From Xanthobacteraceae bacterium (GTDB lineage Bacteria > Pseudomonadota > Alphaproteobacteria > Rhizobiales > Xanthobacteraceae): DNA of 64,000 bases. The notes under the pieces are model-generated. The model had not been told where the DNA came from. It searched no databases and saw nothing but the letters and a program-made list of their open reading frames with translations. This document shows positions 1-64,000 of this stretch, in pieces (within the stretch, counting starts at the first letter, position 1; the number at the start of each line of letters is the position of its first letter). Made by a program: the position numbers and the translations under genes. The stretch lies in NCBI GenBank assembly GCA_004297465.1, contig SCUB01000011.1, positions 1 through 64,000 on the forward strand, in the 5' to 3' direction.

Positions 1-180
1 CCGCGCTATCGCGGCGGACCGATGTTCTATGCCGACAGCGTCGGGCTCAGGAAAATCCACGAGCGCATCCTCGAGTTCAGGAAGGAGCTCGATCCGCAGT
101 ACTGGACCCCGGCGCCGCTCCTCGAAAAGCTCGCCCTTTCGGGATCGAGCTTCGCCGAGTGGGACAGGTCACGCAGCTAA
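1..180 (+). CDS. 3-hydroxyacyl-CoA dehydrogenase / FadB-like protein, C-terminal end (partial)
   Basis: The reading frame is open from the first base of the window and stops with TAA at 178-180, so only the last 59 residues are visible. They contain a PRYRGGPMFYAD segment typical of the C-terminal helical domain of multifunctional fatty-oxidation proteins of the FadB/FadJ type, which oxidise 3-hydroxyacyl-CoA with NAD. The thiolase gene that follows 18 bp downstream on the same strand supports a beta-oxidation operon. The substrate class cannot be told from this fragment, and the catalytic domains lie outside the window. Confidence 0.75.
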   Translation, partial: PRYRGGPMFYADSVGLRKIHERILEFRKELDPQYWTPAPLLEKLALSGSSFAEWDRSRS

Positions 181-198
181 GAGCCGGAGCAAATCATC

Positions 199-1398
199 AT
201 GACGGGAGCTTTCATCCCCTACGGCGGCTATTGGTCGACGCCGTTCGTCAAATGGCAGGGCACGCTCGCGCACCTGCACAGCCTGCGGCTTGCCGCCCAT
301 GTCGGAAAAGCGGCGCTCGCCGCCAGGGGCATCGACGGCAGAGCGATCGATCACGCCATCCTCGGCACCACCAATCCGCAGAAGAGCAGCTTCTTCGGTC
401 TGCCGTGGGTGACCGCGATGATGGGGCTGGAGACTGTCGCGGGCCCCACCGTGCAGCAGGCCTGCGCCACCGGCACCCGCGCCATGCAGATGGCGGCACA
501 GGAACTGGCCGGCGGCACCGCATCCTGCTCGCTGCTGGTGTGCGCCGACCGCATGTCGAATGGCGCGGTGGTGTACTATCCCGATCACACCGCGCCGGGT
601 GGCGACGGCGTCACCGAGCGCTGGACGCTCGACAATTTCGCCCACGATCCGCATGCGAAAATCGCCATGCTCGATACCGCCGAGAACGTCGCGCGCAGGT
701 TCAATGTCAGCATGGCCGAACAGCATGACCTGGTGCTGATGCGCGACGCGCAATACCGCAAGGCGCTGGCCGACGACCGCGCGTTCCAGCGCCGCTACAT
801 GGTCGACGCGCCGGTGTTCGACGCCGGCTTCCGCAAGCAGACCGGCACCGTGGCGGCCGACGAGGGCATCTTCGCGACCACCGCCGAAGGGCTCGCCAAG
901 CTCAAGCCGGTCAAGCCCGACGGCACCGTGACCTTTGCGGCGCAAACCCATCCCGCCGATGGCAACGCCGGCATGATCGTCACCGGCCGCGAGCGTGCCC
1001 GCGAGATGTCCTCCAACAAGGGCATCGAGATCGAACTGCTTGGCTTCGGCATGGCGCGCACCGAGAAGGGCCACATGCCGATGGCGGTGGCCCCGGCGTG
1101 CCAGAACGCGCTCAAGGCGGCCGGGCTCGATCTGGCGAAAGTCGATGCGGTCAAGTCGCACAACCCGTTCGCGGTCAACGATCTCGCCTTCACCCGGGAG
1201 ACCGGCTATCCGCTGGACAAGATGAACAACTACGGCTGTTCGCTGATCTGGGGCCATCCGCAGGCGCCGACGGCATTGCGCAGCGTCATCGAGCTGATCG
1301 AGGACCTGGCCTTGCGCGGCGGCGGCGTCGGCATGTTCGGCGGCTGCGCCGCCGGCGATGTCGGCATGGCGGTGGTGCTGCGCGTCGGCGGCAAGTAA
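199..1398 (+). CDS. thiolase family protein (acetyl-CoA acyltransferase)
   Basis: This 399-residue cytoplasmic protein has the thiolase layout. The nucleophilic cysteine lies in QQACATGTRA near residue 92, the catalytic histidine in KSHNPFAVND near residue 320, and the C-terminal GGCAAGDVGMAVVLRV holds the second cysteine. Thiolases cleave 3-ketoacyl-CoA with CoA or condense two acyl-CoAs. The ATG at 199 follows the preceding dehydrogenase gene by 18 bp, so the pair probably forms the last steps of a beta-oxidation route. A strong terminator lies just downstream. The KSHNPFAVND and QQACATG variants suggest a divergent thiolase subfamily, so the chain length used is not predictable. Confidence 0.9.
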   Translation: MTGAFIPYGGYWSTPFVKWQGTLAHLHSLRLAAHVGKAALAARGIDGRAIDHAILGTTNPQKSSFFGLPWVTAMMGLETVAGPTVQQACATGTRAMQMAAQELAGGTASCSLLVCADRMSNGAVVYYPDHTAPGGDGVTERWTLDNFAHDPHAKIAMLDTAENVARRFNVSMAEQHDLVLMRDAQYRKALADDRAFQRRYMVDAPVFDAGFRKQTGTVAADEGIFATTAEGLAKLKPVKPDGTVTFAAQTHPADGNAGMIVTGRERAREMSSNKGIEIELLGFGMARTEKGHMPMAVAPACQNALKAAGLDLAKVDAVKSHNPFAVNDLAFTRETGYPLDKMNNYGCSLIWGHPQAPTALRSVIELIEDLALRGGGVGMFGGCAAGDVGMAVVLRVGGK

Positions 1399-1440
1399 GC
1401 GCCGGCCGCGGTTTTCTCGATTCTTGTCTCTCGATTCCTG

Positions 1441-1479
1441 CGTCCGCGAAACATCCCGGTTTCGCGGACGTTCTTTTTC
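1441..1479 (+). terminator. Rho-independent terminator after the thiolase gene
   Basis: A perfect 12-bp inverted repeat (1441-1452 and 1459-1470) with loop ATCCCG is followed by TTCTTTTTC. It lies 43 bp after the thiolase stop and only 14 bp before the convergent livF-like stop codon. Confidence 0.85.
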
Positions 1480-1492
1480 ATTCAGACCTCGA

Positions 1493-2806
1493 TCACATGC
1501 CGAGATAGGCCCGGCGCACCTCGTCGTTGGCGAGCAGCTCCTTGCCGGGGCCTTCGAGGGTGACGTAGCCGGTTTCCAGCACATAGGCGTGGTCGGCGAT
1601 GGAGAGCGCGGCGCGCGCGTTCTGCTCCACCAGGAGGATGGTGATGCCGTCCTCCTTGAGGGCGCGGATGGTGCGGAAGATCTCCTCGACGATGACGGGT
1701 GCAAGCCCCATGCTCGGCTCGTCGAGCAGCAGGATCCGCGGCCGGCCCATCAGCGCGCGGCCGAGCGCGAGCATCTGCTGCTGGCCGCCGGACAGCGTTC
1801 CCGCCGGGTGCGTGCGCCGCTCCTTGAGGATCGGGAACATCGCATAGACCTTTTCCAGATCGTCCTCGATGCCGGCGCTGCGCCGCGTGAACGCCCCCAT
1901 GCGCAGATTGTCCTCGATGCTCATGGGGCCGAACACCTGGCGGCCCTCCGGCACCTGGCAGATGCCGGCGCGCACGCGGTGATGCGATCGCCGGGCGGCG
2001 ATCGACTGGCCGCGCAGCAGGATGTCGCCGCCGCTGGCCGGCTGCACGCCCGAGATGCAGCGCAATAGCGTGGTCTTGCCGGCGCCGTTGGCGCCGACCA
2101 GCGCCACCAGCTGGCCCTCGGCGACCGCGATCGACACCCCGTGCAGCGCCTCGATGCGGCCGTAACGCGTCTTGAGGTCGCGCACCTCCAGCATCATGGC
2201 GGCCGGTGCGGCGCCGACGGCGGCGTCGCCGGCCGGCGGGCGCGCGGTATCGAGCGGCGGCAGCAGCGCCATGATGCGCTGGCGCAACAGCGCGATGTCG
2301 CCCTCGCCCTCGGTGCTGTCGAGCGGATCGATATGGGAGGCGAACGCGGCGTCGATCTCGCGCCAGTCGTCCTCGGTCAGGTGGGTGCGCGCCAGCTCGA
2401 AGAGCTCGGACTCCTCGCTGTGCATGTGCGCGCCGATCATGCCGTGGAAGGCGGCGATGATCTCCGAGAGCCGCGCCCGCCGCGTGGCGTCGTCGATGTC
2501 GGCGGCGGTGAGCGCCTCGCGCATGCGCACGAGATGGACGGGCGCCTTCTCGTGGTCGCGCATCAGCCTCTCGACCAGCGGCCGCGCCGCTCCGGCGCGC
2601 TGCAACAGCCGCGCGAACAGAAAGTTGTTTTCCTTGGGATGGTGGTAGCGCTCGGTGAAGCCCTCGAAATAGTCGATGATGTACTCGATCTTGCGAAAAT
2701 CGAGATCACTCGGGCTGTTGCCGAGGCGGTCGCCGAGACCGCGCAGCGCCTGCGCGACGCGGGTCATGTTGCGGTGTTCGTGCCGGATGATGGTGAGCGC
2801 TTGCAT
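1493..2806 (-). CDS. livF: hemerythrin-like domain fused to LivF-type ABC ATPase
   Basis: This 437-residue protein has two parts. Residues 1-185 form a helical hemerythrin/HHE-type domain with candidate metal ligands H9/H11, H55-H56 with E59, H85-E86, and H127/H129 with E131/E132. After a Pro/Ala-rich linker, residues 205-437 are a complete LivF ATPase: Walker A GANGAGKTT at 238, signature LSGGQQQ, and Walker B ILLLDEPSMGLAP. LivF energises high-affinity import of branched-chain amino acids or related carboxylates with LivG, LivH, LivM and LivK. A usual LivF is about 235 residues and would begin at Met204/205 here, so internal initiation could also give a normal ATPase. The gene follows livG by 3 bp. 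The role of the hemerythrin part (O2, NO or iron sensing) is inference. Confidence 0.88.
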   Translation of the reverse strand: MQALTIIRHEHRNMTRVAQALRGLGDRLGNSPSDLDFRKIEYIIDYFEGFTERYHHPKENNFLFARLLQRAGAARPLVERLMRDHEKAPVHLVRMREALTAADIDDATRRARLSEIIAAFHGMIGAHMHSEESELFELARTHLTEDDWREIDAAFASHIDPLDSTEGEGDIALLRQRIMALLPPLDTARPPAGDAAVGAAPAAMMLEVRDLKTRYGRIEALHGVSIAVAEGQLVALVGANGAGKTTLLRCISGVQPASGGDILLRGQSIAARRSHHRVRAGICQVPEGRQVFGPMSIEDNLRMGAFTRRSAGIEDDLEKVYAMFPILKERRTHPAGTLSGGQQQMLALGRALMGRPRILLLDEPSMGLAPVIVEEIFRTIRALKEDGITILLVEQNARAALSIADHAYVLETGYVTLEGPGKELLANDEVRRAYLGM

Positions 2807-2809
2807 GGA

Positions 2810-3574
<765 letters not shown>

Positions 3575-3575
3575 G

Positions 3576-4571
3576 TCAGGCGTCCTTCTTGCGCAGAAGG
3601 GCGGCAATGCTCGGCACGATGCCACGCGGCATGAAGATCATGGTGCCGACCAGGATGAAGCCGAAGATCACGGTTTCCCAACCCTCGACACGCGCCAGCG
3701 CCTGCGGCAGCAGGCTCAAGAGCGCGGCGCCGAATACCGAGCCATAGACCGAGGCCATGCCGCCGACCACCACCATGGTCATGAGCTCGATGGAATGCTG
3801 GAAGGCGGCGAGGTTCGGCGTGATGAAGCCCATGTAGAAGGCGGCAAGCCCGCCCATAGCCGCGGTCGTGCCGGCCGACACCACGAACACGCGGGTCTTG
3901 AACGCCGCGGTGTCGATGCCGACCACGCTGGCGGCGACCTCCGAGCCGTGCAGCGCCTGCAGCGCACGTCCCGCCGGCGAATCGACGAGGTTCTGCGCCA
4001 GTACGATCGACGCCACCAGCAGTCCGGCGAACATCCAGTACCAGCTTTGCTCGCCGGCCAGCCGCAGGCCGAACATCCGGAAGGTGTCGACCGACATGCC
4101 GTCGGGCCCGCCGGTCCATGCCGCCTCGTTGTTGAGGATGATGGAGATGATGATGCCGAGGCCGAGCGTCGCCATCGCCAGATAATGGCCCTTGAGCCGC
4201 AGGATGGCGCCGGCAACCAGCCAGGCCAGCGCCGCGGCCGCGAGTGTGGCGATGGCGAGCGACAGCAGCGGCGGCATGTTGTAGCGCGCCGTCAGGATGG
4301 CGGAGCCATAGGCGCCGATGCCGAAGAAGCCGGCATGGCCAAGGCTGATCTGCCCGGTGTAGCCGATCAGCAGGTTGAGCGCGATGGCGATCACCGCATT
4401 GATCATGATGCGGATGACGAGATCAAAATAGAAGGCGTTGGGCAGCACCAGCGGCAACAGCGCCAGCACGGCGATCAGGATGGCGATTGCCGTGAAGCGG
4501 CTCGACATCCAGCTCTTTGGAGCGGAGCCTTGCCGGGACGTGACGGCCGGTGGGGAGGTCATTGTGCTCAT
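3576..4571 (-). CDS. livM: LivM-type ABC transporter permease
   Basis: The protein is 331 residues of mostly hydrophobic sequence with about nine predicted membrane segments. It carries the LivM signature region LIGYTGQISLGHAGFFGIGAY near residue 70, which binds the ATPase subunits and forms the translocation path. The N-terminal 30 residues are polar and cytoplasmic. It is the second permease of the Liv importer, 10 bp downstream of livH and 1 bp upstream of livG. Confidence 0.93.
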   Translation of the reverse strand: MSTMTSPPAVTSRQGSAPKSWMSSRFTAIAILIAVLALLPLVLPNAFYFDLVIRIMINAVIAIALNLLIGYTGQISLGHAGFFGIGAYGSAILTARYNMPPLLSLAIATLAAAALAWLVAGAILRLKGHYLAMATLGLGIIISIILNNEAAWTGGPDGMSVDTFRMFGLRLAGEQSWYWMFAGLLVASIVLAQNLVDSPAGRALQALHGSEVAASVVGIDTAAFKTRVFVVSAGTTAAMGGLAAFYMGFITPNLAAFQHSIELMTMVVVGGMASVYGSVFGAALLSLLPQALARVEGWETVIFGFILVGTMIFMPRGIVPSIAALLRKKDA

Positions 4572-4581
4572 GATGGTCCGT

Positions 4582-5454
4582 TCACACCCGGTCGGTTTGT
4601 TTGGCGCCGAACACGCCCTGCGGCCGGAACGTCAGGATGAGGAGGATGAGGATGAAAGGCGCGGCGTCCTTGTAGGCGGAGGAGATGTAGCCGGCGGTCA
4701 TGGCCTCGAACAGGCCGAGGAACAGCCCGCCGACCACCGCGCCGAGGCCGTTGCCGAGGCCGCCAAGCGTCGCCGCGACGAAGCCCTTGAGGCCGAGCAT
4801 CAGGCCGGCGTCGTAGGAGGTGGTGGCGATCGGGGCGATCAGGATGCCGCCAATGGCGCCGATGGTGGCCGACAGAATGAAGCTGAGCAGCAGCACCGAG
4901 TTGGTGTTGACGCCGACCAGCTGCGCGGCGAGGCGGTTGTAGGATGCCGCCAGCATCGCCTTGCCGGTGCGGGTGCGGCCGAAGAAGAATCCCAGCACGA
5001 CGACGAGCAGCGTCGAGACACCGAGCACCCACAGGCTTTGCGGCAGGATGGTCGCGCCCAACACCGCCAGCGGCTTCTCGCCCGAGAAGGACGGCAGCGC
5101 ATGGTTGGCCTTGCCGAGGAACACCTCGACGAGGCCGCGCAGGATCATCGAGATGCCGATGGTGATGATGATGATGCTGACGATTTCGGCATCGCGCGCC
5201 GGCTCGATCATCAGCTTTTCGATGATCAGCCCGGTGAGCGCCACGATGCACACCGCGAGCACGATGGCGAGCGGCAGCGGAATGCCGGCGGCGGCCAGGA
5301 ACACCGCGGCCATGCCGCCGATCATCATGAACTCGCCTTGCGCGAAGTTGATGATGCCGCTGGCGTTGTAGATGATGGAAAAGCCAAGCGCCGCCAGTGC
5401 GTAGGTCGCGCCGACGGTGATGCCGGAAAACACGAATTGCAGAAATTGGGCCAC
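4582..5454 (-). CDS. livH: LivH-type ABC transporter permease
   Basis: The GTG at 5454 was taken as the start because it opens the canonical LivH beginning MAQFLQFVFSGITVG and has a purine-rich site just upstream; longer in-frame versions run into the binding-protein gene. The 290-residue product has the LivH hallmarks NASGIINFAQGEFMMIGGM and about eight membrane helices. It pairs with LivM in the inner membrane. A hairpin separates it from the upstream livK-like gene, which fits lower expression of the permease than of the binding protein. A degraded copy of its first ~27 codons lies at 6930-7014. Confidence 0.93.
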   Translation of the reverse strand: MAQFLQFVFSGITVGATYALAALGFSIIYNASGIINFAQGEFMMIGGMAAVFLAAAGIPLPLAIVLAVCIVALTGLIIEKLMIEPARDAEIVSIIIITIGISMILRGLVEVFLGKANHALPSFSGEKPLAVLGATILPQSLWVLGVSTLLVVVLGFFFGRTRTGKAMLAASYNRLAAQLVGVNTNSVLLLSFILSATIGAIGGILIAPIATTSYDAGLMLGLKGFVAATLGGLGNGLGAVVGGLFLGLFEAMTAGYISSAYKDAAPFILILLILTFRPQGVFGAKQTDRV

Positions 5455-5497
5455 GGTTCGGTTCTCTCGCTTGAAGATTACGACGGCATCGAAAGGA

Positions 5498-5528
5498 TCG
5501 CCGCAGTGCAGATCATACACTGCGGCGA
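5498..5528 (-). promoter_or_regulatory. intergenic hairpin between livK-like gene and livH
   Basis: A perfect 11-bp inverted repeat, TCGCCGCAGTG and CACTGCGGCGA, is separated by a 9-base loop. There is no T run on either side, so it looks like an mRNA stabiliser or attenuator within the operon rather than a full terminator. A near copy lies at the same place after the second livK-like gene. Confidence 0.65.
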
Positions 5529-5546
5529 TGGTTGCGTTCCGAGCGG

Positions 5547-6692
5547 TTACTCGGTCAGGGTCCAGTTGCCCTTCTTGATCTCGAGCAGCCGGAAGGCCGA
5601 GAGATCGAGCCCCAGGTGGTCGTTGGCGCTCATGTTGACGACGCCGGCGGTGCCGGCGAGGTTCTTGGTCTTCTCGATCTCGTCGCGCACCTTGGCCTTG
5701 TCGAACGAGCCGGCGCGCTTGACCGCCTCGACCCAGATCATCAGGCCGTCCAGCGCGCAGCCGCCGAAGGTGGACACGTCGGCCTTGTTGGCTTCGGTGT
5801 AGGACTTGATGTACTCGGTCACGACTTTCTTCTGCGGATCGTTGGCGGGCAGGTTGTCCGCGACGAGGAGCGCCGCGCAGGGCAGGCGCACGCCATTGGC
5901 GGCGTCGCCCGACAGCGCGATGAACTCCTTCGCGCACACGCCGGGGCCGTGATAGTTGGGCACCTTCATGCCGAGCTGGGCGTAGTTCTTGTTGACGATG
6001 GCCGGGCCCTGTCCGAGGCCGAACACCAGGATCGCCTGCACCGCGGGGTTGTTCTTCACCTTGGTGAGCTGCGGCGTCATGTCGGTGTCTTTGAGGGCGT
6101 AGGTCTCGTCCATGATGATCTCGATGCCGTATTTCGGCGCCGCGGCGATCGACTCCTTGCGGCCCGACTGGCCGAAACCGCTGCTTTCCGAGATCAGGGC
6201 GATCTTGGTCAGGCCGCGCTTCTTCATGTCGATGAAGATCTTCTCGGCGGCCATGCGGTCGGTGTGCGGGGTCTTGAACACCCACTTCTTGACCGGCTCG
6301 ATGATGACGACGGCGCCGGCCAGCGAGATGAAGGGCATTTCCGCCTTCTCGACCAGCGGGACCATCGACATGGTCGAGCCGGTGGTCGATCCGCCGATGA
6401 TGACATCGACCTTGTCGTCATCGATCAGGCGCTTGGTGAAGGCATTGGCCTTGGCGGCATCGGAGGCGTCATCGTAATTGATGAACTCGATCTTCTTGCC
6501 GAGCAGGCCGCCGGCCTTGTTGATGCGGTCGATGTAGAGCTGGAGCGTCTTGACCTCGGGGTCGCCGAGAAACGAGGCGGGGCCGGTGAGCGAGAGCACC
6601 GAGCCGATCTTGACGTTCTGCGCGTAGGCCGCGCCCGAGACGGCGGGCACTGCGATAACAGCGGCCGCCAGCAGCTTCCTCATATAGTCCAT
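5547..6692 (-). CDS. LivK-like periplasmic substrate-binding protein (copy 1)
   Basis: This is a 381-residue type I periplasmic binding protein with a Sec signal peptide (MDYMRKLLAAAVIAVPAVSG, cleavage after AYA). The mature part opens with VKIGSVLSLTGPASFLGDPE and includes DVIIGGSTTGSTMSMVPL. It would deliver a branched-chain amino acid, or an aromatic or aliphatic carboxylate, to LivHMGF encoded directly downstream. It is about 80% identical by eye to the neighbouring copy at 7106-8251, so the pair arose by tandem duplication. Copy 1 has a different local stretch (PNYHGPGVCAKEF instead of PHYESHGVGSKEY) in the ligand-lobe region and contains extra cysteines, so ligand preference may differ. 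Confidence 0.92.
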   Translation of the reverse strand: MDYMRKLLAAAVIAVPAVSGAAYAQNVKIGSVLSLTGPASFLGDPEVKTLQLYIDRINKAGGLLGKKIEFINYDDASDAAKANAFTKRLIDDDKVDVIIGGSTTGSTMSMVPLVEKAEMPFISLAGAVVIIEPVKKWVFKTPHTDRMAAEKIFIDMKKRGLTKIALISESSGFGQSGRKESIAAAPKYGIEIIMDETYALKDTDMTPQLTKVKNNPAVQAILVFGLGQGPAIVNKNYAQLGMKVPNYHGPGVCAKEFIALSGDAANGVRLPCAALLVADNLPANDPQKKVVTEYIKSYTEANKADVSTFGGCALDGLMIWVEAVKRAGSFDKAKVRDEIEKTKNLAGTAGVVNMSANDHLGLDLSAFRLLEIKKGNWTLTE

Positions 6693-6929
6693 TTGGTCTC
6701 TCTCCCTGTGAATAGGTTGGCGTTAGGCCTTCTTGGTCTTGGGTGGATCGATGGTGTCATCCACCTGTGGTTTCCGGGGTTATGACATTGGAGCGGGCAG
6801 GGCGCCGGCCACTGGGGCGCGCCGGAAATTCGAAGGGGGCGCGAACCTTCGCGCGGGGCTCGCCGCGGGCATCTGGTGATGCCGCAACAGGCGAGGGGCG
6901 TTCGCCGCCAGCCATGCGGCCGGCGATGC

Positions 6930-7014
6930 GGGAAACAGAAAAGCCAAGCGCGGCCGGGGCGCGGGCCGCGCCGACGGTGATGCCGGAAAACTCGAAGTGC
7001 GAAAGCTGCGCCAC
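6930..7014 (-). pseudogene. decayed livH 5' fragment
   Basis: Reading from the GTG at 7014, the frame gives MAQLSHFEFSGITVGAARAP then AALGFS, clearly the first ~27 codons of livH at 5454. After that the similarity fades into GC-rich sequence without LivH motifs. The DNA just upstream, including the hairpin, also matches the livK-livH junction. It is the leftover of a tandem duplication of livK plus the start of livH. The region from 6693 to 6929 holds nothing else I recognise. Confidence 0.85.
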
Positions 7015-7056
7015 GGTTCTGTTCTCTTAAAGCTTGCTGGAACGGCATCGAAGAGA

Positions 7057-7087
7057 ACGCCGCAGTGTCAAGGCTACACTGCGGCGT
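7057..7087 (-). promoter_or_regulatory. intergenic hairpin after second livK-like gene
   Basis: A perfect 12-bp inverted repeat (ACGCCGCAGTGT and ACACTGCGGCGT) encloses a 7-base loop. It is the counterpart of the hairpin at 5498-5528. Loop and stem bases differ in compensating ways, so pairing has been kept since the duplication. Confidence 0.65.
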
Positions 7088-7105
7088 CGGTTGCGTTTCG
7101 GGCGG

Positions 7106-8251
7106 TTATTCGGCCAGCGACCAGTTGCCCTTCTTGATCTCGAGCATGCGGAAGGCCGAGAGATCGAGGCCCATGTGGTCGGTGGCGCTCATGTTGACGA
7201 TGCCGCCCGTTCCCACATAGCCCTTGGTCTTTTCAATCTCGTCGCGCACCTTGGCCTTGTCGAACGAGCCGGCGCGCTTGACCGCATCGACCCAGATCAT
7301 CAGGCCGTCATAGGCGTGACCGCCGAAGGTGGACACGTCGGCCTTGTTGGCTTCGGTGTAGGACTTGATGTACTCGGTCACGACCTTCTTCTGCGGATCG
7401 TTGGCCGGCAGTTCGTTGGCCACCAGCAGGGCGGCGGAGGGCAGGCGCACGCCGTTGGATGCCTCGCCCGACAGCGCGATGTATTCCTTCGAGCCGACAC
7501 CGTGCGATTCATAGTGCGGCAGCTTAATTCCAAGCTGGACGATGTTCTTGGTGACGATCGCCGGTCCCTGGCCGAAGCCGAACACCAGCAGCGCCTTCGC
7601 GTCAGGGTTGTTCTTGATCTTGGTGAGCTGCGGCGTGACATCCGTGTCCTTCGGGCCGTAGGTCTCGTCCATGATGATCTCGATGCCGTATTTCGGCGCG
7701 GCGGCGAGCGATTCCTTGCGGCCCGACTGGCCGAAGCCGCTGTTTTCGGAGAGCAGCGCGATCTTGGTCTGCCCGCGCTTCTTCATGTCGACGAAGATTT
7801 TCTCGGCGGCCATGCGGTCGGTGTGCGGGGTCTTGAACACCCACTTCTTGACCGGCTGGACGACGATGACCGCGCCGGCCAGCGAGATGAACGGCACTTC
7901 CGCCTTCTCGACCAGCGGCACCATGGCCATGGTCGAGCCGGTGGTCGATCCGCCGATGATGACGTCGACCTTGTCGTCCTCGATCAGGCGCTTGGTGAAG
8001 GCGTTGGCCTTGGCGGCGTCGGTGCCGTCATCGTAATTGATGAGGTCGATTTTCTTGCCCAGCAGCCCGCCCGCTTTGTTGATGCGGTCGATGTAGAGCT
8101 GAAGCGTCTTGATTTCGGGATCGCCGAGAAACGCGCCAGGACCGGTGATCGAGAGCACCGAGCCGACCTTGACAGTTTGCGCGTAGGCCGCGCCCGAGAC
8201 GGCGGGCACTGCGATAACCGCGGCCGCCAGCAGCTTTTTCATGTAGTTCAT
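7106..8251 (-). CDS. LivK-like periplasmic substrate-binding protein (copy 2)
   Basis: This 381-residue paralogue of the 5547-6692 protein has the same signal peptide type (MNYMKKLLAAAVIAVPAVSG, cleavage after AYA) and the same type I binding-protein fold (SITGPGAFLGDPE, DVIIGGSTTGSTMAMVPL). It is the promoter-proximal gene of the liv operon and so is expected to be the most highly expressed. The gene keeps the GYVGTGGIVNMSATDHMGL region that also occurs in the third paralogue at 41145-42308. The ligand is unknown. The aromatic-acid context of the third copy makes an aromatic carboxylate as plausible as leucine. Confidence 0.92.
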   Translation of the reverse strand: MNYMKKLLAAAVIAVPAVSGAAYAQTVKVGSVLSITGPGAFLGDPEIKTLQLYIDRINKAGGLLGKKIDLINYDDGTDAAKANAFTKRLIEDDKVDVIIGGSTTGSTMAMVPLVEKAEVPFISLAGAVIVVQPVKKWVFKTPHTDRMAAEKIFVDMKKRGQTKIALLSENSGFGQSGRKESLAAAPKYGIEIIMDETYGPKDTDVTPQLTKIKNNPDAKALLVFGFGQGPAIVTKNIVQLGIKLPHYESHGVGSKEYIALSGEASNGVRLPSAALLVANELPANDPQKKVVTEYIKSYTEANKADVSTFGGHAYDGLMIWVDAVKRAGSFDKAKVRDEIEKTKGYVGTGGIVNMSATDHMGLDLSAFRMLEIKKGNWSLAE

Positions 8252-9117
8252 GCGTCTGTCTCCCTGTGGGTTGAGGTGGAGTTATGCCTTATTCGTGGTT
8301 GGACGGATCGAGATGGTATCCGTCGGCACTGTCGGTTGAATGACGCCGGCTGATCGCCCGGTCTTGAGCTGATTGGACTTTTAGGCAAGGGCCCCTGGTC
8401 GCAGCCTGTGATCGTGCGTCGTGCGATCGTCAGGGCATGAACATCATTATAACAATGACGCAGATGAAATTGCGATGCGGTCATTTGATGCGATGCAGCA
8501 AAGCCATCGCTCGCGAAACCAGGCGACCCCCTGGCTCCGTCCCGTCCTTGTCTCTCCCCTTATCTTCTTTCTTTTCTGGGCGGCAGTTAAAAGAACGTCC
8601 GACAATCAGTCAAATAAAAGATTGATATTCTTTTCATAAATAGAACACAGAACAAGTAGACTAATGCGCGGGCGGTGCAAATCAGGGGCGGGCCCCGCGC
8701 CAGACAAGTCCCCGCGGTCCGTCGCGCGTTTGCAGATCCCGCAGGCTGCCGCCAGCCCATGGGCGGCGGGTATTGACGGGGCGGGCGGGGCTCCCGCGGA
8801 AAAAGGCGGGCCCCATCGAGGCCGATTCTGCAGCGGCCATGCCGGCCGGCGAACCTCGCGGCGGCGCCAGGCTGACTGGTCCCGGCTTTATTTAAGCTGA
8901 TAATAAATAAAGATAATTATCATGTGGCCACGGTCCCGGCCACCAGGTGAGGCCGCCTCTGCATCCGAGGCTGGTACCCTTTTACTGTCCCTTAGACTTT
9001 TATTCGTAGTGTTTTCGGAGGGCTTCCACCGTTCACCGCTGACCGGCGGCTCCTTGCCGTCCGCCGGCGCGCGACCAAGAACATGGCATCGAACGTTCGG
9101 GTAGAGGAAATTTGTCA
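8252..9117. other. long non-coding interval (liv operon / chemoreceptor promoters)
   Basis: No convincing gene is seen in these 866 bp. A TATAAT-like box on the minus strand at 8446-8451 could serve the liv operon, though its -35 is poor. The stretch 8890-8925 is very AT-rich, with an overlapping small palindrome GATAATTATC, and could carry the chemoreceptor promoter. The part from 8660 to 8880 is GC-rich and featureless to me. Confidence 0.4.
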
Positions 9118-11166
9118 ATGAAGTGGTTCACGTACCGTCCGTCCTTGCGCCTGCCTTCCGTCTTTTCCAGATTTTCCTTCCGAACCAAGATCGTCATGGG
9201 CTTTGCCGTGGTGCTGCTGATCGCGGCCTCCGGCATGGGCATTGCCTATAACGGCTACGAGAAGATTTCCTCGGGCTTTGCCGCCTACCGCTCCAGCATG
9301 TCCGACGCCGAGCACGCGCGCACCATCGACCGCGAGCTGGTCGCCTATCTGCAGCTCACGCGCTATTACGTGCTGACCGGCACCGAAGAGGACGCCAGCG
9401 CGCTGGTGATCGCCCAGGAGGCGCTCAAGTCCGCCATCGCGGAAGCCAGGAAGGCGATCGTCAACCCGCAGCACCGCAAGCCGATCGAGGAACTGAACAC
9501 CACGCTGCAGACCTTCGTCGGAGCGCTCGACGACATCATCACCGCCAAGCGCGCCGTCAACAGCCTGACCGCCGACCAGATCTCCACCGGCTTCAACGGC
9601 ATCCGCTGGAAGCTGGGCGATCTTGAGGAGGCCGCCGGCAAGGAGGACCTCAAGAACCTGCAGATCTGGGCGCAGGAAGCCGGCACGCATTTCATCGTCG
9701 CCAATTCCTACATCAAGATGTATGCGCTGCGCGCCGATGGCTTCGTGGCCAACGCCGCCATCGAGCGGCTGAAGATGATCTCGGCCTATCTGCTCGGCCT
9801 CGACACCGCGGCGCTCAACGACATCGGCCCCAAGGTCGAGTCGCTGTCCAAAAACCTTGCGACCTATGCGAAGGCGTTCGACGACATCATCGCCAACACC
9901 AAGGTCATCGAGGACAAGCTCAGGGACATCGGGCAGTCCAACCTGCGCATGACCATGCTGTCGGGTTCGATCAAGGCCGCCGCCGCCACCGAGCAGGCCA
10001 GCATCGAGCAGAGCAGCGCGGTCATGCTGTCGAGCACCCAGCGCTTCGTGATGATGATCATCATCGCGGTCATCGCGCTGGGCTGCGTGCTGGCCTGGCT
10101 GCTCGGCACTGGCATCTCGCGGCCCACCATCCTGATGTGCCGCGCCATGCGCGAGCTGGCATCGGGCAATTTCGAGGTTGTGCTGCCGGGATTGGGCCGG
10201 CGCGACGAGATCGGCCAGATGGCCGACGCCGTCGAGCTGTTCAAGAAGCAGGCCATCGCCAAGGCCGAGGCCGAGGCCGCCGAGCATGAGCGCAAGAACC
10301 GCGCCATGGCGGAGACGCGGCGCGCCGAGCTGATCGCCTTCGCCGACCGCTTCGAATCGTCGGTCGGCGCCATCGTGCGCAACGTGTCGGATTCGGCCGG
10401 CAGCCTCGAGGATGCCGCCGGGACGCTGACCCATGCGGCCGACTCGACGCAGAACCTCACCAGCATCGTCGCCGGCGCCTCGGAGCAGGCCTCGGCCAAT
10501 GTGCAGTCGGTGGCCACCGCGACCGAGGAACTGTCGGCCTCGGTCGAGGAAATCGGTCGCCAGGTGCGCGATTCCAACCGCATCGCCGCCAGCGCCGTGG
10601 CCCAGGCGCAGGAAACCGATGCGCGAATCGGCACGCTGTCGCGCGCCGCGCAGCAGATCGGCGACGTCGTGCGGCTGATCACCGCGATCGCCGAACAGAC
10701 CAACCTCTTGGCGCTCAACGCCACCATCGAGGCGGCGCGCGCGGGCGACGCCGGCCGCGGCTTCGCGGTCGTGGCCTCCGAGGTCAAGTCGCTGGCCAAT
10801 CAGACCGCGAAGGCGACCGACGAGATCAGCTCGCATATTGTCGGCATGCAGAAGGCGACCGACGAGTCGGTCGGTTCCATCAAGGCGATCGGCGAGACCA
10901 TCGACCACATCGCGAAGATCTCCAATGCCATCGCCACCGCGGTCGAGCAGCAGGGCGCGGCGACACAGGAGATCGCCCGCAATATCCAGCAGGTGGCGCA
11001 GGGCACGCAGGACGTCGCCGACAACATCACCGAGGTCAATCGCGGCGCCTCCGAAACCGGATCGGCGTCCGGCGCGGTGCTGGAGTCGGCCAAGATACTG
11101 TCGACCGAAAGTGTCCGGCTGCGTCAGGAACTCGACAGCTTCATGACCAACGTGCGCGCGGCCTGA
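9118..11166 (+). CDS. methyl-accepting chemotaxis protein
   Basis: This 682-residue chemoreceptor has TM1 at about 22-45, a ~265-residue helical periplasmic sensor domain (long enough for a helical-bimodular type), TM2 at about 310-332, a HAMP region ([20 protein letters not shown]), and a cytoplasmic signalling domain. The hairpin tip, near residue 524, includes [19 protein letters not shown] and [15 protein letters not shown], the part that contacts CheA/CheW. The ATG at 9118 was preferred over a TTG two codons earlier because GAGGAAA ends 7 bases before it. No C-terminal CheR pentapeptide is seen. It is transcribed alone, and the ligand is unknown. Confidence 0.95.
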
Positions 11167-11181
11167 TTCATCAAGGGCGTC

Positions 11182-11205
11182 ATTGCCGGGGCCTGGCCCG
11201 GCAAT
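11182..11205. terminator. hairpin between convergent chemoreceptor and kinase genes
   Basis: A perfect 9-bp inverted repeat (ATTGCCGGG and CCCGGCAAT) with a 6-base loop lies in the 50-bp gap between the convergent genes. There is no clear T run. It also resembles small intergenic palindromes common in Bradyrhizobium-type genomes. Confidence 0.5.
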
Positions 11206-11216
11206 CCGCCGTGGTC

Positions 11217-12626
11217 TTACGTCGCCACGGCGTCATAGCCGCGCTTGCGCACGACGGTGACGGTGCAGGGCGCCTGCGCCGCGACCTCGCCCGAGACGCT
11301 GCCTAGGAGCTTGCGCAACGTCGAATTGGCGCGCGCCCCCATCACGATGTGATCGACGTGGTTGGCGCGCGCGTATTCCAGGATGGCCGCCGCCGGCTCG
11401 ACCGCTTCGAGCACGTGATAGGTGACCTTGCCCTCGGTAAGCCGCAGCGGATCGGCCCAGCTCTTGAGCCTGACCAGGCGGTTGACGTGCTTGTTGTGCC
11501 CCTCTTCGTCCAGCGTGCGGTCGATGGTGACGCGGTTCTGCCTGAGCACGTTGAGGCAGGCCAGCCGCGCGTCCGGCGTCGCCTCCAGGATGCGGACGAC
11601 GGTGGTGCGCATCGCGTCGGCGATGCTGTCGGTCTCCTCGCCGAGATCGAGCGCGACCGCGACGATCGGCGCCCCGGCGATGTGGCTGGCTATGGCCCGC
11701 TTGCGCGGCCGGCCGGCATCTCCGCTCAGGCGGCGCCGCAGCGCGCTGAAGTAGGAATCCTGTTCAAGCTTCTCCGAGCGTTCGGTCAGCCGCACCTGCT
11801 CGGGGTTCTGCAGGTCGAAGGCGACCTGCGCCGCGGTGGGATAGCGCTGCGCCGGATTGACCTCCAGGCAGCGCAGTACGATCTCCTGCAGCCATGGCGG
11901 ATAGTCGGGCCTGAGCTGGCGCGGCGGCGCCGGATCGCGCCAGATCCGCCGCTTGAGGCCGCTCATCCGCTGCGGATCGCCGAACGGCCGGACCCCGGTG
12001 GTGAAGAAATAAAGCAGCACGCCGAGCGCGAACAGGTCGCTGCGCGGATCGCTGCGGGTGCCCAGCACCTGCTCGGGCGCCATGTAGGGCGCGGTTCCGT
12101 AGGGCAGGCGGAACTCCTCGTCCATCAGGTCGGGAAGCTGGTCGTGCCGTGCCAGGCCGTAATCGATCAGCACGGCCTCGCCGGTGGCGCGGAACAGGAT
12201 GTTCGACGGCTTGATGTCGAGATGGATGACGTGCTGGCGGTGCAGATGGTCGAGCGCGGTGGCCACCTTGGCGCCGATCGCCGCCACTTCCATGGAGGGC
12301 AGCGGCAGCTCCGGCAGCCGCGCCAGCAGCGACTCGCCTCCGACATGCTCCATCACGATGTAGGGCTGCTCGGTGAAATCGCCGGCGGCGACGAAGCGCG
12401 GCACGTGCGGGCCGGTCAGTCGCGGCAGGATCATCTGCTCCATCTCGAAGCCGACGATGGCGGCGGGATCCTCGCCCTCGTGCAGGATCGGGACCTTCAT
12501 CAGGAGCGGAAAGCCGATGTCGGGCCGCGTCACCCGCCACAGGCGCGACATGCCGCCCTTGTAGATCAGCCCGCCGATCAGAAAGCCGTCGAGCGTCGTG
12601 CCGGGTTGCAGCCGGGGCTTGGCCAT
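11217..12626 (-). CDS. Ser/Thr protein kinase fused to universal stress (UspA) domain
   Basis: This 469-residue cytoplasmic protein combines two folds. Residues 12-290 form a eukaryotic-like kinase: Lys44 in LLMKVP, catalytic loop HLDIKPSN (Asp137, Asn142), DYG at 155-157 in place of DFG, and the APE-like motif YMAPEQV. The glycine loop (IYKGGMSRLW) is atypical. Residues ~315-469 form a UspA domain ending with GARANSTLRKLLGSVSG, the nucleotide-binding motif. The ATG at 12626 lies 4 bp after the phosphoesterase stop. There is no membrane segment, so sensing may go through nucleotide binding by the Usp part. HLD replacing HRD may make it an RD-negative kinase that needs no activation-loop phosphorylation. 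Confidence 0.9.
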   Translation of the reverse strand: MAKPRLQPGTTLDGFLIGGLIYKGGMSRLWRVTRPDIGFPLLMKVPILHEGEDPAAIVGFEMEQMILPRLTGPHVPRFVAAGDFTEQPYIVMEHVGGESLLARLPELPLPSMEVAAIGAKVATALDHLHRQHVIHLDIKPSNILFRATGEAVLIDYGLARHDQLPDLMDEEFRLPYGTAPYMAPEQVLGTRSDPRSDLFALGVLLYFFTTGVRPFGDPQRMSGLKRRIWRDPAPPRQLRPDYPPWLQEIVLRCLEVNPAQRYPTAAQVAFDLQNPEQVRLTERSEKLEQDSYFSALRRRLSGDAGRPRKRAIASHIAGAPIVAVALDLGEETDSIADAMRTTVVRILEATPDARLACLNVLRQNRVTIDRTLDEEGHNKHVNRLVRLKSWADPLRLTEGKVTYHVLEAVEPAAAILEYARANHVDHIVMGARANSTLRKLLGSVSGEVAAQAPCTVTVVRKRGYDAVAT

Positions 12627-12630
12627 TTCG

Positions 12631-13371
12631 TCAGCGTCCTCGCGACAGGCGATCGGCCAGCGCATCCGGCAGTCCGGCGGCGCGGATGCGCGCGGCGGCG
12701 GTCTCGATATCATAGGGCACGCGCCAGAACGTGATCTCGAGCGTGGTGGCGTTGAGGATGGCGTAAGCGGCGGCCGGATTGCCGTCGCGCGGCTGACCCA
12801 CCGAGCCCACCACCGAGAGCCAGCGCCGCTGCTTGAGCAGCGGAATGGCGACGCCGGGGACCGGCTGGAACATGGTGAGCTTGCCGGTGGTCGCCACGCC
12901 ATACAGCGCCGGCACATGAACATGGCCGACAAACGCGGTCTGGGCGCGGGTGGCCTCGAGGCTGTGGCGGGCGGTTTCGGAATCGGCCACGTAATGCCAG
13001 CGCGCGGGCGCCGCGGGGTCGGCATGGACGTAAAGCCGGGTGCCGTCCTCCACCATTATCGGCAGGCGGTCGAGGAAGGCGCGGGCCTCGGCGCCGAGAC
13101 GGCCGCGGGTCCACTCGATGGCGATCTGGGCATTGTGGTTCAACGATAGCGACGGGTCGGACACCGCGCGGTCGTGATTGCCGACGATGGCGATGGCGCC
13201 CTTGCCAACGTATTCGCGCACCGTCTCGATCACCCATTCCGGGTCGGCGCCATAGCCGACATAGTCGCCGAGAAAGACGAACCGCTCGGCATGCTGGGCA
13301 TGGGCATGGGCAAGGCAGGCCTCGAACGCCTGGCGGTTGCTGTGGATGTCGGTGAGAAGCGCGATCAGCAT
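12631..13371 (-). CDS. metallophosphoesterase (YfcE/MJ0936-like)
   Basis: This 246-residue calcineurin-type phosphoesterase carries the metal-binding motifs LLTDIHSN near residue 5, FLGDYVGYG near 33, GNHDRAV near 58, and FVGHVHVP near 143. The start MLIALLTDIHSN at 13371 puts the first motif at the usual distance from the N terminus; a longer frame adds 23 residues without similarity. The family hydrolyses phosphomono- or diesters. It is co-transcribed with the kinase-Usp fusion, so it may remove phosphate from the same targets, but that link is inferred only from gene order. Confidence 0.9.
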   Translation of the reverse strand: MLIALLTDIHSNRQAFEACLAHAHAQHAERFVFLGDYVGYGADPEWVIETVREYVGKGAIAIVGNHDRAVSDPSLSLNHNAQIAIEWTRGRLGAEARAFLDRLPIMVEDGTRLYVHADPAAPARWHYVADSETARHSLEATRAQTAFVGHVHVPALYGVATTGKLTMFQPVPGVAIPLLKQRRWLSVVGSVGQPRDGNPAAAYAILNATTLEITFWRVPYDIETAAARIRAAGLPDALADRLSRGR

Positions 13372-13491
13372 GGGCTGGATCCGGACCTGGGAGGCGTTGG
13401 GCGAAGCTGCAACTGTCCCGGCAGCCGACGTTTTATGCAATTAAAAGAAAGTCCTAGAAAGTACCACGACGGGGCCGTGGGGGGAATCGGC

Positions 13492-13716
13492 TCAGGCCTT
13501 GCGGATGCGGAACCGCGTCACCTCGCCATCGCGCGCGGTCGCGGCCAGAATATCGCCGGTTTCCCGGATCAGGTGCGGGATGTCGATGGCGGCCATCGGA
13601 TCGGTGCAGTCGACGACGATGACCTCGCCGGCGGCGAGGGACGACAGCGCCCGCCGCGTCCGCAGCGCCGGCAGCGGGCACTTCAGGCCGCGCAGATCGA
13701 GCTGATGTTCCGCCAT
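13492..13716 (-). CDS. TusA-like sulfurtransferase
   Basis: This is a 74-residue protein of the TusA/SirA/YeeD fold. It has the conserved CPLP motif in DLRGLKCPLPALRTRRAL (cysteine near residue 14), which carries persulfide sulfur for thiolation pathways. The ATG at 13716 gives the standard family length. It lies divergent from mobB, with molybdenum-cofactor genes on the other side, and TusA-type proteins do donate sulfur in cofactor maturation, so a role there is plausible but not shown. A 120-bp gap separates it from the phosphoesterase start at 13371. Confidence 0.88.
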   Translation of the reverse strand: MAEHQLDLRGLKCPLPALRTRRALSSLAAGEVIVVDCTDPMAAIDIPHLIRETGDILAATARDGEVTRFRIRKA

Positions 13717-13865
13717 TGTCCGGAGCTGCCGTGAGAATTTTCCATCCTGCCTTGCGTCGTCCCGTCTTGCGCCGCCTGGCCGGGATGGTGCAAGGAGCCG
13801 GCAAGGAACCGCGTTCCCCACGCTCCGTCAAGCCGGACGGGGGGAAACTGGACGGGATAGGTGCG

Positions 13866-14378
13866 ATGCGGGTTGTGGGACTGGCGGGCTGGAGCGGGGC
13901 GGGCAAGACGACGCTGCTGGTGCGCGTGCTGCCGGTCCTGGTGGCGCGGGGCTTGCGTGTCTCCACCGTCAAGCATGCCCACCACACCTTCGACATCGAT
14001 CATCCGGGCAAGGATTCCCACAAGCACCGGGTGGCGGGGGCGACCGAGGTGCTGATCAGCTCCGCCGAGCGCTGGGCGCTGATGCATGAACTGCGCGGCG
14101 CCGGCGAGCCATCGCTTGGCCGGCTCATCGCCACGCTTTCGCCGGTCGATCTGGTGATCGTCGAGGGTTACAAGCGCGACCGCCACCCCAAGCTGGAGAT
14201 CTACCGCGCGGTGGTCGGCAAGCCGCTGATGCATCCGGACGATCCGGACATCTTCGCGGTGGCCTCGGACGCGGACGTCGCGGGTGCGCGGGTGCCGGTG
14301 ATCGATCTGGGCGACGCGCAGGCGATCGCGGATGCGTTGATGGCCCATGCGGTGGAGGCCGCGGCGCTGGCGCGCTGA
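13866..14378 (+). CDS. mobB: molybdopterin-guanine dinucleotide biosynthesis adapter MobB
   Basis: This is a 170-residue P-loop protein with Walker A GWSGAGKTTLL near residue 8 and the MobB segments TVKHAHHTFDIDHPGKDSH and VIVEGYKRDRHPK. MobB binds GTP and helps MobA attach GMP to Mo-molybdopterin. The ATG at 13866 was chosen because the P loop normally starts within the first ten residues; upstream in-frame codons have no family similarity. It is convergent with mobA, 21 bp apart. The window encodes one obvious client of the cofactor, the DMSO-reductase-family enzyme at 35901. Confidence 0.92.
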   Translation: MRVVGLAGWSGAGKTTLLVRVLPVLVARGLRVSTVKHAHHTFDIDHPGKDSHKHRVAGATEVLISSAERWALMHELRGAGEPSLGRLIATLSPVDLVIVEGYKRDRHPKLEIYRAVVGKPLMHPDDPDIFAVASDADVAGARVPVIDLGDAQAIADALMAHAVEAAALAR

Positions 14379-14399
14379 CGCGGTTTTTACGGGCTCCGG

Positions 14400-15029
14400 T
14401 CAGGCTTGCGGATGGTTTCGCGCCAACCGGTCGGCGGCGGCGGCATCCTGAGGCGTGTTGACGTTGAAGAATGGATCGACCGGTGTATCCGGCCATTCGG
14501 CGAGGGCCACGCCATGACGCGCGCCCCAGCTTTCGACCTTGCGCAGGCCCTCGTCCTGCAGGGCGTGGCGCAGATCCTCGCGCAAGCCCACCGGCCACAG
14601 TCCGATCACGGGGTGGCGCCGGCTCCCCGACGCGGCGCAGGCCAACGGCACGCCGGCGCGGGCCCGGGCCTGCTCGAGGCGCGCCGCGAGATCGCGCGGC
14701 AGGAACGGGCAATCGCCGGGCACGCTGAGCACGCTGTCGCAGTCGGGCGCATGGCGTGCCGCCCAATCGAGCCCGGCGAGAATGCCGGCCAGCGGTCCGG
14801 CGAAGCCGGCGATGGAATCGGCCACCACCGGCAGGCCGGTGGCGGCGAAGCGGGCGGCCTCGCCGTTGGTATTGATGAGCATGCGGGCGCATTGCGGCAA
14901 CAGCCGCGCGATGGTCCGCGCCAGGATGGTCTCGCCGCCGACGGCGAGCAGCGTCTTGTCGCCGCCGCCCATCCGCCGGGCCAGCCCGCCGGCAAGGATC
15001 AACCCGAGGATTGCACGCGGTTGCGTCAC
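14400..15029 (-). CDS. mobA: molybdenum cofactor guanylyltransferase MobA
   Basis: This is a 209-residue nucleotidyltransferase with the MobA signature LILAGGLARRMGGGDKTLL and a PVVADSIAGFAGPLAGILAGL segment that binds GTP. The sequence SVPGDCPFLP provides the metal-binding aspartate. It transfers GMP to molybdopterin to make MGD for DMSO-reductase-family enzymes. The GTG at 15029 is preceded by AAAGG at a good distance; an upstream ATG would add 17 residues without similarity. It works in the cytoplasm with MobB, encoded convergently. Confidence 0.92.
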   Translation of the reverse strand: MTQPRAILGLILAGGLARRMGGGDKTLLAVGGETILARTIARLLPQCARMLINTNGEAARFAATGLPVVADSIAGFAGPLAGILAGLDWAARHAPDCDSVLSVPGDCPFLPRDLAARLEQARARAGVPLACAASGSRRHPVIGLWPVGLREDLRHALQDEGLRKVESWGARHGVALAEWPDTPVDPFFNVNTPQDAAAADRLARNHPQA

Positions 15030-15263
15030 GAAGCACCTTTGTTCCGGGTCACCCTCGCACGGTGCTCCGCGTTGCGTCAATTATCCAGCCATTTCATATG
15101 GTTGGATAAATTCCGGGGCTGTCGAAATGATCGCGTCAAGGTCCGGCGCGTTGATGGCGCAAGGCGAGAAATACCGGCCGCGGCCACATTCCCCTGCGCA
15201 ATTGCCATTGCGTCTCGCATCGCACTTGAAAAAGTCCGCGCCTGCCGCCATGAGAGGGTGCGA

Positions 15264-15353
15264 GGAGAGGTGGCCGAGTGGTTGAAGGCGCACGCCTGGA
15301 ACGCGTGTATAGGGGAAACTCTATCGAGGGTTCGAATCCCTCTCTCTCCGCCA
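15264..15353 (+). tRNA. tRNA-Ser (anticodon GGA)
   Basis: A 90-nt class II tRNA with an encoded CCA end. The acceptor stem GGAGAGG pairs with TCTCTCC, the D arm is GGCCGAGTGG, the anticodon stem CACGC/GCGTG encloses CTGGAAC (GGA at 15298-15300), then comes a long variable arm and the T arm GAGGG-TTCGAAT-CCCTC. It stands at the left edge of an accessory region, a typical integration site. Confidence 0.97.
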
Positions 15354-15988
15354 GTCTGGGTATCGCGAATTTTCTCTCACCTGATTTGACGGAGCGAAGA
15401 AGCCCAGTATTCGCTGCTCTTCGCTAACAAACCTCCGCACCATGAGGCCACGGCTCAGGGCTGAAATTCTCTCCGCTAGGCCATTATCTCTCCAAAGCTC
15501 TCGACTGCGCAGGTTTAGTGTGGTTCTCGTAAGCTGTTGTTTTTTCGCGTAGTCTGATCCTGCTCACCTCCGCACTTTTGCAAGAACACTTGGGGAACCG
15601 AGAGCAGAGAATTCGAACTCGGTATTTGATATTGCTTCGCTTTTTCGGACCGTCAGTACGGACCTGCTGCGCATCCCCCGCTTTTGTGAGCGAGTGCATC
15701 ACCGGCCAACGCATGCTCCGGCAGCATATACGCATGTGCTTCCTCGCGATCGAGCATCACGAGTATCGCGTCTCAGCGTGCGCTTCTGCTTTGCTCCCGT
15801 TGCGGACATCGGACTGACATGTGGCGACGCCGCCTAAGGTCCATTAGGCTACATGGCGCTTCCACATTGTGTGATGGGCTGCGTGGTCCTGAACAGGCCG
15901 GGAAAATCGCCTCAAACGCCTCAAGGCGAATACGATTGCATTCATCAAGCATGCGATTATATGCCCATGGCGTGATAAAGTGGGGGCC
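15354..15988. other. gene-free left end of the island
   Basis: These ~630 bp after tRNA-Ser contain short open frames on both strands but none with recognisable family features, a plausible ribosome site or consistent coding bias. It may hold remnants of an earlier integration. I see no repeat of the tRNA 3' end here. Confidence 0.4.
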
Positions 15989-17200
15989 ATGGGCGCCAAA
16001 ACTCTGTGCATTTTTTGCGAGGCGGAGCTGGGGCCAGACACCAAGCCGGAACATATCATGCTGAATGCGCTCGGTGGCCGGAGAACCACCAAGCGGGTCA
16101 TCTGCTCGAAACATAATAACGATTTCGGCGGCGGCATCGACAACGCCCTGGCCAAACAAATCGAGGTGCTGCGCAACCTACTTCAGCTCGAATCCGGTAC
16201 CGGTAAGCTGCCCCCAGCGCTGAAAAACCTTCAGGCTGGATCAGAGCGCATCAACATCCGTAACGATGGCAGACCCGAACTGGTCAAGCCGCCCTTCACC
16301 GTGACCGATTTGCCTGACGGCAAATTCAACGTCGAGTTCCTTGCGCGTTCGTCCGAAGACATCAAGAAAATGCTGCCGCATCTCGCGGCGCGGCTCAGGA
16401 TGACCGAGGAAGAAGTTATCAAGCAGATCACGCAGAACGGCCAGGCCGCCATCGTCGAAATGCAGCCCGACACCGTGCATCACCATATATCGCTGGGCTG
16501 CGAGGAAGCGCTGCGTTCGATGGCCAAGTCATGCCTTGTCCTGCTCGCCACTGTGACGGGCAACGGCGCAGTGAAGGCCGCGCCGTTCGCCGCGGCGCGC
16601 AACTACGTCCTGAACGGCAGCCCGGAGTTCAACAAGGAGCGCACGCAGATCGATTCCCGCGATGTACCGAGCGTCGACGATCTCAGGAATCGCTTCGGAC
16701 CATTTTTCAATCTCATTTATATCCGTAGCGATGACGCGGGTCGCGTCATCGGACATTTCACCATCTACAATGCCATCAGCTGGCAAATCGTTCTGGCCGA
16801 GGCGGGCGGGCCGCCGAACGGGGTTGCAGCGATCGTTTCGAACCCGCTTGAACCCGCCACATGGGAGGATGTCGCTTCCTCTTTGCCGGATATTCCTTTC
16901 GGCTGGCTCGACGCAGCAGATCGCGTCTATGAGATAGAGCGCGCCCGCGAGCGGCTTGTGGCGATGGTGAAACACCATGTCGATAATGCGCGGAAAACCG
17001 AAACGGCGCGTATCTGCGATGACGTGTTCGCCAAGCACGGCGTGACCGACGACGATCAGCCGATCGCCGATCCGAATGCGCAACAAACAATCGTAGGCGA
17101 GATCGCGCGGCGCCTTGCAGCGCACGCGCTGGGACTTCGCCACGAGCAGAAACTGTCACCCGAGGAAACCGAGGCGATGCTGCGCTGCAAGAAGAAATAG
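15989..17200 (+). CDS. HNH endonuclease-type (HNH_5-like) protein
   Basis: The protein has 403 residues from the ATG at 15989 (a GTG lies three codons earlier). The N terminus carries a zinc/HNH pattern: CIFCEAELG near residue 6, then PEHIMLNALGG, and ICSKHNNDFGGGID near residue 37. This matches the HNH_5 type found in phages and defence islands. The remaining ~350 residues have no motif I recognise, with a Lys-rich end. It is the first gene of the island, on the same strand as vsr but separated from it. A role in DNA cleavage is inferred from the N-terminal motif only. Confidence 0.72.
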   Translation: MGAKTLCIFCEAELGPDTKPEHIMLNALGGRRTTKRVICSKHNNDFGGGIDNALAKQIEVLRNLLQLESGTGKLPPALKNLQAGSERINIRNDGRPELVKPPFTVTDLPDGKFNVEFLARSSEDIKKMLPHLAARLRMTEEEVIKQITQNGQAAIVEMQPDTVHHHISLGCEEALRSMAKSCLVLLATVTGNGAVKAAPFAAARNYVLNGSPEFNKERTQIDSRDVPSVDDLRNRFGPFFNLIYIRSDDAGRVIGHFTIYNAISWQIVLAEAGGPPNGVAAIVSNPLEPATWEDVASSLPDIPFGWLDAADRVYEIERARERLVAMVKHHVDNARKTETARICDDVFAKHGVTDDDQPIADPNAQQTIVGEIARRLAAHALGLRHEQKLSPEETEAMLRCKKK

Positions 17201-17258
17201 GTCCGTGCCCCTCAAGCTTCATTGAAGCCGACACCCCGCAGGGACTATTCTGCGGTCC

Positions 17259-17639
17259 ATGCTGTTCGATGACAAAAAGCGCTCGCGCACCGCGCCGAAG
17301 AAACCCGGCGAGAACGACTATGCGTTCTACGACTCGACGGGCCGCCCGGAGTTTCAGGTTTACCGGAATCTGTTGAACAGCTGGATGGTCGATCTTCCTG
17401 AATCCGAACGCGTCGAAACCGTCGCGCGCTTCCAGGAAACCGATAGCCTGGGCTATCAAGCTGCGCTTGCTGAAATGACCATTCACGCGGCCCTCGTCCA
17501 GCAGGGCTACACGGTGGAGGTCCATCCTTCATGCGAACATCCCACGCGCAAGCCTGACTTTCTCGCCAAGGACAAGGACGGCAAGCCTGTGGCCTATGTC
17601 GAGGTGACGATTTTCGGCCCAGCGCCGAACCATGGATGA
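17259..17639 (+). CDS. short protein with restriction-fold-like C terminus, probably truncated
   Basis: This is a 126-residue protein that I cannot name. Near the end, PDFLAKDKDGKPVAYVEVTIFG resembles the beta-strand core of PD-(D/E)XK nucleases (D, then E-x-T in place of E-x-K), after an all-helical half with LAEMTIHAALVQQGYTVEVHPS. Proteins of this build are usually several hundred residues long, and this one stops just after the core, so it is likely a truncated remnant. It lies 58 bp after the HNH gene and before vsr. The 190 bp that follow (17640-17831) contain no gene I can support. Confidence 0.5.
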   Translation: MLFDDKKRSRTAPKKPGENDYAFYDSTGRPEFQVYRNLLNSWMVDLPESERVETVARFQETDSLGYQAALAEMTIHAALVQQGYTVEVHPSCEHPTRKPDFLAKDKDGKPVAYVEVTIFGPAPNHG

Positions 17640-17831
17640 CCGTAGTAGCCGGGCCAATGCCATACAGGGAGACCCCACGGGCCAAAAGGGCCGCGCGGGC
17701 CGTTCGTGAACTGTTCTTGGCTAAACCCGCATGCGCCGCTAACATGTGCGCTGCGCAGAAGACCCGGTGTAACGGGTGAAGTTGCGACTATCGCACCTGC
17801 GTCCGCATAAACTTACTGGGTCTGGCCGTAG

Positions 17832-18254
17832 ATGGATACCTTAACACCAGCGCAGCGCAGCGAGCGCATGGCGCGGATCCGCAGCAAGAACACCAAGCCC
17901 GAGCTGGCTGTGCGCAGCCTCGTCCATCGGATGGGCTATCGTTTTAGGATTCATCGCAAAGACTTGCCGGGCAGCCCCGATCTCGTTTTTCCCTCGCTGA
18001 AAAAAGCGATCTTCATCCACGGGTGCTTCTGGCATGCGCACGACGGATGCAGCACGGCCAATAAGCCAAAGACCCGCGCGTCCTATTGGAACGAAAAATT
18101 TGCCCGAAACAAGCAACGCGATCGCCGCAACGCCAGCGCATTGCGCCGGGCGGGTTGGAGCGTGGCGACGATTTGGGAATGCGAGGCCAAGTCTGCCGAT
18201 TTCGTCTGCAAGAAGGTCTCGCGGTTCCTGAGTTCAACGAAAGGCCGTGAATGA
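17832..18254 (+). CDS. vsr: very short patch repair endonuclease (Vsr)
   Basis: This is a 140-residue Vsr protein with the family landmarks MARIRSKNTKPELAVRSLVHRMG near residue 13, the catalytic-strand region SPDLVFPSLKKAIFIHGCFWH (Asp near 51) and the zinc-associated FWHAHDGC. Vsr nicks 5' of the T in T:G mismatches made by deamination of 5-methylcytosine, so it protects sequences methylated by a cognate cytosine-5 methyltransferase, two of which are encoded 3-6 kb away. Its stop overlaps the start of the next gene (ATGA at 18251-18254), so it is translationally coupled to the dual-GHKL protein. Confidence 0.95.
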   Translation: MDTLTPAQRSERMARIRSKNTKPELAVRSLVHRMGYRFRIHRKDLPGSPDLVFPSLKKAIFIHGCFWHAHDGCSTANKPKTRASYWNEKFARNKQRDRRNASALRRAGWSVATIWECEAKSADFVCKKVSRFLSSTKGRE

Positions 18255-20635
18255 GCAACGTTGAGACCTTGTCGCGCAACCTCAAGGGCGCAGGAACGAC
18301 CAAGCTTCATTTCGATGTGAGCACCGGGCTCAAGCGCGTGCTTGGCCGTGAACTCATCACGAATGACGAGGTCGCCATCTTCGAAATGGTGAAGAACTCC
18401 TTCGATGCTGGCGCGACTGACGTTCACATCTATTTTGGCGACGACAACGTGGTCATTGCCGATAACGGTTCGGGCATGTCGTACGACGACCTGACCAGCA
18501 AATGGCTGTTCGTCGCCTATTCCGCAAAGCGCAACGCGAAAGAAGACTTTCGAGAAAAGGCAACCGATCGGCATCTTGCGGGCAGCAAGGGCATCGGTCG
18601 TTTTTCATCGGACCGCCTTGGCGCAGAACTTATCTTGCAGACGCGTCCTAAGGGCCGCTCTTCCACCGTGCATAGCCTCGACATTGATTGGCGAAAATTC
18701 GAGAAAGACGATCAACAGCACTTTGAACAAGTTCCGGTCGAGTACCGGGAAACGGATGACTTCGAAGCACCGTCGGCATTGGTAAAGTTCGCCGCTGGCT
18801 TGAAGAACGGGACAATCATCGAGCTTCGCCGTCTTCGCCATAAATGGTCCCGCAAAGACCTGGTGAACCTCAAGGCCTCGCTGGCAAAACTCATCAATCC
18901 GTTTGGCGCGGAAACGGATAAGTTCAACATCTACCTCGACGTTCCCGCCGAAGCGGGCGAAGACAAGCGCCTCAAAGCAGAAGCGGCCAAGGCAAAGAAA
19001 GAATTGCCGTCACGCGAATTATTGAATGGCCGCGTCGGGAACTTCATCTTCTCGGAACTGCAAGCGAAGACAACATTCATCGTCGTAGAGATTTCTGGCG
19101 GCCACTTGCATACGACGCTCACGGATCGTGGGGAGGTTGTCTACAAGATCCGCGAGATGAATCCTTACGACAGGCTGGGCGAGTCGGGTTTCCGGTGCGA
19201 AATCTACTACCTCAACCAGTCCGCCAAGGTGACGTTCGCCCGCCGCGTCGGCGTGCAGTCCGTCAACTTCGGATCGGTGTTCTTGTTTCGCAATGATTTT
19301 CGCGTTTATCCCATCGGTGAGACCACAGACGATTGGTTTGGCTTCGATCGCAGGAAGCAACAAGGCTACAGCCGCTTTCTCGGAACGCGTGAAATCATCG
19401 GTCGCGTTGATGTGTTCGGCTCCGATGATGATTTCCAGGAGGCTTCCAGCCGCAACGCGGGCTTGATTGAAACCCCTGCCGTACGCCAGTTGCATAAGGC
19501 CGTCATGGACTACGGCCTCAAGCGCCTGGAAAAATATGTCGTTCCGGTCTCTTGGCCCGACAAGCTTGAATCGGAATCCGACGACCTGTCCCGTTTGATG
19601 ACAGATCCTGGCCGCGCTCGTGTTTCTGCCGCCGTCGCAAACCTAGTCGATAGCGATGACGTGGAATTGCTCACCTACAGCAAGCGCCTTATCGGCTTGA
19701 TCAATGAACGATCAGGCGAGTTCGAATCTTCGCTGGTCAGCTTGCGAGCCATCGCCGACAAGACTGGCGACAAGGCATTGCGCACGAAGCTCGATAACGC
19801 CGAGAAACGCTTCGAAGAACTCAGGAAGTCCGAAGCAGAAGCCCGGAAAGTCGCCGATAAGGAACGTGCGGCGGCGGAGACAGCCACCACGCGCGCCGAG
19901 AAGGCGGAAGCGGAAGCTGATGTAGAGCGCCGCCGCTCGCACTTCATGGAAGCATTCGTCAACCTCGACGCGTCGACCATCCTTAACCTGCATCACCAGA
20001 TAACGATCTACGCCGTCGATATAGGGCAGCAAATCGAAAACCTGCTTTCCGACACGGTCGGCCAGAAGTCAGTCCCCCGCGAGGTGCTGCTCAAAGCCAT
20101 GGATCAAATCGCCTTTCTTAACCGGAAGATCGAGTCCATCACGAAGTTTGCGACCAAGGCTAACTTCAAGCTCGATTCCGAGCGGATCCAGGCTAACCTT
20201 CCGGCCTTCATTACTGAATACATACAGCATGTCGCGAAAGCTTCGGGCAGCGCCCGCGTGCGGATTGACGTGACCAATGATCATTCAGGGATGACTATGA
20301 GGTTCAATCCCATCGATGTTTCCATCATCGTGGACAACCTCATCAGCAACGCGCGGCGCGCCAAGGCATCCCGTGTTACGTTCACGTTGTCAGCGCTCGG
20401 CAAGAACGGGATGGAGCTTAAGGTCACCGATAACGGCAATGGCTTGTCGCGCGGAGCCGATCCCAAGCGCATTTTTGAGATGGGCTATACCACGACGGGC
20501 GGCTCGGGCCTGGGCCTCTACCATGTTCGCCAAGTGCTCGGCGAAATGGGCGGCAGCATTGAGGTGGACGAGAACGAAAAAGGCTCAGGCTTGACGTTCA
20601 TGATCAAGGTCAGTTCCTCCAAGGGGGATAAATGA
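18251..20635 (+). CDS. dual GHKL ATPase / histidine-kinase-like protein
   Basis: This 794-residue soluble protein has two GHKL ATPase modules. The N-terminal one resembles MutL/Hsp90/MORC: E45-N49 in NDEVAIFEMVKNSFDAGATD, DNGSGMS at 71, and GSKGIGRFSSDRLG near 112. A middle region to about 490 is of unknown fold. A coiled coil at ~500-570 leads to a possible H box (NLHHQI near 578) and a second, histidine-kinase-type ATPase with DNLISNARR near 695, DNGNGLS near 726 and GSGLGLYHVRQVL near 751. There is no membrane segment. The receiver gene that overlaps its stop (ATGA) suggests phosphotransfer. MORC/MutL-like GHKL proteins are known in restriction-modification operons, but this double arrangement with a receiver is not one I can name. 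ATP-driven DNA sensing is inference. Confidence 0.85.
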   Translation: MSNVETLSRNLKGAGTTKLHFDVSTGLKRVLGRELITNDEVAIFEMVKNSFDAGATDVHIYFGDDNVVIADNGSGMSYDDLTSKWLFVAYSAKRNAKEDFREKATDRHLAGSKGIGRFSSDRLGAELILQTRPKGRSSTVHSLDIDWRKFEKDDQQHFEQVPVEYRETDDFEAPSALVKFAAGLKNGTIIELRRLRHKWSRKDLVNLKASLAKLINPFGAETDKFNIYLDVPAEAGEDKRLKAEAAKAKKELPSRELLNGRVGNFIFSELQAKTTFIVVEISGGHLHTTLTDRGEVVYKIREMNPYDRLGESGFRCEIYYLNQSAKVTFARRVGVQSVNFGSVFLFRNDFRVYPIGETTDDWFGFDRRKQQGYSRFLGTREIIGRVDVFGSDDDFQEASSRNAGLIETPAVRQLHKAVMDYGLKRLEKYVVPVSWPDKLESESDDLSRLMTDPGRARVSAAVANLVDSDDVELLTYSKRLIGLINERSGEFESSLVSLRAIADKTGDKALRTKLDNAEKRFEELRKSEAEARKVADKERAAAETATTRAEKAEAEADVERRRSHFMEAFVNLDASTILNLHHQITIYAVDIGQQIENLLSDTVGQKSVPREVLLKAMDQIAFLNRKIESITKFATKANFKLDSERIQANLPAFITEYIQHVAKASGSARVRIDVTNDHSGMTMRFNPIDVSIIVDNLISNARRAKASRVTFTLSALGKNGMELKVTDNGNGLSRGADPKRIFEMGYTTTGGSGLGLYHVRQVLGEMGGSIEVDENEKGSGLTFMIKVSSSKGDK

Positions 20636-21582
20636 GGCTCGACTTCAACGTCCTGTGGGTGGAAGACCAACAAGGATACGTCCAGTCGTTGAGTGCCCCG
20701 ATAGCCCGGCACATGAAAGAGAACGGCTTTGCGTTCAACGTAACGCATTGCCAGACCATGGCTGAGGTCCAAGAGAAAATATCGCCCGACGTGTTCGATG
20801 ACGAATTTGACTTAGTATTGGTGGATTGGGATCTTGGAACCCTTCCCGACGGAGAAGAGCTGCATGGCGAAACCGTCATCGAAGCTATTCGCGAAAGAAT
20901 TCCGTACAAGGACATCATCTTCTATTCCGGCCAAGCCAGCATCGCGGAATTGCGCAAGTACGCTTATGATGCACAGGTCGAAGGCATTTTCTTCACCGTG
21001 CGCGCGAACGGCGGCATCGTCCAAGAGGTGAAGGACGTGTTCGACTCCCTCGTTAAAAAAGTCCTGGATCTCGATCATACGCGCGGCATCGTGATGGGCG
21101 CGACAAGCGACATCGACCATATGGTCAATGAGTGCCTGAAGCACGCCCACGGCAAGCTCGATCCGGACGGGCAGAAAAAAATGATCGCCGACGCGATGAA
21201 ACACATTGATGACGGCATGGCCAACCTCGCCAAGAAAGTTGAGGGGCTGCGCAACGCCACTGCGCTGGAGCCGTTGTTCGATGCGCATGGCATATTACAG
21301 TCGTACGATCGGCTACGCCTCCTCGCGGGCGTCCTAAAGCTGGATGCTTTCGCCGAGCATCAAGGCTTTAGGCTGTCCGTTACTGGCTACATGAAAACAG
21401 TCGTGCCTCATCGCAACGTCTTTGCGCACGTCCTCGCGGAACCCGGCGGACCAAAGCAATTGGTCAACAACAAGGGGGAAATCATCGACTTGGACAAGGC
21501 CCGCGAGATACGACGCACGATCGTGGAGCTACGCGGAGATTTCCGCTCGTTGCTCGACGCGATGCAACCCCCGAAGGCGTGA
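20632..21582 (+). CDS. receiver-domain protein with unknown helical C terminus
   Basis: The 316-residue product starts with a receiver-like fold: acidic pocket VLWVEDQ (E11, D12), probable phospho-acceptor D65 in LVLVDWDLG, and FYSGQAS near 100 at the position of the conserved Thr/Ser. Residues ~140-316 are helical with no known DNA-binding or enzymatic motif, although RNVFAHVLAEP near 262 contains an R-x4-H pattern that invites comparison with HEPN RNases. It is coupled to the dual-GHKL gene by ATGA overlap. Its last 54 bp overlap the 3' end of the convergent methyltransferase gene. The most likely role is output or effector of the upstream kinase-like protein. Confidence 0.75.
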   Translation: MRLDFNVLWVEDQQGYVQSLSAPIARHMKENGFAFNVTHCQTMAEVQEKISPDVFDDEFDLVLVDWDLGTLPDGEELHGETVIEAIRERIPYKDIIFYSGQASIAELRKYAYDAQVEGIFFTVRANGGIVQEVKDVFDSLVKKVLDLDHTRGIVMGATSDIDHMVNECLKHAHGKLDPDGQKKMIADAMKHIDDGMANLAKKVEGLRNATALEPLFDAHGILQSYDRLRLLAGVLKLDAFAEHQGFRLSVTGYMKTVVPHRNVFAHVLAEPGGPKQLVNNKGEIIDLDKAREIRRTIVELRGDFRSLLDAMQPPKA

Positions 21583-22821
21583 AGGCTTTACCTTTTCAAT
21601 AGGCGCGGAAAAAAGATCGACCAACAGCTCCCCGAAAGCTTGTGCGACCAGAGGCGGCACGGCGTTGGCAACCTGGGTGAACCGGGGCACTTCCTTGCGG
21701 CGGCGTTCTCCGCCCGTCGTGTACTTACCCTTGAACGAAAACCAATCCGGAAACGCTTGAAGGCGCGCGTTCTCGCGAACCGTCAGCGTGCGAGGTTCTT
21801 TGTAGTGCAAAAGGTCGTCTGGCATGCTGGTGACGGTAGGCGACGGGCGATCAGGATCAAGGACTCGCAGCGCGCGCTTCTTCATATCGTAGCGGGCCCT
21901 TACCTCGTCGTTAATCGTCGTATTCAACCGACCTTCTGCGTGGCTGTACTCGATGATTTCCGCGAAACGATTACTAATTGCTTCGGCGTGGCGCGCCAAC
22001 CTCAAGTCGGTCGGTTTTTTCCCGCGACCGCGCATGAGTTTTTGAAACGAGGTCAGCGGCTTCTTGTACGCAATTTCTTCGAAGCCCGGACATTCCTTCG
22101 AAGCCCTGCGGCCACAGCGAGACACTTCAAGATCAGACAACGCGGCCTTGGAAGACACCGGAGCCTGCAATCCAAGCTTCCTCAAGAAGCCGGGAAGCCG
22201 TTCCTCAAGGATGTCAAACGGATCTTGCGCTGTAAGGCCCGGCTCCAGTGCGAGCAGGAAATACCGAGTGCGCGCTTGAGGAACGCCGAATTCTGAAAGA
22301 TCGATCAGCTTTTCGTACACGTCGTAATTTTCAGACAGAAGTTTCTTTAGTCGCGCAGCATAGTTTTTCTTCTTCGCACCAGTGTCGAAATCCATCGTGA
22401 AGCCGCGCACGTTTTCAATGAGGACGGCGCGTGGTCTGATGATCTCGACCAGCTCAACATAGGACTTGAAGAGCTTGTTGCGCGGGTCATCGTGCTCGCG
22501 CCGGCCTGCGCTTGAAAAGCCTTGGCAGGGCGGCCCCCCGACGAGCACGTCAACCTTCCCCGGTAGCTTGCGAAGATGCGCCTTGTGCGTTGAAAGTAGG
22601 TCCCCGATGGCGATCGGCTTTTTGGGTAGCCATGAGGGCCACTTGAATTTGTACTTGGCGTCTCTGCCGATGAAGTTTGCGCTCAGGGTCTCGAAGGCGA
22701 ACTTGTCGTGCTCGACAGCAAAGCGGCCTTCAAGCCCGGCTTGAAAAAGCCCGAGCGACAGCCCTCCGCAACCAGCGAAGGCATCGGCGAATGCTAATTT
22801 CTTTGTCTGTTGCTTAGCCAT
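21529..22821 (-). CDS. DNA cytosine-5 methyltransferase (first)
   Basis: This 430-residue C5 methyltransferase has motif I FADAFAGCGGLSLG near residue 10, motif IV GGPPCQGFSSAG with the nucleophilic cysteine, motif VI IENVRGF, motif VIII QARTRYF, and motifs IX-X (RALRVLDPDRPSPTVTSM, QVANAVPP). It methylates cytosine in double-stranded DNA, with the target set by the region between VIII and IX. The ATG at 22821 puts motif I at the normal distance. It is transcribed towards vsr and overlaps the end of the receiver gene. It could protect a second site or provide the substrate for Vsr repair. The specificity is unknown. Confidence 0.95.
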   Translation of the reverse strand: MAKQQTKKLAFADAFAGCGGLSLGLFQAGLEGRFAVEHDKFAFETLSANFIGRDAKYKFKWPSWLPKKPIAIGDLLSTHKAHLRKLPGKVDVLVGGPPCQGFSSAGRREHDDPRNKLFKSYVELVEIIRPRAVLIENVRGFTMDFDTGAKKKNYAARLKKLLSENYDVYEKLIDLSEFGVPQARTRYFLLALEPGLTAQDPFDILEERLPGFLRKLGLQAPVSSKAALSDLEVSRCGRRASKECPGFEEIAYKKPLTSFQKLMRGRGKKPTDLRLARHAEAISNRFAEIIEYSHAEGRLNTTINDEVRARYDMKKRALRVLDPDRPSPTVTSMPDDLLHYKEPRTLTVRENARLQAFPDWFSFKGKYTTGGERRRKEVPRFTQVANAVPPLVAQAFGELLVDLFSAPIEKVKPSRLRGLHRVEQRAEISA

Positions 22822-22920
22822 GGCCCCTCGCTTGCGATTATGGCGTGTTTCGCCGAAACGCACCAGGTCCATGATCGTCGGAAATGATTATGAAAACGTA
22901 GTAAGGCCAGACATTTCTCG

Positions 22921-24192
22921 CTATTTCGATGCACCCACGGCCTTCTTCGTCTCCTTGGCGCGACGGACGGCTTCCCGTCCCTTGCCCGTGCCGGGATGCG
23001 CTTCATGCTTGCCAATCAGGAAGCGGTACTGAGAAGGCAGCGGCGCAACTTTCTCGGAGGCGGGGATGACCTCCTGCTTGGGACGCAAAAGCCGAAGCGG
23101 CGTCGTCATGGGCTTTCCAAGAAGCTGCTTTCGGATTTCTCGCGCCAGCACTTCGCCCATGAGCGATGGAACGGCATTGCCTAGCTGGCGCTGCATTTCC
23201 GTGCGGCCGCACGCAATCGACAGCCCATCCGGAAAAGTTTGCAGGCGGCACATCTCCTCGAACGTGAGGCGACGATTGTTCCAATGGAATGGCCCAATCG
23301 CGGCTCCAGGCTGCGCTTGCACCGTCCACGAGGGCAGACGCTTCGACAGCTTGAGCAGGAAACTCCAATAACGCGTCCGCCAACCGAAGAGCGGTCGGCC
23401 ACCGCCGCGGTCTGTGTGCCAGAGATAGTTCTCGCCCTCGGGGATGGTCGGCAGGAGTGCGCCCCATTTTCCACCGACGAGAAGTCCCTCGTGATCATTT
23501 GGCTCCGGCAGGTCGCCGATCGCTTCCCACGCAGTCATGAACGGAGACAGTTTCGCGAACAGGTCCCCCTTCCCCCCTGCGTCCGCATGGGTCGGCTCGG
23601 GAAAACGGAATTCCCGGCCTTCGCGATCGCCAATCATGAACACGCGCTCGCGTATTTGCGGCACGCCAAACGCGGCGCAGTTGATCGGCTTCCAGCTGAC
23701 CTTGTACCTGCTGCCCGTCTCGCGATTAATTTGCTCGATGCCGTCGAGGATGTAACGCAAGCCCTCGTCCTTGCCTTGATAGGCGAGGCCGTAGACGTTC
23801 TCGAGCAGGAATGTCTTCGGCTGCGTATCCCGCAATACCCGCAAGTATCCCGTGAGCGTGTCCGCACGCGGATCATCGAGCCGAAGCGTATTCCCCCGCG
23901 CCCAATAGCCGGACTTCGAAAACGGCTGGCAAGGCGGGCCCCCAAACAAGACATCAGCTTCGCCGACTTCGAGCCCGGCTTTCGCAAGGATGTCAGCGGA
24001 GGCGACCTTGTTTATGTCATCCTCGATGATGGGCCAGTCACGATTGAGGCGCATCGTCTCGCAGGCATGCTTGTCCAGCTCCAACGCGACGCGCGTCTCG
24101 AACCCAGCTTCTTCAAAGCCGAAATCGAGCCCGCCGATGCCGGAGAAGAGGGAAATGGCCTTGAGCACGCGTTTAGGGCTTCTCGTTTTCAT
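22921..24192 (-). CDS. DNA cytosine-5 methyltransferase, probable SacI-type partner
   Basis: This 423-residue C5 methyltransferase has motif I AISLFSGIGGLDFGF near residue 12, motif IV GGPPCQPFSKSGYW, motif VI LLENVYGL, motif VIII QIRERVFMIG and motif X QLGNAVPS. A ~70-residue basic tail follows motif X. The ATG at 24192 was chosen over upstream in-frame codons, which would run through the operator. It is divergent from the Xre-controller/SacI-like restriction genes, the classic arrangement of a type II system with a C protein. If the endonuclease keeps SacI specificity, the target would be GAGCTC; this is inference. Confidence 0.94.
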   Translation of the reverse strand: MKTRSPKRVLKAISLFSGIGGLDFGFEEAGFETRVALELDKHACETMRLNRDWPIIEDDINKVASADILAKAGLEVGEADVLFGGPPCQPFSKSGYWARGNTLRLDDPRADTLTGYLRVLRDTQPKTFLLENVYGLAYQGKDEGLRYILDGIEQINRETGSRYKVSWKPINCAAFGVPQIRERVFMIGDREGREFRFPEPTHADAGGKGDLFAKLSPFMTAWEAIGDLPEPNDHEGLLVGGKWGALLPTIPEGENYLWHTDRGGGRPLFGWRTRYWSFLLKLSKRLPSWTVQAQPGAAIGPFHWNNRRLTFEEMCRLQTFPDGLSIACGRTEMQRQLGNAVPSLMGEVLAREIRKQLLGKPMTTPLRLLRPKQEVIPASEKVAPLPSQYRFLIGKHEAHPGTGKGREAVRRAKETKKAVGASK

Positions 24193-24236
24193 GGTTGCGA
24201 TTCGTATGTTAGACCGAGTCGATAGTGCATGGAGAG

Positions 24237-24263
24237 TACAAAAAATTGTATCCTCAATACAAT
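24237..24263. promoter_or_regulatory. operator with three TACAA half-sites between methyltransferase and controller genes
   Basis: A perfect inverted repeat ATTGTAT-N5-ATACAAT (24245-24263) overlaps a second one, TACAA-N4-TTGTA (24237-24250). It lies 5 bp before the controller start and 44 bp from the methyltransferase start. C proteins of restriction-modification systems bind such overlapping dyads to time nuclease expression. Confidence 0.7.
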
Positions 24264-24268
24264 ATTTC

Positions 24269-24511
24269 ATGATCAGCGTCAAACTACGCGAAGCAATGGA
24301 AAGCTACAGGCGGCGCAATGGAGCGCGCCTGACGTACGAATTGCTGTCTGAAAAAACGGGAATTGCGGTCCCCACGCTCCAATCGCTCGCAGCGCGACCC
24401 GGATACAATACTCGCCTATCTACGATTGAGAGACTCTGCCACGCTTTGGAGTGCACGCCGGGCGATCTCCTTGAACTGGCGCCCGAGGCAACCGAACGCA
24501 ATGAAGATTGA
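24269..24511 (+). CDS. Xre-family regulator, candidate restriction controller (C) protein
   Basis: This is an 80-residue helix-turn-helix protein. LTYELLSEKTGIAVPTLQSL and LSTIERLCHALECTPGDLLEL are the two helix pairs of the Cro/Xre fold with the typical 'CxPGDLLE' ending. The start at 24269 lies just after a multi-dyad operator, so autoregulation is likely. The gene overlaps the start of the restriction endonuclease gene by 11 bp, giving coupled translation. In type II systems with this layout the C protein delays endonuclease until methylation is complete. That function is by analogy. Confidence 0.88.
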   Translation: MISVKLREAMESYRRRNGARLTYELLSEKTGIAVPTLQSLAARPGYNTRLSTIERLCHALECTPGDLLELAPEATERNED

Positions 24512-25598
24512 CGACGACAAGGCAACGGCGGTGGTACGCGAGGCTGCCGCATCCCTAGATCGCGGCGACCAGCCCAACGCCGCCTGGGTCACCAAGGTCG
24601 AGAAGCTCTCGGAGCTTTGCGCCGCCAGCTCGCGCACGCACATGGCATTCTTCGGGACGGTGGCAATCGCAAAGTCAGTGAACAAGGACGCTGACCTGTT
24701 CGCCATCAAGCCTGAACACGCTGGCGACAACAAGAACGCTTTTTCGGCGCGCATTCTTTCAGAGAACGTACTCGTGCCGCTGTCGGCTGAAATCGGCTTC
24801 AACATCGGAACAACCGGCAGGCAGCCGCTTAACAACCAGCCGTATTTCCGCATGACGCGCCTGGGCGACAACACGCCAGTACAGAGAAAAAGCCTTCCTG
24901 CCTTCACCTACATGTTGGAGCTTGTAAAGGAACTCGCCGCGCTCAAGACTGAGGCAGAAGCCCAAGCGGTGTTGCGCGCGTTTATTTTCGTGCGAAAGAA
25001 ACATCAACTGAAGTACAGCTTCCGCGAAGGCGGGTCTTCGATCACTCCCGAACAGTTGATTGCCGCCGTATCAGCCTTCGTCACGGAGAACTCGGAAGGC
25101 GGTAAGCGTGCCCAAGCTGTAGTCGCCGGATTCATGGATATTTTCGCGGGCGTGGATGCGGTCGAAAGTGGGCGCATCAACGATCCCAGCCGAAAATATC
25201 CTGGTGATGTTTGTGTTCGCGATCAGGACTCCGACGAACTGCAAAAAGCCATTGAAGTTCGCGACAAGCCTGTATCCGCAAATGACGTGCAAATCTTCGC
25301 CAAGAAATGCATCGACATGGGCGCGCGCGAAGCCGCAGTCGTGATGGTTTCTGAAAAGCAACCCAAGCTGGACTCCGAGGCGCTGGACGCATGGGCCGTG
25401 CAATTTGGAATTGGTGTCACGTTATTCCACGGATGGAAGGACTTCATCGAACAGGTCTTGTTTTGGTGTGACCAGCCAAAGCCTGAGGCCACCAATGAAG
25501 CCGTAGGCCTTATCCGCGATCGGCTCGTGCTCGTGGAAGTTTCTCCTGCCGGCGTTGATTTGTGGGACAAGCTCGCAACGACAAAGACTTCAAGTTAA
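24501..25598 (+). CDS. SacI-family type II restriction endonuclease
   Basis: The 365-residue protein resembles the SacI restriction endonuclease family along its length as I recall it: SSRTHMAFFGTVAIAKSVN near residue 45, GTTGRQPLNNQPYFRMTRLGD near 110, SEGGKRAQAVVAGFMDIFAG near 195, GRINDPSRKYPGDVCVRD near 224 and KAIEVRDKPVSANDVQIF. In the last two blocks D..(x)..E-V-R-D-K gives a PD-(D/E)XK-like core. The ATG at 24501 overlaps the controller gene. It is expected to cut unmethylated GAGCTC-type sites and to be countered by the divergent methyltransferase. Actual specificity is untested. Confidence 0.88.
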   Translation: MKIDDDKATAVVREAAASLDRGDQPNAAWVTKVEKLSELCAASSRTHMAFFGTVAIAKSVNKDADLFAIKPEHAGDNKNAFSARILSENVLVPLSAEIGFNIGTTGRQPLNNQPYFRMTRLGDNTPVQRKSLPAFTYMLELVKELAALKTEAEAQAVLRAFIFVRKKHQLKYSFREGGSSITPEQLIAAVSAFVTENSEGGKRAQAVVAGFMDIFAGVDAVESGRINDPSRKYPGDVCVRDQDSDELQKAIEVRDKPVSANDVQIFAKKCIDMGAREAAVVMVSEKQPKLDSEALDAWAVQFGIGVTLFHGWKDFIEQVLFWCDQPKPEATNEAVGLIRDRLVLVEVSPAGVDLWDKLATTKTSS

Positions 25599-25617
25599 CC
25601 CTTTCACCGGAAGAGCC

Positions 25618-26370
25618 GTGTTCGAAGAAGACGAGAAAATTCCACCCACGTTCTTGCAATATGCAGCGGACACGCTTGCCGACACCAATTCGGGGCTCAG
25701 CGGCGCGGTCATTGTAAAGGCGACTGGCGCATACGCTGTCGAATACGACGTCACGTTACCCCATCCAACTTACCCTTTCGAGGCAAGCAACAAGCGCACG
25801 GCTTTGTACGACAACCTGCGAGCTTTCTCGGGACCGCAGCAATATCGGATCATCCGAGAGCTGTGCGACCATCGCTCATTTGGAATCAAGCGTTCGCCTG
25901 AAAGAATCGAATTGAAGCAACGACTCGCGACAAGATACGGCCACCTCGCAGAGCACCCGAGCGCCGAGGTGAACGAAACGCTGATCGAGGAAACACGGCA
26001 CTGGCTGCGAGAATATCCAAAGGCTCTTTCACTTTACAACGAGGCCTTCACTAAGTTGGAAACAGGCTCGTTCCATCGCAACTTGCTAGACGACCTGCGC
26101 CTTTCACTGGAAAAGTTGTTGCGTGGAATATTTGCAAACGAGAAGTCCCTTGAAAATCAAATTGCAAACTTGGGTTCTTATATTAAAGACAAGGGCGGCT
26201 CGCCCGAGCTTGCCAACATGTTCCTGAAGCTGGTGGACTATTACGCCAAGTTCCAGAACACATACGTCAAGCACGACGACCGCGTTAACGAAGCCGAAGT
26301 CGAATTCATCTTTGAAATCACCAGCTCGTTCATGAAACATCTTATTCGGCTCCAATCGTTATCGTCTTGA
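25618..26370 (+). CDS. unknown protein with HEPN-like C-terminal region
   Basis: The GTG at 25618, preceded by GGAAGAG, gives a 250-residue protein; the frame extends upstream into the restriction gene without similarity. The first half (EYDVTLPHPTYPFEASNKRTALYDNL) has no motif I know. The second half, from about residue 145, is all helical: RNLLDDLRLSLEKLLRGIF, then FQNTYVKHDDRVNEAEVEF and FIFEITSSFMKHLIRL, a pattern seen in HEPN/abortive-infection-type domains. It follows the restriction gene by 19 bp, so it is probably co-transcribed. A role as a second-layer effector or modulator is speculation. Confidence 0.6.
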   Translation: MFEEDEKIPPTFLQYAADTLADTNSGLSGAVIVKATGAYAVEYDVTLPHPTYPFEASNKRTALYDNLRAFSGPQQYRIIRELCDHRSFGIKRSPERIELKQRLATRYGHLAEHPSAEVNETLIEETRHWLREYPKALSLYNEAFTKLETGSFHRNLLDDLRLSLEKLLRGIFANEKSLENQIANLGSYIKDKGGSPELANMFLKLVDYYAKFQNTYVKHDDRVNEAEVEFIFEITSSFMKHLIRLQSLSS

Positions 26371-26412
26371 GCGCGTTCGCTACCCGAACCGGGCTATACT
26401 CGCTGACGCTCA

Positions 26413-26456
26413 CCGAGCCAGCCGGTTCCGCGAAGATGCGGAACCGGCTGGCTCGG
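26413..26456. repeat. perfect 19-bp inverted repeat after the HEPN-like gene
   Basis: The two 19-bp arms at 26413-26431 and 26438-26456 pair perfectly with loop GAAGAT. No T run follows, so it is either a Rho-assisted terminator for the restriction operon or a REP-like mobile palindrome. The surrounding 26371-26670 holds no gene I can support. Confidence 0.7.
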
Positions 26457-26670
26457 CCCTTCGGGTGACTATCCCTCGCGCGAAGGAAGAAAGCGGGGCC
26501 TCGTGGCCCCAGGCCGTCAAGGCATCCCTTCGGTCGAATGCACCGATCCGTGTAGTCGCTACGCTCCGGCCCGCTCCAGATCCGGAGCATCCGGCCTGTG
26601 ACGGCCACCCCCCGCTCATTGCCGCATGGCTAGCAGGTTGCATGTGCAACCCTGAAACCATGAGGAAGAA

Positions 26671-27060
26671 ATGAGTGCAATCTGCAAAACAAAAACATGT
26701 GCGTACAGAATCAGAAGCGAAATGATGGGGCGGCTTTTCGACCTGCACCGCCTGTGGCACGCCTATAAGTCTGGCGATGAAAGCGATGACCTTGGCAGCC
26801 TGTATGATTATGGCTTGTGCTTCGATTACGTCGCGCCCGGCACGTTCGGCGGCCAGAAGGAAGGCTACTACCGCTATCAGTTGTCCTGGGGCGGCCCCAG
26901 CGATGAATTCCGGTTTTTCGTCAATCCTGATTTGTCGTGCCACCGCATTGAATACTGGCTCATGGACTGGTTCGACGCCGCGCAGCGCGTCGCGTCAGAG
27001 GCCGATGAATTGTTCCTGCTCGAATTGTGGGACTGGCTTCGCGAAGGCCTGCTGCGATAA
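26671..27060 (+). CDS. conserved hypothetical protein of plasmid/island type
   Basis: This is a 129-residue acidic, aromatic-rich protein that I cannot assign. Features seen are two cysteines at the N terminus (SAICKTKTCAYR) and FDYVAPGTFGGQKEGYYRYQLSWGGPSDEFRFFV, a block I associate with small orphan proteins of rhizobial plasmids and integrative elements. The C terminus is helical (WFDAAQRVASEADELFLLELWDWL). No signal peptide or membrane segment is seen. It stands alone between the restriction cluster and the porin pseudogene. The low-complexity acidic character would fit a protein inhibitor of DNA-binding enzymes, but nothing proves this. Confidence 0.6.
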   Translation: MSAICKTKTCAYRIRSEMMGRLFDLHRLWHAYKSGDESDDLGSLYDYGLCFDYVAPGTFGGQKEGYYRYQLSWGGPSDEFRFFVNPDLSCHRIEYWLMDWFDAAQRVASEADELFLLELWDWLREGLLR

Positions 27061-27065
27061 AAGAA

Positions 27066-27090
27066 AGAGGCCCGCGCTTGGCGGGCCTCT
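27066..27090 (-). terminator. terminator of the porin-like pseudogene
   Basis: A 10-bp perfect stem (AGAGGCCCGC and GCGGGCCTCT) with a 5-base loop is followed on the minus strand by TTCTTTTAT. It directly abuts the stop codon of the minus-strand gene and also sits 5 bp after the plus-strand gene end. Confidence 0.8.
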
Positions 27091-27864
27091 CAATGACGGC
27101 GCACCGATTTTGCGGCGGGCTTTAGCGCCCGCCGAATTTGTAGGCGAGCCCCCAGCTTGACGATATGCGCCTTGGACTCAACGTCCGCCGCGACGAATAC
27201 CGGGATGGCGTAGTTGAGCGTCTTGCTCCCGAAATTCAGGTAATTGTATTCCAGCCGCGACATCCAGTTCGGGCTCCAGCCATATTCCAGACCCGCCCCG
27301 AGCAGCCAGCTGCGCATCACGGAAAGCGTCTGGCTCGCCAGCGTGACGCCCGCCCCTGTCTCGACGCTGCCGGTGTAGTCGGCCTTTATCCACGCGCCGC
27401 AGACCTTGCCGTAGAGCAGCCAGTTGTCCATGGCGTAGCCAAGCCGCGCTGAAACGCTGGCCAGCCATTTGGGTTTGTCCTCGCCGCGTCCAAAGACGCC
27501 CGGCGTCGTCGTGGCTTGCGCAGCCGAGACCGCGCGGCTGCCGAAGACCGACGAGAGATCGGCATCGACGCCAAGGACCATACGGCCCATCTGGTAGTTG
27601 TATCCGGCAAAGCCGCCCGCGAAGACGCTGCCGCCGTAAAATCGAAACCGGACTCACCAGACCCCCGCCCGGCGTGGTGGCGTTATCGCGCACGAACACG
27701 CCGCCGAGTTCGCCGCCCGCGTAGAAGCCGCCCCAGTCATACGCACAAACAGCCGGGGCCTTCACGACCCCGCGCGGCATATCCGCCGCTTGGGCCGCCG
27801 CGCCGAACGCTATCGCCGCCGCAAGGCCCGCGCTTGCCGCACGACCCGTTATCAGAATGTTCAT
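27090..27864 (-). pseudogene. Omp25/RopB-like outer-membrane beta-barrel protein, frameshifted
   Basis: Translation from 27864 gives a signal peptide (MNILITGRAASAGLAAAIAFG, cleavage near AQAAD) and YDWGGFYAGGELGGVF, the normal beginning of small rhizobial beta-barrel porins. Around 27640, at a TTTT run, the frame is lost. The remainder continues in another frame (YGGSVFAGGFAGYNYQMGR, then VLGVDADLSSV and GAGLEYGWSPNWMSRLEYNY) to the stop at 27090. The total length of ~257 codons is normal for the family, so a single indel accounts for the break. It could be a recent inactivation, phase variation at the short run, or an assembly error. Confidence 0.85.
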
Positions 27865-28276
27865 TGAGTTTTCCGCTAGCCGATGGGGCGAACGACCGGG
27901 TGCCGCCGCACGGGACTGCGCGGCAGGCGCAGATGGCGTTCGCGAATAAAGCCGGAGATTTATGTAAACGGAATTCGATAGTCGGTTTAACGCGTTGTGT
28001 TTTCTGAGGAATTAACGCCCAATGGAGGTGCGCCGGTATAGCCGTGATGGAAGTGTCAAGTTTATATTCTATCCGCCGGCAAACTTGCCGGCGATATGCT
28101 TTTCACGCAGCCAAATCGCCGTGCTTCTGCAATCAAGCGATCAATCCGAGCGAGTGAGCACGGCGTGAAGTTTCTGAATCGCCCGAAAAACGGACACTGT
28201 GCGGACACAAGCAAAAGCCCCGCTGGCGAGAGCCGAGCGTGGCTTTACGTAAGCCATTGAACTAGCTTTGGTATTT
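27865..28276. other. intergenic region without recognised genes
   Basis: These ~410 bp upstream of the porin-like gene probably include its promoter. I see no coding sequence with family features. The part nearest the tRNA scar may be the outer flank of the recombinase element. Confidence 0.35.
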
Positions 28277-28325
28277 TTGTTGTGGGAACGGGATTTGAAC
28301 CTGTAACCTTCAGGTTATGAGTCTG
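28277..28325 (-). repeat. 3' half of tRNA-fMet, probable attachment-site scar
   Basis: On the minus strand, the anticodon arm TCAGA-CTCATAA-CCTGA, a short variable loop AGGTTA, the T arm with GGTTCAAATCC and a 3' end CCCACAACAA match initiator tRNA from the anticodon stem to the end. There is no 5' half next to it, one anticodon-stem pair is lost and CCA is changed. This is what is left when an element integrates at a tRNA gene. The stop codon of the adjacent recombinase-associated gene falls inside it. Confidence 0.8.
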
Positions 28326-28723
28326 AAGGCATCCCGTTGAACCTGCCAGATCACCGAAAACTGCCTCAACAGATTCTCAAGCTGCAGTCCCGTCGGCTGG
28401 CGGCCACCCAGGATCGCCTCGACGATCTCCGGCGCCAGCAACGTCAGCCGCAGCACGCGTCCTACATAGGACTCGTTGATCTTCTCGGCTTTGGCGATCT
28501 CACGAATGGTTTGGTACTGGCCGGTTTCCAGCATTTCGCGCCAGCGAAACGCCCGGGCGATCGCCTTGACCATGGCGTTGTCGATGTGGCGGCGAACGGG
28601 TGCCGTCGTCACGTTCGTGCCATCGGGCACGATGACGAGCTTCCGGCCTCCACGGCGGCGGATCGTAATCGGCACGTGCACCGTGACGGTCCGTCCGTCG
28701 GCGTCGAGATGGGGCTTGCTCAT
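28310..28723 (-). CDS. serine-recombinase-associated HTH protein
   Basis: This is a 137-residue protein found beside large serine recombinases in alphaproteobacterial phages and islands. It has a basic N terminus (VHVPITIRRRGGRKLVIVPDG), a helix-turn-helix-like centre (TIREIAKAEKINESYVGRVLRLTLLAPE), and ILGGRQPTGLQLENLLRQF before a W..QR.. ending. It probably binds DNA and assists or regulates recombination. Its last codons (FRLIT) are read from the tRNA-fMet fragment, so the natural C terminus was likely changed by integration. The start ATG at 28723 overlaps the recombinase stop by one base. Confidence 0.75.
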   Translation of the reverse strand: MSKPHLDADGRTVTVHVPITIRRRGGRKLVIVPDGTNVTTAPVRRHIDNAMVKAIARAFRWREMLETGQYQTIREIAKAEKINESYVGRVLRLTLLAPEIVEAILGGRQPTGLQLENLLRQFSVIWQVQRDAFRLIT

Positions 28724-30039
28724 CAGGCTACCCTCCGCAGTTCCGGCCTGACAGCGCGTAGATCGGCGACCAGATTCGTCAGCCCCTCGGTTCGCAACCG
28801 GATGTCCGCCCCTTCCGTGCTGATGTCGACACGCTCGACAAGCAATTGCACGATCCGCGTCTGCTCAGCCGGGAACAGCTCGTCCCAGAGCGGATCGAGC
28901 CGTACCAACGCCTCATGGACATCAGTCTCGCTGATGCCATCCATCGACTGCCGTGCGGTGCGCCATGTGCGGACGATGAATTCCGGGGACCGTAACAAAC
29001 CGCGCAACTGGTCGATGACCGCGCTCTCAATCTCGGTCGCCGGCACGCGCCGCACAGTGCATGAGGCGGCGTCACGTTTCAGCAGGTCGGTCGACACATA
29101 GTAGCGATAGAGCTTGCCGCCCTTGCGCGTGTGGGTGGGCGTCATGGACCGCCCAGTCGGTCCAAAGATCAGGCCTTTCAGCAGAGCGGGTGTCTGATTC
29201 CGCGTCCGGGCGGCACGCCGCCTCGGGCTTTCGGCGAGGACACTGTGGACCCTGTCCCACAGTGATTGACTGACGATGGCCGAGTGCTCGCCCGGATATG
29301 CAGTGCCCTTGTGCACCGCCTGACCGATATAGACGCGGTTGTTCAGGAGCTTATAGACATAGCCCTTGTCGACAAGCTTGCCTTGCTTGCCCGTCACGCC
29401 TTCAGCACGCAGCGACCGCACCAGCACGGTGGCCGAGCCAATCCTGGCAAAGCGCTCGAAGATCATCCGGACCTTCTGCGCTTCCGCCTCGTTCACAACG
29501 AGCTTGCGGTCCTTGACGTCATAGCCAAGCGGCACGAAGCCACCCATCCACATCCCCTTCTTGCGCGAGGCGGCGAACTTGTCGCGAATGCGCTCGCCGA
29601 TGACCTCGCGTTCGAACTGCGCAAAACTGAGCAGGATGTTCAAGGTGAGACGTCCCATCGACGTGGTGGTGTTGAACGACTGTGTGACGCTGACAAAGGT
29701 GACGTTGTTACGGTCAAACACCTCGACGAGCTTCGCGAAATCCATCAGCGCGCGGCTCAGCCGGTCAATCTTGTAGACAACGATCACATCTATGCGCTGG
29801 GCCTCGATGTCGGCCAGGAGACGCTTTAGTGCTGGGCGTTCCAGCGTTGCCCCGGAAATCCCGCCGTCGTCATAGCGGTCGGGCACCAGCACCCAGCCCT
29901 CCGGCTTCTGGCTCGCGATATAGGCTTCACAAGCCTCGCGCTGGGCGTCGAGCGAGTTGAATTCCTGCTCCAGGCCTTCTTCGCTCGATTTGCGGGTATA
30001 CGCCGCGCAGCGCAGCTTGCGGATCACCGGCGTCTTCAT
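28723..30039 (-). CDS. large serine recombinase / site-specific integrase
   Basis: This 438-residue recombinase has a resolvase catalytic domain at residues 8-150 (AAYTRKSSEEGL with the nucleophilic Ser, DRYDDGGISGATLERPAL, VYKIDRLSRAL, SFAQFEREVIGERIRDK). It is followed by the recombinase domain (GFVPLGYDVKDRKLVVNEAEA) and a zinc-ribbon-like segment, which here has lost most cysteines. It cuts and rejoins DNA at short att sites to integrate or excise elements. It lies in a three-gene block with a DUF2924 gene and the HTH protein, next to the tRNA-fMet scar. The protein appears full-length and could still be active. Confidence 0.92.
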   Translation of the reverse strand: MKTPVIRKLRCAAYTRKSSEEGLEQEFNSLDAQREACEAYIASQKPEGWVLVPDRYDDGGISGATLERPALKRLLADIEAQRIDVIVVYKIDRLSRALMDFAKLVEVFDRNNVTFVSVTQSFNTTTSMGRLTLNILLSFAQFEREVIGERIRDKFAASRKKGMWMGGFVPLGYDVKDRKLVVNEAEAQKVRMIFERFARIGSATVLVRSLRAEGVTGKQGKLVDKGYVYKLLNNRVYIGQAVHKGTAYPGEHSAIVSQSLWDRVHSVLAESPRRRAARTRNQTPALLKGLIFGPTGRSMTPTHTRKGGKLYRYYVSTDLLKRDAASCTVRRVPATEIESAVIDQLRGLLRSPEFIVRTWRTARQSMDGISETDVHEALVRLDPLWDELFPAEQTRIVQLLVERVDISTEGADIRLRTEGLTNLVADLRAVRPELRRVA

Positions 30040-30410
30040 CGGGCCGCTCGCTGACTTTTCAGGCCGAAAAAGATCAAACCGTTCCAGCGCGTGCCGGTAA
30101 TCGCACGCGCGATTGCAGAGAGCGATTTATACGGCCGGCCCTGATACTCGTAGCTGTCGTGGTACACCGTCACGCAGTGCTCGACGCCCTGATATTCGCG
30201 AATGAGTCGCGTACCGGAGATGGGGCGGTCGTTGGCGGGCTGGCGCCGCCGTTTCGGGTCACCGCCGTCGAGCTCTTCCCCGAGCTCGCGCAGGCGCTTT
30301 AGCGTTTCGGGCTTGAGGCCGCCATAGGCCAATTCCTGGATGCGGTAGGCAAGCCGATGTTCGAGGAAGCGGCGGTTGTAGGGTGGCGGTTCGGTTTCGA
30401 AGAGGTCGCG
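30036..30410 (-). pseudogene. DUF2924-family protein, N-terminally broken
   Basis: The frame shows RDLFETEPPPYNRRFLEHRL followed by AYRIQELAYGGLKPETLKRL, characteristic of DUF2924 proteins that travel with serine recombinases. An in-frame TAG (30411-30413) lies where ~15 N-terminal residues should be, and no good start codon follows it. The C terminus (SLSAIARAITGTRWNGLIFFGL) is intact and overlaps the recombinase start by 4 bp. It was probably inactivated, or started at a weak TTG (30332). Confidence 0.75.
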
Positions 30411-30541
30411 CTAGCGCGCCATTCGCGATGCTGACGATGCCCCTTTCGATGAAATTGCCGAAGCAAGCATAGTCGATCACGTTGAAGCCTCGCCAATAAC
30501 AGCGCGATCCACCACCGCTTCATCCGGACGGGATCCTTGAC

Positions 30542-31048
30542 ATGCGCGGCCGACGCCCCAAGCCATCATGGCTCAAATACCTCACCGGCAATCCTGGCAA
30601 GCGGCCACTCAACGCCAACGAGTTGCGCCCCGACGCCGTTCCGCCAGAATGTCCAGCTGAACTTGGACCCGCCGCACGTGCGGAATGGAACCGCCTTATC
30701 GCGGACCTTTCCAAACTGAATCTTCTGACCACGCTCGATCGTGCGGTACTCGCGGCCTACTGCGGTGCCTATGCCCTCTGGGCTGAGGCAATCGAAGCGA
30801 TCCACAAGTACGGCGCCATGGTGAAATCCCCGTCTGGCTATCCGATCCAGTCACCCTATGTGGCCATTGCCAACCGTCAGGCCGAGATCATGATGCGTAT
30901 TGCATCAGAGTTCGGCTTTACACCTGCCAGCCGCTCGCGGATTTCGGTCCCGCAACGAGATGAGCCGACATTGTTTGATTGTACGGAGGGTCCTGACGTC
31001 ATTAGGGAGAGCGACCCATTCGCCGTCAGTAAACGCGAGACAGATTGA
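30542..31048 (+). CDS. phage terminase small subunit, P27 family
   Basis: The 168-residue protein begins MRGRRPKPSWLKYLTGNPGK and continues with PECPAELGPAARAEWNRLI, the standard opening of P27-type terminase small subunits, which bind packaging sites and recruit the large subunit. The helical centre (LDRAVLAAYCGAYALWAEA) also fits. The C terminus is diverged. No large terminase, portal or capsid gene follows, so this is an isolated phage remnant. It probably arrived with the recombinase module, on the opposite strand. Confidence 0.85.
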   Translation: MRGRRPKPSWLKYLTGNPGKRPLNANELRPDAVPPECPAELGPAARAEWNRLIADLSKLNLLTTLDRAVLAAYCGAYALWAEAIEAIHKYGAMVKSPSGYPIQSPYVAIANRQAEIMMRIASEFGFTPASRSRISVPQRDEPTLFDCTEGPDVIRESDPFAVSKRETD

Positions 31049-31214
31049 ACTAGTTTGAGAAGGGAGGCTGGCTCGTCGTAGCCTGTGAGGGCGGGGGCGT
31101 CCAAGCGCGGGCTGATTGAGCAGCTTCGGGTTGTCAGCCGGCCTCAGCCCGCTTGAATTATCACCCTTTTTAACTAAACGAAAACAGCATATCCTTTAGT
31201 AACGGGGCGAGATC

Positions 31215-31496
31215 ATGGCGCTGTTTGATGAGGATCGCGGGACAATCCAGTCGCTCGGGCGCAGTGCGGCCTCTGCATTCCGGGTCCACGACCTCATGCA
31301 ACGCCGGCCGCTGGTGACGATCCAGGCGGCATCCAAGGAACTCAAGCTCTCGCTTCCCACGGTCGGTAAGTCGCTCGAACACCTGGTCGACCTTGGCATC
31401 GTGCGCGAAGTGACGGGCAAGCAGCGCCACCGCGTGTTTGCTTACCGCAAGTATCTTGATGTTCTCGACCGCGGGACCGAACCGCTGTCTCTGTGA
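31215..31496 (+). pseudogene. C-terminal remnant of a Fic family protein
   Basis: This 93-codon frame matches the C-terminal winged-helix end of Fic proteins (RVHDLMQRRPLVTIQAASKE, LSLPTVGKSLEHLVDLGIV, VFAYRKYLDVLDRGTEPL). The Fic core with HxFx(D/E)GNGR is absent upstream, so AMP-transfer activity is lost. An ATG with a weak ribosome site could still give a DNA-binding-like peptide. It marks the right end of the accessory region. Confidence 0.8.
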
Positions 31497-31584
31497 TCGT
31501 TGCAGCGCCCGCGGGCCGACACCAGGACGTTTTCCGCCGTTCGGCCGTCCTGCGCATCAAGCGATGGGTGCGTACTCCGCTGGC

Positions 31585-34500
31585 CTAGATCACTGACGCG
31601 GACGCGGCGGTCTCTCGTTTCGATCCCTGTGAGGCCATCATAGGCGCGCCCACGTGGAGTCTTGCCAGGAGGTCGATCGCCTTCGCCCTGGCCGTGGCCG
31701 CGCCCTCCATCTTGATAGATTCGTAACCGCGGATTTCGTCCGGCAGGTTCAGGAGTTCGGCCACTACGTGTTTGTCCGCCGACGCGAGATCGCGGGCGCA
31801 CGTTTCGACAAGGCTTATGTACCAGGCCACCAGGCTCCGCTCCTCGCGTCTGACCGGATTCGCCATGAACGGATCAAGAATGGTTCCGCGCAATTTCCTC
31901 AGCCGGGCAAGCAGCCGAAGCGGGATCCTGAACCATGATCCGAACTCAACCTTGCGGTTGAGCCCGAAGATGCGGGCGAAGGGCGGCTGCAGATTGAACG
32001 CCATCGCTTCAAAGCCAGGAAAGAGCGTCCTGACACGCGCTTCAAAGACTGGATCCGTAAGGAGTCGCGCGACCTCGTATTCATCCTTATAGGCCATGAT
32101 CTTGTGCAGGTTGCGGATGACGAGCGAGGTCAGATGGCCGCCATCCCCTGGAAAGGCCGCCCTGTCGGCGGCGGAAAAATCGGCGACGGCACGCGCGAAG
32201 CGCATCGCGTAACGTTCATCCTTGTAGGCCACAAGATCAGCTACGCGATTTCGCGCGATCTGTTTTGCCTCGGGCGGCAGTCCTTCAAGCGCGGTCGTCA
32301 CCCGATCGATTTGTGCGGCAATGGCGGAGGTTTCGCGTTTGGCAAGGCCATCGATGCGATCCGCCAGTGTGCCATACTCAACTTTCAGCATCCGTGCGAA
32401 CCGTTCCGGGTCGTGATGGAACAGCCGGCCGGCGCGGAAGGCCATGATATTCACCTTGGCGGCGGTGCCGTTCAGCGTGATCGAGCGTTCGATGCTGGCG
32501 GCGGAGATCGGCAGCAATCCCGCCTGATACGCGACCCCGATCACCACCATGTTGGTCATCATGTAATCACCAAAAATGCGCTCGGCTGCAGTGCGGGCCG
32601 GGATGCAGAGTTTCCGTCCTGGGCGAATGCGGCCGGCGATGACGTCCGTCATCGCGTCTGAATCGACAATTGCGTTGATGTTGCGGATCATTTCGCCGGT
32701 CGGCAGAATATCCGTATTGATAACGGCGGCTGTTCGCTCGCTGTCGCAGACCGCGAGATTGGTCTTGTCTGTCGCCGCCAGCAGGTCGAAGGCGAGATAG
32801 AGATCGGCATTTGCCGCTGTGACCTTGTTGCTGACGATAGGTTCGCCGGCCTTCGACAGAATAATGCTCGAGAGCACCGCGCCCCATTTCTGGGCCGCGC
32901 CCGTCTGGTCGAAGCTCTTCACTTCATGGCCGTCCATGGCGGCTGCCTGGGCCAGGATTGCGTTGACGGTGATCACGCCCGTCCCGCCAACGCCCGGGAT
33001 GTAGATGTGAAAGGGCCGGTCCAGGGTCGGCAATGCAGGCTCTAGCATGTCCGCCGGAAGATCCGGCATCGGGGGCCTTGCGAAACTGGTTCCGGCCTTG
33101 ACGGTGACGCTTACAAAGGAAGGACATTCGCCCTCCACGCATGAGCGATCCTGGTTACAGGAAGATTGATGAATTTGCGTCTTCAGTCCGAATTGGGTTG
33201 GTGTTTTCTGAAGCGACATGCAATTGGCCTTTCGGCCGCAATCGCCGCAGTTGTCGCAAACATCCTCGTTGACGATTGTGAATTTTGTCGTCGGCGCCAC
33301 GCGACCGCGTTTCTGGCGCCGCCGCCGTTCGTTCGCGCAATCACCGTCATAGATCAGGACCGTGACGCCCTTGATCCGTTCGAGTTCGGCCATGGCGGCC
33401 TGAACCTCGTGCGGCTCGCGCAAGCTGACGTTCGCGGGCAACGGCAAGCCGGCATACGCATGCTTATTCCTGGCAACGAGAATGGTTCGGACAACGCCAT
33501 CGGCCGCCAGGCGATGCAGGAGGCTGACGACGGGTGCCTGGTTGACTGAACTCTGACCTCCCGTGTTCGCAATGACGCCATTGTAAAGAATGCGGAACGT
33601 CATCGCCTGGCCTGTCGAGACCGCGAAGCGGATATTCTGCAAGCTCGAATGGAAGAGCGAGCCGTCTCCGACGTTTTGCACGATGTGTGGCCGTGTGGTG
33701 TACGGCGACAGGCCAATCCACGGCATTCCTTCGCCGCCGAACTGGGTCATGGCCTCGATGCGGCGCTCCGGTTGCTCCATCAGCGCGGCAAAGACATGGC
33801 AGCCGGGTGCTCCCCAGGCCATCTGGCCGGGGGCAAGCCTGGTCGAGACGTTGTGCGGACAGCCAGAGCAATAATTCGGTGTTCGCCGCCGGAGCGGAGG
33901 AACGGTCATGGCGCGCACCGTCGCGATGCGACGAAGACGGGCCTCCGCGGCCTCGGGAAGGGATAGGTGCCGCTTAAGCTCACCCCCGAGAAGCTCGGTC
34001 ACGATGTCGACGTCCATGCCGCCGGCGACAGGAAAGAGCGGTTGTCCGTCGAGGTCAATCTTGCCGACGACCCGAACGGCACCGAACCCGCACAAAGCCG
34101 CGCCGACCTGTCGTTCAAGGAAGTCGCGCTTCTCCTCCACGACGATGACGTGGTCGAGTCCTTTCGCGAATTGTCGGAAGAATTCGGGCGATGAGGGGCA
34201 TAGCAGGCCGACCTTTGCCAGGCGGATTCCGGCGGCCTTGAGGCCGTCATCGTCAAAACCAAGATTGATAAGGGCCTGGCGGGTATCGGCGAAGCTCTTG
34301 CCGGCCGATATGATGCCGATCCGGTTGCGTTCGCCCATGACCACGATGCGGTTGAGATTGTTGGCTTCGGCGTAGGCGACCACCGCGCGATGACGCTCGG
34401 CGTAGAGCCGCTGTTCAGTCGCGACATTGAGGACGGGGAAGAACGTGAAGTCGGCACTCTTTGAGAACGGCCGTCCATCGATCGTGACGTCGGGCAAGAC

Positions 34501-35193
34501 GATGGGCGTGGAGTCCTCGCTGATTTGCACCACCTCGCCGCCGTCGCAGAGCGGGGCGACGAGCTTCAGCGCGACCCAGCATCCGCTGAAACGCGACAGC
34601 GCGACGGCATGCAGTCCGAACTCGATGAACTCGGTGATGGAGGCCGGGTACAGCACCGGGACGCCGTAGTGCTCGAAAGCGAATTCCTGCTGGTAGGGAA
34701 CGCTGGAGGATTTCGCCTCGTGATCCTCTCCGCTGAGGATGACGACCGCTCCGTTCCGACTGGTTCCGCCGAAATTGCCATGCTTGATCGCGTCGCTTGA
34801 GCGGTCGATGCCCGGACCCTTGCCGTACCAGAACCCCACGACGCCATCGACGTCCGGGTGCGGGTGGCTGTCGAGCATTTGCGTGCCGATGAGCGCGGAG
34901 ATGGCGAGTTCTTCGTTCTGCCCCGGCACATGCTTGATGCCATGGCGGTCGAGTGTGGCGGCAGCTCGTTTCAATGCGATATCGTAGCCGCCAAGCGGCG
35001 ATCCGGGATAGCCGGTGATGAAGGCCTTCGTGCGCAGGCCTGCCGCCGCGTCGCGTCGCATCTGCTCGATGGGCAGGCGGATGAGCGCCTGAGTTCCGCT
35101 GAGCAGGACGCGGCCGTTCCTCGTCTCATATCGGGCTTCATCCAGAGACGGCTCGCCGTCCCGCTTCAGCAATTTCGTGGTCGGCGTGGTCAT
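31585..35193 (-). CDS. indolepyruvate ferredoxin oxidoreductase, alpha-beta fusion
   Basis: This is a 1202-residue 2-oxoacid:ferredoxin oxidoreductase of the fused IorA-IorB type. The N-terminal pyrimidine-binding half has GYPGSPLGGYD near residue 60. The TPP-binding part has MPWIGLSPYT and GDGSLFHSSLQNIRFAV near 510. An Fe-S segment NEDVCDNCGDCGRKANC lies near 645. The gamma-like C-terminal half begins at VGGTGVITVNAILAQAA near 733 and carries SFDQTGAAQKWG. It converts arylpyruvates or other 2-oxoacids with CoA to acyl-CoA, CO2 and reduced ferredoxin. It is divergent from the molybdoenzyme operon and could supply arylacetyl-CoA or act on the arylglyoxylate product. The exact substrate is not deducible. 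Confidence 0.92.
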   Translation of the reverse strand: MTTPTTKLLKRDGEPSLDEARYETRNGRVLLSGTQALIRLPIEQMRRDAAAGLRTKAFITGYPGSPLGGYDIALKRAAATLDRHGIKHVPGQNEELAISALIGTQMLDSHPHPDVDGVVGFWYGKGPGIDRSSDAIKHGNFGGTSRNGAVVILSGEDHEAKSSSVPYQQEFAFEHYGVPVLYPASITEFIEFGLHAVALSRFSGCWVALKLVAPLCDGGEVVQISEDSTPIVLPDVTIDGRPFSKSADFTFFPVLNVATEQRLYAERHRAVVAYAEANNLNRIVVMGERNRIGIISAGKSFADTRQALINLGFDDDGLKAAGIRLAKVGLLCPSSPEFFRQFAKGLDHVIVVEEKRDFLERQVGAALCGFGAVRVVGKIDLDGQPLFPVAGGMDVDIVTELLGGELKRHLSLPEAAEARLRRIATVRAMTVPPLRRRTPNYCSGCPHNVSTRLAPGQMAWGAPGCHVFAALMEQPERRIEAMTQFGGEGMPWIGLSPYTTRPHIVQNVGDGSLFHSSLQNIRFAVSTGQAMTFRILYNGVIANTGGQSSVNQAPVVSLLHRLAADGVVRTILVARNKHAYAGLPLPANVSLREPHEVQAAMAELERIKGVTVLIYDGDCANERRRRQKRGRVAPTTKFTIVNEDVCDNCGDCGRKANCMSLQKTPTQFGLKTQIHQSSCNQDRSCVEGECPSFVSVTVKAGTSFARPPMPDLPADMLEPALPTLDRPFHIYIPGVGGTGVITVNAILAQAAAMDGHEVKSFDQTGAAQKWGAVLSSIILSKAGEPIVSNKVTAANADLYLAFDLLAATDKTNLAVCDSERTAAVINTDILPTGEMIRNINAIVDSDAMTDVIAGRIRPGRKLCIPARTAAERIFGDYMMTNMVVIGVAYQAGLLPISAASIERSITLNGTAAKVNIMAFRAGRLFHHDPERFARMLKVEYGTLADRIDGLAKRETSAIAAQIDRVTTALEGLPPEAKQIARNRVADLVAYKDERYAMRFARAVADFSAADRAAFPGDGGHLTSLVIRNLHKIMAYKDEYEVARLLTDPVFEARVRTLFPGFEAMAFNLQPPFARIFGLNRKVEFGSWFRIPLRLLARLRKLRGTILDPFMANPVRREERSLVAWYISLVETCARDLASADKHVVAELLNLPDEIRGYESIKMEGAATARAKAIDLLARLHVGAPMMASQGSKRETAASASVI

Positions 35194-35430
35194 GCCCTCT
35201 CCCCCTCAGACGTCGGCTTTTCATCAGGCGCGACTTTGCCGAACTTTGAATGCGCGGAACCTTGGAATTGGCTCCAGGCGGCAGCCGTCCTGCCGACGAC
35301 CGGAAATGCATTGTGGCGGTTCCGCTGCCTGCCAGTGCCTTTGGTTTTCGGCCTCCCCGTGTTCCGGGTAAGGCTTTGAAATGTTTATTGTTGCTAGTGC
35401 CTTGCAGCTGCATCGCGGGTTATTTTTGCC

Positions 35431-35487
35431 TTGACAAAAATTTAATGGTGTTATGAACTGCATAATAGATTACAAAATGCATAACAC
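35431..35487 (+). promoter_or_regulatory. promoter/operator region of the molybdoenzyme operon
   Basis: A TTGACA box lies at 35431-35436 with a poor -10 candidate (TATGAA, 35452). Around it, GTGTTATG (35448-35455) and CATAACAC (35480-35487) form an inverted pair, and GCATAA repeats at 35460 and 35479. It lies 28 bp before the MoaD-like start, a suitable place for the IclR regulator encoded at 42752. The rest of the 322-bp divergent gap (35194-35515) holds no gene. Confidence 0.5.
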
Positions 35488-35515
35488 AAGAGTTTAAGCA
35501 AGAGGGGGCGCGCTC

Positions 35516-35893
35516 ATGACGCCGCATCACTCAAGCGAAGTGATCGCCGAAGGCGCGCAGCAAAGTGGGCAAGCGGGTGCGTCCATCAATCTCACGATCA
35601 GCTTCATGGGTGTCATCGCCACCATCACGGGGGAGCGGGAACTCACGCTCGAACTCGGCAGGCAACAAACCTTGCGTGACCTGCTTTACGAACTGGAACG
35701 GCGCTATGGCTCCGAATTCGGAGCGCGGATCTTCCGGAACGCTCAACCGCCCCGTCGCATGCAGATGTGCACGCGCATCTTCATAAATAAGAATCTGATC
35801 GATGAGACGGCGCTGGATCAGCCGATCCCGCTCGCATCAAAGAACTCACCCGAAGTTCTAATCTACTTCCTGCCGGCAGCCTGTGGAGGATGA
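35516..35893 (+). CDS. MoaD/ThiS-like ubiquitin-fold protein
   Basis: This 125-residue protein has a ~25-residue polar N-terminal extension and a beta-grasp fold (INLTISFMGVIATITGEREL, then ELGRQQTLRDLLYELERRYG). It ends in ACGG, so the C terminus carries the Gly-Gly needed for adenylation and thiocarboxylation. MoaD-type proteins give sulfur to molybdopterin. It is the first gene of the operon and runs into the molybdoenzyme gene (stop at 35893, next start at 35901). A cognate E1-like enzyme is encoded at 43621. A dedicated cofactor-maturation role for the neighbouring enzyme is a reasonable inference. Confidence 0.82.
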   Translation: MTPHHSSEVIAEGAQQSGQAGASINLTISFMGVIATITGERELTLELGRQQTLRDLLYELERRYGSEFGARIFRNAQPPRRMQMCTRIFINKNLIDETALDQPIPLASKNSPEVLIYFLPAACGG

Positions 35894-35900
35894 GACCATC

Positions 35901-38516
35901 ATGAATATCCAGCAGAAGATATCTCCGGACGTTCGCGACGATGTATGGATCCCATCAGCCTGCACCATCTGCTACGGCGGATGCTCGATACTTGCACATC
36001 GTGTTGACGGCACGGTCATCAAGATCGAGGGCAATCCCAAGAGTCCGAATGGCGCGGGAAAGCTTTGCGCCAAAGGCGTATCCGGAATCATGATTCTGTA
36101 TGATCCGAATCGGGTCAGCACGCCGCTGCGTCGAACCAATCCCAACAAGGGCATCGGCATAGACCCCGGCTGGAAGCCGATCAGTTGGGAAGAGGCGCTG
36201 AGCGAGACCATCGCCAAGCTGGGCAAGATCAGGCAGGAAGACCCCCGGCAACTGGTGCTTCAGATCACGACGACGCTCACGCCCTCGTCGCTTTCGATCT
36301 TCTTCCCGTTTGGGTGGGCCTTCGGCACGCCCAACATGTGGGTGGCCGGTGGTGGTGTCCATTGCGGCAATGGAGCGCATGCGGGCGGAGGTGTGACGCA
36401 CGCTTCGTGGTCGATTGTGCCTGATTTTCATCATTGCAACTACGCCATCTATTTCGGTGCGTCGAAGGGGCATGGCGCGGGACATGCGGCGACATCCAAC
36501 ATCACGCTCGCCGCCGATGCGCGCGATCGCGGCATGCGCATGGTGGTCGTTGACCCGATGTGTAATTTTGCTGCGGCCAAGGCGAACGAATGGGTGCCTA
36601 TTCGTGTCGGCACCGACGCAGCGCTCGCGCTGGCAATGTGCAACTGCCTGGTCAATGAACTCGGAATTGTCGATCGGGAATATCTGCGCGATCGCACAAA
36701 CGGCATTTATCTGACGCGGCAGGACGGCAAATATGCACGCGATGAAGCAACCGGCGAGCCGCTCGTTTGGAGCGAGAAAATCGGCGGGCCGGTAACTCAT
36801 AATGCCCCGGATGCGAAGGGCGCCGCGCTGGAAGGTACGTTCCAGGTCAATGGGGAAGAGTGCCAGACCGGGTTCACCCGGCTCAAGGAGCATCTGAAGA
36901 AATACTCGCCCGAGTACGCGGAACAGATCACCAGAATTTCGGCCGCGACCATCCGTCGCCTGTCCAAGGAGTTCGGCGAGGCGGCGCGGGTCGGCAGCAC
37001 CATCGTGATCGACGGCAAGACCCTTCCTTACCGTCCGGCGTCGGCCATCTTCTTCCGAGGCGCCCAGGGTCACAAGAATTCGATGTACAACTGCTTTGCG
37101 ATCGACCTTCTCAACCACATCGTCGGAGCGGCGGATGTCGTCGGCGGCACGCTGGGCTTCAACCCGGTCTGCCATGGCCACCCGGATACCCAGCGCCCAC
37201 GCTATTCGCCGCGTCCCGATCGTGACGGTCTGATGGCGGTCGGCACCTGGATGCTGCCGCACGTCCCGTATCCTCCGGCTGATCCTCGCAAGCCGGACTC
37301 GATCGGCTTCATCGAGATGTTTCCGCTCTCCCATGTCTCTCCGCTGATGGCGTCCGCGGATCAGGAGCATTGGTGGCAACAGTTCGACCTGAAATATCGT
37401 CCGAAGATGATGATCAACTACGGCGCCAATTCAATAATGAGCGTCGGCAACAAGGAGACAGTGGCGGAAAGCCTCAAGCGCTACGACTTCATCGTTTCCT
37501 TCGATCTGTTCCTGAACGAGTTCTCCGATTTCGCGGACATCATCTTTCCCGATGCGAGCTATCTCGAAGTGCTCGATCCCAGGCCGAACTTTCCGTTCAT
37601 CTTCAATCACCCGGCGGGTATGGGCGAGTGGGGCTGGCCAATTCGCCAACCCGTCGTCGAGCCTACCGGCGAACGGCGCAGCGCGCGCGACGTGCTTCTA
37701 GAAATCGCCTACGAGCTCGGTCTCGGAGCCGAGATGAACCTCGCCGTCAATAGCTTCTACGGGCTGGATGGCGAGCAGATGCTCGACCCCGCGCAAAGAT
37801 ACGATGTCGAGCAGATCGCCGACCACGAGCTCAGGCACAAGTTCGGCAATGATCGTGGACTCGAATGGTTCAAGGAGAATGGCGTTATCACCTGGCCCAA
37901 GAAGGTGGAGGAGGTCTATTGGCGGACCTTCGTTGATGTCCGCATTCCGATCTATCACGAATACCTGATCGAGTTGGGCGAAAAGACCGCGGGCCTCTGC
38001 CAGCAGGGCAACATGTCGTTCGATATGCGCTACTACGGTCCTCTGCCGGAATGGCTGCCGTGTCCGTCGCATGAGGTCGCGGACTCCGAATTCGATCTCT
38101 ATGCCTTTTATTACCGTGACGCCATTCAGGCCAATAGCTTCACGATGCAGAATCCCTGGATCGACGAGACCGCGCGCATGGATCCGTATTCCTACCGGAT
38201 CGCCATCAACGGCGCGACGGCGCGCAAGAAAGGCCTCCACGACAACGAAGTCGTGTGGATCGAGTCAGTAAAGGGACGGCGCGTCGCTGGCCGCATCAAG
38301 GTGACCGAAGCCATCCATCCGGAGGCAATCGGCATTGCCGCCTGCGCTGGACACTGGAGCAAGCATCAGCCCATCGCCAAGGGGAAGGGCGTGTTCTTCA
38401 ATGAATTGCTTGAGGTCGATTTCGAGCACACCAGTCCGGTCAATCTGAACATGGATCTGTGCTCCAAGGTGAAGGTCTACCGGCACGAGGATCAGAGCAA
38501 GGCGTCGTTTGATTAA
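35901..38516 (+). CDS. DMSO-reductase-family molybdoenzyme, PadB-like
   Basis: This is an 871-residue catalytic subunit. It has an N-terminal [4Fe-4S] site (CTICYGGC near residue 21, then LCAKG near 56), and VHCGNGAHAGGGVTH near 154 places a cysteine at the usual Mo/W-ligand position. The C-terminal molybdopterin-dinucleotide-binding domain starts near 725. No Tat signal is present, so it acts in the cytoplasm, as for phenylacetyl-CoA:acceptor oxidoreductase. The gene set that follows (hydrolase, four-cluster ferredoxin, NrfD-like anchor) matches PadBCD-like complexes, which oxidise the alpha carbon of phenylacetyl-CoA. The ATG at 35901 was preferred over GTG 35883, which overlaps the previous gene. 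Other members of this branch do non-redox chemistry, so the reaction is not certain. Confidence 0.82.
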   Translation: MNIQQKISPDVRDDVWIPSACTICYGGCSILAHRVDGTVIKIEGNPKSPNGAGKLCAKGVSGIMILYDPNRVSTPLRRTNPNKGIGIDPGWKPISWEEALSETIAKLGKIRQEDPRQLVLQITTTLTPSSLSIFFPFGWAFGTPNMWVAGGGVHCGNGAHAGGGVTHASWSIVPDFHHCNYAIYFGASKGHGAGHAATSNITLAADARDRGMRMVVVDPMCNFAAAKANEWVPIRVGTDAALALAMCNCLVNELGIVDREYLRDRTNGIYLTRQDGKYARDEATGEPLVWSEKIGGPVTHNAPDAKGAALEGTFQVNGEECQTGFTRLKEHLKKYSPEYAEQITRISAATIRRLSKEFGEAARVGSTIVIDGKTLPYRPASAIFFRGAQGHKNSMYNCFAIDLLNHIVGAADVVGGTLGFNPVCHGHPDTQRPRYSPRPDRDGLMAVGTWMLPHVPYPPADPRKPDSIGFIEMFPLSHVSPLMASADQEHWWQQFDLKYRPKMMINYGANSIMSVGNKETVAESLKRYDFIVSFDLFLNEFSDFADIIFPDASYLEVLDPRPNFPFIFNHPAGMGEWGWPIRQPVVEPTGERRSARDVLLEIAYELGLGAEMNLAVNSFYGLDGEQMLDPAQRYDVEQIADHELRHKFGNDRGLEWFKENGVITWPKKVEEVYWRTFVDVRIPIYHEYLIELGEKTAGLCQQGNMSFDMRYYGPLPEWLPCPSHEVADSEFDLYAFYYRDAIQANSFTMQNPWIDETARMDPYSYRIAINGATARKKGLHDNEVVWIESVKGRRVAGRIKVTEAIHPEAIGIAACAGHWSKHQPIAKGKGVFFNELLEVDFEHTSPVNLNMDLCSKVKVYRHEDQSKASFD

Positions 38517-38555
38517 GACGCCGGTGGTCGGATCGCGTGACGAGGGGGAAACCTC

Positions 38556-39317
38556 ATGACTGGTGCTTCATCCATCTGGAGCGAGCGCGGCGGTGACAAG
38601 GGGCCGTGCCTGGTTCTTTTGCACGGGCTGGGCGCCAATGGCGCGGTGTGGGATGGCATGAAGCCGATCCTCGACCGCCATTGGCCGGGACGCTGGCTCA
38701 TCCCCGATTTCAGGGGGCATGGACGTTCGCTCCATCGTGCTCCCTACGGCATCGGCATTCACGCGGCGGATGTCGCGTCGCTTCTTGGCCAGGACGAGGA
38801 AATCACGATTGTCGGCCACTCGATGGGAGGCGTGATCGCCATCGCGCTCGCATCGGGCATGTTCGGCGTTCAAGTCAGGCGAGTGGTGGCGGTTGGCGTG
38901 AAAACCGAATGGACGAACGACGATTTCGCCAGGAGTCAGGCCATCGCTCAGGCACCTGCCAAACTCTTCGATTCCCGCGATGAAGCGATCGAGCGCTATG
39001 TGCGTGTTTCAGGCTTGAAGGGGGTGGTCGAGCCCACCTCTTCGGTCGCGGCGGCGGGAATTGTCGAACAGCAGGGCAAGTTCAGGTTGGCGGCCGATCC
39101 GCGGACGTTCGCTCTCGGCCAGCCGGATTTTTCAATGATTGCCAAATCGGCTCTGGCGCCCGTGCGTCTTCTCTGCGGCGACGGTGACAAGATCGCCAGT
39201 CCGGAAGGCATGAAACGATTGGGCGATGAAGTTACCACGTTGTCCGGCTACGGACACAACCTTCATGTTGAGGCGCCGGATGTCCTGTGGAGTTCCATCG
39301 CGGACGGATTGGCATGA
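38556..39317 (+). CDS. alpha/beta hydrolase
   Basis: This 253-residue hydrolase has the oxyanion motif LLHGLGANGAVW near residue 22, the nucleophile elbow GHSMGG near 89, an acid in LLCGDGDKI near 206 and the catalytic histidine in GYGHNLHVEAP near 232. There is no signal peptide, so it is cytoplasmic. It lies between the molybdoenzyme and its Fe-S subunit, which suggests that it acts on the oxidoreductase product, for example as a thioesterase on an arylglyoxylyl-CoA. Esterase or C-C hydrolase activity cannot be excluded. Confidence 0.85.
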   Translation: MTGASSIWSERGGDKGPCLVLLHGLGANGAVWDGMKPILDRHWPGRWLIPDFRGHGRSLHRAPYGIGIHAADVASLLGQDEEITIVGHSMGGVIAIALASGMFGVQVRRVVAVGVKTEWTNDDFARSQAIAQAPAKLFDSRDEAIERYVRVSGLKGVVEPTSSVAAAGIVEQQGKFRLAADPRTFALGQPDFSMIAKSALAPVRLLCGDGDKIASPEGMKRLGDEVTTLSGYGHNLHVEAPDVLWSSIADGLA

Positions 39318-39366
39318 TTAATCGCGCAAGTAACTGGCTGCAGCTAAACGGGGTGGAGGATCGATC

Positions 39367-39972
39367 ATGAGATTGGGAATGGTAATCGATTTGCGGCGTT
39401 GCGTGGGCTGCTATGGCTGCCAGCACGTCTGCAAAGCCGAGAACGGCACGCCGCCCGGCATGTTCTTCGGTCGCGTGATCAAACGCGAGGAGGGATCCTA
39501 TCCGACGACCACGCAGTTATTCTTGCCTGTGCTCTGCAATCATTGCACGGACGCGCCTTGTGTTGACGTCTGCCCGACAGAAGCCAGCCATTACGCCGAG
39601 CATGGCATTGTCGATATCGATCATGACAAATGCGTAGGCTGTCATTCCTGCATGGTCGCCTGTCCATATACGAACCGCTATTTCAACGATGAGCGGCGCA
39701 ATTATTTTGGTGATTCAGGCCCCACTCCCTACGAAGAAGCCAGGGTGGCGCGTCATCCGGAAGGCGTGGTGATGAAATGCAACTTCTGCAGGCCCCGATT
39801 GGCGGAAGGCAAGCTTCCCGCGTGTGTCGACAACTGCGCATCCAATGCGCGCACGTTCGGAGATCTTGATGATCCCAACAGCGAAGTGTCGCGGCTGATC
39901 AAGGAGCGCGGCGGCTTCACGCTCCACCCGGAGGCCGGCACCAGTCCCAACGTATATTATCTCTCGACGTGA
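39367..39972 (+). CDS. four-cluster ferredoxin-like subunit, PadC/DmsB-like
   Basis: This 201-residue electron-transfer subunit has four cysteine groups: CVGCYGCQHVC near residue 13, CNHCTDAPCVDVC near 58, CVGCHSCMVAC near 91, and CNFCRPRL with CVDNC near 138-155. These would hold four [4Fe-4S] clusters as in DmsB, NrfC and PadC. There is no signal peptide, in agreement with a cytoplasmic complex. It should pass electrons from the molybdoenzyme to the membrane subunit encoded 7 bp downstream, and from there to the quinone pool. Confidence 0.93.
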   Translation: MRLGMVIDLRRCVGCYGCQHVCKAENGTPPGMFFGRVIKREEGSYPTTTQLFLPVLCNHCTDAPCVDVCPTEASHYAEHGIVDIDHDKCVGCHSCMVACPYTNRYFNDERRNYFGDSGPTPYEEARVARHPEGVVMKCNFCRPRLAEGKLPACVDNCASNARTFGDLDDPNSEVSRLIKERGGFTLHPEAGTSPNVYYLST

Positions 39973-39979
39973 GGCGAAG

Positions 39980-40891
39980 ATGAACAACCAGCGCTATAAT
40001 CAGTTGATCAATGATCTGCGCAGCGACTACCGCCCTCAGCGTGAATGGGGCGAGGGGCGCGGCATTCTCATGGTGATCGGCCATTTTCTTGTTGGCGTTG
40101 CCGGGGGCACCTGGCTCATGTCGTCCATTTACGGCGTGACGGCGGGTCTGGTGGTTGCCTTCATTCTGGGCATCTTGGGCGGCCTCGTTCACCTCCTGTT
40201 TCTTGGCAACCCCAAGAATGCCCTCAAGATGATGCGGCACGTCCGCACCTCCTGGGTTTCGCGCGGATTCGTTGGGCTTAGTCTGTTTCTCGTCGGCGGT
40301 GGTGTTTACCTGACGCTGCTCATGGTGTCGGCCGATACCGGCGGCTGGATGGCTTTGTTCTGGATCGCAAAGGTGATGGCAGCGGCAGGCATGGTAACCA
40401 TCATCGGTTACATGGGGTTTTGCTACACGGCGTCGAAGGCAATTCCCTTCTGGCATTCACCGCTGCATCCCGCCATCTACATAGCCTTCGCCGTGCGCGG
40501 CGGCATCGCGGCGCTGCTCGTTATCGGTGCCTTCCTCGGCGTGGCGGCCGACGATTGGCTGCTCAAACTCTGGCTGATCGTCACGGCCATCGTCACCTTG
40601 TTCTATGTCCTGGAGTTGCAGGGCGCGATGACGAGCGGCAACGTGGCGGCCCGCCGCTCTGTCGGTGATCTTCTGTCCGGACGGCTGGCGCTGATATTTT
40701 ATGGCGGAACCCTGCTTCTGGGGCTGATTATTCCTATTCTGCTGCTGACGGTGATGGCGAACATTTCGCTAACGGTCATGGCCATTGTCGGTCTGGCGTC
40801 AGTCGCGGGCGACTTTTTCATGAAACTGACGACCGTGCGGGCCGGTGTTTATTTGCCGCTGGTCATCTCCGCGCGCCGTAAACATGCCTGA
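39980..40891 (+). CDS. NrfD/DmsC-like membrane anchor, PadD-like
   Basis: This is a 303-residue integral membrane protein with about eight hydrophobic helices. The opening WGEGRGILMVIGHFLVGVAGG and the conserved FLGNPKNALKMMRHVRTSWVSRG loop are typical of NrfD-type quinone-interacting subunits. It anchors the molybdoenzyme-ferredoxin pair to the inner membrane and exchanges electrons with quinone. It is the last gene of the operon before a 253-bp gap. No haem-ligand pattern is obvious, as expected for NrfD. Confidence 0.88.
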   Translation: MNNQRYNQLINDLRSDYRPQREWGEGRGILMVIGHFLVGVAGGTWLMSSIYGVTAGLVVAFILGILGGLVHLLFLGNPKNALKMMRHVRTSWVSRGFVGLSLFLVGGGVYLTLLMVSADTGGWMALFWIAKVMAAAGMVTIIGYMGFCYTASKAIPFWHSPLHPAIYIAFAVRGGIAALLVIGAFLGVAADDWLLKLWLIVTAIVTLFYVLELQGAMTSGNVAARRSVGDLLSGRLALIFYGGTLLLGLIIPILLLTVMANISLTVMAIVGLASVAGDFFMKLTTVRAGVYLPLVISARRKHA

Positions 40892-41108
40892 CGAGCTCCA
40901 TGCTCCATGCGGGCAAAATTTCTAATCCTTGTGTGACTCTCGGGGGATCGTAACAATGTTGGCTTTCAAGAACGGAGGTGTGTGAACGCAGCAAGACCAG
41001 CTTCAATCTGTCGTGGGCGGTTCGAGACGGTTGCTAAATCGCCTGCATGGATGCGGCTCGACGATTGATTGGCGACATAACAATAAAAACAATGAAGAGA
41101 AGGTGAGC

Positions 41109-41123
41109 TTGATAACAAATCAA
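41109..41123. promoter_or_regulatory. 15-bp palindrome before the third livK-like gene
   Basis: TTGATAACAAATCAA is a perfect TTGAT/ATCAA dyad with a 5-base spacer. It looks like an Fnr/CRP-family site but is one base too long for the usual N4 spacing. It lies 21 bp before the start codon, close to the ribosome site GGGGGA. The rest of 40892-41144 holds no gene. Confidence 0.4.
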
Positions 41124-41144
41124 AAATCGTAGGGGGACATCAAA

Positions 41145-42308
41145 ATGAGCACTTTAACGTTGAGGAAGACAGTTGCCGCTTTGCAGACGATGTTTGTTGC
41201 ATTCCTTGCATTGATTGGCGCGGCCTACGCTCAAGATCCAATTCGTATTGGTTCGTTTCTGTCAGTCACCGGGCCTGCGTCGTTTCTTGGCGAGCCGGAA
41301 TTGAAAACGCTGCAGCTCTATATTGAGAAAACCAATTCAAAGGGCGGCATTCTCGGCCGGAAGTTGGAATTCATCCATTATGATGACGGCGGTGACGCCA
41401 GCAAGGCGAATGGCTTCGTCAAGCGTCTGATCGAATCCGATAAGGTTGACATCATTGTCGGCGGGTCAACGACAGGCACGACGATGGCATCCATACCGTT
41501 GATAGAGAAGGCCGAGATCCCCTTCATATCAATTGCCGGCGGTGTTGTTGTCGTCGAGCCGGTCAAGAAATGGGTCTTCAAGACCCCCGGTTCCGACCGC
41601 CACTCAATTGAACGCCTGATGGTCGATATGAAGAAGAAAGGCATCAAGAATGTCGCGCTGATGGTCGAGACATCTGGGCTGGGGCAGTCAAGCAAGGTTG
41701 AGGCGCACAAAGTAGCGCCCAATTACGGAATTACTTTTACGGCTGAGGAAAGCTACAATCCCAAAGATACGGACATGACGCCTCAGCTTACCAAAATCCG
41801 CAATGCGCCTGGCGTTCAGGCGGTTGCCGTGTTCGGCTTCGGCCAGGGTCCCGCGATCGTCACGAGAAACTACGCGCAGTTAGGCATCAAGCTTCCTCTT
41901 TATCATACGCATGGGGTTGCCTCTCAGGAGTTCGCCAGGCTCACCGATAATGCGAATGAAGGCGTGTTGCTTTCGTCGCCATCATTGCTTGTCGCTGACG
42001 AACTTCCAACCAGCGATCCGCAGAAGGCGGTTCTTCTCGCTTATCGGGATGAATACAGGAAGCGCTACAACGACGATCCGTCGACGTTTGGCGGCTACGC
42101 CTATGACGCCTTAATGCTCGCGCTGGGGGCCATCAACAAGGTGGGTGGCACCAACAAGGAGCAGGTTCGTAATGCGCTGGAGCAAACAAAGAACTACGTC
42201 GGAACCGCCGGCATGGCCAATATGTCAGCGGCCGACCATATGGGTCTAAGCCTGTCCGGCTTCCGTCTTGTTGTTATCAAGCAAGGCAAATTCCGGCTGG
42301 CGCAGTAA
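41145..42308 (+). CDS. LivK-like periplasmic substrate-binding protein (third paralogue)
   Basis: This is a 387-residue type I binding protein with a signal peptide (ALQTMFVAFLALIGAAYA) and the same subfamily marks as the two proteins of the liv operon: IGSFLSVTGPASFLGEPE, VDIIVGGSTTGTTMASIPL and NYVGTAGMANMSAADHMGL. No permease or ATPase gene is near, so it may feed the LivHMGF importer at 1.5-5.5 kb. Its position after the PadBCD-like operon and before the IclR gene suggests uptake of an aromatic acid used by that pathway. It has its own leader and terminator, so it is probably a single-gene unit. Confidence 0.9.
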   Translation: MSTLTLRKTVAALQTMFVAFLALIGAAYAQDPIRIGSFLSVTGPASFLGEPELKTLQLYIEKTNSKGGILGRKLEFIHYDDGGDASKANGFVKRLIESDKVDIIVGGSTTGTTMASIPLIEKAEIPFISIAGGVVVVEPVKKWVFKTPGSDRHSIERLMVDMKKKGIKNVALMVETSGLGQSSKVEAHKVAPNYGITFTAEESYNPKDTDMTPQLTKIRNAPGVQAVAVFGFGQGPAIVTRNYAQLGIKLPLYHTHGVASQEFARLTDNANEGVLLSSPSLLVADELPTSDPQKAVLLAYRDEYRKRYNDDPSTFGGYAYDALMLALGAINKVGGTNKEQVRNALEQTKNYVGTAGMANMSAADHMGLSLSGFRLVVIKQGKFRLAQ

Positions 42309-42321
42309 CGCGAAGGCATAA

Positions 42322-42353
42322 AATGGGAGAGAAACGCAAATTTCTCTCCCATT
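42322..42353 (+). terminator. terminator after the third livK-like gene
   Basis: A perfect 13-bp inverted repeat (42322-42334 and 42341-42353) with a 6-base loop starts 13 bp after the stop codon. The following sequence has only two T residues in a row, so efficiency is uncertain. Confidence 0.65.
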
Positions 42354-42751
42354 GGCTCCACTCTCACTGCCGCCACGCCGATACTTAAGTTATTTTAATT
42401 CTCTGTTTGCTGGATGACTGTCCGAGTTGTCTGTCCATCTCGTGATGCGCGGATTCGCTGACATCTGCCCTCGGCAGGATCATGATTGTGCCAGGGCAAA
42501 TTCCTTATGCTGTGTTGCGGGCCACGCTCGCCGGCCACGCTCCGCGGGCTGCGCGCAAGCATGCGGGAACGCGTTCGACACCGTGCACTGAAAGCTGGTA
42601 GGTATCGGAATCGATTTCCGTGCTGTCATCTTCATGCGCCGAAAATGGCAGGTATCCAACGCTACGTGTTTCGTACCGCAAGCGGTTGAATGGGGTCTCG
42701 GACGAGGTGTCTTGAGGGGCCAAGATAAGGACTGAAATTCAAGGAAGACCA
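42354..42751. other. intergenic region upstream of the IclR gene
   Basis: I see no supported gene in these ~400 bp. The part near 42720-42750 carries the ribosome site of the IclR gene (AAGGAAGA). Short frames here lack family features. Confidence 0.4.
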
Positions 42752-43549
42752 ATGCGTCTAAAGGAAAAATCGAACGAGGATGACGTTAAGTCAAAATTCG
42801 GCGTTCAATCGGTCGAGATCGGATTGCATGTTCTGGAGGTGCTCGCGCAGGCCTATCGACCGATGGGGCTTCGAGAGTTGGCGGCGCTATTGGAGATGCC
42901 GCCTGCGAAAGTGCACCGTTATCTGGTGAGCCTCATCCGGGCCGGCATGGTTGAGCAATCCGGCGCAGGCGGCCGTTATGGATTGGGTCCAATGGCGGTG
43001 ACCCTGGGCCTGTCGGCGCTTAAGCAGCTCGATATTATGCGGATTTCCGAGACTGCAATCGCTGAACTGCGCGATCGGATCGATCACATTGTCCTGCTGG
43101 CGATATGGGGGGATGTCGGGCCAACGGTCATTCGTTGGGAAGACAGTCATCGGCCCGTTGCGGTGAATGTTCGGATTGGTTCGATCCTGCAGACCCTCGA
43201 CTCGGCGACGGGATTGATTTTTGCCGCCTATCTTCCTCGCCATGTTACCGCAACAAGAATAGCCGAAGAAATTGGAGCACGCACTCCGGAAGAGGTGGAA
43301 AAACTTCTTGCCGAAGTCCGTGATCGCGGAATGTCCCGGGTCCGCGGCCATCAATTGGCGTCCATAAATGCCCTAAGCGTTCCTGTATTCGATCATACTG
43401 GAAAAGTTGTCGCCGCCATCACCGCGTTGGGGCCGGAGCGCACCATCAATGTTGACTGGAATGGAAATATTGCGAAGGAATTGAGGATCGTCGCACAACA
43501 GATTTCCCTGCGACTGGGGTGGGCGGCGCCCAAGACGAGCAATAAATAA
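42752..43549 (+). CDS. IclR family transcriptional regulator
   Basis: This is a 265-residue regulator. The N-terminal winged helix (residues 16-80: GLHVLEVLAQAYRPMGLREL, then PPAKVHRYLVSLIRAGMVEQ) is followed by the IclR effector-binding domain with INALSVPVFDHTGKVVAAIT near 210. IclR proteins control aromatic and aliphatic acid catabolism and respond to a pathway metabolite. It probably controls the divergent 2-oxoacid oxidoreductase and molybdoenzyme units, whose shared intergenic region has dyads at 35448-35487. The effector could be the arylacetate or its CoA ester, but that is inference. Confidence 0.92.
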   Translation: MRLKEKSNEDDVKSKFGVQSVEIGLHVLEVLAQAYRPMGLRELAALLEMPPAKVHRYLVSLIRAGMVEQSGAGGRYGLGPMAVTLGLSALKQLDIMRISETAIAELRDRIDHIVLLAIWGDVGPTVIRWEDSHRPVAVNVRIGSILQTLDSATGLIFAAYLPRHVTATRIAEEIGARTPEEVEKLLAEVRDRGMSRVRGHQLASINALSVPVFDHTGKVVAAITALGPERTINVDWNGNIAKELRIVAQQISLRLGWAAPKTSNK

Positions 43550-43620
43550 GTGCGAAAGGCGCGCTGACGGCAGGTTGCGCGAAAATTGTCGGTGACCCTG
43601 CCGATGGCGAGAAGACCCTG

Positions 43621-44421
43621 ATGCTCAATCCCGAGGAATTGGAGCGCTATGCCCGCCACATCGTGCTGCGCGAGGTAGGAGGGCCCGGTCAGGCCGCCTT
43701 GAAGAAGGCGCGCGTGCTGGTGGTTGGCGCGGGCGGACTTGGCGCGCCGGTCCTGATGTATCTCGCGGCGGCGGGTATTGGTACGCTCGGGATAATTGAT
43801 CATGACGAGGTGTCGCTGTCGAATTTGCAGCGGCAGGTCATCCATGCGACCGCTGATGTCGGGCGCTCAAAAGTGGAAAGCGCCGCCGAGAAGATCCGCG
43901 CGCTCAATCCTCATGTGACTGTGCATGTGTTGATGCAAAGATTGAATGCCGCCAACGCGCTGAGTGTTCTTGACGCCTATGATATCGTCGTTGACGGGTC
44001 GGATAATTTTCCCACACGCTATCTGGTCTCGGACGCCTGTTTCCTCGCTCGCAAGGTGCTGGTCACGGGCGCTCTAGGCGCTTTTGACGGAACATTGACC
44101 ACCATCCGGGCGCACGAGCAGGACGCAGAAGGCAAGGTCAATCCAACTTACCGCTGTCTCTTTCCCGAGCCGCCGCCACCCGGGTCCGTGCCGGCCTGTG
44201 TCGAAGCCGGCGTGCTTGGCGCGCTTGCGGGAACCATGGGGTCTCTCATGGCGCTGGAGGTCATTCGTGAAATCACTGGTTTCGGCAATGGCCTTGTCGG
44301 GCGGCTGCTTGTATTCGATGCGCGCGCGATGAAGTTCGATATTTTGCATTATGAACGTGACCCTCGAAATCCACTCAATGGGGATAGACCGGATACCCTG
44401 GATTTGTCGGGACATTTGTAA
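43621..44421 (+). CDS. MoeB/ThiF-like E1 activating enzyme
   Basis: The 266-residue protein has the E1 signature: nucleotide motif VVGAGGLGAPV near residue 37, NLQRQVIH (Arg finger) near 75, and the acid in VDGSDNFPTRYL near 124. MoeB/ThiF enzymes adenylate the C-terminal Gly-Gly of MoaD/ThiS. Of the two CxxC pairs typical of MoeB, only single cysteines are visible (YRCLFPEPPPPG, VPACVEAG), so the zinc site is reduced as in some HesA/ThiF forms. The likely partner is the MoaD-like protein at 35516. It is 71 bp downstream of the IclR gene and may be co-transcribed with it. Confidence 0.9.
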   Translation: MLNPEELERYARHIVLREVGGPGQAALKKARVLVVGAGGLGAPVLMYLAAAGIGTLGIIDHDEVSLSNLQRQVIHATADVGRSKVESAAEKIRALNPHVTVHVLMQRLNAANALSVLDAYDIVVDGSDNFPTRYLVSDACFLARKVLVTGALGAFDGTLTTIRAHEQDAEGKVNPTYRCLFPEPPPPGSVPACVEAGVLGALAGTMGSLMALEVIREITGFGNGLVGRLLVFDARAMKFDILHYERDPRNPLNGDRPDTLDLSGHL

Positions 44422-44751
44422 GCTGCATGCAGCGTCGGTGCTGCGTGGGATTTGGTCTTAGCCATCCGACATAACACGTCCGGCGGCGCGGATGCGTGAT
44501 CGCTCTAATGCGCCACGTCAGGTCCGTCTCTGACCGCACGCGCAGTGAGTCGCGCGCCGACATTCAATTCGCGCCCGCGAAGTTTGCGTTGCAACAACGA
44601 CTCGCGCGCTAATCACTGACTTCGATCAATCAAAACAAACAGACTTGTGACTTCAGCGCAGCAGTTGCGGTTGAACTCGTGCGGTTTCTGTGAGGATGCG
44701 GCGCGCGACGTTGTCTTTGCGCGGCAAAAATTGAAAACTCAAAAAAGCCGA

Positions 44752-44779
44752 TTGACAGATCGGAATACCATTTTAAGAT
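44752..44779 (+). promoter_or_regulatory. sigma-70 type promoter of the NO reductase operon
   Basis: TTGACA (44752-44757) and TAAGAT (44774-44779) are separated by 16 bp. It is the best promoter match in the 500-bp gap. The -10 is overlapped by the NsrR-like dyad. Confidence 0.65.
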
Positions 44780-44797
44780 GTATTTCAAATATATGTT
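44775..44797. promoter_or_regulatory. NsrR-like operator
   Basis: The left arm AAGATGTATTT, one central base, and the right arm AAATATATGTT match the 11-1-11 NsrR consensus (AAGATGYATTT N AAATRCATCTT) at 21 of 23 positions by my count. It overlaps the -10 box, as expected for repression relieved by NO. NsrR itself is not encoded in this window. Confidence 0.7.
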
Positions 44798-44921
44798 TAA
44801 ACTCTTTGACGGGCGCCACGTTTTGCGAGGTGGCAAACCGCGTGTGAGACGCGTCGGAAAATCCGACGCGTCCGGAAAACCGAGTTGGTCTTCGCGCGGC
44901 AAGACCGCGAATTTCTAGGGC

Positions 44922-45470
44922 ATGAACATTAAGTTCAACAGGGGAAGAGGGATGCAACAACACACGATACTTCTTGTCACCATCATCATCATGGCGTGCG
45001 TCGCCTTGCCGTTTCTCTTTGCCGCGTCCGCAGCAAAGGATAAGGGACCGCAGGTCGGCTGGCTCGGTTACGGTGCGCAACGATCCCTGGTCGCTGCGAT
45101 GCTGGTCGTGGGCGTCGCCGTCACGGGAATATCCCTCGCGGTGTGGCCGCATAGCGTTTCCGCGGGACCGGCGCGCCAGGTGGTCAATGTCACCGGCCAT
45201 CAATGGTACTGGGAGATCGAGGACGTTCGGTTGGTGACCGGAAGTCCGGTCGTATTCAATGTTCATACCGAGGACGTCAATCATGGCCTGGGCGTTTATG
45301 ACGCCGATTTCCGGTTGATTGTCCAGATCCAGGCGATGCCCGGATATCTCAACCAGGTTCAATACACGTTCGAGAAGCCGGGCAAGTACAGGATTCTTTG
45401 CATGGAATTTTGCGGCGTCGCCCATCACGACATGACATCTGAATTCACCGTATCGGCGGCCAAGAGCTGA
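44922..45470 (+). CDS. haem-copper reductase subunit II with CuA centre
   Basis: This is a 182-residue membrane-anchored subunit with two N-terminal hydrophobic segments (about 12-35 and 54-76) and a cupredoxin domain. The complete CuA ligand set is present: H121, C160, E162, C164, H168/H169 and M171 (CMEFCGVAHHDM). CuA takes electrons from cytochrome c. The start at 44922 gives a short basic leader; an ATG at 44952 is an alternative. The gene order here (subunit II, subunit I, SCO, membrane protein) resembles the norSY-senC-orf1 cluster known from ammonia oxidisers, so it is read as part of an sNOR-type NO reductase. Confidence 0.85.
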   Translation: MNIKFNRGRGMQQHTILLVTIIIMACVALPFLFAASAAKDKGPQVGWLGYGAQRSLVAAMLVVGVAVTGISLAVWPHSVSAGPARQVVNVTGHQWYWEIEDVRLVTGSPVVFNVHTEDVNHGLGVYDADFRLIVQIQAMPGYLNQVQYTFEKPGKYRILCMEFCGVAHHDMTSEFTVSAAKS

Positions 45471-45482
45471 GGGAGCATAGTG

Positions 45483-46937
45483 ATGGCAAATGTTGCGACG
45501 ACCAATAACCAGTCGAAAGAAGCAGATGCGTTATCCAGCGTGGCGCTCCTGCTGGCCGGCGCGGTATTCCTCCTGATGATGATTGCCGGCCTGCTCATGC
45601 GCAGCGCGCAGGGCAAGTTGATCGATCTCGATCCGACCCTGTTCTATCAGCTCATGACCGCGCACGGGGCCGGAATGGTCGGCGCTGCCGCGCTGTCCGG
45701 CGCCGCCATCATGTGGCTCTTTCTTGGCCGGCATGTCTCGCTTAACAAATTGGCGTTCAAGGCTTTCCTGGCCTTGTTCCTGCTCGGCGTCGTGTTGATC
45801 CTCTACTCGATCTTCGTCGGCGGTTTCGGAGGCGGATGGACGTTCCTCTATCCTCTCCCGGCTCATTCCGGCGGCGTCTGGGAGACCGCGGCGGCGGCGA
45901 CATTCCTCGTCGGGTTGCTGCTGGTCGGCGCCGGATTCCTGGTCCTTTACTTCGAAATGGGACGTGCGATCCTCGTACGGTATGGAAACCTTTCCCAGGC
46001 GTTGGCCTGGCCGCTGGTTTTCCGCGGCAAGATGGAAACGGTACCTCCTCCCACGATCGTGGCCTCCACTGTCATCGTGATCTTCAATTCAGTCGGTACG
46101 GTCGTTGGGGCCGCGACGCTTGCCATCAGCCTCATCAATCTTTTCGTTCCGACGTTCGAGATCGACGCCCTGCTGGCGAAGAACATGATCTATTTCTTCG
46201 GCCATGTTTTCATCAACGCATCGATCTATATGGCGGTGATCGGCGTTTATGAGATCCTTCCGGAATACACTGGCCGGCCATGGAAAGTATCCCGCCCGTT
46301 CGCGATCGGCTGGAGCGCGGTTCTGCTTTTTGTCCTGGCGGTCTATCCCCATCATCTTCTGCAGGACATGGTCATGCCGCCCTGGATGCTGGTCATGGGG
46401 CAGGTCGTGTCGTACCTGAGCGGGCTTCCCATTCTGGCCGTCACCGCGTTTGCCATGCTTGGCTATGTTAGCGGCTCCGGCATGAAATGGGATCTTGCAT
46501 CCGCGCTTCTCTTCCTGGGCGTGTTCGGCTGGTCGGTCGGCGTCGTCCCCGCCATCATCGACGGGATCATTTCGATCAACAAGGTGATGCACAATACCCT
46601 GTGGGTGCCCGGCCATTTTCATACGTACTTGCTGGTCGGTGAGGTCGCGATGTCATTCGGCGTCATGGCCTGGATTGTGCGCTCGAAGCAGGATGTTGCG
46701 TTGTTCAGCGGCCTGCAGCGCGCAGTATTCTGGACCTACGTCGTGGGGGCCCTGGGATTCGCGATGGTCTTCCTGACTTCCGGCGCCGCGAGCGTGCCGC
46801 GTCGTTGGGCCGTGCATGCTCCCGAATGGATCATGCAGGACCGCATCGCGACACTGCTCGGCATCGTCACGCTCCTGAGCGCGGTGTATTTCGTGACGCG
46901 CTTCGGCTCGCGGCTGGCCAGCGGAGAGCGGAAATGA
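45483..46937 (+). CDS. haem-copper subunit I, probable sNOR-type nitric oxide reductase
   Basis: This is a 484-residue protein with about twelve membrane helices. Metal ligands are conserved: H61 and H380 for the low-spin haem, H241, H290 and H291 for CuB, and H378 for the active-site haem (GHFHTY). In oxygen reductases of the B type the residue four after the first CuB histidine is the cross-linked tyrosine (GHPIVY). Here the sequence is GHVFIN, with Asn245; NO reductases carry Glu or other residues at this place, and I recall Asn for sNOR-type enzymes. The reaction would be 2 NO to N2O. The ATG at 45483 follows GAGGGAG. A microaerobic oxidase remains possible. Confidence 0.8.
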   Translation: MANVATTNNQSKEADALSSVALLLAGAVFLLMMIAGLLMRSAQGKLIDLDPTLFYQLMTAHGAGMVGAAALSGAAIMWLFLGRHVSLNKLAFKAFLALFLLGVVLILYSIFVGGFGGGWTFLYPLPAHSGGVWETAAAATFLVGLLLVGAGFLVLYFEMGRAILVRYGNLSQALAWPLVFRGKMETVPPPTIVASTVIVIFNSVGTVVGAATLAISLINLFVPTFEIDALLAKNMIYFFGHVFINASIYMAVIGVYEILPEYTGRPWKVSRPFAIGWSAVLLFVLAVYPHHLLQDMVMPPWMLVMGQVVSYLSGLPILAVTAFAMLGYVSGSGMKWDLASALLFLGVFGWSVGVVPAIIDGIISINKVMHNTLWVPGHFHTYLLVGEVAMSFGVMAWIVRSKQDVALFSGLQRAVFWTYVVGALGFAMVFLTSGAASVPRRWAVHAPEWIMQDRIATLLGIVTLLSAVYFVTRFGSRLASGERK

Positions 46938-47560
46938 ACTTGAAGGGCAAAGCGTTGCTTGCAGCCTGCGCTGTCAGCATCGCTGGCCTCTCGGCGTTAT
47001 GGCTCGCAACCGACGGCGGCCGCGCACTGACATCAGAAAGTGCGCGGCGGCTGCGGGCCCTGGCTGCAACCGGGGCCGTGCCGCCATCGGTCCTGGAGGA
47101 TTCCCGCGGCCGGGAAATCTTGCTGCGTTCCCGGGCTGATGTCGTGACGCTTGTGGAGTTCATCTACACAACCTGCCCCACGGTATGCCAGTCGGCGGGC
47201 GATGCGTTCTTCAAGGTGCGGTCCCGGGTTCTGCAGACACCGAAGCTCGCCCAGTCGGTACGAATGCTGAGTATCAGTTTTGACGTTGAGAAAGACGGGC
47301 CGGATCGACTCGACGACTACGCGCGCGGCCACGAAGCCGACGGGCAGATGTGGAAGGTCGTCCGCGCAAGGCGGGACGGACTTCCAGGCCTGCTCGATGC
47401 TTTCGGTGTCGTCGTCATACCCAACCCGGCATACGGATACACGCATAATGCGGCAATTCATGTCGTGCGGCAGGACGGCCATCTCGCCGGCATCTACGAT
47501 CTTGAGGACATCGATGGGGTGATGGCAAACGTCCGCAATCTGGTGGGCCCGGCGACATGA
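46934..47560 (+). CDS. SCO/SenC copper chaperone
   Basis: This 208-residue thioredoxin-fold protein is anchored by an N-terminal segment (ALLAACAVSIAGLSALWLA). It has the copper-binding TCPTVCQSA motif (CxxxC) near residue 79 and a conserved histidine in TDTHNAAIHVVR-like sequence near 175 (written here as YTHNAAIHVV). SCO proteins load the CuA site of haem-copper enzymes. The start overlaps the subunit I stop (ATGA), so it is made in step with its client. The senC position third in the cluster fits norSY-senC-orf1. Confidence 0.9.
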   Translation: MNLKGKALLAACAVSIAGLSALWLATDGGRALTSESARRLRALAATGAVPPSVLEDSRGREILLRSRADVVTLVEFIYTTCPTVCQSAGDAFFKVRSRVLQTPKLAQSVRMLSISFDVEKDGPDRLDDYARGHEADGQMWKVVRARRDGLPGLLDAFGVVVIPNPAYGYTHNAAIHVVRQDGHLAGIYDLEDIDGVMANVRNLVGPAT

Positions 47561-48177
47561 TATCACGCATCATGACATTGCATCGTCCGTGGATGACGGC
47601 CCTTCTCATTGTCATGCTTTGCTTCGTCTTCCGCGGGATGCTGGAGAGGCATCCGGTAACCCACATTGTCGTCCAGCTGTCCGCATTGGTGGTGGCCGGG
47701 TGGTTGGCAGGTCAGTCGCTCGGGGGTGCGTTGCCGGCACTTCGCCTGACGGACTGGAATGCCGGAGGTTCGGTAGGAATCCTCGTGGCATTGTTCGCGG
47801 GTGCGTTCTGGATGCTTCCCCGAAACATCGATTGGGCGCTCGGCCAGACTTCCGGTGAATTCGCGAAATTCGTTTCCATTCCCCTGTTGATGGGTGTTTC
47901 TCTTGCCCTGAGCTGGAGTCGCGCGCCGGCTCTGGCGAAATGCCTCATCAAGGCCAATGCGGTTTCGATGCTTCTAAGCTTGTCGTGGGTTTACACGACG
48001 GCGCCGGAGCGTCTTTGCAACAACTATCTCCTGGGACAGCAACAAGAGCTGGGCTCGGTCCTGCTTTGGCTTGCAATTGTGATCAGCGTGATCTGGAGCG
48101 TTCCACTTTTCGTGTCGCAGCCGCTCGCAAAACATCGCCCCGCAAACATACAGACGGCACGAGGAGTCAGTACATGA
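47557..48177 (+). CDS. polytopic membrane protein of NO reductase cluster (orf1-like)
   Basis: The 206-residue protein has about six hydrophobic helices. It shows a short cysteine/histidine pattern (HRPWMTALLIVM, ERHPVTHIVVQLSALVVAGW, TTAPERLCNNYLLGQQQELG) but no named domain that I recognise. It overlaps the SCO gene at ATGA and the channel gene at ATGA. Its position after the SCO gene corresponds to the orf1 of norSY-senC-orf1 clusters, and a role in assembly or copper delivery, as for CtaG-like membrane proteins, is a reasonable guess. The function is not established here. Confidence 0.65.
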   Translation: MISRIMTLHRPWMTALLIVMLCFVFRGMLERHPVTHIVVQLSALVVAGWLAGQSLGGALPALRLTDWNAGGSVGILVALFAGAFWMLPRNIDWALGQTSGEFAKFVSIPLLMGVSLALSWSRAPALAKCLIKANAVSMLLSLSWVYTTAPERLCNNYLLGQQQELGSVLLWLAIVISVIWSVPLFVSQPLAKHRPANIQTARGVST

Positions 48178-48968
48178 AAACAGTATCGGAAACGGTGGCC
48201 TACTTTGCAGCTCAGGCTCGAAGCAAGGCGGACACCAACGCCCGCAATCCGGTGGCGTTCTTCATCTCGTCAATGATGGCGGGCGCCTATGTAGGGGTTG
48301 GAATCCTGCTGATCCTCAGCGTGGGGCAGGCCATCGATCCATCGCTCCGAAGCCTGGTCATGGGCGCGAGCTTCGGTATTGCGCTGACGCTGGTTATTTT
48401 CGCCGGAGCCGAACTGTTCACTGGCTATGCGATGTATATGACGCTGGGAAGCCTGACCGGTCAGACAACTCTTGCGGAGCTTGTCCGCGGCTGGTTGAGC
48501 ACGTGGATTGGAAACTTCGCCGGCGCCGCCGTTCTTGCCGTCCTGTTCATTGCAGGTGGCGGCGGGCATGTGCTCGAGCATGGCGCGAGCCTGGTCTACG
48601 ACATCGCGGCCTATAAGACGGCGTCGTCCCCGATCGCACTCGTAAGCCGCGGGATGCTTTGTAACTGGCTGGTCTGCCTGTCGATCTGGACGTCCGCGAG
48701 AACGGACAGCGATAGCGCCAAGTGCATTCTGATCTTCTGGTGTCTGTTTGCGTTCATTGCCTGCGGCTTCGAGCACAGCGTCGCCAACATGACCATCTTC
48801 CTCGTTGTGCTTCTTTCAGGGGCGCCGGAGAGCATCTCGCCCGCAGCGGCGGCATACAATCTCTTTTGGGTCACGATCGGGAATATCCTGAGCGGCGTGA
48901 TATTCGTCGGTGCGGGCTACTGGGCCATCGGCAAGCCGCTCGTGCGCAAAGAGCCGGTTTCGGCTTGA
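48174..48968 (+). CDS. formate/nitrite transporter family channel
   Basis: This is a 264-residue membrane protein of the FNT family: six helices, with AGAYVGVGILLILSVGQA near residue 33, FAGAELFTGYAMYMTLG near 78, NFAGAAVLAVLFIAGGGG near 111, and CGFEHSVANM near 200 with the central histidine. FNT channels pass formate, nitrite or hydrosulfide. Coupling (ATGA overlap, SD GAGGAG) to the NO reductase genes argues for nitrite (NirC-like) rather than formate. It would remove or import nitrite as NO is formed and consumed. It is the last gene before a terminator. Confidence 0.87.
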   Translation: MKTVSETVAYFAAQARSKADTNARNPVAFFISSMMAGAYVGVGILLILSVGQAIDPSLRSLVMGASFGIALTLVIFAGAELFTGYAMYMTLGSLTGQTTLAELVRGWLSTWIGNFAGAAVLAVLFIAGGGGHVLEHGASLVYDIAAYKTASSPIALVSRGMLCNWLVCLSIWTSARTDSDSAKCILIFWCLFAFIACGFEHSVANMTIFLVVLLSGAPESISPAAAAYNLFWVTIGNILSGVIFVGAGYWAIGKPLVRKEPVSA

Positions 48969-48975
48969 CCCGGTG

Positions 48976-49019
48976 GCGACCGCCCGCAAAAGCACTTTGC
49001 AGGCGGTCGCTATCGTTTT
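48976..49019 (+). terminator. terminator of the NO reductase-FNT operon
   Basis: A 15-bp stem with one mismatch (48976-48990 and 48996-49010), a 5-base loop and then TATCGTTTTC follow 8 bp after the channel gene stop. It ends the five-gene operon. Confidence 0.8.
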
Positions 49020-49110
49020 CGGCCTCCAAGGGATGCAATGATGTTCGCGGTCATGGAACTTGAAGGGCCCTGGCACCGGCCTTGATCTCCGCGAGGCCGA
49101 AAAGCGTTTG

Positions 49111-49206
49111 CCGCATCATAATCATGTCTCCGGGGTTGCCGCATTCAACACGGTCGACGTTGGGCTTGGGCAGGCGATACTGCAATTCATCGAGCATGGC
49201 CGCTAG
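49111..49206 (+). pseudogene. 3' remnant of an esterase gene
   Basis: This 32-codon piece reads HHNHVSGVAAFNTVDVGLGQ and AILQFIEHGR then stop, matching the C terminus of the esterase at 50085-51056 with six changes. Nothing of the rest of the gene remains upstream. It is part of a ~195-bp duplicated block. Confidence 0.9.
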
Positions 49207-49308
49207 CCGCGGCAGGGGGAGTTCTTGATATGAATTCTCTATCAAACACGGCTTAATATCGAATTGGACATACCAAAGCATATTCTCCACTCTCGAACGA
49301 AACCTGAA
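49114..49308 (+). repeat. duplicated segment, copy 1
   Basis: About 195 bp, ~90% identical to 50964-51173. It consists of an esterase 3' end followed by an identical promoter-like tail with TTGATA-N9-TATCAA. It lies before the flavin-binding gene, as copy 2 lies before the membrane-protein gene. Confidence 0.9.
49225..49245. promoter_or_regulatory. TTGATA-N9-TATCAA dyad, copy 1
   Basis: A perfect 6-bp inverted repeat with a 9-base centre (TGAATTCTC) lies 135 bp before the flavin-binding protein gene. The identical dyad with a changed centre lies in copy 2 of the repeat. Confidence 0.5.
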
Positions 49309-49380
49309 TCCATGCCGTTGACCCCCGCCCGGTTGGCGGCGTGACGGTCGAACCGTAACGGATTTTCCGGAGATGCATGA

Positions 49381-50058
49381 ATGAGCGCGCACGAACCTCT
49401 CGTCACCACGCAACGGTCGAAGCTGCGCCGGCGCCCCGACCGCGGCAGTACCGACCGCCGTGTGATCGACGCCATCCTCGACGAGGCATTGGTCTGCCAT
49501 GTCGGTTTCCTCGACGAAGGCGAGCCGGTGGTAATTCCATCCAGCCCCTGGCGGATCGGCGGGTGGCTTTATCTCCACGGCGCCGTGAATTCGCGCCTCA
49601 TCCGCCACGTCGCCTCCGGAGCGCCGGTCTGCATCTCGGTGGCCTTGGTTGACGGGTTGGTGCTCGCCCGCTCGGCGATGCGGCATTCGACCAACTACCG
49701 CTCGACCGTGTTGTTCGGCCGAGGTGAGTTGGTCGAGGCCGCCGCGGACAAGACGGCTGCCCTCATGCGGCTTATCGACAAGATGTCACCGGGACGCTCG
49801 GGTGCGGTCCGGCCACCGGACGCCAAGGAATTGGCGGCGACCGGCGTGGTGCGAGTGGCGATCGTCGAAGGCTCCGCCAAGGTCCGCGCCGCGCCGCCGA
49901 CGGAAGTTGAGAAGGATAAGCCCTGGACGGTTTGGACGGGGACGGTGCCCGTCGCGCTGTTGGCCGGTTCGCCCCTTGCCGCCATGGAGGAAACAGATGG
50001 AGCGCCGCCTGGCGTGCCTTCATGGCTGGCGAAGGATTGGCCGTTACAAACGACATAG
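49381..50058 (+). CDS. pyridoxamine 5'-phosphate oxidase family flavin-binding protein
   Basis: This is a 225-residue split-barrel protein. RVIDAILDEALVCHVGFLDE near residue 28, PSSPWRIGGWLYLHGAVNSR near 57 and HSTNYRSTVLFGRGELVE near 102 match FMN- or F420-binding split-barrel proteins of the NimA/PNPOx type. Some of these reduce nitro compounds or bind haem, so the substrate is open. It lies behind a TTGATA dyad found in two copies around this gene and the esterase. It has no signal peptide and should be cytoplasmic. The esterase gene starts 26 bp later. Confidence 0.85.
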   Translation: MSAHEPLVTTQRSKLRRRPDRGSTDRRVIDAILDEALVCHVGFLDEGEPVVIPSSPWRIGGWLYLHGAVNSRLIRHVASGAPVCISVALVDGLVLARSAMRHSTNYRSTVLFGRGELVEAAADKTAALMRLIDKMSPGRSGAVRPPDAKELAATGVVRVAIVEGSAKVRAAPPTEVEKDKPWTVWTGTVPVALLAGSPLAAMEETDGAPPGVPSWLAKDWPLQTT

Positions 50059-50084
50059 GGATGCGCATGTCTGGAAGAACACCG

Positions 50085-51056
50085 ATGAATTATCGCGTCG
50101 CCGCGATGGCTTGCTCGGTGGCGGTATCGTTTCTTGCCGCCGCTCCCGTCGATGCGCAGGTCTCGGCCTTGCCGCCCGAAACTCAACAGGTCATCGATGC
50201 CGTAGGGCCGGCATGGGCGACAAATCTGCCTGCCAACATCAACAGGATAATCGATTCCTTCAGGCCTCTGCTCGGCGCCGCGCAAAAGGATGGCGTGCAG
50301 ATCACCAAAGGCATCGGCTATGGCTCAAACCCCAAGCAGATCCTGGACGTTTACCAGCCCGTGGGCAGGACCGGAGTGCCTGTTGTCATCTACATTCACG
50401 GCGGTGCCTATGTGCGGGGGGATAAAGATGCGTTCGGCGTAATGTACGGCAACATACCGACATGGTTCGCTCGCCAGGGGCTGCTCGGGATTAACGCAAC
50501 ATATCGGCTGGCTCCGGCTGCTCCTTGGCCGGCGGGAGCCGAAGATGTCGGCGGGATGGTACGCTGGGCGAAGGAGAACGCCCTCAAGTATGGTGGTGAT
50601 CCCAACAGGGTTTATCTCATCGGACATTCCGCCGGCGCAACGCACGCGGCGACATATATCTTCGACAAGACACGCCAGCCGACAGATGGTCCCGGAGTAG
50701 CCGGCGCAGTCCTGATGAGCGGTCGCTACTGGCTTGAATTCGACCCCAAGGATCCAAACGGGGCCAACATGCAGGCCTATTTCGGCAAGGATCCGGCAGA
50801 GTACCCGAACAGATCACCTATTACTCACATCGCCACGTCGAAAGTGCCTGTATTCATCGTCATCAGTGAATACGAAAACCCTGGGCTCGATGTAAGCGGG
50901 GCCAAACTACTGTCGGCTTTGTGCGCGCGGGATGGAAAATGCCCTCGATTTATGAGGCTGTCACATCATAATCATGTCTCCGAGGTTGCCGCATTCAATA
51001 CGGCCGACGTTGAGCTTGGGCAGGCGATACTGGAATTCATCGAGCGTGGCCGCTAG
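50085..51056 (+). CDS. secreted alpha/beta hydrolase (esterase/lipase family)
   Basis: This is a 323-residue hydrolase with a signal peptide (MNYRVAAMACSVAVSFLAAA, cleavage near VDAQ). It has the oxyanion motif IYIHGGAYVRG near residue 103, the nucleophile in IGHSAGATHAA near 183, and a late catalytic histidine in SHHNHVSEVAAF near 292. These are features of BD-FAE/hormone-sensitive-lipase-like carboxylesterases acting in the periplasm. The ATG at 50085 follows GGAAGA by 7 bases and puts the signal peptide first; upstream ATGs at 50061 and 50067 are alternatives. A 3' remnant of a second copy lies at 49111-49206. Confidence 0.87.
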   Translation: MNYRVAAMACSVAVSFLAAAPVDAQVSALPPETQQVIDAVGPAWATNLPANINRIIDSFRPLLGAAQKDGVQITKGIGYGSNPKQILDVYQPVGRTGVPVVIYIHGGAYVRGDKDAFGVMYGNIPTWFARQGLLGINATYRLAPAAPWPAGAEDVGGMVRWAKENALKYGGDPNRVYLIGHSAGATHAATYIFDKTRQPTDGPGVAGAVLMSGRYWLEFDPKDPNGANMQAYFGKDPAEYPNRSPITHIATSKVPVFIVISEYENPGLDVSGAKLLSALCARDGKCPRFMRLSHHNHVSEVAAFNTADVELGQAILEFIERGR

Positions 51057-51173
51057 CCGCGGCGCGGGGAGTTCTTGACATGAATTCTCTTGATATGAAT
51101 TTCCTATCAAACACGGCTTAATATCGAATTGGACAGACCAAAGCATATTCCCCACTCTCGAACGAAACCTGAA
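50964..51173 (+). repeat. duplicated segment, copy 2
   Basis: About 210 bp, matching 49114-49308 except for ~20 substitutions and a 15-bp insertion that repeats CTTGAYATGAATTCT in tandem. It includes the last 30 codons of the esterase and the upstream region of the membrane protein gene. Confidence 0.9.
51090..51110. promoter_or_regulatory. TTGATA-N9-TATCAA dyad, copy 2
   Basis: The same 6-bp arms as at 49225-49245 with centre TGAATTTCC, 79 bp before the membrane protein gene. Arms are conserved while the centre changed, which favours a protein-binding site. Confidence 0.5.
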
Positions 51174-51189
51174 GCGAGGGAGTGGAAAC

Positions 51190-52206
51190 ATGACGGACGC
51201 GAGAATCCAGCTGTGGTTGGCGCCGGGTGTGGCTTTAGCTTATCCGTTTGCACTATCGGGCTTCCATGCCGCGGTCACTCCCGCACCGAGCGGAGCTTGG
51301 GCGTGGCTGGCCGCGGCGGCTAGCTTGACGATTGCTTTCGCTGCGCCGGCACTGGCCCTGCTGATGGCGATGCGACTTGCCGAATCCGGTGAGGCCACCA
51401 TTGCCCGGAGGCTGGCAACGTGGGTTGCTCTGCTCGCTGTGGCGTCGCCGCCGATGTTCACCATGCTCGGCGTGGTCCTCTACATGTTTCACGACCCGGT
51501 TCCCGATACGTGGGTCTGGGTCGGATTGTGGGCGATCCTTCTCGCCCTGGTCTTGCTGGCCGACGATACGGTGCCCGCCCCGTCCGCAGCCCAGCCGATC
51601 TCCGCCAAGCTCCGGGTTTCCCACGGAATCGCCGCGCTTGCGGTGGTTCTCGTCTTTCTTGGTTTCCATATCGCCAATCATCTGTTCGGCCTGCTTGGTC
51701 CCGAGAGCCACGCCGCGGTGATGAAACTGGGGCGCGTGGTGTATCGTGCCGCCGTTGTCGAGCCGGTGCTGGTGCTGCTGTTCCTGGCCCTGGTCGCGGG
51801 TGGGCTCCGTCTTGTGTGGCTGCGCCTCGCTTCTCCGGCTGACCGCTTTCGCACCCTTCAGATGGCGTCGGGGATCTATCTCGTGTTCTTCGTGCTCGGC
51901 CACATGAATTCCGTCTTCATTTTCGCGCGCAGCTACCTTGGCATCGACACCGGCTGGGGCTTCGCGACGGGCGCCCCAGCGGGCCTTATCCATGATGCCT
52001 GGAACATCCGGTTGATCCCACACTACGCACTGGGCGTGTTTTTCGTCCTGACCCACCTGGCTTCCGGGGGTAGGGTGGTGATGATGGCGCACGGCGGAAA
52101 AGCGATGCTGGCTGACCGCTTGCTTTTCGCGAGCGCCTGGCTCGCCGGGGCCGTGGCCCTCGCAATCATCCTTGGAATGTGCGGCATGCGCTTGGGGACA
52201 GTTTAG
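51190..52206 (+). CDS. unknown multi-pass membrane protein, possibly a cytochrome b-like subunit
   Basis: This is a 338-residue protein with about eight hydrophobic helices. Several membrane histidines are seen: FLGFHIANHLFGLLG near residue 158, FVLGHMNSVFIFARS near 236 and IPHYALGVFFVLTHLASGG near 276. Paired histidines one helix turn apart, with GxxH-type spacing, recall dihaem cytochromes b of succinate dehydrogenase type, but I could not match a family. It is transcribed toward nosZ after a TTGATA dyad. Its place between the NO and N2O reductase regions suggests a respiratory role, with low certainty. Confidence 0.55.
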   Translation: MTDARIQLWLAPGVALAYPFALSGFHAAVTPAPSGAWAWLAAAASLTIAFAAPALALLMAMRLAESGEATIARRLATWVALLAVASPPMFTMLGVVLYMFHDPVPDTWVWVGLWAILLALVLLADDTVPAPSAAQPISAKLRVSHGIAALAVVLVFLGFHIANHLFGLLGPESHAAVMKLGRVVYRAAVVEPVLVLLFLALVAGGLRLVWLRLASPADRFRTLQMASGIYLVFFVLGHMNSVFIFARSYLGIDTGWGFATGAPAGLIHDAWNIRLIPHYALGVFFVLTHLASGGRVVMMAHGGKAMLADRLLFASAWLAGAVALAIILGMCGMRLGTV

Positions 52207-52824
52207 GACACACACAGAGGTGCCCCCGAGAATTTGGTGCCGACCCCGGGTGCATGCTCCTTCAGGCAATCGTATTTTCCGCGAAGAAGCCATAGGAGGG
52301 CCGGGGCGGCGGCCATCCTGGCAGAGCTCCAGCTCCTTCGCCCTTTTGCGGTGACGTAATAAAGAGTGCCCGAAATAAAGAATAAAGAGCGCCCGAATAA
52401 AGGGCGCCTGAAGGCCGCCCCTGGCGGTCCCAATTCGCCTTGGACAGCAAAAACCGGCAAATAATACCTCCTAAAATTATTCTTCTTTATGACCTAACAT
52501 TGGCAATTTTTGCCACCAAGTCGCAATAACATAAAAATTATTTTCGCCAAGCGCCAAAATAGTTGTCCTGTATCAAGGAAACAGCATTTGCTGCAGGGCA
52601 GCATGACTTGACTTTGGTTGGGTCATCAACGCGCGCCAGTTCGCCTTCAGGGCGACCTCCGTTAGCAAACCCGATCAACATTTCGCACGGCTTTCGGGCC
52701 GGAACGCTGTGAGGCGGGCTCCGTCGGGGTGCGCCTCATGCCGCCTCGCTTGCTGTGCAGCCCAGGCACAGCCAGGGCGGTTTTCCGGTGCCGGATCTCC
52801 TGGGTGATGCAAGGGAGACTGACC
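52207..52824. other. 618-bp regulatory/intergenic region upstream of nosZ
   Basis: I see no gene. It contains short AT-rich tandem AATAAAG-type repeats (52360-52405), a perfect palindrome TGGCAATTTTTGCCA at 52501-52515, an Fnr-like site (52563-52576), and the nosZ leader. The middle part, 52470-52570, is the most AT-rich stretch of the region. Confidence 0.5.
52563..52576. promoter_or_regulatory. Fnr/Dnr-type box upstream of nosZ
   Basis: TTGTC-N4-ATCAA matches the Fnr consensus TTGAT-N4-ATCAA at 8 of 10 arm positions, about 250 bp before the nosZ start. Fnr/CRP-family regulators (Fnr, FixK, NnrR) normally switch on nos genes without oxygen. Confidence 0.5.
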
Positions 52825-55119
52825 ATGCGGTCACTATTCAGAGCCTCAGTCGCGGGGCTGGCTCTGGCCTCGGTCGCGGGAACCGCGGCCATCGCCGCCG
52901 AATCGCTGCAGGACGTCATGAAGCGGCGCAGCCTGACGGAGAAGGACCTCGTCAACGCCGCCAAGACCTATACGCCGACCGGCAAGCGCGACGAATTCAT
53001 TGTGTTCTCGTCGGGTGGCCAATCGGGGCAGGTCATCGTCTACGGTGTGCCGTCGATGCGCATCCTGAAATACATCGGCGTGTTCACTCCCGAACCCTGG
53101 CAGGGCTATGGCTTCGACGAGGAATCGAAAAAGGTTCTCGAGCAGGGCAAGGTCGACGGCCGCGAGATCCGCTGGGGCGACTCGCACCACCCGGCCATCA
53201 CCGAGACCAACGGCGAGGTCGACGGCGAGTATCTCTTCATCAACGACAAGTCGGCGCCGCGCATTGCCGTCATTTCGCTCAAGGACTTCGAGACCCAGCA
53301 GATCGTTGTCAACCCGATCATGCAATCGGAGCACGGCGGCGCATTCGTTACGCCGAACTCCGAGTATGTGATCGAGGCCGCCCAGTATCCGGGCGTGCTC
53401 GGCCGCGGCTATGCCCCGCTCTCGGAATTCAACGAGAAGTTCCGCGGCGCCGTGACCTACTGGAAATTCGACCGCGCCAGGGGCCGCATTGTTCCGGAGC
53501 AATCGTTCTCGATCGAGCTGCCGCCCTACAGCCAGGATCTTTCGGACGCCGGCAAGCTGGCGTCGGATGGCTATTCCTTCACTAACTCGTTCTGTGCCGA
53601 GCGCTATGTCGGCGGCATCGAGCGGGGCCGTCCGCCGTTCGAAGCGGGCTGCTCGCAGGCCGACGTCGACTATCTCCACGTCATCAACTGGAAGAAGGCG
53701 GAGCAAGTTTACAAGGCCGGCAAGGTGACGATGATCAACGATCATCCGGTCATCATGATGAAAACAGCGATCGAGGAAGGTCTCGTCGCGCTGGTGGCCG
53801 AACCGAAGTCGCCGCACGGCGTCGACGTTTCGCCCGACGGCAAGTTCATCGTCGTCGGCGGCAAGCTTGACACCCAGGCCTCGGTCTACTCGTTCGAGAA
53901 GATCAAGACGGCCATGGACGCCAAGAAATTCGTCTCCAAGGATCCCTACGGGATCCCGATCATCGACATCAAGGACGCCCTGCACAAGCAGGTTCCGCTC
54001 GGCCTCGGCCCGCTGCACTCGCAGTATGACTCGAAGCCCTGCATCGTCTACACCTCGCTGTATGTCGACAGCCAAGTGGTGAAGTGGGACTATTGCGAAG
54101 GCAAGGTGCTCGACAAGGTTTCGGTGCATTACAACATCGGCCACCTCGTGGCGATGGAAGGCGAGTCCACCAAGCCGAAGGGCAAGTACCTCATCGCCCT
54201 CAACAAGCTCGCCATTGACCGCTTCAACCCGGTCGGGCCGCTGCATCCGCAGAACCACCAGCTCATCGATATCTCCGGCGACAAGATGGAACTGGTGTAC
54301 GACATGCCGGTGCCGCTCGGCGAGCCGCACTATGCCACCGCGATTTCGGCCGACAAGCTGAAGCCGCTGGTGCGTTATGCCTACGGCACCGACAGCCGCA
54401 CCGGCATGGCGCATCCGCAGGCCGTGCGTCCCGGCTCGGAGAAGATCGTGCGTGAGCCGGGCAAGGTCACGGTGATGATGACCGCGATTCGCTCGCACTT
54501 CACGCCGGAAATCGTCGAGGTCGAGGAGGGCGATCAGGTCAACTTTGTCGTCACCAACTCGGAGCGTGCCGAGGACGAAACCCACGGCTTCGCGGTTTCG
54601 ACCTACAACGTCAACCTGTCGATCGAGCCCGGCAAGACGGCAACGGCGAGCTTCAAGGCCGACAAGCCCGGCGTGTTCTCATATTACTGCACCGAGTTCT
54701 GTTCGGCGCTGCATCTTGAGATGACCGGATTCCTGGTGGTCAAGCCGAAGGGCCTGGCGACGGCCTCCGCCGACGACTCCGTCAAGGCCGGTCAGACCTA
54801 CACCAGGACCGACTTCGACAAGCAGTACAAGACCTGCACCGACACCCAGGTGGTGATCGACAGCGTGGTCGGCTACATCGTGTCCACCAACTTCAAGGAC
54901 TTCAAGGACGTGGTGGCGCTGGTCGAAGACGCCACCGATCAGCTTAACTTCGCCAAGGACGCCCGCACCAAGGCGGACGAGGCGGCGAAGAAGCAGGATT
55001 GGCAGAACGCCACCCTGTGGGCCGGCCAGTGGTGGCAGTACCAGGTCAAGGCGGCCGACATTGGTCTGCGCGCCAAGACCTATCTGGAGCAGAACGGCGC
55101 CAAGATCTCCAAGAAGTAA
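52825..55119 (+). CDS. nosZ: nitrous-oxide reductase, clade II (Sec-exported)
   Basis: This is a 764-residue periplasmic enzyme reducing N2O to N2. The signal peptide (MRSLFRASVAGLALASVAG, cleavage after AIAA) has no twin-arginine, which marks clade II. It has a seven-bladed propeller with CuZ histidines (GDSHHPAITETNG near residue 119 and later His in SPHGVDV, GPLHSQYD, NIGHLVAMEGE), and a cupredoxin domain with the CuA motif (CTEFCSALHLEM near 625). About 110 extra residues follow, with one CxD pattern but no CxxCH haem site. The ATG at 52825 begins the signal peptide. Genes for two cytochromes c, NosB, D, G, H, F, L and Y follow. Confidence 0.96.
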   Translation: MRSLFRASVAGLALASVAGTAAIAAESLQDVMKRRSLTEKDLVNAAKTYTPTGKRDEFIVFSSGGQSGQVIVYGVPSMRILKYIGVFTPEPWQGYGFDEESKKVLEQGKVDGREIRWGDSHHPAITETNGEVDGEYLFINDKSAPRIAVISLKDFETQQIVVNPIMQSEHGGAFVTPNSEYVIEAAQYPGVLGRGYAPLSEFNEKFRGAVTYWKFDRARGRIVPEQSFSIELPPYSQDLSDAGKLASDGYSFTNSFCAERYVGGIERGRPPFEAGCSQADVDYLHVINWKKAEQVYKAGKVTMINDHPVIMMKTAIEEGLVALVAEPKSPHGVDVSPDGKFIVVGGKLDTQASVYSFEKIKTAMDAKKFVSKDPYGIPIIDIKDALHKQVPLGLGPLHSQYDSKPCIVYTSLYVDSQVVKWDYCEGKVLDKVSVHYNIGHLVAMEGESTKPKGKYLIALNKLAIDRFNPVGPLHPQNHQLIDISGDKMELVYDMPVPLGEPHYATAISADKLKPLVRYAYGTDSRTGMAHPQAVRPGSEKIVREPGKVTVMMTAIRSHFTPEIVEVEEGDQVNFVVTNSERAEDETHGFAVSTYNVNLSIEPGKTATASFKADKPGVFSYYCTEFCSALHLEMTGFLVVKPKGLATASADDSVKAGQTYTRTDFDKQYKTCTDTQVVIDSVVGYIVSTNFKDFKDVVALVEDATDQLNFAKDARTKADEAAKKQDWQNATLWAGQWWQYQVKAADIGLRAKTYLEQNGAKISKK

Positions 55120-55126
55120 CTAATGC

Positions 55127-55165
55127 GGCGGAAGGACCCTTGCTGGGCCCTTCCGCCTTCTTTCC
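55127..55165 (+). terminator. terminator or attenuator after nosZ
   Basis: A 13-bp stem with one mismatch (55127-55139, 55145-55157), a 5-base loop and TTCTTTCC follow the nosZ stop by 7 bp. It should make nosZ mRNA more abundant than that of the downstream assembly genes. Confidence 0.8.
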
Positions 55166-55210
55166 GGTAATCACGACCAGATCGCGCGCATCAAATCCGA
55201 GGCAAATGGA

Positions 55211-55849
55211 ATGATCCGTCTCTTCGCCGGTTTTTCGCTCAGCCTGCTGCTGGTCTCGACGGCGCTGGCGCAAACCGCGGCGCCCGCCGCGGACGGCAAA
55301 TCGCTGTTCCGCACCAGAACCTGCATCGCCTGCCACGGCCGCGACGGCGCGCGCGCGATCCAGAACTATCCGGAGCTGGCGGGTCAGGACAGGGTCTATC
55401 TGTTCAACCAGATGAAGGACATCGCGTCGGGCACGCGCATCTCCGGCAAGGACGAGCGCGGCTATCCGCGCAGCCAGGGCATGAAAGACATCATGCATCT
55501 GGTGTCGGAGGCGGAGTTGCAGCAAATCGCCGATTATCTCGCCGTCGCGCCGGCGCCCAAGCCGCGCCAACCCGAAACGCCGCTCGACCAGGCCGCGCTC
55601 GACAAGGGCAAGGCGGCCTACACCCAGGGCGGGTGCCAGTCCTGCCACGGTCCTTCCGGAAAAAAGCCGCTGGCCAGCTATCCGACCATCGGCGGCATGA
55701 AGCGCGAATATCTCATGCTGCAAATGGCCGAGATGCGCGACGGCATCCGCACCAACGGCAAGTCCAAGCTGATGCTGCCATTCGCCAAGAAACTCAACAA
55801 TGAGCAGATCGAACTGATCGCAACCTATCTCTCGCAGATCGAACGATAA
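55211..55849 (+). CDS. dihaem cytochrome c (nos cluster, first)
   Basis: This is a 212-residue periplasmic protein with a signal peptide (MIRLFAGFSLSLLLVSTALA). It has two haem-binding CxxCH sites, CIACHGRDG near residue 38 and CQSCHGPSG near 141, and is a c4-like tandem of two class I domains, with axial methionines likely in SQGMKDIM and KLMLPFAKK. Cytochromes of this type in clade II nos clusters are thought to bring electrons to NosZ. The gene has its own start 92 bp after the nosZ stop, beyond the terminator. Confidence 0.9.
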   Translation: MIRLFAGFSLSLLLVSTALAQTAAPAADGKSLFRTRTCIACHGRDGARAIQNYPELAGQDRVYLFNQMKDIASGTRISGKDERGYPRSQGMKDIMHLVSEAELQQIADYLAVAPAPKPRQPETPLDQAALDKGKAAYTQGGCQSCHGPSGKKPLASYPTIGGMKREYLMLQMAEMRDGIRTNGKSKLMLPFAKKLNNEQIELIATYLSQIER

Positions 55850-55883
55850 TCGCAATTCGATTACCATTTAGGAGAGCAACCTC

Positions 55884-56624
55884 ATGAAACGCGCCGTCAT
55901 TTCGCTGTTCGCCGGAACCGCCGTCATCGCCGCGATCGCGGCGAGCGGCGCGATCGCCGCCGGTCCGGAGGCGCCCAGCAGCGGGAAAAAGGTCTGGATG
56001 TCGACCGGCAGCGAGCGCGACGAGGCGCTCAAACTCACGCCCAACGCCGAGAACGGCAAGGATGTCTACGAGGTCTGCACCGCCTGCCACATGCCGGAAG
56101 GCTGGGGGCTGACCGACGGCACGTTCCCACAAGTCGCCGGGCAGCATCGCACCGTCATCATCAAGCAGCTCGAGGACATCCGCGAGGGCAACCGCGACAA
56201 TCCGACGATGTATCCATTCGCCAAGCCGTCGGAAATTGGCGGCGCGCAGGCGGTGGCGGACGTTGCCGAATACATCGCCAGGAATCTGAAGATGAATCCC
56301 AAGCCGGGCTACGGTCCGGGCACCGATCTCGAGTTGGGCAAGAAGCTGTACGCCGACAACTGCGTGCGCTGCCACGGCGCGGGCGGCGAGGGCGATGCCG
56401 AGAAATACTATCCGCGCATCCAGGCCCAGCACTATGCCTACCTGCTGCGCCAGTATCAGTGGATCAAGGAAGGCAAGCGCCGCAACGCCAACCCGGACAT
56501 GGTCGAGCAGATCAAGAACTTCACCGATCGCGATACCCAGGCGGTGCTCGATTACGTCTCGCGGCTGCCGGCGCCGCCGGATCTGGTCGGCGCAGCGGAC
56601 TGGAAGAATCCCGATTTCAAGTAA
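55884..56624 (+). CDS. dihaem cytochrome c (nos cluster, second)
   Basis: This is a 246-residue periplasmic protein with a signal peptide (MKRAVISLFAGTAVIAAIAA). It has two haem sites, CTACHMPEG near residue 65 and CVRCHGAGG near 163, each followed by a Met-containing segment (NPTMYPFAK, NPDMVEQIK). It differs from the first cytochrome in its longer N-terminal part. It lies 34 bp downstream of it and likely works in the same electron path between the quinol-oxidising NosGH or cytochrome complex and NosZ. Confidence 0.9.
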   Translation: MKRAVISLFAGTAVIAAIAASGAIAAGPEAPSSGKKVWMSTGSERDEALKLTPNAENGKDVYEVCTACHMPEGWGLTDGTFPQVAGQHRTVIIKQLEDIREGNRDNPTMYPFAKPSEIGGAQAVADVAEYIARNLKMNPKPGYGPGTDLELGKKLYADNCVRCHGAGGEGDAEKYYPRIQAQHYAYLLRQYQWIKEGKRRNANPDMVEQIKNFTDRDTQAVLDYVSRLPAPPDLVGAADWKNPDFK

Positions 56625-56715
56625 TGGCGCTACCGGCAGGCAATAGGCGCGGGCGGCGCGGGCCCGTCCGCTTCGAGGCTCAAGTCCCGGGAAGTCAAAC
56701 CTCTGGAGAGTCCGA

Positions 56716-57930
56716 ATGACCTCGGCTGCGTTTGTTGACGCTCGTGATGAAGATTCCGAACGGGATCTTGCGGACGAAGGTTCGCGCCTCGGCCTGATCT
56801 GGCGCGCGCTCTCGCTCGCCGCCATCGTCGGCCTCGCCGTGCTGTACTTCCTGCCGGCGTGGTGGGTGTCGCTCAAGGCGCCGAACTATCCCGAGCACAC
56901 CTTCCCGGTCGGCATCCGCATCCATTTCCATGTCGACGGCGTGCGCAATGGCTGCGAGGTGCGCGCCTCGCGCGAGGTGACGGAGAAGGAAGCGCTCGAC
57001 TGCGTGCACGAGATGGACACCATCAACCATTTCGTCGGCATGTACCCGATCGCGTCCGGCGGCCCGGTCGAGAAGGCGTTCTCGCCGTTCCTGTTCGCGT
57101 TCCTCGGCGTGCTGCTGGTCGGATTCGTCATCCCGCGCGCGTCGGTGCGGCTGATCGTCATGGGGGCGGGCTTTGCCGCCATCGCGGCCTGGATGACGCT
57201 GGCCGCTCATGGGTCCGGCGGCGTCGCCTATGTGTCGCACGGCTACGTCCACGGTCTCATCACCTCGCTGGGCGCCGACGACGAGAAGGCCGCGGACGAG
57301 AACCTGCATCCGATCGTGCGCCAGCTCAAGGAATCGCTCGCCAAGAGCGGTATCGGAACCGACGCGCCGGCGGCCAAGGTCAGCAAGATGGCGAGCAAGG
57401 CCGAGCTGATCAATGTCCTGCGCGACACCTATGAGCATGATCAACTGCGCGTTCCCGCGTCCGAGAAAAAGGAATGGACCGGCTCCCTGATGCAGGTGTT
57501 CGCCTGGCATTACGAGAAAAGCCTCGGCCGCTGGTTCAACCAGCCCGAGAAGAACAACCGGCTGGTCACGATCATGCAGGTGGTGGCCAGGATCGTGTTC
57601 GGCGCGGTGCTCGCCGCGATGCTGGTGTTCCTGTTCCTCGCCCGCGATGACCGCTCACCGCTGTTCTGGGCGCTGGTGCTGGCCCCGATGATTCTGCCGG
57701 CCGCGTTCCTCGCCGAATACAGCGGCTGGCTGTGGTGGTACGGACACAGCCTCAATGAAATGGGTGCGTTCACGCTCAAGCCGTTCATGCCGACCGTGTT
57801 CGGTCAGGGCAAGGTCGCGCAATTCACCACGCTGTCCTATCCGCATATCGGCTTCGGGCTGATGATGGCGGTGGCGATCCTGCTGTTTGTCGCGGCACTG
57901 GTGCGTCGCCGCGAGATGCGCGGGATGTGA
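56716..57930 (+). CDS. nosB: NosB-like membrane protein
   Basis: This is a 404-residue protein with an N-terminal membrane segment (LAAIVGLAVLYFLPAWWV), a large middle part outside the membrane (about 60-270) that contains two further helices, and a C-terminal group of segments ending in MMAVAILLFVAALVRRR. NosB is a clade II-specific protein encoded between nosZ and nosD and is needed for NosZ activity in some bacteria, but its mechanism is not known. The assignment relies on position and topology. The gene is 91 bp after the second cytochrome and 12 bp before nosD. Confidence 0.82.
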   Translation: MTSAAFVDARDEDSERDLADEGSRLGLIWRALSLAAIVGLAVLYFLPAWWVSLKAPNYPEHTFPVGIRIHFHVDGVRNGCEVRASREVTEKEALDCVHEMDTINHFVGMYPIASGGPVEKAFSPFLFAFLGVLLVGFVIPRASVRLIVMGAGFAAIAAWMTLAAHGSGGVAYVSHGYVHGLITSLGADDEKAADENLHPIVRQLKESLAKSGIGTDAPAAKVSKMASKAELINVLRDTYEHDQLRVPASEKKEWTGSLMQVFAWHYEKSLGRWFNQPEKNNRLVTIMQVVARIVFGAVLAAMLVFLFLARDDRSPLFWALVLAPMILPAAFLAEYSGWLWWYGHSLNEMGAFTLKPFMPTVFGQGKVAQFTTLSYPHIGFGLMMAVAILLFVAALVRRREMRGM

Positions 57931-57942
57931 CCGGAGGTGGCC

Positions 57943-59208
57943 ATGCGCCTGCCTCGCCTCGCGCTGATTGTCGCGGCGGCTTTGACGATGCGGATCGCTG
58001 CGGCGCCGGCGGCGCAACTGCCGCCGCTGCAGCCGCTGATCGATGCGACGCCGACCGGCGGCACGCTGTCGCCGCCACCCGGCCGCTATGCCGGTCCGGC
58101 CCGCATCGACCGCGCGCTGACGCTCGACGGCCGTGGCGAGGTCACGCTGGAGAACGACGGCAACGGCACAGTGCTGGCGATCGAGGGCGCCGGCATCACC
58201 GTGCAGGGCATGACCCTGAAGGGATCGGGCGCCCAGCATGAGCAGCTCGATGCCGCCATCCGCGCGCGCGGCCGCTTCCTCATCATCAAGGACAACCGCA
58301 TCGAGAACTGCCTGTTCGGCATCGACTTCCAGCAGACCCACAATTCGGTGATCCGCCGCAACACCATCAGCTCGCTGGACGACCACGTGCTGCCGCAGAA
58401 GGGCGACGCCATCCGGCTGTGGTACTCCAACGACAACGCGGTCCAGGACAATGTGATCTCTGGCGCGCGCGACACCGTGGTGTGGTACTCGACCGGCAAC
58501 AAGGTGCTGCGCAACACCATGACCGGCGGGCAGTACGGCCTGCATTTCATGTACGCCCACGACAATCTCGCCGATGGCAACGCCATGCGCGGCAACGTCG
58601 TCGGCATCTTCGTGATGTTCGGCAACCGCAACACGTTGCGCAACAACCGCATCGAATACAGCCAGGGGCCGTCGGGCATCGGCATCGGCTTCAAGGAAGC
58701 CTCCGGCACCGCCGTTGAGAACAACGACGTGCTCGGCAACGCGGTCGGCATGTATTTCGACGCTTCGCCCTACGAGCCGGACCTGAGCAACGCCATGACC
58801 GGCAACCGCTTCGCCTTCAACGGCATCGCCACGCACTTCCACAGCGACTGGGAGGGCAACGCGTTTCGCGGCAATGATTTCATCTCCAATCACGCCATGG
58901 TGGTGGCCGACGGCGGCGGCACGGCCAGGCGCAACCTGTGGGACGGCAACCACTACGACACCTACGAGGGGTTCGACCGCAACCGCGACGGCATCGGCGA
59001 CACGCCGATGGAGGCCTGGAGCTGGGCCGACCAGTTATGGATGGACCTCAAGGAAGCGCGGTTCTTCCGCGGCTCGCCGGCGCTGGAGACGATCGATTTC
59101 ATGGAGCGGCTGGTGCCGTTCTCCGAGCCACGCCTGATGCTGCGCGATGTCTCGCCGCGCATGAAGCGCGTGGCCGGGGGCGCAGCCCCGTCGGGAGCAG
59201 GTCAATGA
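57943..59208 (+). CDS. nosD: NosD, periplasmic copper-site maturation protein
   Basis: The 421-residue protein has a signal peptide (MRLPRLALIVAAALTMRIAA). It folds as a right-handed parallel beta-helix of carbohydrate-binding/sugar-hydrolase type (repeated NxIxxN-like coils: FLIIKDNRIENCLFGIDFQQ, NSVIRRNTISSL, NKVLRNTMTGGQYGLHFMYA). NosD works with the NosFY transporter in assembling the CuZ site of NosZ. The ATG at 57943 has GGAGG five bases before it; a GTG two codons earlier is possible. Its stop overlaps the nosG start (ATGA). Confidence 0.95.
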   Translation: MRLPRLALIVAAALTMRIAAAPAAQLPPLQPLIDATPTGGTLSPPPGRYAGPARIDRALTLDGRGEVTLENDGNGTVLAIEGAGITVQGMTLKGSGAQHEQLDAAIRARGRFLIIKDNRIENCLFGIDFQQTHNSVIRRNTISSLDDHVLPQKGDAIRLWYSNDNAVQDNVISGARDTVVWYSTGNKVLRNTMTGGQYGLHFMYAHDNLADGNAMRGNVVGIFVMFGNRNTLRNNRIEYSQGPSGIGIGFKEASGTAVENNDVLGNAVGMYFDASPYEPDLSNAMTGNRFAFNGIATHFHSDWEGNAFRGNDFISNHAMVVADGGGTARRNLWDGNHYDTYEGFDRNRDGIGDTPMEAWSWADQLWMDLKEARFFRGSPALETIDFMERLVPFSEPRLMLRDVSPRMKRVAGGAAPSGAGQ

Positions 59209-59969
59209 GCAAGCCGTTCGTTTCGCCCCAGGCCGTGGCCAACCGCCGCGAGGTGCTGCGCGGCCTTGCCGTCGGCTGCGGCGTCACCGGCGTCTCGCTG
59301 CTGGGTTTTCTCGGCGTGTCGGCGCGCGCGGGCAAGCCGCACTTGCGGCCGCCCGGCGCCATCGACGAGCATGCATTCCTCGCCGCCTGCATCAAGTGCG
59401 GCCAGTGCGTGCAGGTGTGCCCGGTCACCGCCATCACGCTTGCCGACATTTCCGATGGGTTCGGATCGGGCGTGCCGTATATCGACGCCCGCGCCCAGGC
59501 CTGCGATTTTTCCTGCGACGCGACGCAATGCGTGCTGGCCTGTCCCACCGGGGCGCTCACCCACAACATCGACAGGAAGGAGCAGGTGCGCATGGGGCTC
59601 GCCGAGCTGGCGCACCCCGACACCTGTCTTGCCCGTCAGGGCAGGGGATGGAAAGGGCCGGCGCGCGAGGCTTCGTTCACCGGCCGCCACCGCTGGACCG
59701 ATATCGATCGCTGGAAGCCAGTGCGGGTGACGCAATATTCCTACGAGCTGCCGCTGTGCGACCTGTGCGTGCGCGAATGTCCGATCGAGGGCGCGATCAG
59801 GCTGGCGCCGATGTCGGACGATCCCTCGGATGCCCGCCGCACGCCGCAGGTGGCGCAAGCCTGCGTCGGCTGCGGCCTGTGCGAGATGATCTGCCCGACC
59901 GAGGAGGCCAGCATCGTGGTGCGACCCCGCATCGAGGATCGTCATCGCGCCCATAGTACGCATATATGA
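59205..59969 (+). CDS. nosG: NosG, periplasmic polyferredoxin
   Basis: This 254-residue protein has an N-terminal membrane segment/signal (LRGLAVGCGVTGVSLLGFLG) and several [4Fe-4S] motifs: CIKCGQCVQVCP near residue 64, CDFSCDATQCVLACP near 100, CDLCVRECP near 185 and CVGCGLCEMICP near 222. It is the NapG-type ferredoxin of clade II nos clusters and probably forms a quinol dehydrogenase with NosH. The gene is coupled to nosD by ATGA overlap and is directly followed by nosH. Confidence 0.93.
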   Translation: MSKPFVSPQAVANRREVLRGLAVGCGVTGVSLLGFLGVSARAGKPHLRPPGAIDEHAFLAACIKCGQCVQVCPVTAITLADISDGFGSGVPYIDARAQACDFSCDATQCVLACPTGALTHNIDRKEQVRMGLAELAHPDTCLARQGRGWKGPAREASFTGRHRWTDIDRWKPVRVTQYSYELPLCDLCVRECPIEGAIRLAPMSDDPSDARRTPQVAQACVGCGLCEMICPTEEASIVVRPRIEDRHRAHSTHI

Positions 59970-60986
59970 GTGACGGGCATGAACCGCTGGATTGAGAATA
60001 TCGCCATGATGATCGGCCGCAGACCGACGCGGCCCAAGCCAGAAGAGCAGACGCCGGCGATGCGCGAGCTCATGGTGTTTGAGCGTCAGCCCGAGCAGGT
60101 GCAGCGGCGCAAGGCCTTCATCAAGGAGGAGGCGGCGCATCCGAAGCTGTCGCACAAGTGGCGCAACCGGCGCTGGATCTCGATCATCGTCATCAACCTG
60201 GTGTTCCTGCTGTCCTACAAGCTCGACATCCAGGTGGTTGAGGGCGCGCTCACGGCCTCGCGCGTGTTCGGCTTCCATTTCGCCGATCTCAATTCGTCGC
60301 TGCAGGTGATGCTGGCCTACAAGGAGGTGCTGATCAATCTCCTGATCGGCACCGGCACGGTGTTCACCGTCTATCTTCTGTTCGGCGGCCGCAGCTTTTG
60401 TTCGTGGGCCTGCCCCTATCACCTGGTGTCGGAGCTGGCCGAGAAGCTGCATCTGCGCCTCGCCCGGGCCAGGCTCGTCAAGGATCATCCGCTGCATCGT
60501 GGCACCCGGACGGTGCTGTATGGGGTGTTCGCGCTGCTGGCGTTCGTGACCGGCTACACCGTGTTCGAGGTGATCAATCCGGTCGGCATCCTGTCGCGGG
60601 CGCTCATTTACGGCACCGCGTCGGGGCTGTTGTGGGTCGCGGGCCTGCTGCTGGTCGAAATCTTCTGGTCGCGGCGGTTCTGGTGCCGCTACGTTTGTCC
60701 GATCGGTTTGACCTATGGCATGGCGGGAACCATCGCGCCGGTCAGAATCCGTTACAATTCGTCGCGCTGCCTCCATGAAGGCAAGTGCCGCACGGTGTGC
60801 CTCGTGCCGCATGTGCTGGACATGACCAAGATGGGCTACAGCAAGGATGTGGTGAACATGGTCGGCCCCGACTGCACTCGCTGCGCCATGTGTCTCGACG
60901 CCTGCCCGACCGGGGCGCTGACGTTCGACATCATCGGCGTCAGCGATCCGGTGCAGCCGCAGCGCAAACGGTCGCGCGCGCCATGA
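59970..60986 (+). CDS. nosH: NosH, membrane-bound polyferredoxin (NapH-like)
   Basis: This 338-residue NapH-type protein begins at GTG 59970, directly after the nosG stop; ATG 59979 is an alternative. It has four membrane helices and the CX3CP motifs CSWACPYHLV near residue 145 and CRYVCPIGLT near 240, plus two C-terminal ferredoxin sites (CLHEGKCRTVCLVPH and CTRCAMCLDACPTG). NapH proteins oxidise menaquinol or ubiquinol and pass electrons to NapG-like partners. Here the electrons would go via NosG and cytochromes to NosZ. Its stop overlaps the nosF start. Confidence 0.93.
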   Translation: MTGMNRWIENIAMMIGRRPTRPKPEEQTPAMRELMVFERQPEQVQRRKAFIKEEAAHPKLSHKWRNRRWISIIVINLVFLLSYKLDIQVVEGALTASRVFGFHFADLNSSLQVMLAYKEVLINLLIGTGTVFTVYLLFGGRSFCSWACPYHLVSELAEKLHLRLARARLVKDHPLHRGTRTVLYGVFALLAFVTGYTVFEVINPVGILSRALIYGTASGLLWVAGLLLVEIFWSRRFWCRYVCPIGLTYGMAGTIAPVRIRYNSSRCLHEGKCRTVCLVPHVLDMTKMGYSKDVVNMVGPDCTRCAMCLDACPTGALTFDIIGVSDPVQPQRKRSRAP

Positions 60987-61852
60987 TCCGGATCGAGGGC
61001 CTGCGCAAGCGCTTTCGCGGCGCCGTGGTGGTCGACGGTATTGATCTCGCCATTCCGGCGGGGCAGCGCATGGCACTGGTCGGCTCCAACGGCGCCGGCA
61101 AGACCACGCTGATCCGCTGCCTGCTCGGCGAATACCATTACGAAGGCCGCATCACTGTCGACGGGCTGTCGCCGCACGGCGACCGCGCCGCGCTCCTGAT
61201 GCGCACCGCTTTCGTGCCGCAATTGCCGCCGCCGCTGCGCATGCCGGTCAGCGAGCTGGTGCGGTTCGTCGCGCGCGTCAGCGGTGTCGATCCGCGCGCG
61301 GTGGCAGCGATCGCCGAGCGGCTCAGCCTGCCGCTCGAGCCGATCCGCTCCCGCGCCTTTAACAAGCTGTCGGGCGGACAGAAGCAGAAGCTGCTGGTTG
61401 CAATCGCACTGGCGCGCGACGTCGATTTCCTGATCCTCGACGAGCCGGCGGCCAATCTCGATCCGCCGGCGCGCGCAGCGCTGTTCGATCTGATGGCCGA
61501 GCGCGGCGATGCCACCATGATCATTTCGAGCCATCGCATCGACGAGATCGCCGGGCTGGTCAACCGCGTGGTCGAACTGGACCGCGGCCGGGTGGCGCTC
61601 GACGACCATGTGGTTGAGACGCTGGCGCCCGACCGCCTGTTGCGCTGCGAGGTGCGGCTGGGCGCGCAGGAGCCGGTGTTCGCCCGCGCCGCGCTCGACT
61701 GGGGATTGCAGCCGGACGATTCCGGCCTGATGTGGCGCGGTGCGATTCCGGCGCCCGACCGGCTGCGTTTCCTGGGGTTCCTGACGCGCTATTCGGCGCT
61801 GATCGTCGCCATCCGGGTTGAGGAGCATGAGCATGCCGATGCATCGCCGTGA
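60983..61852 (+). CDS. nosF: NosF, ABC transporter ATP-binding protein
   Basis: The 289-residue ATPase has Walker A GSNGAGKTTLIR near residue 36, signature LSGGQKQK near 129, Walker B FLILDEPAANLDP near 149, and switch histidine in ISSHRIDEI near 183. NosF powers the NosFY exporter, which is needed for CuZ assembly, and works with NosD. The ATG at 60983 overlaps the nosH stop. The C-terminal ~80 residues form the small domain typical of exporter ATPases. Confidence 0.95.
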   Translation: MIRIEGLRKRFRGAVVVDGIDLAIPAGQRMALVGSNGAGKTTLIRCLLGEYHYEGRITVDGLSPHGDRAALLMRTAFVPQLPPPLRMPVSELVRFVARVSGVDPRAVAAIAERLSLPLEPIRSRAFNKLSGGQKQKLLVAIALARDVDFLILDEPAANLDPPARAALFDLMAERGDATMIISSHRIDEIAGLVNRVVELDRGRVALDDHVVETLAPDRLLRCEVRLGAQEPVFARAALDWGLQPDDSGLMWRGAIPAPDRLRFLGFLTRYSALIVAIRVEEHEHADASP

Positions 61853-62324
61853 CGTGCTTAGGCTCATGCTGCTGATGGGCGTCTCCGGCATCAGCCTCGG
61901 CGTGGCCGGATGCGGAAAGGACGAGTCGGGCAAGCCCCGGGCGATCAAGCTCGGCCGCGATGTCTGCGAGCACTGCACGATGCTGATCTCCGATCCCGCC
62001 TATGCGGCGCAGCTCTGGGACCCTGTCCGGGGGCAGCAGCATCTGTTCGACGACATCGGCTGTGCCACCATGTACGCCGCCGAGAACGGGATTCCCGACG
62101 GCCCGGAAACGCGCGTCTGGGTCGCCAGCTCCGAACGCCCCGGCGAATGGCTCGATGCCCGCGCCGCGTTCTTCCGCACCGACGCGCGCAGCCCGATGGG
62201 CTACAATTACGCGGCGATGGGCGGCGCCGGCGCGCAGCGCATCGACTTCACGACAATGCGGACCCAGGCGATCGAGCGCGGCCTGTGCCGGGCGCCCGGC
62301 GCGGAACGGATGCAGCGAGGCTGA
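61833..62324 (+). CDS. nosL: NosL, copper chaperone lipoprotein
   Basis: This 163-residue lipoprotein has a signal ending in the lipobox LGVAGC. The copper-binding region is CEHCTMLISD near residue 45, with Cys and Met of the NosL CxxCxM type, followed by FDDIGCATMY near 75. NosL is an outer- or inner-membrane lipoprotein that gives Cu(I) to the NosDFY complex. The ATG at 61833 was chosen because AGGAG is correctly spaced before it; ATG 61827 is also possible. The gene overlaps the end of nosF by 20 bp. Confidence 0.94.
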   Translation: MPMHRRDVLRLMLLMGVSGISLGVAGCGKDESGKPRAIKLGRDVCEHCTMLISDPAYAAQLWDPVRGQQHLFDDIGCATMYAAENGIPDGPETRVWVASSERPGEWLDARAAFFRTDARSPMGYNYAAMGGAGAQRIDFTTMRTQAIERGLCRAPGAERMQRG

Positions 62325-62330
62325 TTTCCC

Positions 62331-63227
62331 ATGCACCAGACATTGCTCTTGCGATCCCCCGCCGGTCCGGCGGCGCCGCTGGGCCCGCTGACGGTGTTTC
62401 TCGCCACCGCGCGGCTCGACATCACCGAGGCGTTCCGCGCGCGCTGGTTCCATTTCTATGCGCTGGTGTTCTGCGGCCTGGTCGGCGTGCTGCTGGGCTT
62501 CGGCCTCACCGAGTCGCGGGTGATGGGATTTCAGGGCCTGTCGCGCACGCTCGTCACCTACACCCAGCTTGCGATGGCGATCCTGCCGATCTTCGTGCTG
62601 ATCTCGACCGTGCGCACCATCGCCGGCGACCGCGAGGCCGGCGTCTATGAATACATGCTGGCGCTGCCGATTCCGCTCAGCGTGTGGTACGCTGGCCGCT
62701 TCGCTGGCCGCTTCGCTGGCCGCTTCGTCGTCAGCGTGCTGCCGGTGGTGCTGGCGCTCGTCATCGCCGCGCTGTGGGGCGTGGCGAACGGCGTCGGCGT
62801 GCCGTGGCGGCACCTCGCGCTCGACATCGGCCTGCTGGTGGTGCTGATCTGGTGCTTCCTCGGCATCAGCTTCCTGATCTCGACGCTGACGCGCTCGGCG
62901 GACGCCGCGCAGACGGTGGCGTTCGTGGTGTGGATCGTGCTCGTCGCCGCGCTCGATCTGGTGCTGCTGGGTCTCCTGATCCGCAAGCAGATTCCGGCCG
63001 AGGCCGTTGTCGGCATCGCGCTCATCAATCCGCTGCAGGTATTCCGCACCGGCTCGATGCTGCTGTTCGATCCGCAACTGGTGCTGCTGGGGCCGGCGGC
63101 ATGGACGCTGTTCGACATCTTCGGCGAACGCGGGTTCCTCATCTGGGCTTTCGTCTACCCGCTGCTGCTCGGTTTGTTGACGGCGAGCCTCGGCGCCATC
63201 ATATTCCGCCGCAGCGACCTGTCGTAA
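62331..63227 (+). CDS. nosY: NosY, ABC transporter permease
   Basis: This 298-residue permease has six hydrophobic helices and ISTVRTIAGDREAGVYEYMLALP near residue 88, the coupling region of NosY-type proteins. It forms the membrane part of NosDFY. Residues ~121-132 read AGRF three times, encoded by three exact copies of a 12-bp repeat (62691-62726); other NosY proteins normally have one such unit, so the first loop after the coupling helix is 8 residues longer here. It is the last nos gene of the set, 6 bp after nosL. Confidence 0.94.
   Translation: MHQTLLLRSPAGPAAPLGPLTVFLATARLDITEAFRARWFHFYALVFCGLVGVLLGFGLTESRVMGFQGLSRTLVTYTQLAMAILPIFVLISTVRTIAGDREAGVYEYMLALPIPLSVWYAGRFAGRFAGRFVVSVLPVVLALVIAALWGVANGVGVPWRHLALDIGLLVVLIWCFLGISFLISTLTRSADAAQTVAFVVWIVLVAALDLVLLGLLIRKQIPAEAVVGIALINPLQVFRTGSMLLFDPQLVLLGPAAWTLFDIFGERGFLIWAFVYPLLLGLLTASLGAIIFRRSDLS
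62691..62726 (+). repeat. 12-bp tandem repeat x3 inside nosY
   Basis: Three exact tandem copies of GCTGGCCGCTTC encode (AGRF)3. Length changes by slipped pairing would keep the frame. Confidence 0.95.
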
Positions 63228-63250
63228 AGGCCGCCGGAGATTTGTGATTC

Positions 63251-64000
63251 ATGCCCCTGCATGCCGAGACCGCCCTTTCGCCCGCGCAAGTCTGGTGGCT
63301 GGCCATCCGACCGCGTACGCTGACGCTGGCGGTGGTGCCGGTGCTGGTCGGCGCCGTGCTGGCCTGGCACGAGGCGCAGGTGTTCCGCGCGCTGCCCTTT
63401 ATCGCCGCGCTCGTCAGCGCGCTGGCGATTCAGATCGGCACCAACCTGCTCAACGACGCCAGCGACGGCGAGAACGGTTTCGACCGGCCCGGCCGGCTCG
63501 GGCCGCCGCGCATCACCGCGTCGGGCTGGGCAACGGCCGCCGAGGTCCGCCGCGCGGCGCTGGCCGCGTTTCTCGTGGCAACCGTCGCCGGCCTTTACTG
63601 CGTCGCGGTTGGCGGGTTACCGATCCTTGCCGTCGGTATCGCCTCGCTGCTGGCGGGCTGGGCCTATTCGCGCGGGCCGCTGCCGATCGCGGCGAGCGCA
63701 ACCGGCGAGGTATTCGTGCTGATCTTCTTCGGCGTCGCCGCGGTGGCCGGCACGGCCTGGCTGATGAGCCTCAAGCTGTCGCTGGCCGCGGTGATGTCGG
63801 GCATCCTGATCGGACTGCCATCCTCGGCGGTGCTGCTGATCAACAATCATCGCGACCGCGAAGCCGATGCCGCCGCGGGACGGCGCACGCTGGCGATCGT
63901 GCTCGGGCTCGAGGCGACGCGGCTGTTCTATGTCGGGTTGCTGACGCTGGCGGCGGTGATGGGCATCTTCGTCGCGCTGGCGCTCGGCAGCCCGTGGATG
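63251..64000 (+). CDS. menA: MenA-like prenyltransferase (1,4-dihydroxy-2-naphthoate polyprenyltransferase), 3' cut
   Basis: The first 250 codons of a UbiA-superfamily protein are visible. Many membrane helices and the two Asp-rich sites NLLNDASDGENGFD near residue 78 and NNHRDREADAAAGRRT near 198 are of the MenA type. MenA attaches the polyprenyl tail in menaquinone synthesis. It lies 23 bp after nosY, suggesting that it belongs to the same transcript. The stop lies outside the window. Assignment to other UbiA-like enzymes cannot be excluded without the end. Confidence 0.85.
   Translation, partial: MPLHAETALSPAQVWWLAIRPRTLTLAVVPVLVGAVLAWHEAQVFRALPFIAALVSALAIQIGTNLLNDASDGENGFDRPGRLGPPRITASGWATAAEVRRAALAAFLVATVAGLYCVAVGGLPILAVGIASLLAGWAYSRGPLPIAASATGEVFVLIFFGVAAVAGTAWLMSLKLSLAAVMSGILIGLPSSAVLLINNHRDREADAAAGRRTLAIVLGLEATRLFYVGLLTLAAVMGIFVALALGSPWM

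Follow-up and report, generated by a model that had tools for sequence, protein, structure and literature searches.

A gene cluster in a 64,000-nucleotide stretch of Xanthobacteraceae DNA (the window) encodes a three-subunit molybdenum enzyme (A, B and C), an alpha/beta hydrolase and a fused 2-oxoacid:ferredoxin oxidoreductase of the indolepyruvate type (IOR). We give an even chance to the view that these act, in that order, as an alpha-oxidation route parallel to PadBCD, most likely on an arylacetyl-CoA other than phenylacetyl-CoA. PadBCD alpha-oxidation has been described in denitrifying bacteria, Thauera and Aromatoleum among them. Subunit A falls outside the PadB clade, and a true PadB is present as a second gene in all nine genomes of the core set described below, that of the window (G000) included; the module is thus paralogous, a parallel system.

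The coordinates bear out the original prediction as to which genes are present and where, with the hydrolase gene between those for A and B and the IOR gene divergent; all reading frames are open and in place (Table 1). The listed GTG start of A (35883) overlaps moaD; the ATG at 35901, directly past the moaD stop, is the likelier start. The intergenic gaps following A (39, 49 and 7 nt, in the order A-hydrolase-B-C) are short, so that moaD, A, the hydrolase, B and C probably form a single operon. An att site at the tRNA-Ser end repeat was considered and rejected: a script search found no second copy of at least 14 bases.

Table 1. Features of the module and its flank in the window
Feature	Position	Strand	Basis
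Fused IOR-type 2-oxoacid:ferredoxin oxidoreductase	31585..35193	minus	1202 aa; PRK13030 profile, 1186 bits, cut-off 816 (NCBIfam)
IOR/moaD-A divergent intergenic region, putative shared control region	35194..35515		gene coordinates
MoaD/ThiS-like small protein, Gly-Gly C-terminus	35516..35893	plus	moaD_arch 23.1 bits, below the family cut-off of 49.5
Mo-bisMGD catalytic subunit A, DMSO reductase superfamily	35901..38516 (open frame from 35883)	plus	Molybdopterin PF00384, Molybdop_Fe4S4 PF04879, Molydop_binding PF01568 (Pfam)
Alpha/beta hydrolase, proposed 2-oxoacyl-CoA thioesterase	38556..39317	plus	PF12697
Electron-transfer subunit B, four [4Fe-4S] clusters	39367..39972	plus	16 Cys; Fer4 families
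Membrane subunit C, NrfD/PsrC type, proposed quinone-reducing	39980..40891	plus	PF03916; 7 hydropathy segments
Branched-chain-type ABC substrate-binding protein with a proposed role in substrate uptake	41145..42308	plus	PF13458
IclR-type regulator	42752..43549	plus	PF09339/PF01614
MoeB/ThiF-type E1 enzyme that may act with the MoaD-like protein	43621..44421	plus	PRK05690 296.8 bits, cut-off 266

The set recurs. Among the matches listed in a genome scan, nine core loci, window included, carry an A that is 74-100% identical; a further locus (L130; 67%, A split over two frames, on a 3.2 kb contig) was excluded. Genes of related loci were called with a crude codon-usage caller, and neighbours were counted by tblastn; the 56 PadB-type stretches in this count are not all distinct and mostly have 1.5 kb of flank only. 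A, B, C, the MoaD-like protein, the hydrolase and the IclR regulator occur together at all nine loci (A at least 74% identical), in both alpha- and betaproteobacteria, which is more than chance. Outside the window the MoaD-like homologues are 51-57% identical and the IclR homologues 50-64%. The hydrolase, in which Ser89 (in GHSMGG) and His234 are unchanged across 9 sequences, is by this count dedicated to the module. Homologues of the ABC substrate-binding protein (52-63%) lie near A in five of the eight other core genomes, that of G838 on the adjoining stretch, L189. MoeB was dropped as a conserved member, since among core loci only the window has it.

Subunit A passes no NCBIfam cut-off (the best is PhsA, at 235.9 of 694 bits), so that the label ‘PadBCD-like’ in the original prediction was a guess needing a tree. 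In a quick tree with SH-aLRT supports, containing no pyrogallol transhydroxylase sequence, A belongs to a 56-row clade (support 96) apart from a 14-row PadB clade (100); in G837, G838 and G841 true PadB was recognised by the presence of PadI no more than about 5 kb away. The separation of the two clades rules out A as PadB itself, to which, in the window's own genome, it is 31% identical; the expected grouping with PadB failed, and the three-subunit architecture of PadBCD type was borne out. Like PadBCD (phenylacetyl-CoA:acceptor oxidoreductase), the module has Mo, FeS and NrfD-type subunits, no Tat motif (RR is absent from the first 40 residues of the window's A), a Mo-ligating Cys, and an associated thioesterase and ThDP 2-oxoacid enzyme. 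It differs in the FeS motif of A (CxxCxxxC, as against CxxCxxxP in PadB), in having a MoaD-like gene, an IclR gene and an alpha/beta hydrolase in place of FlK, and in the coexistence of both systems in each core genome. True pad operons, with an FlK-type thioesterase, PadB, C, D, OFOR, PadI and PaaK, follow the same logic as the module, which speaks for the proposed pathway; in three genomes PadB adjoins PadEFGHI.

Might A then catalyse something else? The structure model (pLDDT 88.8) has ArrA and PsrA as its nearest folds, with acetylene hydratase a little lower (Z 29.4), and the non-redox grouping that would have counted against the proposal was not seen. In acetylene hydratase the Asp after the second FeS cysteine is catalytic. 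Although A has that superfamily fold in common with acetylene hydratase and pyrogallol transhydroxylase, it has in place of this Asp a Tyr31 that is nearly invariant among 30 aligned family members, ArrA and PsrA score higher, and the module includes redox subunits B and C; an acetylene hydratase-like activity was rejected on the Tyr and the two subunits. Pyrogallol transhydroxylase is not among 42 phmmer matches at 1e-5 or the top 50 fold matches, which excludes nothing. A plasmid search with A gave matches near 25-30% identity only.

A further perspective, which we consider improbable, supposes that A-B-C performs other Mo chemistry on an aromatic compound or CoA ester, such as hydroxylation at another position or reduction, the hydrolase and IOR processing a different intermediate. 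It draws on the separate clade of A, on the third FeS cysteine (kept in 54/55 A-family rows, Pro in 12/14 PadB rows), on the best partial NCBIfam matches (PhsA, QrcB, ArrA) and on a sister group at 54-61% identity that occurs in mixed contexts, often with UbiD, and may itself perform other chemistry. UbiD-type genes adjoin that group in 11 loci; over all A loci they are not significantly enriched (14/80, against 2/20 random stretches), and the link was dropped. Against other chemistry stand the subunit set, as in PadB, and the active site: Cys161, invariant in A and aligning with the Mo-Cys region of ArrA, and His166 are common to the A family (55/55 rows) and PadB (14/14). Moreover, ThDP 2-oxoacid enzymes are enriched around the A family: any of three types is found at 25 of 80 A loci and at 1 of 20 random 20-kb stretches (p 0.011), the controls being drawn from three genomes only and two of the stretches, L216 and L222, overlapping by 13 kb.

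The window IOR keeps the ThDP motif GDG (509-511) and the FeS cysteines (646-690), and has the domain order and length of fused indolepyruvate:ferredoxin oxidoreductases (PRK13030); unlike these, cluster IORs form their own group and are linked to the Mo module. Six of nine core genomes have one, in each case no more than about 12 kb from A, where simple arithmetic gives a chance expectation of about 0.5% per genome; in locus L187 the gene is co-directional with C and overlaps it. The linked IORs are monophyletic (100/100, on a branch of 1.43). Over long stretches they share 36-45% identity with ordinary fused IORs, and 26 cluster-specific residues fall at columns that 41 other IORs conserve. 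Of these residues 24 are shared by the sister of the window IOR (support 95), on Variovorax plasmids, where a benzoylformate decarboxylase gene (836 bits, cut-off 493) lies at a distance of 2.3 kb and an aldehyde dehydrogenase gene is also nearby. That context, in one lineage, favours arylglyoxylate as the substrate of the window IOR. Enrichment of the cluster-specific changes in the ThDP region, 15/33 at first, fell to 8/26 (p 0.014) with more controls. A phmmer search of the PDB with the IOR gave no match.

The original prediction had the IOR standing in for PadEFGHI, an account that proved too simple. The product type would be the same as that of PadEFGHI (phenylglyoxylate:NAD oxidoreductase), namely aroyl-CoA from arylglyoxylate, although the module enzyme is a single fused chain of ferredoxin type, without PadI. 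PadI (NF045766) reaches at best 55 of 700 bits in the window genome; it exceeds the cut-off in four of ten genomes, G000 and G839 not among them. PadI and the cluster IOR occur together in four core genomes (G835, G837, G838 and G841), which rules out a plain substitute; three (G048, G836 and G840) have neither, and there another enzyme would have to complete the pathway. A search for the IOR among 399 genomes of the taxonomic order to which G839 belongs gave G839 alone.

The main rival places the IOR upstream, making arylacetyl-CoA from an arylpyruvate (itself from an aromatic amino acid), with A-B-C and the hydrolase yielding arylglyoxylate and a different enzyme finishing the pathway; we think it unlikely, if the least unlikely of the alternatives. 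It accounts for the missing CoA ligase: no ligase gene is present in the window cluster (the genome has a PaaK-like gene elsewhere), and locus L063, which lacks an IOR, has a PaaK-like ligase gene instead, a pattern that would also fit an acyl-CoA-making IOR. There is precedent in Aromatoleum, where, according to PMC9765128, IorAB converts phenylpyruvate to phenylacetyl-CoA. Split IorAB genes adjoin PaaK and an FlK-type gene in the window genome (L230), which was at first taken to support a downstream IOR; the same genes lie next to PadI inside the pad operon of L191, and this reversed the argument. On the other side, the core genomes already contain ordinary fused or split IORs, from which the cluster IORs form a divergent group; the Variovorax sister adjoins benzoylformate decarboxylase; and, for the downstream step, no PadI in G000 or G839 passes the cut-off. 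We infer that the IOR acts downstream of the Mo enzyme, not upstream.

Gene set, conservation, clades, active-site residues and family membership are observed; the downstream arrangement that we predict from them would run as follows, with all three reactions and the sequence in which they occur, as well as the substrate and the ligand of the regulator, being predictions. The NrfD subunit would hold A-B-C on the cytoplasmic side of the membrane, where the complex would oxidise, with water, the alpha-CH2 of a CoA-activated acid to a 2-oxoacyl-CoA, passing electrons via B and C to quinone; the acid is most likely an arylacetyl-CoA other than the phenylacetyl-CoA of PadB. The hydrolase would release the free 2-oxoacid; the IOR would then convert arylglyoxylate and CoA, by oxidative decarboxylation, to an aroyl-CoA one carbon shorter, CO2 and reduced ferredoxin. 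In the window genome boxB is present and bcrA was not found, so that further degradation of the aroyl-CoA would follow the oxygen-dependent box route.

Alpha-oxidation might instead act on an alicyclic, terpenoid or steroid side-chain acyl-CoA, which we regard as quite improbable. Core relatives, among the matches listed, include Sterolibacterium and Sulfuritalea MAGs, the neighbours vary (a P450-reductase fusion in L060, an FMN hydroxyacid dehydrogenase in L116, HyuAB-type genes in L063), and in Novosphingobium, according to PMC7793797, EdcC, of the IOR family, has a steroid 2-oxoacid as its substrate. However, PadB and boxB occur in all nine core genomes (boxB in 10/10 with G038), which are thus likely aromatic degraders, and the Variovorax context is one of benzoylformate.

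Should the arylacetate pathway operate as proposed, the paralogous family, whose members would otherwise be filed as generic molybdopterin oxidoreductases, would be a further entry route for arylacetates, annotations of such genes as PadB, PhsA or ArrA would be wrong, and the cluster IOR would be a candidate for a new substrate class, arylglyoxylates, in a family named after indolepyruvate. No description of the module was found, among the matches listed and with subscription literature mostly outside scope, in literature on IOR with molybdopterin oxidoreductase, phenylacetate, benzoylformate/mandelate, phenylglyoxylate, PadB paralogues or phenylglyoxylyl-CoA thioesterase. A broader and more tentative proposal is that the A family is a second group of Mo alpha-oxidases, split off long ago and present in both bacteria and archaea, which shortens CoA-activated aryl acids by one carbon in parallel to PadBCD, with swappable ThDP partners (fused IOR, four-subunit OFOR or benzoylformate-decarboxylase type). 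In the window organism it would feed the box pathway, coupling oxygen-independent shortening to oxygen-dependent ring opening, as would suit a denitrifying life under fluctuating oxygen. Relatives of A at 38-45% identity adjoin a four-subunit OFOR and PaaK in Chloroflexota; these clusters, too, combine an A-B-C from this wide family with an oxidoreductase for 2-oxoacids, and differ from the module in the four-subunit OFOR, the ligase within the cluster and an A about 43% identical.

The genes from which the original prediction assembled its arylacetate pathway exist, at the positions it had given, and together form a real and conserved system, paralogous to PadBCD, that has a fused indolepyruvate-type oxidoreductase (IOR) of its own; no such module was found described in the literature searched. 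The moaD-like gene, the molybdenum catalytic subunit A, the hydrolase, the iron-sulfur subunit B and the membrane subunit C are closely spaced and on that basis are probably a single operon, from which the IOR gene diverges. Beyond C lie genes for an ABC substrate-binding protein, then an IclR regulator, then a MoeB-type protein. Protein A passed no NCBIfam cut-off, and no twin-arginine occurs in its residues 1-40. The bis-MGD cofactor requires MobA and MobB; genes for both lie at 13.7-15.1 kb of the window.

Genes of the module and its flank in the window
Feature	Position	Strand	Support
Fused IOR	31585-35193	-	PRK13030, 1186 bits (cut-off 816)
moaD-like	35516-35893	+	
A	35901 or 35883 to 38516	+	Pfam: three molybdopterin domains
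Alpha/beta hydrolase	38556-39317	+	Pfam alpha/beta hydrolase
B	39367-39972	+	16 cysteines
C	39980-40891	+	Pfam NrfD; seven hydropathic segments
MoeB-type gene	beyond C, with ABC substrate-binding protein and IclR regulator genes		PRK05690, 296.8 bits (cut-off 266)

The set is paralogous to PadBCD, but A itself is not PadB. The genome carries a second gene (contig C17, 91388-94165; 31% identity to A), relatives of which in three genomes (G837, G838 and G841) lie about 5 kb or less from PadI (NF045766 over cut-off), in operons that encode an FlK-type thioesterase, PadB, PadC, PadD, OFOR subunits, PadI and PaaK; the C17 gene is therefore the true PadB. True PadB is present in all nine core genomes (those with A at 74% identity or more, the window's included). 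A phylogeny of the catalytic subunit, a kind of check that had been suggested, places A outside PadB: in a tree of 78 rows, made by a quick method and with long branches flagged by the tool, 14 PadB rows form one clade (support 100), and A lies within a separate 56-row clade (96) that holds a 9-row core clade (100). This separation rules out A as PadB. Cys161 and His166 of A are invariant in 55/55 family rows and 14/14 PadB rows, Cys161 aligning with the Mo-cysteine region of ArrA; at the third cysteine of the N-terminal FeS motif, in contrast, 12 of 14 PadB rows have Pro and 54 of 55 family rows Cys.

The predicted structure of A (30 sequences; mean pLDDT 88.8) matches ArrA (Z 32.4) and PsrA (32.1), with lower scores for formate dehydrogenases (about 30), acetylene hydratase (29.4) and ethylbenzene dehydrogenase (26.7). 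In acetylene hydratase, an Asp with a catalytic role follows the second FeS cysteine, whereas A has Tyr31 there, a residue that hardly varies across 30 aligned family members. With this fold ranking and Tyr31 in place of Asp, redox chemistry is likelier than hydration.

The module is rare, since A at 70% or more was found only in the window's genome and G048 among 885 genomes searched. Among the best 80 matches of a contig search of genomes with A, at least eight further loci (L057-L063, L116) carry A at 74-78% identity, in MAGs from Sterolibacterium, Sulfuritalea, Burkholderiales and other Proteobacteria; counting the window's own, there are nine core loci in nine genomes. All nine have A, B, C, MoaD, hydrolase and IclR, in varying order. 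In two Sulfuritalea loci (L059:1938-4385; L060:5253-7694), a fusion of P450 with a ferredoxin-reductase-type domain lies between IOR and subunit B. Near the IOR of L116 (856-1995) is an FMN-dependent 2-hydroxyacid dehydrogenase (PF01070; L-lactate dehydrogenase subfamily 352 bits, cut-off 376), which could be of the mandelate dehydrogenase type. At L063 a fused HyuA-HyuB frame (2053-6216; caprolactamase/acetophenone carboxylase family, scores below cut-offs) and a PaaK-like ligase adjoin a core module that has no IOR.

The module's hydrolase would act as a thioesterase; nine sequences, one of them from an Archaeoglobi neighbour of A (24%), all keep Ser89 (GHSMGG) and His234. Of 56 PadB-type stretches retrieved, 34 have an FlK-type (fluoroacetyl-CoA thioesterase family) gene within 6 kb of PadB; it may fill the same functional slot in pad operons, and its product is possibly the phenylglyoxylyl-CoA thioesterase of that pathway. 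PMC13416013 names a thioesterase as pathway-relevant. Such genes adjoin true PadB at L025 (7944-8363; PF22636), L191, L192 and L193.

The IOR linked to A is present in six of nine core genomes, always about 12 kb or less from A. Its copies are 57-61% identical to the window's (in G837 75%, over a piece at a contig end), and other IORs of these genomes reach 36-45% over long stretches and at most 50% over short pieces. Linked IORs are monophyletic (100/100; branch 1.43), and at L187 the gene is co-directional and downstream of C, overlapping it by 4 nt. Among 297 genomes of the family of G838, this type occurs only in G838, G835 and G841, all with A (21 further genomes pass the threshold at 39-42%); among 399 of the order of G839, G839 alone passes. 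Two near-identical Variovorax paradoxus plasmids, outside the genomes with A, also carry this type (55%); their copy is sister to the window's IOR (95) and keeps 24 of 26 group-specific residues. On these plasmids a benzoylformate decarboxylase (836.4 bits, cut-off 493), itself adjoined by an aldehyde dehydrogenase, lies 2.3 kb from the IOR, and a gentisate 1,2-dioxygenase (474.5, cut-off 442.1) lies about 6 kb from it on the opposite side. This context comes from a single lineage, and no other observation hints as strongly at an arylglyoxylate as substrate.

The IOR might act before or after the molybdenum enzyme. PMC9765128 describes a Pad route from phenylacetyl-CoA to phenylglyoxylyl-CoA, hydrolysis to phenylglyoxylate and decarboxylation, and assigns phenylpyruvate to phenylacetyl-CoA conversion to IorAB; PMC5109826 gives PadJ, PadBCD and PadEFGHI and also proposes an IOR for phenylpyruvate. 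By these roles either position is possible. A place upstream, making the acyl-CoA, is supported by the lack of a ligase gene in the window cluster, by the PaaK-like gene of L063 where IOR is missing, and by a split IorAB inside the PadI-containing operon L191. For a place downstream count the Variovorax context, the divergence of the cluster IOR from ordinary IORs, the absence of PadI over cut-off from the window's genome and G839, and Chloroflexota relatives of A (about 43%) that adjoin a four-subunit OFOR and PaaK, so that the acyl-CoA there already comes from the ligase; PMC4959651 reads genes for phenylglyoxylate and phenylacetyl-CoA oxidoreductases in a Dehalococcoidia single cell the same way. 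We rank the downstream position higher, without certainty: IOR would act after A-B-C, on arylglyoxylate.

As to the product, benzoyl-CoA reductase A gave no match at 1e-20 in the window's genome and passes its cut-off in seven of ten genomes (the core and G038); boxB is present in all ten. A PaaK-like ligase at C12:105685 of the window's genome (608.7 bits, below the cut-off of 646.3) adjoins an FlK-type gene, called from sequence with no NCBIfam match, and a split IorAB. In that region (L230:5973-16718) two split IorAB sets flank a LysR gene, and PaaK and the FlK-type gene are in line with one of these sets; this genome has PadB and lacks PadI over cut-off.

More widely, 25 of the best 80 A loci have an OFOR, a fused IOR or a gene of the benzoylformate-decarboxylase/acetolactate-synthase type, compared with 1 of 20 stretches of 20 kb drawn at random from three genomes (p 0.011); with the eight core loci left out, the count is 21/72 (p 0.019). 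Neither PaaK-like genes (8/80 vs 0/20) nor UbiD (14/80 vs 2/20) differ significantly from these random stretches. The sister group of A (54-61%) is often near UbiD-type decarboxylase genes (L069, L078, L085, L086, L088, L090-L092, L100, L102, L103), and some of its genomes have several A copies.

The module lies inside a long stretch of lower G+C (about 15-56 kb; mostly 0.55-0.62, vs 0.64-0.69 outside) that follows a tRNA-Ser (15264-15353) and contains island-type genes, among them a serine recombinase (28723-30039) and a C5-DNA methylase; a repeat of 14 bases or more of the tRNA-Ser end was looked for and not found. Directly beyond the module, 44922-48968 encodes a formate/nitrite transporter and a small cytochrome oxidase set of subunit II, subunit I and an SCO-like protein. 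The nos cluster at 52729-64000 encodes a NosZ of the Sec-dependent, clade II type (861.9 bits, cut-off 625); the organism is likely a nitrous oxide reducer.

Follow-up and report, generated by a model that had tools for sequence, protein, structure and literature searches.

Within the window (the whole 64-kb stretch of DNA that was analysed), a forward-strand operon comprised norS (44952-45470), encoding a CuA-type cupredoxin subunit II with an intact CxxxCxxxHxxM motif; norY (45480-46937), encoding a B-type heme-copper subunit I; senC (46934-47560), encoding a SCO1/SenC copper chaperone; orf1 (47557-48177), encoding the membrane protein conserved in the norSY-senC-orf1 cluster; and a gene of the formate/nitrite transporter family that is most similar to NirC (48174-48968). 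The open reading frame of norS opens at 44922; the start at 44952 was preferred, as AGGGGAAGAGGG precedes this ATG and the homologues align from there. The CuA site of NorS (CMEFCGVAHHDM) is that of an sNOR subunit II. On alignment with the ba3 oxidase of T. thermophilus, Asn246 of NorY falls at the tyrosine which is cross-linked to a CuB histidine in oxygen reductases, and Asn246 and the CuB and heme histidines (His242, His291-292, His379 and His381) were kept in 55 of 55 NorY homologues. According to the published signature, Asn at this position marks sNOR and Tyr marks oxygen reductases (PMC8756737 Table A4; PMC3475470). The order norS-norY-senC-orf1, present here, was kept in nearly all the loci examined. 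The first-pass annotation had read the operon as an NO reductase; by gene order and the active-site Asn signature this reading was borne out, and the predicted enzyme is of the sNOR type.

The four-gene order, the CuA subunit II and the active-site Asn are shared with the sNOR of ammonia oxidizers, as described in the available parts of PMC4940428, PMC6967387 and PMC3772326; unlike those systems, the operon belongs to a denitrifier-like alphaproteobacterium, ends with an added NirC-like gene and has a predicted operator. About ten other sNOR loci have a NirC-like gene in the corresponding position, which suggests a link to nitrite.

A promoter consisting of a -35 element (TTGACA, 44752-44757) and a -10 element (TAAGAT, 44774-44779), separated by a 16-bp spacer and matching the promoter consensus at 10 of 12 bases, was found upstream of norS, where promoter-like sites on both strands numbered 2 against 0.2 expected. 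Overlapping it on the same strand was a predicted NsrR operator (44775-44797, AAGATGTATTTCAAATATATGTT), an 11-1-11 palindrome (AAGATGTATTT-C-AAATATATGTT) in which 9 of the 11 arm pairs are complementary. The operator sequence and coordinates of the first-pass annotation proved exact on re-reading of the window, as did its “21 of 23” consensus match when the free central base is counted; otherwise, 20 of the 22 defined positions match the extended NsrR consensus (AAGATGYATTTNAAATRCATCTT), with both mismatches in the right arm. The overlap with the -10 box of a good sigma-70 promoter, also claimed there, was confirmed, since 5 of the 6 bases of TAAGAT are common to the outer arm of the operator. 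The operator begins one base into the -10 box and reaches approximately +11 of a transcription start predicted from the -10 box near 44786, where the palindrome has its centre; this is the position expected for a repressor blocking the polymerase.

In 20,000 dinucleotide shuffles of the moeB-norS interval (530 bp, upstream of norS), 19 or 20 matches were never reached, and 18 were reached once. With up to 3 mismatches to the 23-bp NsrR pattern allowed, the operator was the sole place in the 64-kb window (0.00 expected from 100 window shuffles) and one of two places in the genome (3.12 Mb, 99.99% complete), both genome scans being pattern matching; the same pattern read backwards had no genome match within 3 mismatches. 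The other place (C12:118403-118425, or L009:6403-6425) lies ~55 bp before a gene for a TonB-dependent receptor and is possibly a second NsrR target; ExbB-ExbD-TonB-like genes precede the receptor gene, and a NitT/SsuA-like ABC transporter comes after it. The shorter core gATGyAT-N5-ATrCATc (14 positions, PMC1274295) is too weak to single out the operator, because the score of 12/14 that the operator reaches recurs at 13 genome places, the operator included. What singles the operator out is therefore not the core alone but its full 23-bp form, its place on the promoter and the comparison with other loci.

The first-pass annotation had made its proposal depend on the presence of NsrR in the genome. 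This was checked, and an nsrR gene was found at G000:C27:226455-226934, encoding a protein of 160 aa with an Rrf2 fold (PF02082, E 4e-38), three cysteines spaced as C-X7-C-X5-C, and both Asp8 and Arg12 (MRLTVYTDYSLR). In Streptomyces coelicolor NsrR, the three cysteines, Asp8 and Arg12 hold the cluster and transmit its state, with Asp8 acting as the fourth ligand (PMC5411485). The protein was 44% identical to E. coli NsrR, and its best PDB match was S. coelicolor NsrR (5n07). Of six Rrf2-like matches in the genome, one was merely an IclR protein in the window, and among the genome's five Rrf2 proteins only the C27 regulator had the NsrR ligand set. Its score with the NCBIfam NsrR model (135 bits) was below the cut-off of 182, and that with the RirA model (142 bits), slightly higher, was below the cut-off of 193. 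Since the NsrR score was below the cut-off of a model which we read as enterobacterial, the protein was classified as NsrR-type and not as a member of the NCBIfam equivalog.

As both scores fell short of their cut-offs, the protein was compared with the RirA-type proteins of the host's order. All 22 that were readable had Asn8, and most had a recognition helix of the FLFK/HLFK type; 20 of the 22 formed a supported clade (98/91), outside of which the C27 regulator fell, at a position that the tree did not resolve exactly. The sNOR-linked NsrR-type regulators all had Asp8, except one with Glu, and the recognition helix of the C27 regulator (SKNHLMK) is that of NsrR proteins linked to sNOR. The RirA identity suggested by the model scores was rejected on account of Asp8 versus Asn8 and the tree. 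Here nsrR lies apart from the sNOR operon, a few kilobases from nosR.

Conservation was examined in ~46 non-duplicate sNOR loci, 39 of which had enough upstream sequence for the best NsrR-pattern match within 300 bp of norS to be compared with shuffles of the same region. A significant NsrR-type palindrome was present in 22 of the 39 upstream regions at P<0.05 and in 18 at P<0.01, in loci spanning several families and classes; Fisher's combined P (~1e-26) ignores the relatedness of the loci and so overstates their independence. The top scores were 21/22, against 15/22 at most for the reversed pattern. Approximately 17 of the 39 regions had no significant NsrR-type site, which means that NsrR control does not extend to all sNOR operons. 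Three loci of Terasakiella and Magnetospirillum type (L033, L036 and L040), initially scored as lacking a site, had a weaker palindrome (like AACATGCATACGCCATGCATCTA), located ~360-370 bp before norS and perhaps preceding an additional first gene.

In 21 of the ~46 loci, an NsrR-type gene was located no more than 5 kb from the operon (<1% expected by random placement, assuming one to three such genes per 3-5 Mb genome), and 8 of these 21 genes were divergent, with an intergenic operator common to them and norS. Of 20 representative loci, 12 had TTGAC(A) 23-26 bp ahead of the operator (0.4 expected, P ~2e-16), and in the group resembling the window the -10 element was TAAGAT, TAACAT or TAATAT, that is, one T followed by the AA[G/C/T]AT of the operator. 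This conserved spacing indicates that the overlap of operator and -10 box is a conserved design and not an accident of the promoter in the window. The two closest relatives (L011 and L012) had two operators each, one near -40 and the other at -162 or -249 from norS; unlike them, the window has only the distal type.

Taken as a whole, the 23-bp palindrome is very probably the operator by which NsrR controls the norSY-senC-orf1-nirC-like operon. NsrR is an Rrf2-family repressor with an iron-sulfur cluster; without NO, its dimer would lie across the -10 box and the start site and block RNA polymerase. Nitric oxide, here presumably supplied by the NirS-type nitrite reductase, would nitrosylate the cluster, NsrR would be released and the operon transcribed. 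NO may thus induce its own reductase, with sNOR converting NO to N2O and NosZ then consuming the N2O. In agreement with these steps, NirS-type proteins were encoded in the genome (a search for Cu-type NirK gave no match over the cut-off), and nosZ, of the Sec-type clade II, was found in the window itself (52822-55119), ~4 kb beyond the sNOR operon on its downstream side, with cytochrome c and nosD genes after it; nosR lies near nsrR, on a different contig. A second unusual heme-copper protein (L105, G000:C7:356472-357770) had the motif GHSTQQ; Gln at the tyrosine position is the signature published for eNOR. An Rrf2-like gene that lacks the cysteine set is located ~6 kb from L105. By sequence, aa3 and cbb3 oxidases were also encoded.

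Several other explanations were weighed. That the palindrome arose by chance in an AT-rich promoter is hardly credible: the 14-position core does match at only 12 positions and at 13 genome places, but the full-length score was never obtained in 20,000 shuffles, and distant relatives keep the site, the spacing and a linked regulator. The site might instead be a true Rrf2-family operator read by RirA or IscR, so that the operon would answer to iron or Fe-S status and not to NO; Rrf2 operators are alike, and the C27 regulator gave a slightly higher score with the RirA model than with that for NsrR, neither score reaching its cut-off. We consider this very unlikely, given that the palindrome belongs to the E. 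coli NsrR type, that Asp8, the SKNHLMK helix and the tree separate the regulator from the RirA-type proteins, and that the other four Rrf2 proteins of the genome lack the ligand set. Somewhat less remote, though still improbable, is that a CRP/FNR-type NO regulator (NnrR) exerts the main control and NsrR contributes little. In many alphaproteobacteria the nor genes are under NnrR (PMC1274295), and boxes resembling TTGCG-N4-CGCAA occur at 44584-44597 and 44823-44836 (2 and 1 mismatches, respectively); such boxes are, however, rarer in the window than chance predicts (45 found, 66 expected), and one of the two lies ~155-170 bp upstream of the -35 element and the other downstream of the predicted start. 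NnrR may nevertheless add to the control.

NsrR control could also be retained with a different role for the enzyme, if the operon encoded a high-affinity oxygen reductase which merely replaces NO-inhibited oxidases. Such a function has been proposed for the sNOR of Nitrosomonas europaea, which is induced under O2 limitation, and the question of NO versus O2 as the substrate of sNOR is described as unsettled, with only indirect evidence for NO reductase activity (all in the available part of PMC6967387). For the operon in the window we regard this as unlikely, to about the same degree as the NnrR explanation: 55 of 55 homologues have Asn where O2 reductases have the cross-linked Tyr, putative control is by an NO sensor, and NirS, eNOR-type and NosZ proteins are encoded in the genome. 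An NO-reducing sNOR under NsrR control is the preferred reading. Predicted control by an NO sensor, kept in different lineages along with the Asn active site, constitutes independent evidence for NO reduction by sNOR. KEGG labels sNOR as cytochrome c oxidase (PMC11388526). Predicted NsrR control may serve as a genomic marker to distinguish sNOR from oxidases, a distinction that matters when N2O production is estimated.

The NsrR regulon of gamma- and beta-proteobacteria includes hmp, ytfE and hcp in E. coli, norB in Neisseria and Burkholderia, and nirK in Nitrosomonas (Rodionov et al. 2005, PMC1274295). The system described here resembles it in the gATGyAT-N5-ATrCATc palindrome, the three-Cys Rrf2 repressor and the NO-metabolism targets, and differs in that the target is sNOR (norSY), not mentioned in that work, that the host is alphaproteobacterial, and that the flanking AA...TT and the -10 overlap are part of the conserved unit; the operator in the window has this 23-bp 11-1-11 layout, with AA...TT ends and overlapping the promoter. 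A single nsrR was found in alphaproteobacteria by Rodionov et al. 2005 (PMC1274295), and later work dealt with NsrR in Magnetospirillum (PMC11014258); the present finding would extend NsrR to alphaproteobacterial denitrifiers. With S. coelicolor NsrR and its target hmpA1 (PMC5411485, PMC9338935) the system shares the 23-bp 11-1-11 operator, Asp8, the three cysteines, and the His and Lys of the recognition helix, whereas the half-site is AACACGAAT in hmpA1 versus AAGATGTAT here, and the helix is PYTHAAK there versus SKNHLMK here.

Different recognition helices in the linked regulators were accompanied by different half-sites: AA[G/C]ATGYAT for SKNHLMK or SRNHLVK, mostly AAyACGYAT for SFDHIAK or PFNHLAK, AA[C/G]ATCGAT for PEGHVRK and AACATACAT for SKYHVRT. 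This correspondence is a lead, as the groups are few and two loci (L022 and L070) do not fit; a strict one-residue recognition code (Met/Val for ATG, Ala for ACG), which these two break, was not adopted. On balance, we lean slightly towards NsrR and sNOR forming a conserved and previously unreported regulatory unit shared by many Proteobacteria, with the outer arm of the operator serving also as the -10 box (TTGAC-16/18-TAA[G/C]AT) and the half-site following the recognition helix. If so, several natural specificity classes of NsrR exist, and NO would be argued to be the native substrate of sNOR.

NsrR itself is known; in the open-access literature, we found no report of NsrR controlling sNOR and no description of an operator in work on the two together, and the promoter-operator layout conserved with sNOR was not anticipated. 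In the available parts of the ammonia-oxidizer sNOR papers (PMC4940428, PMC6967387, PMC3772326) no operator description was found; the available part of PMC3772326 places a gene labelled NsrR two loci from sNOR in Nitrosococcus oceani (Noc2967 versus Noc2969-2971).

The predicted 5' leader of norS, placed from the -10 box (44786-44951), is ~165 nt long, exceeding that of most relatives, and folds better than its shuffles (z -2.2); an Rfam search of the leader gave nothing above threshold. It contains a perfect GC-rich hairpin at 44849-44871 (ACGCGTCGGAAAATCCGACGCGT), with 10 complementary arm pairs and no T run. A similar hairpin (CCGGAAAATCCGG) was present in locus L019, 174 bp before its norS.
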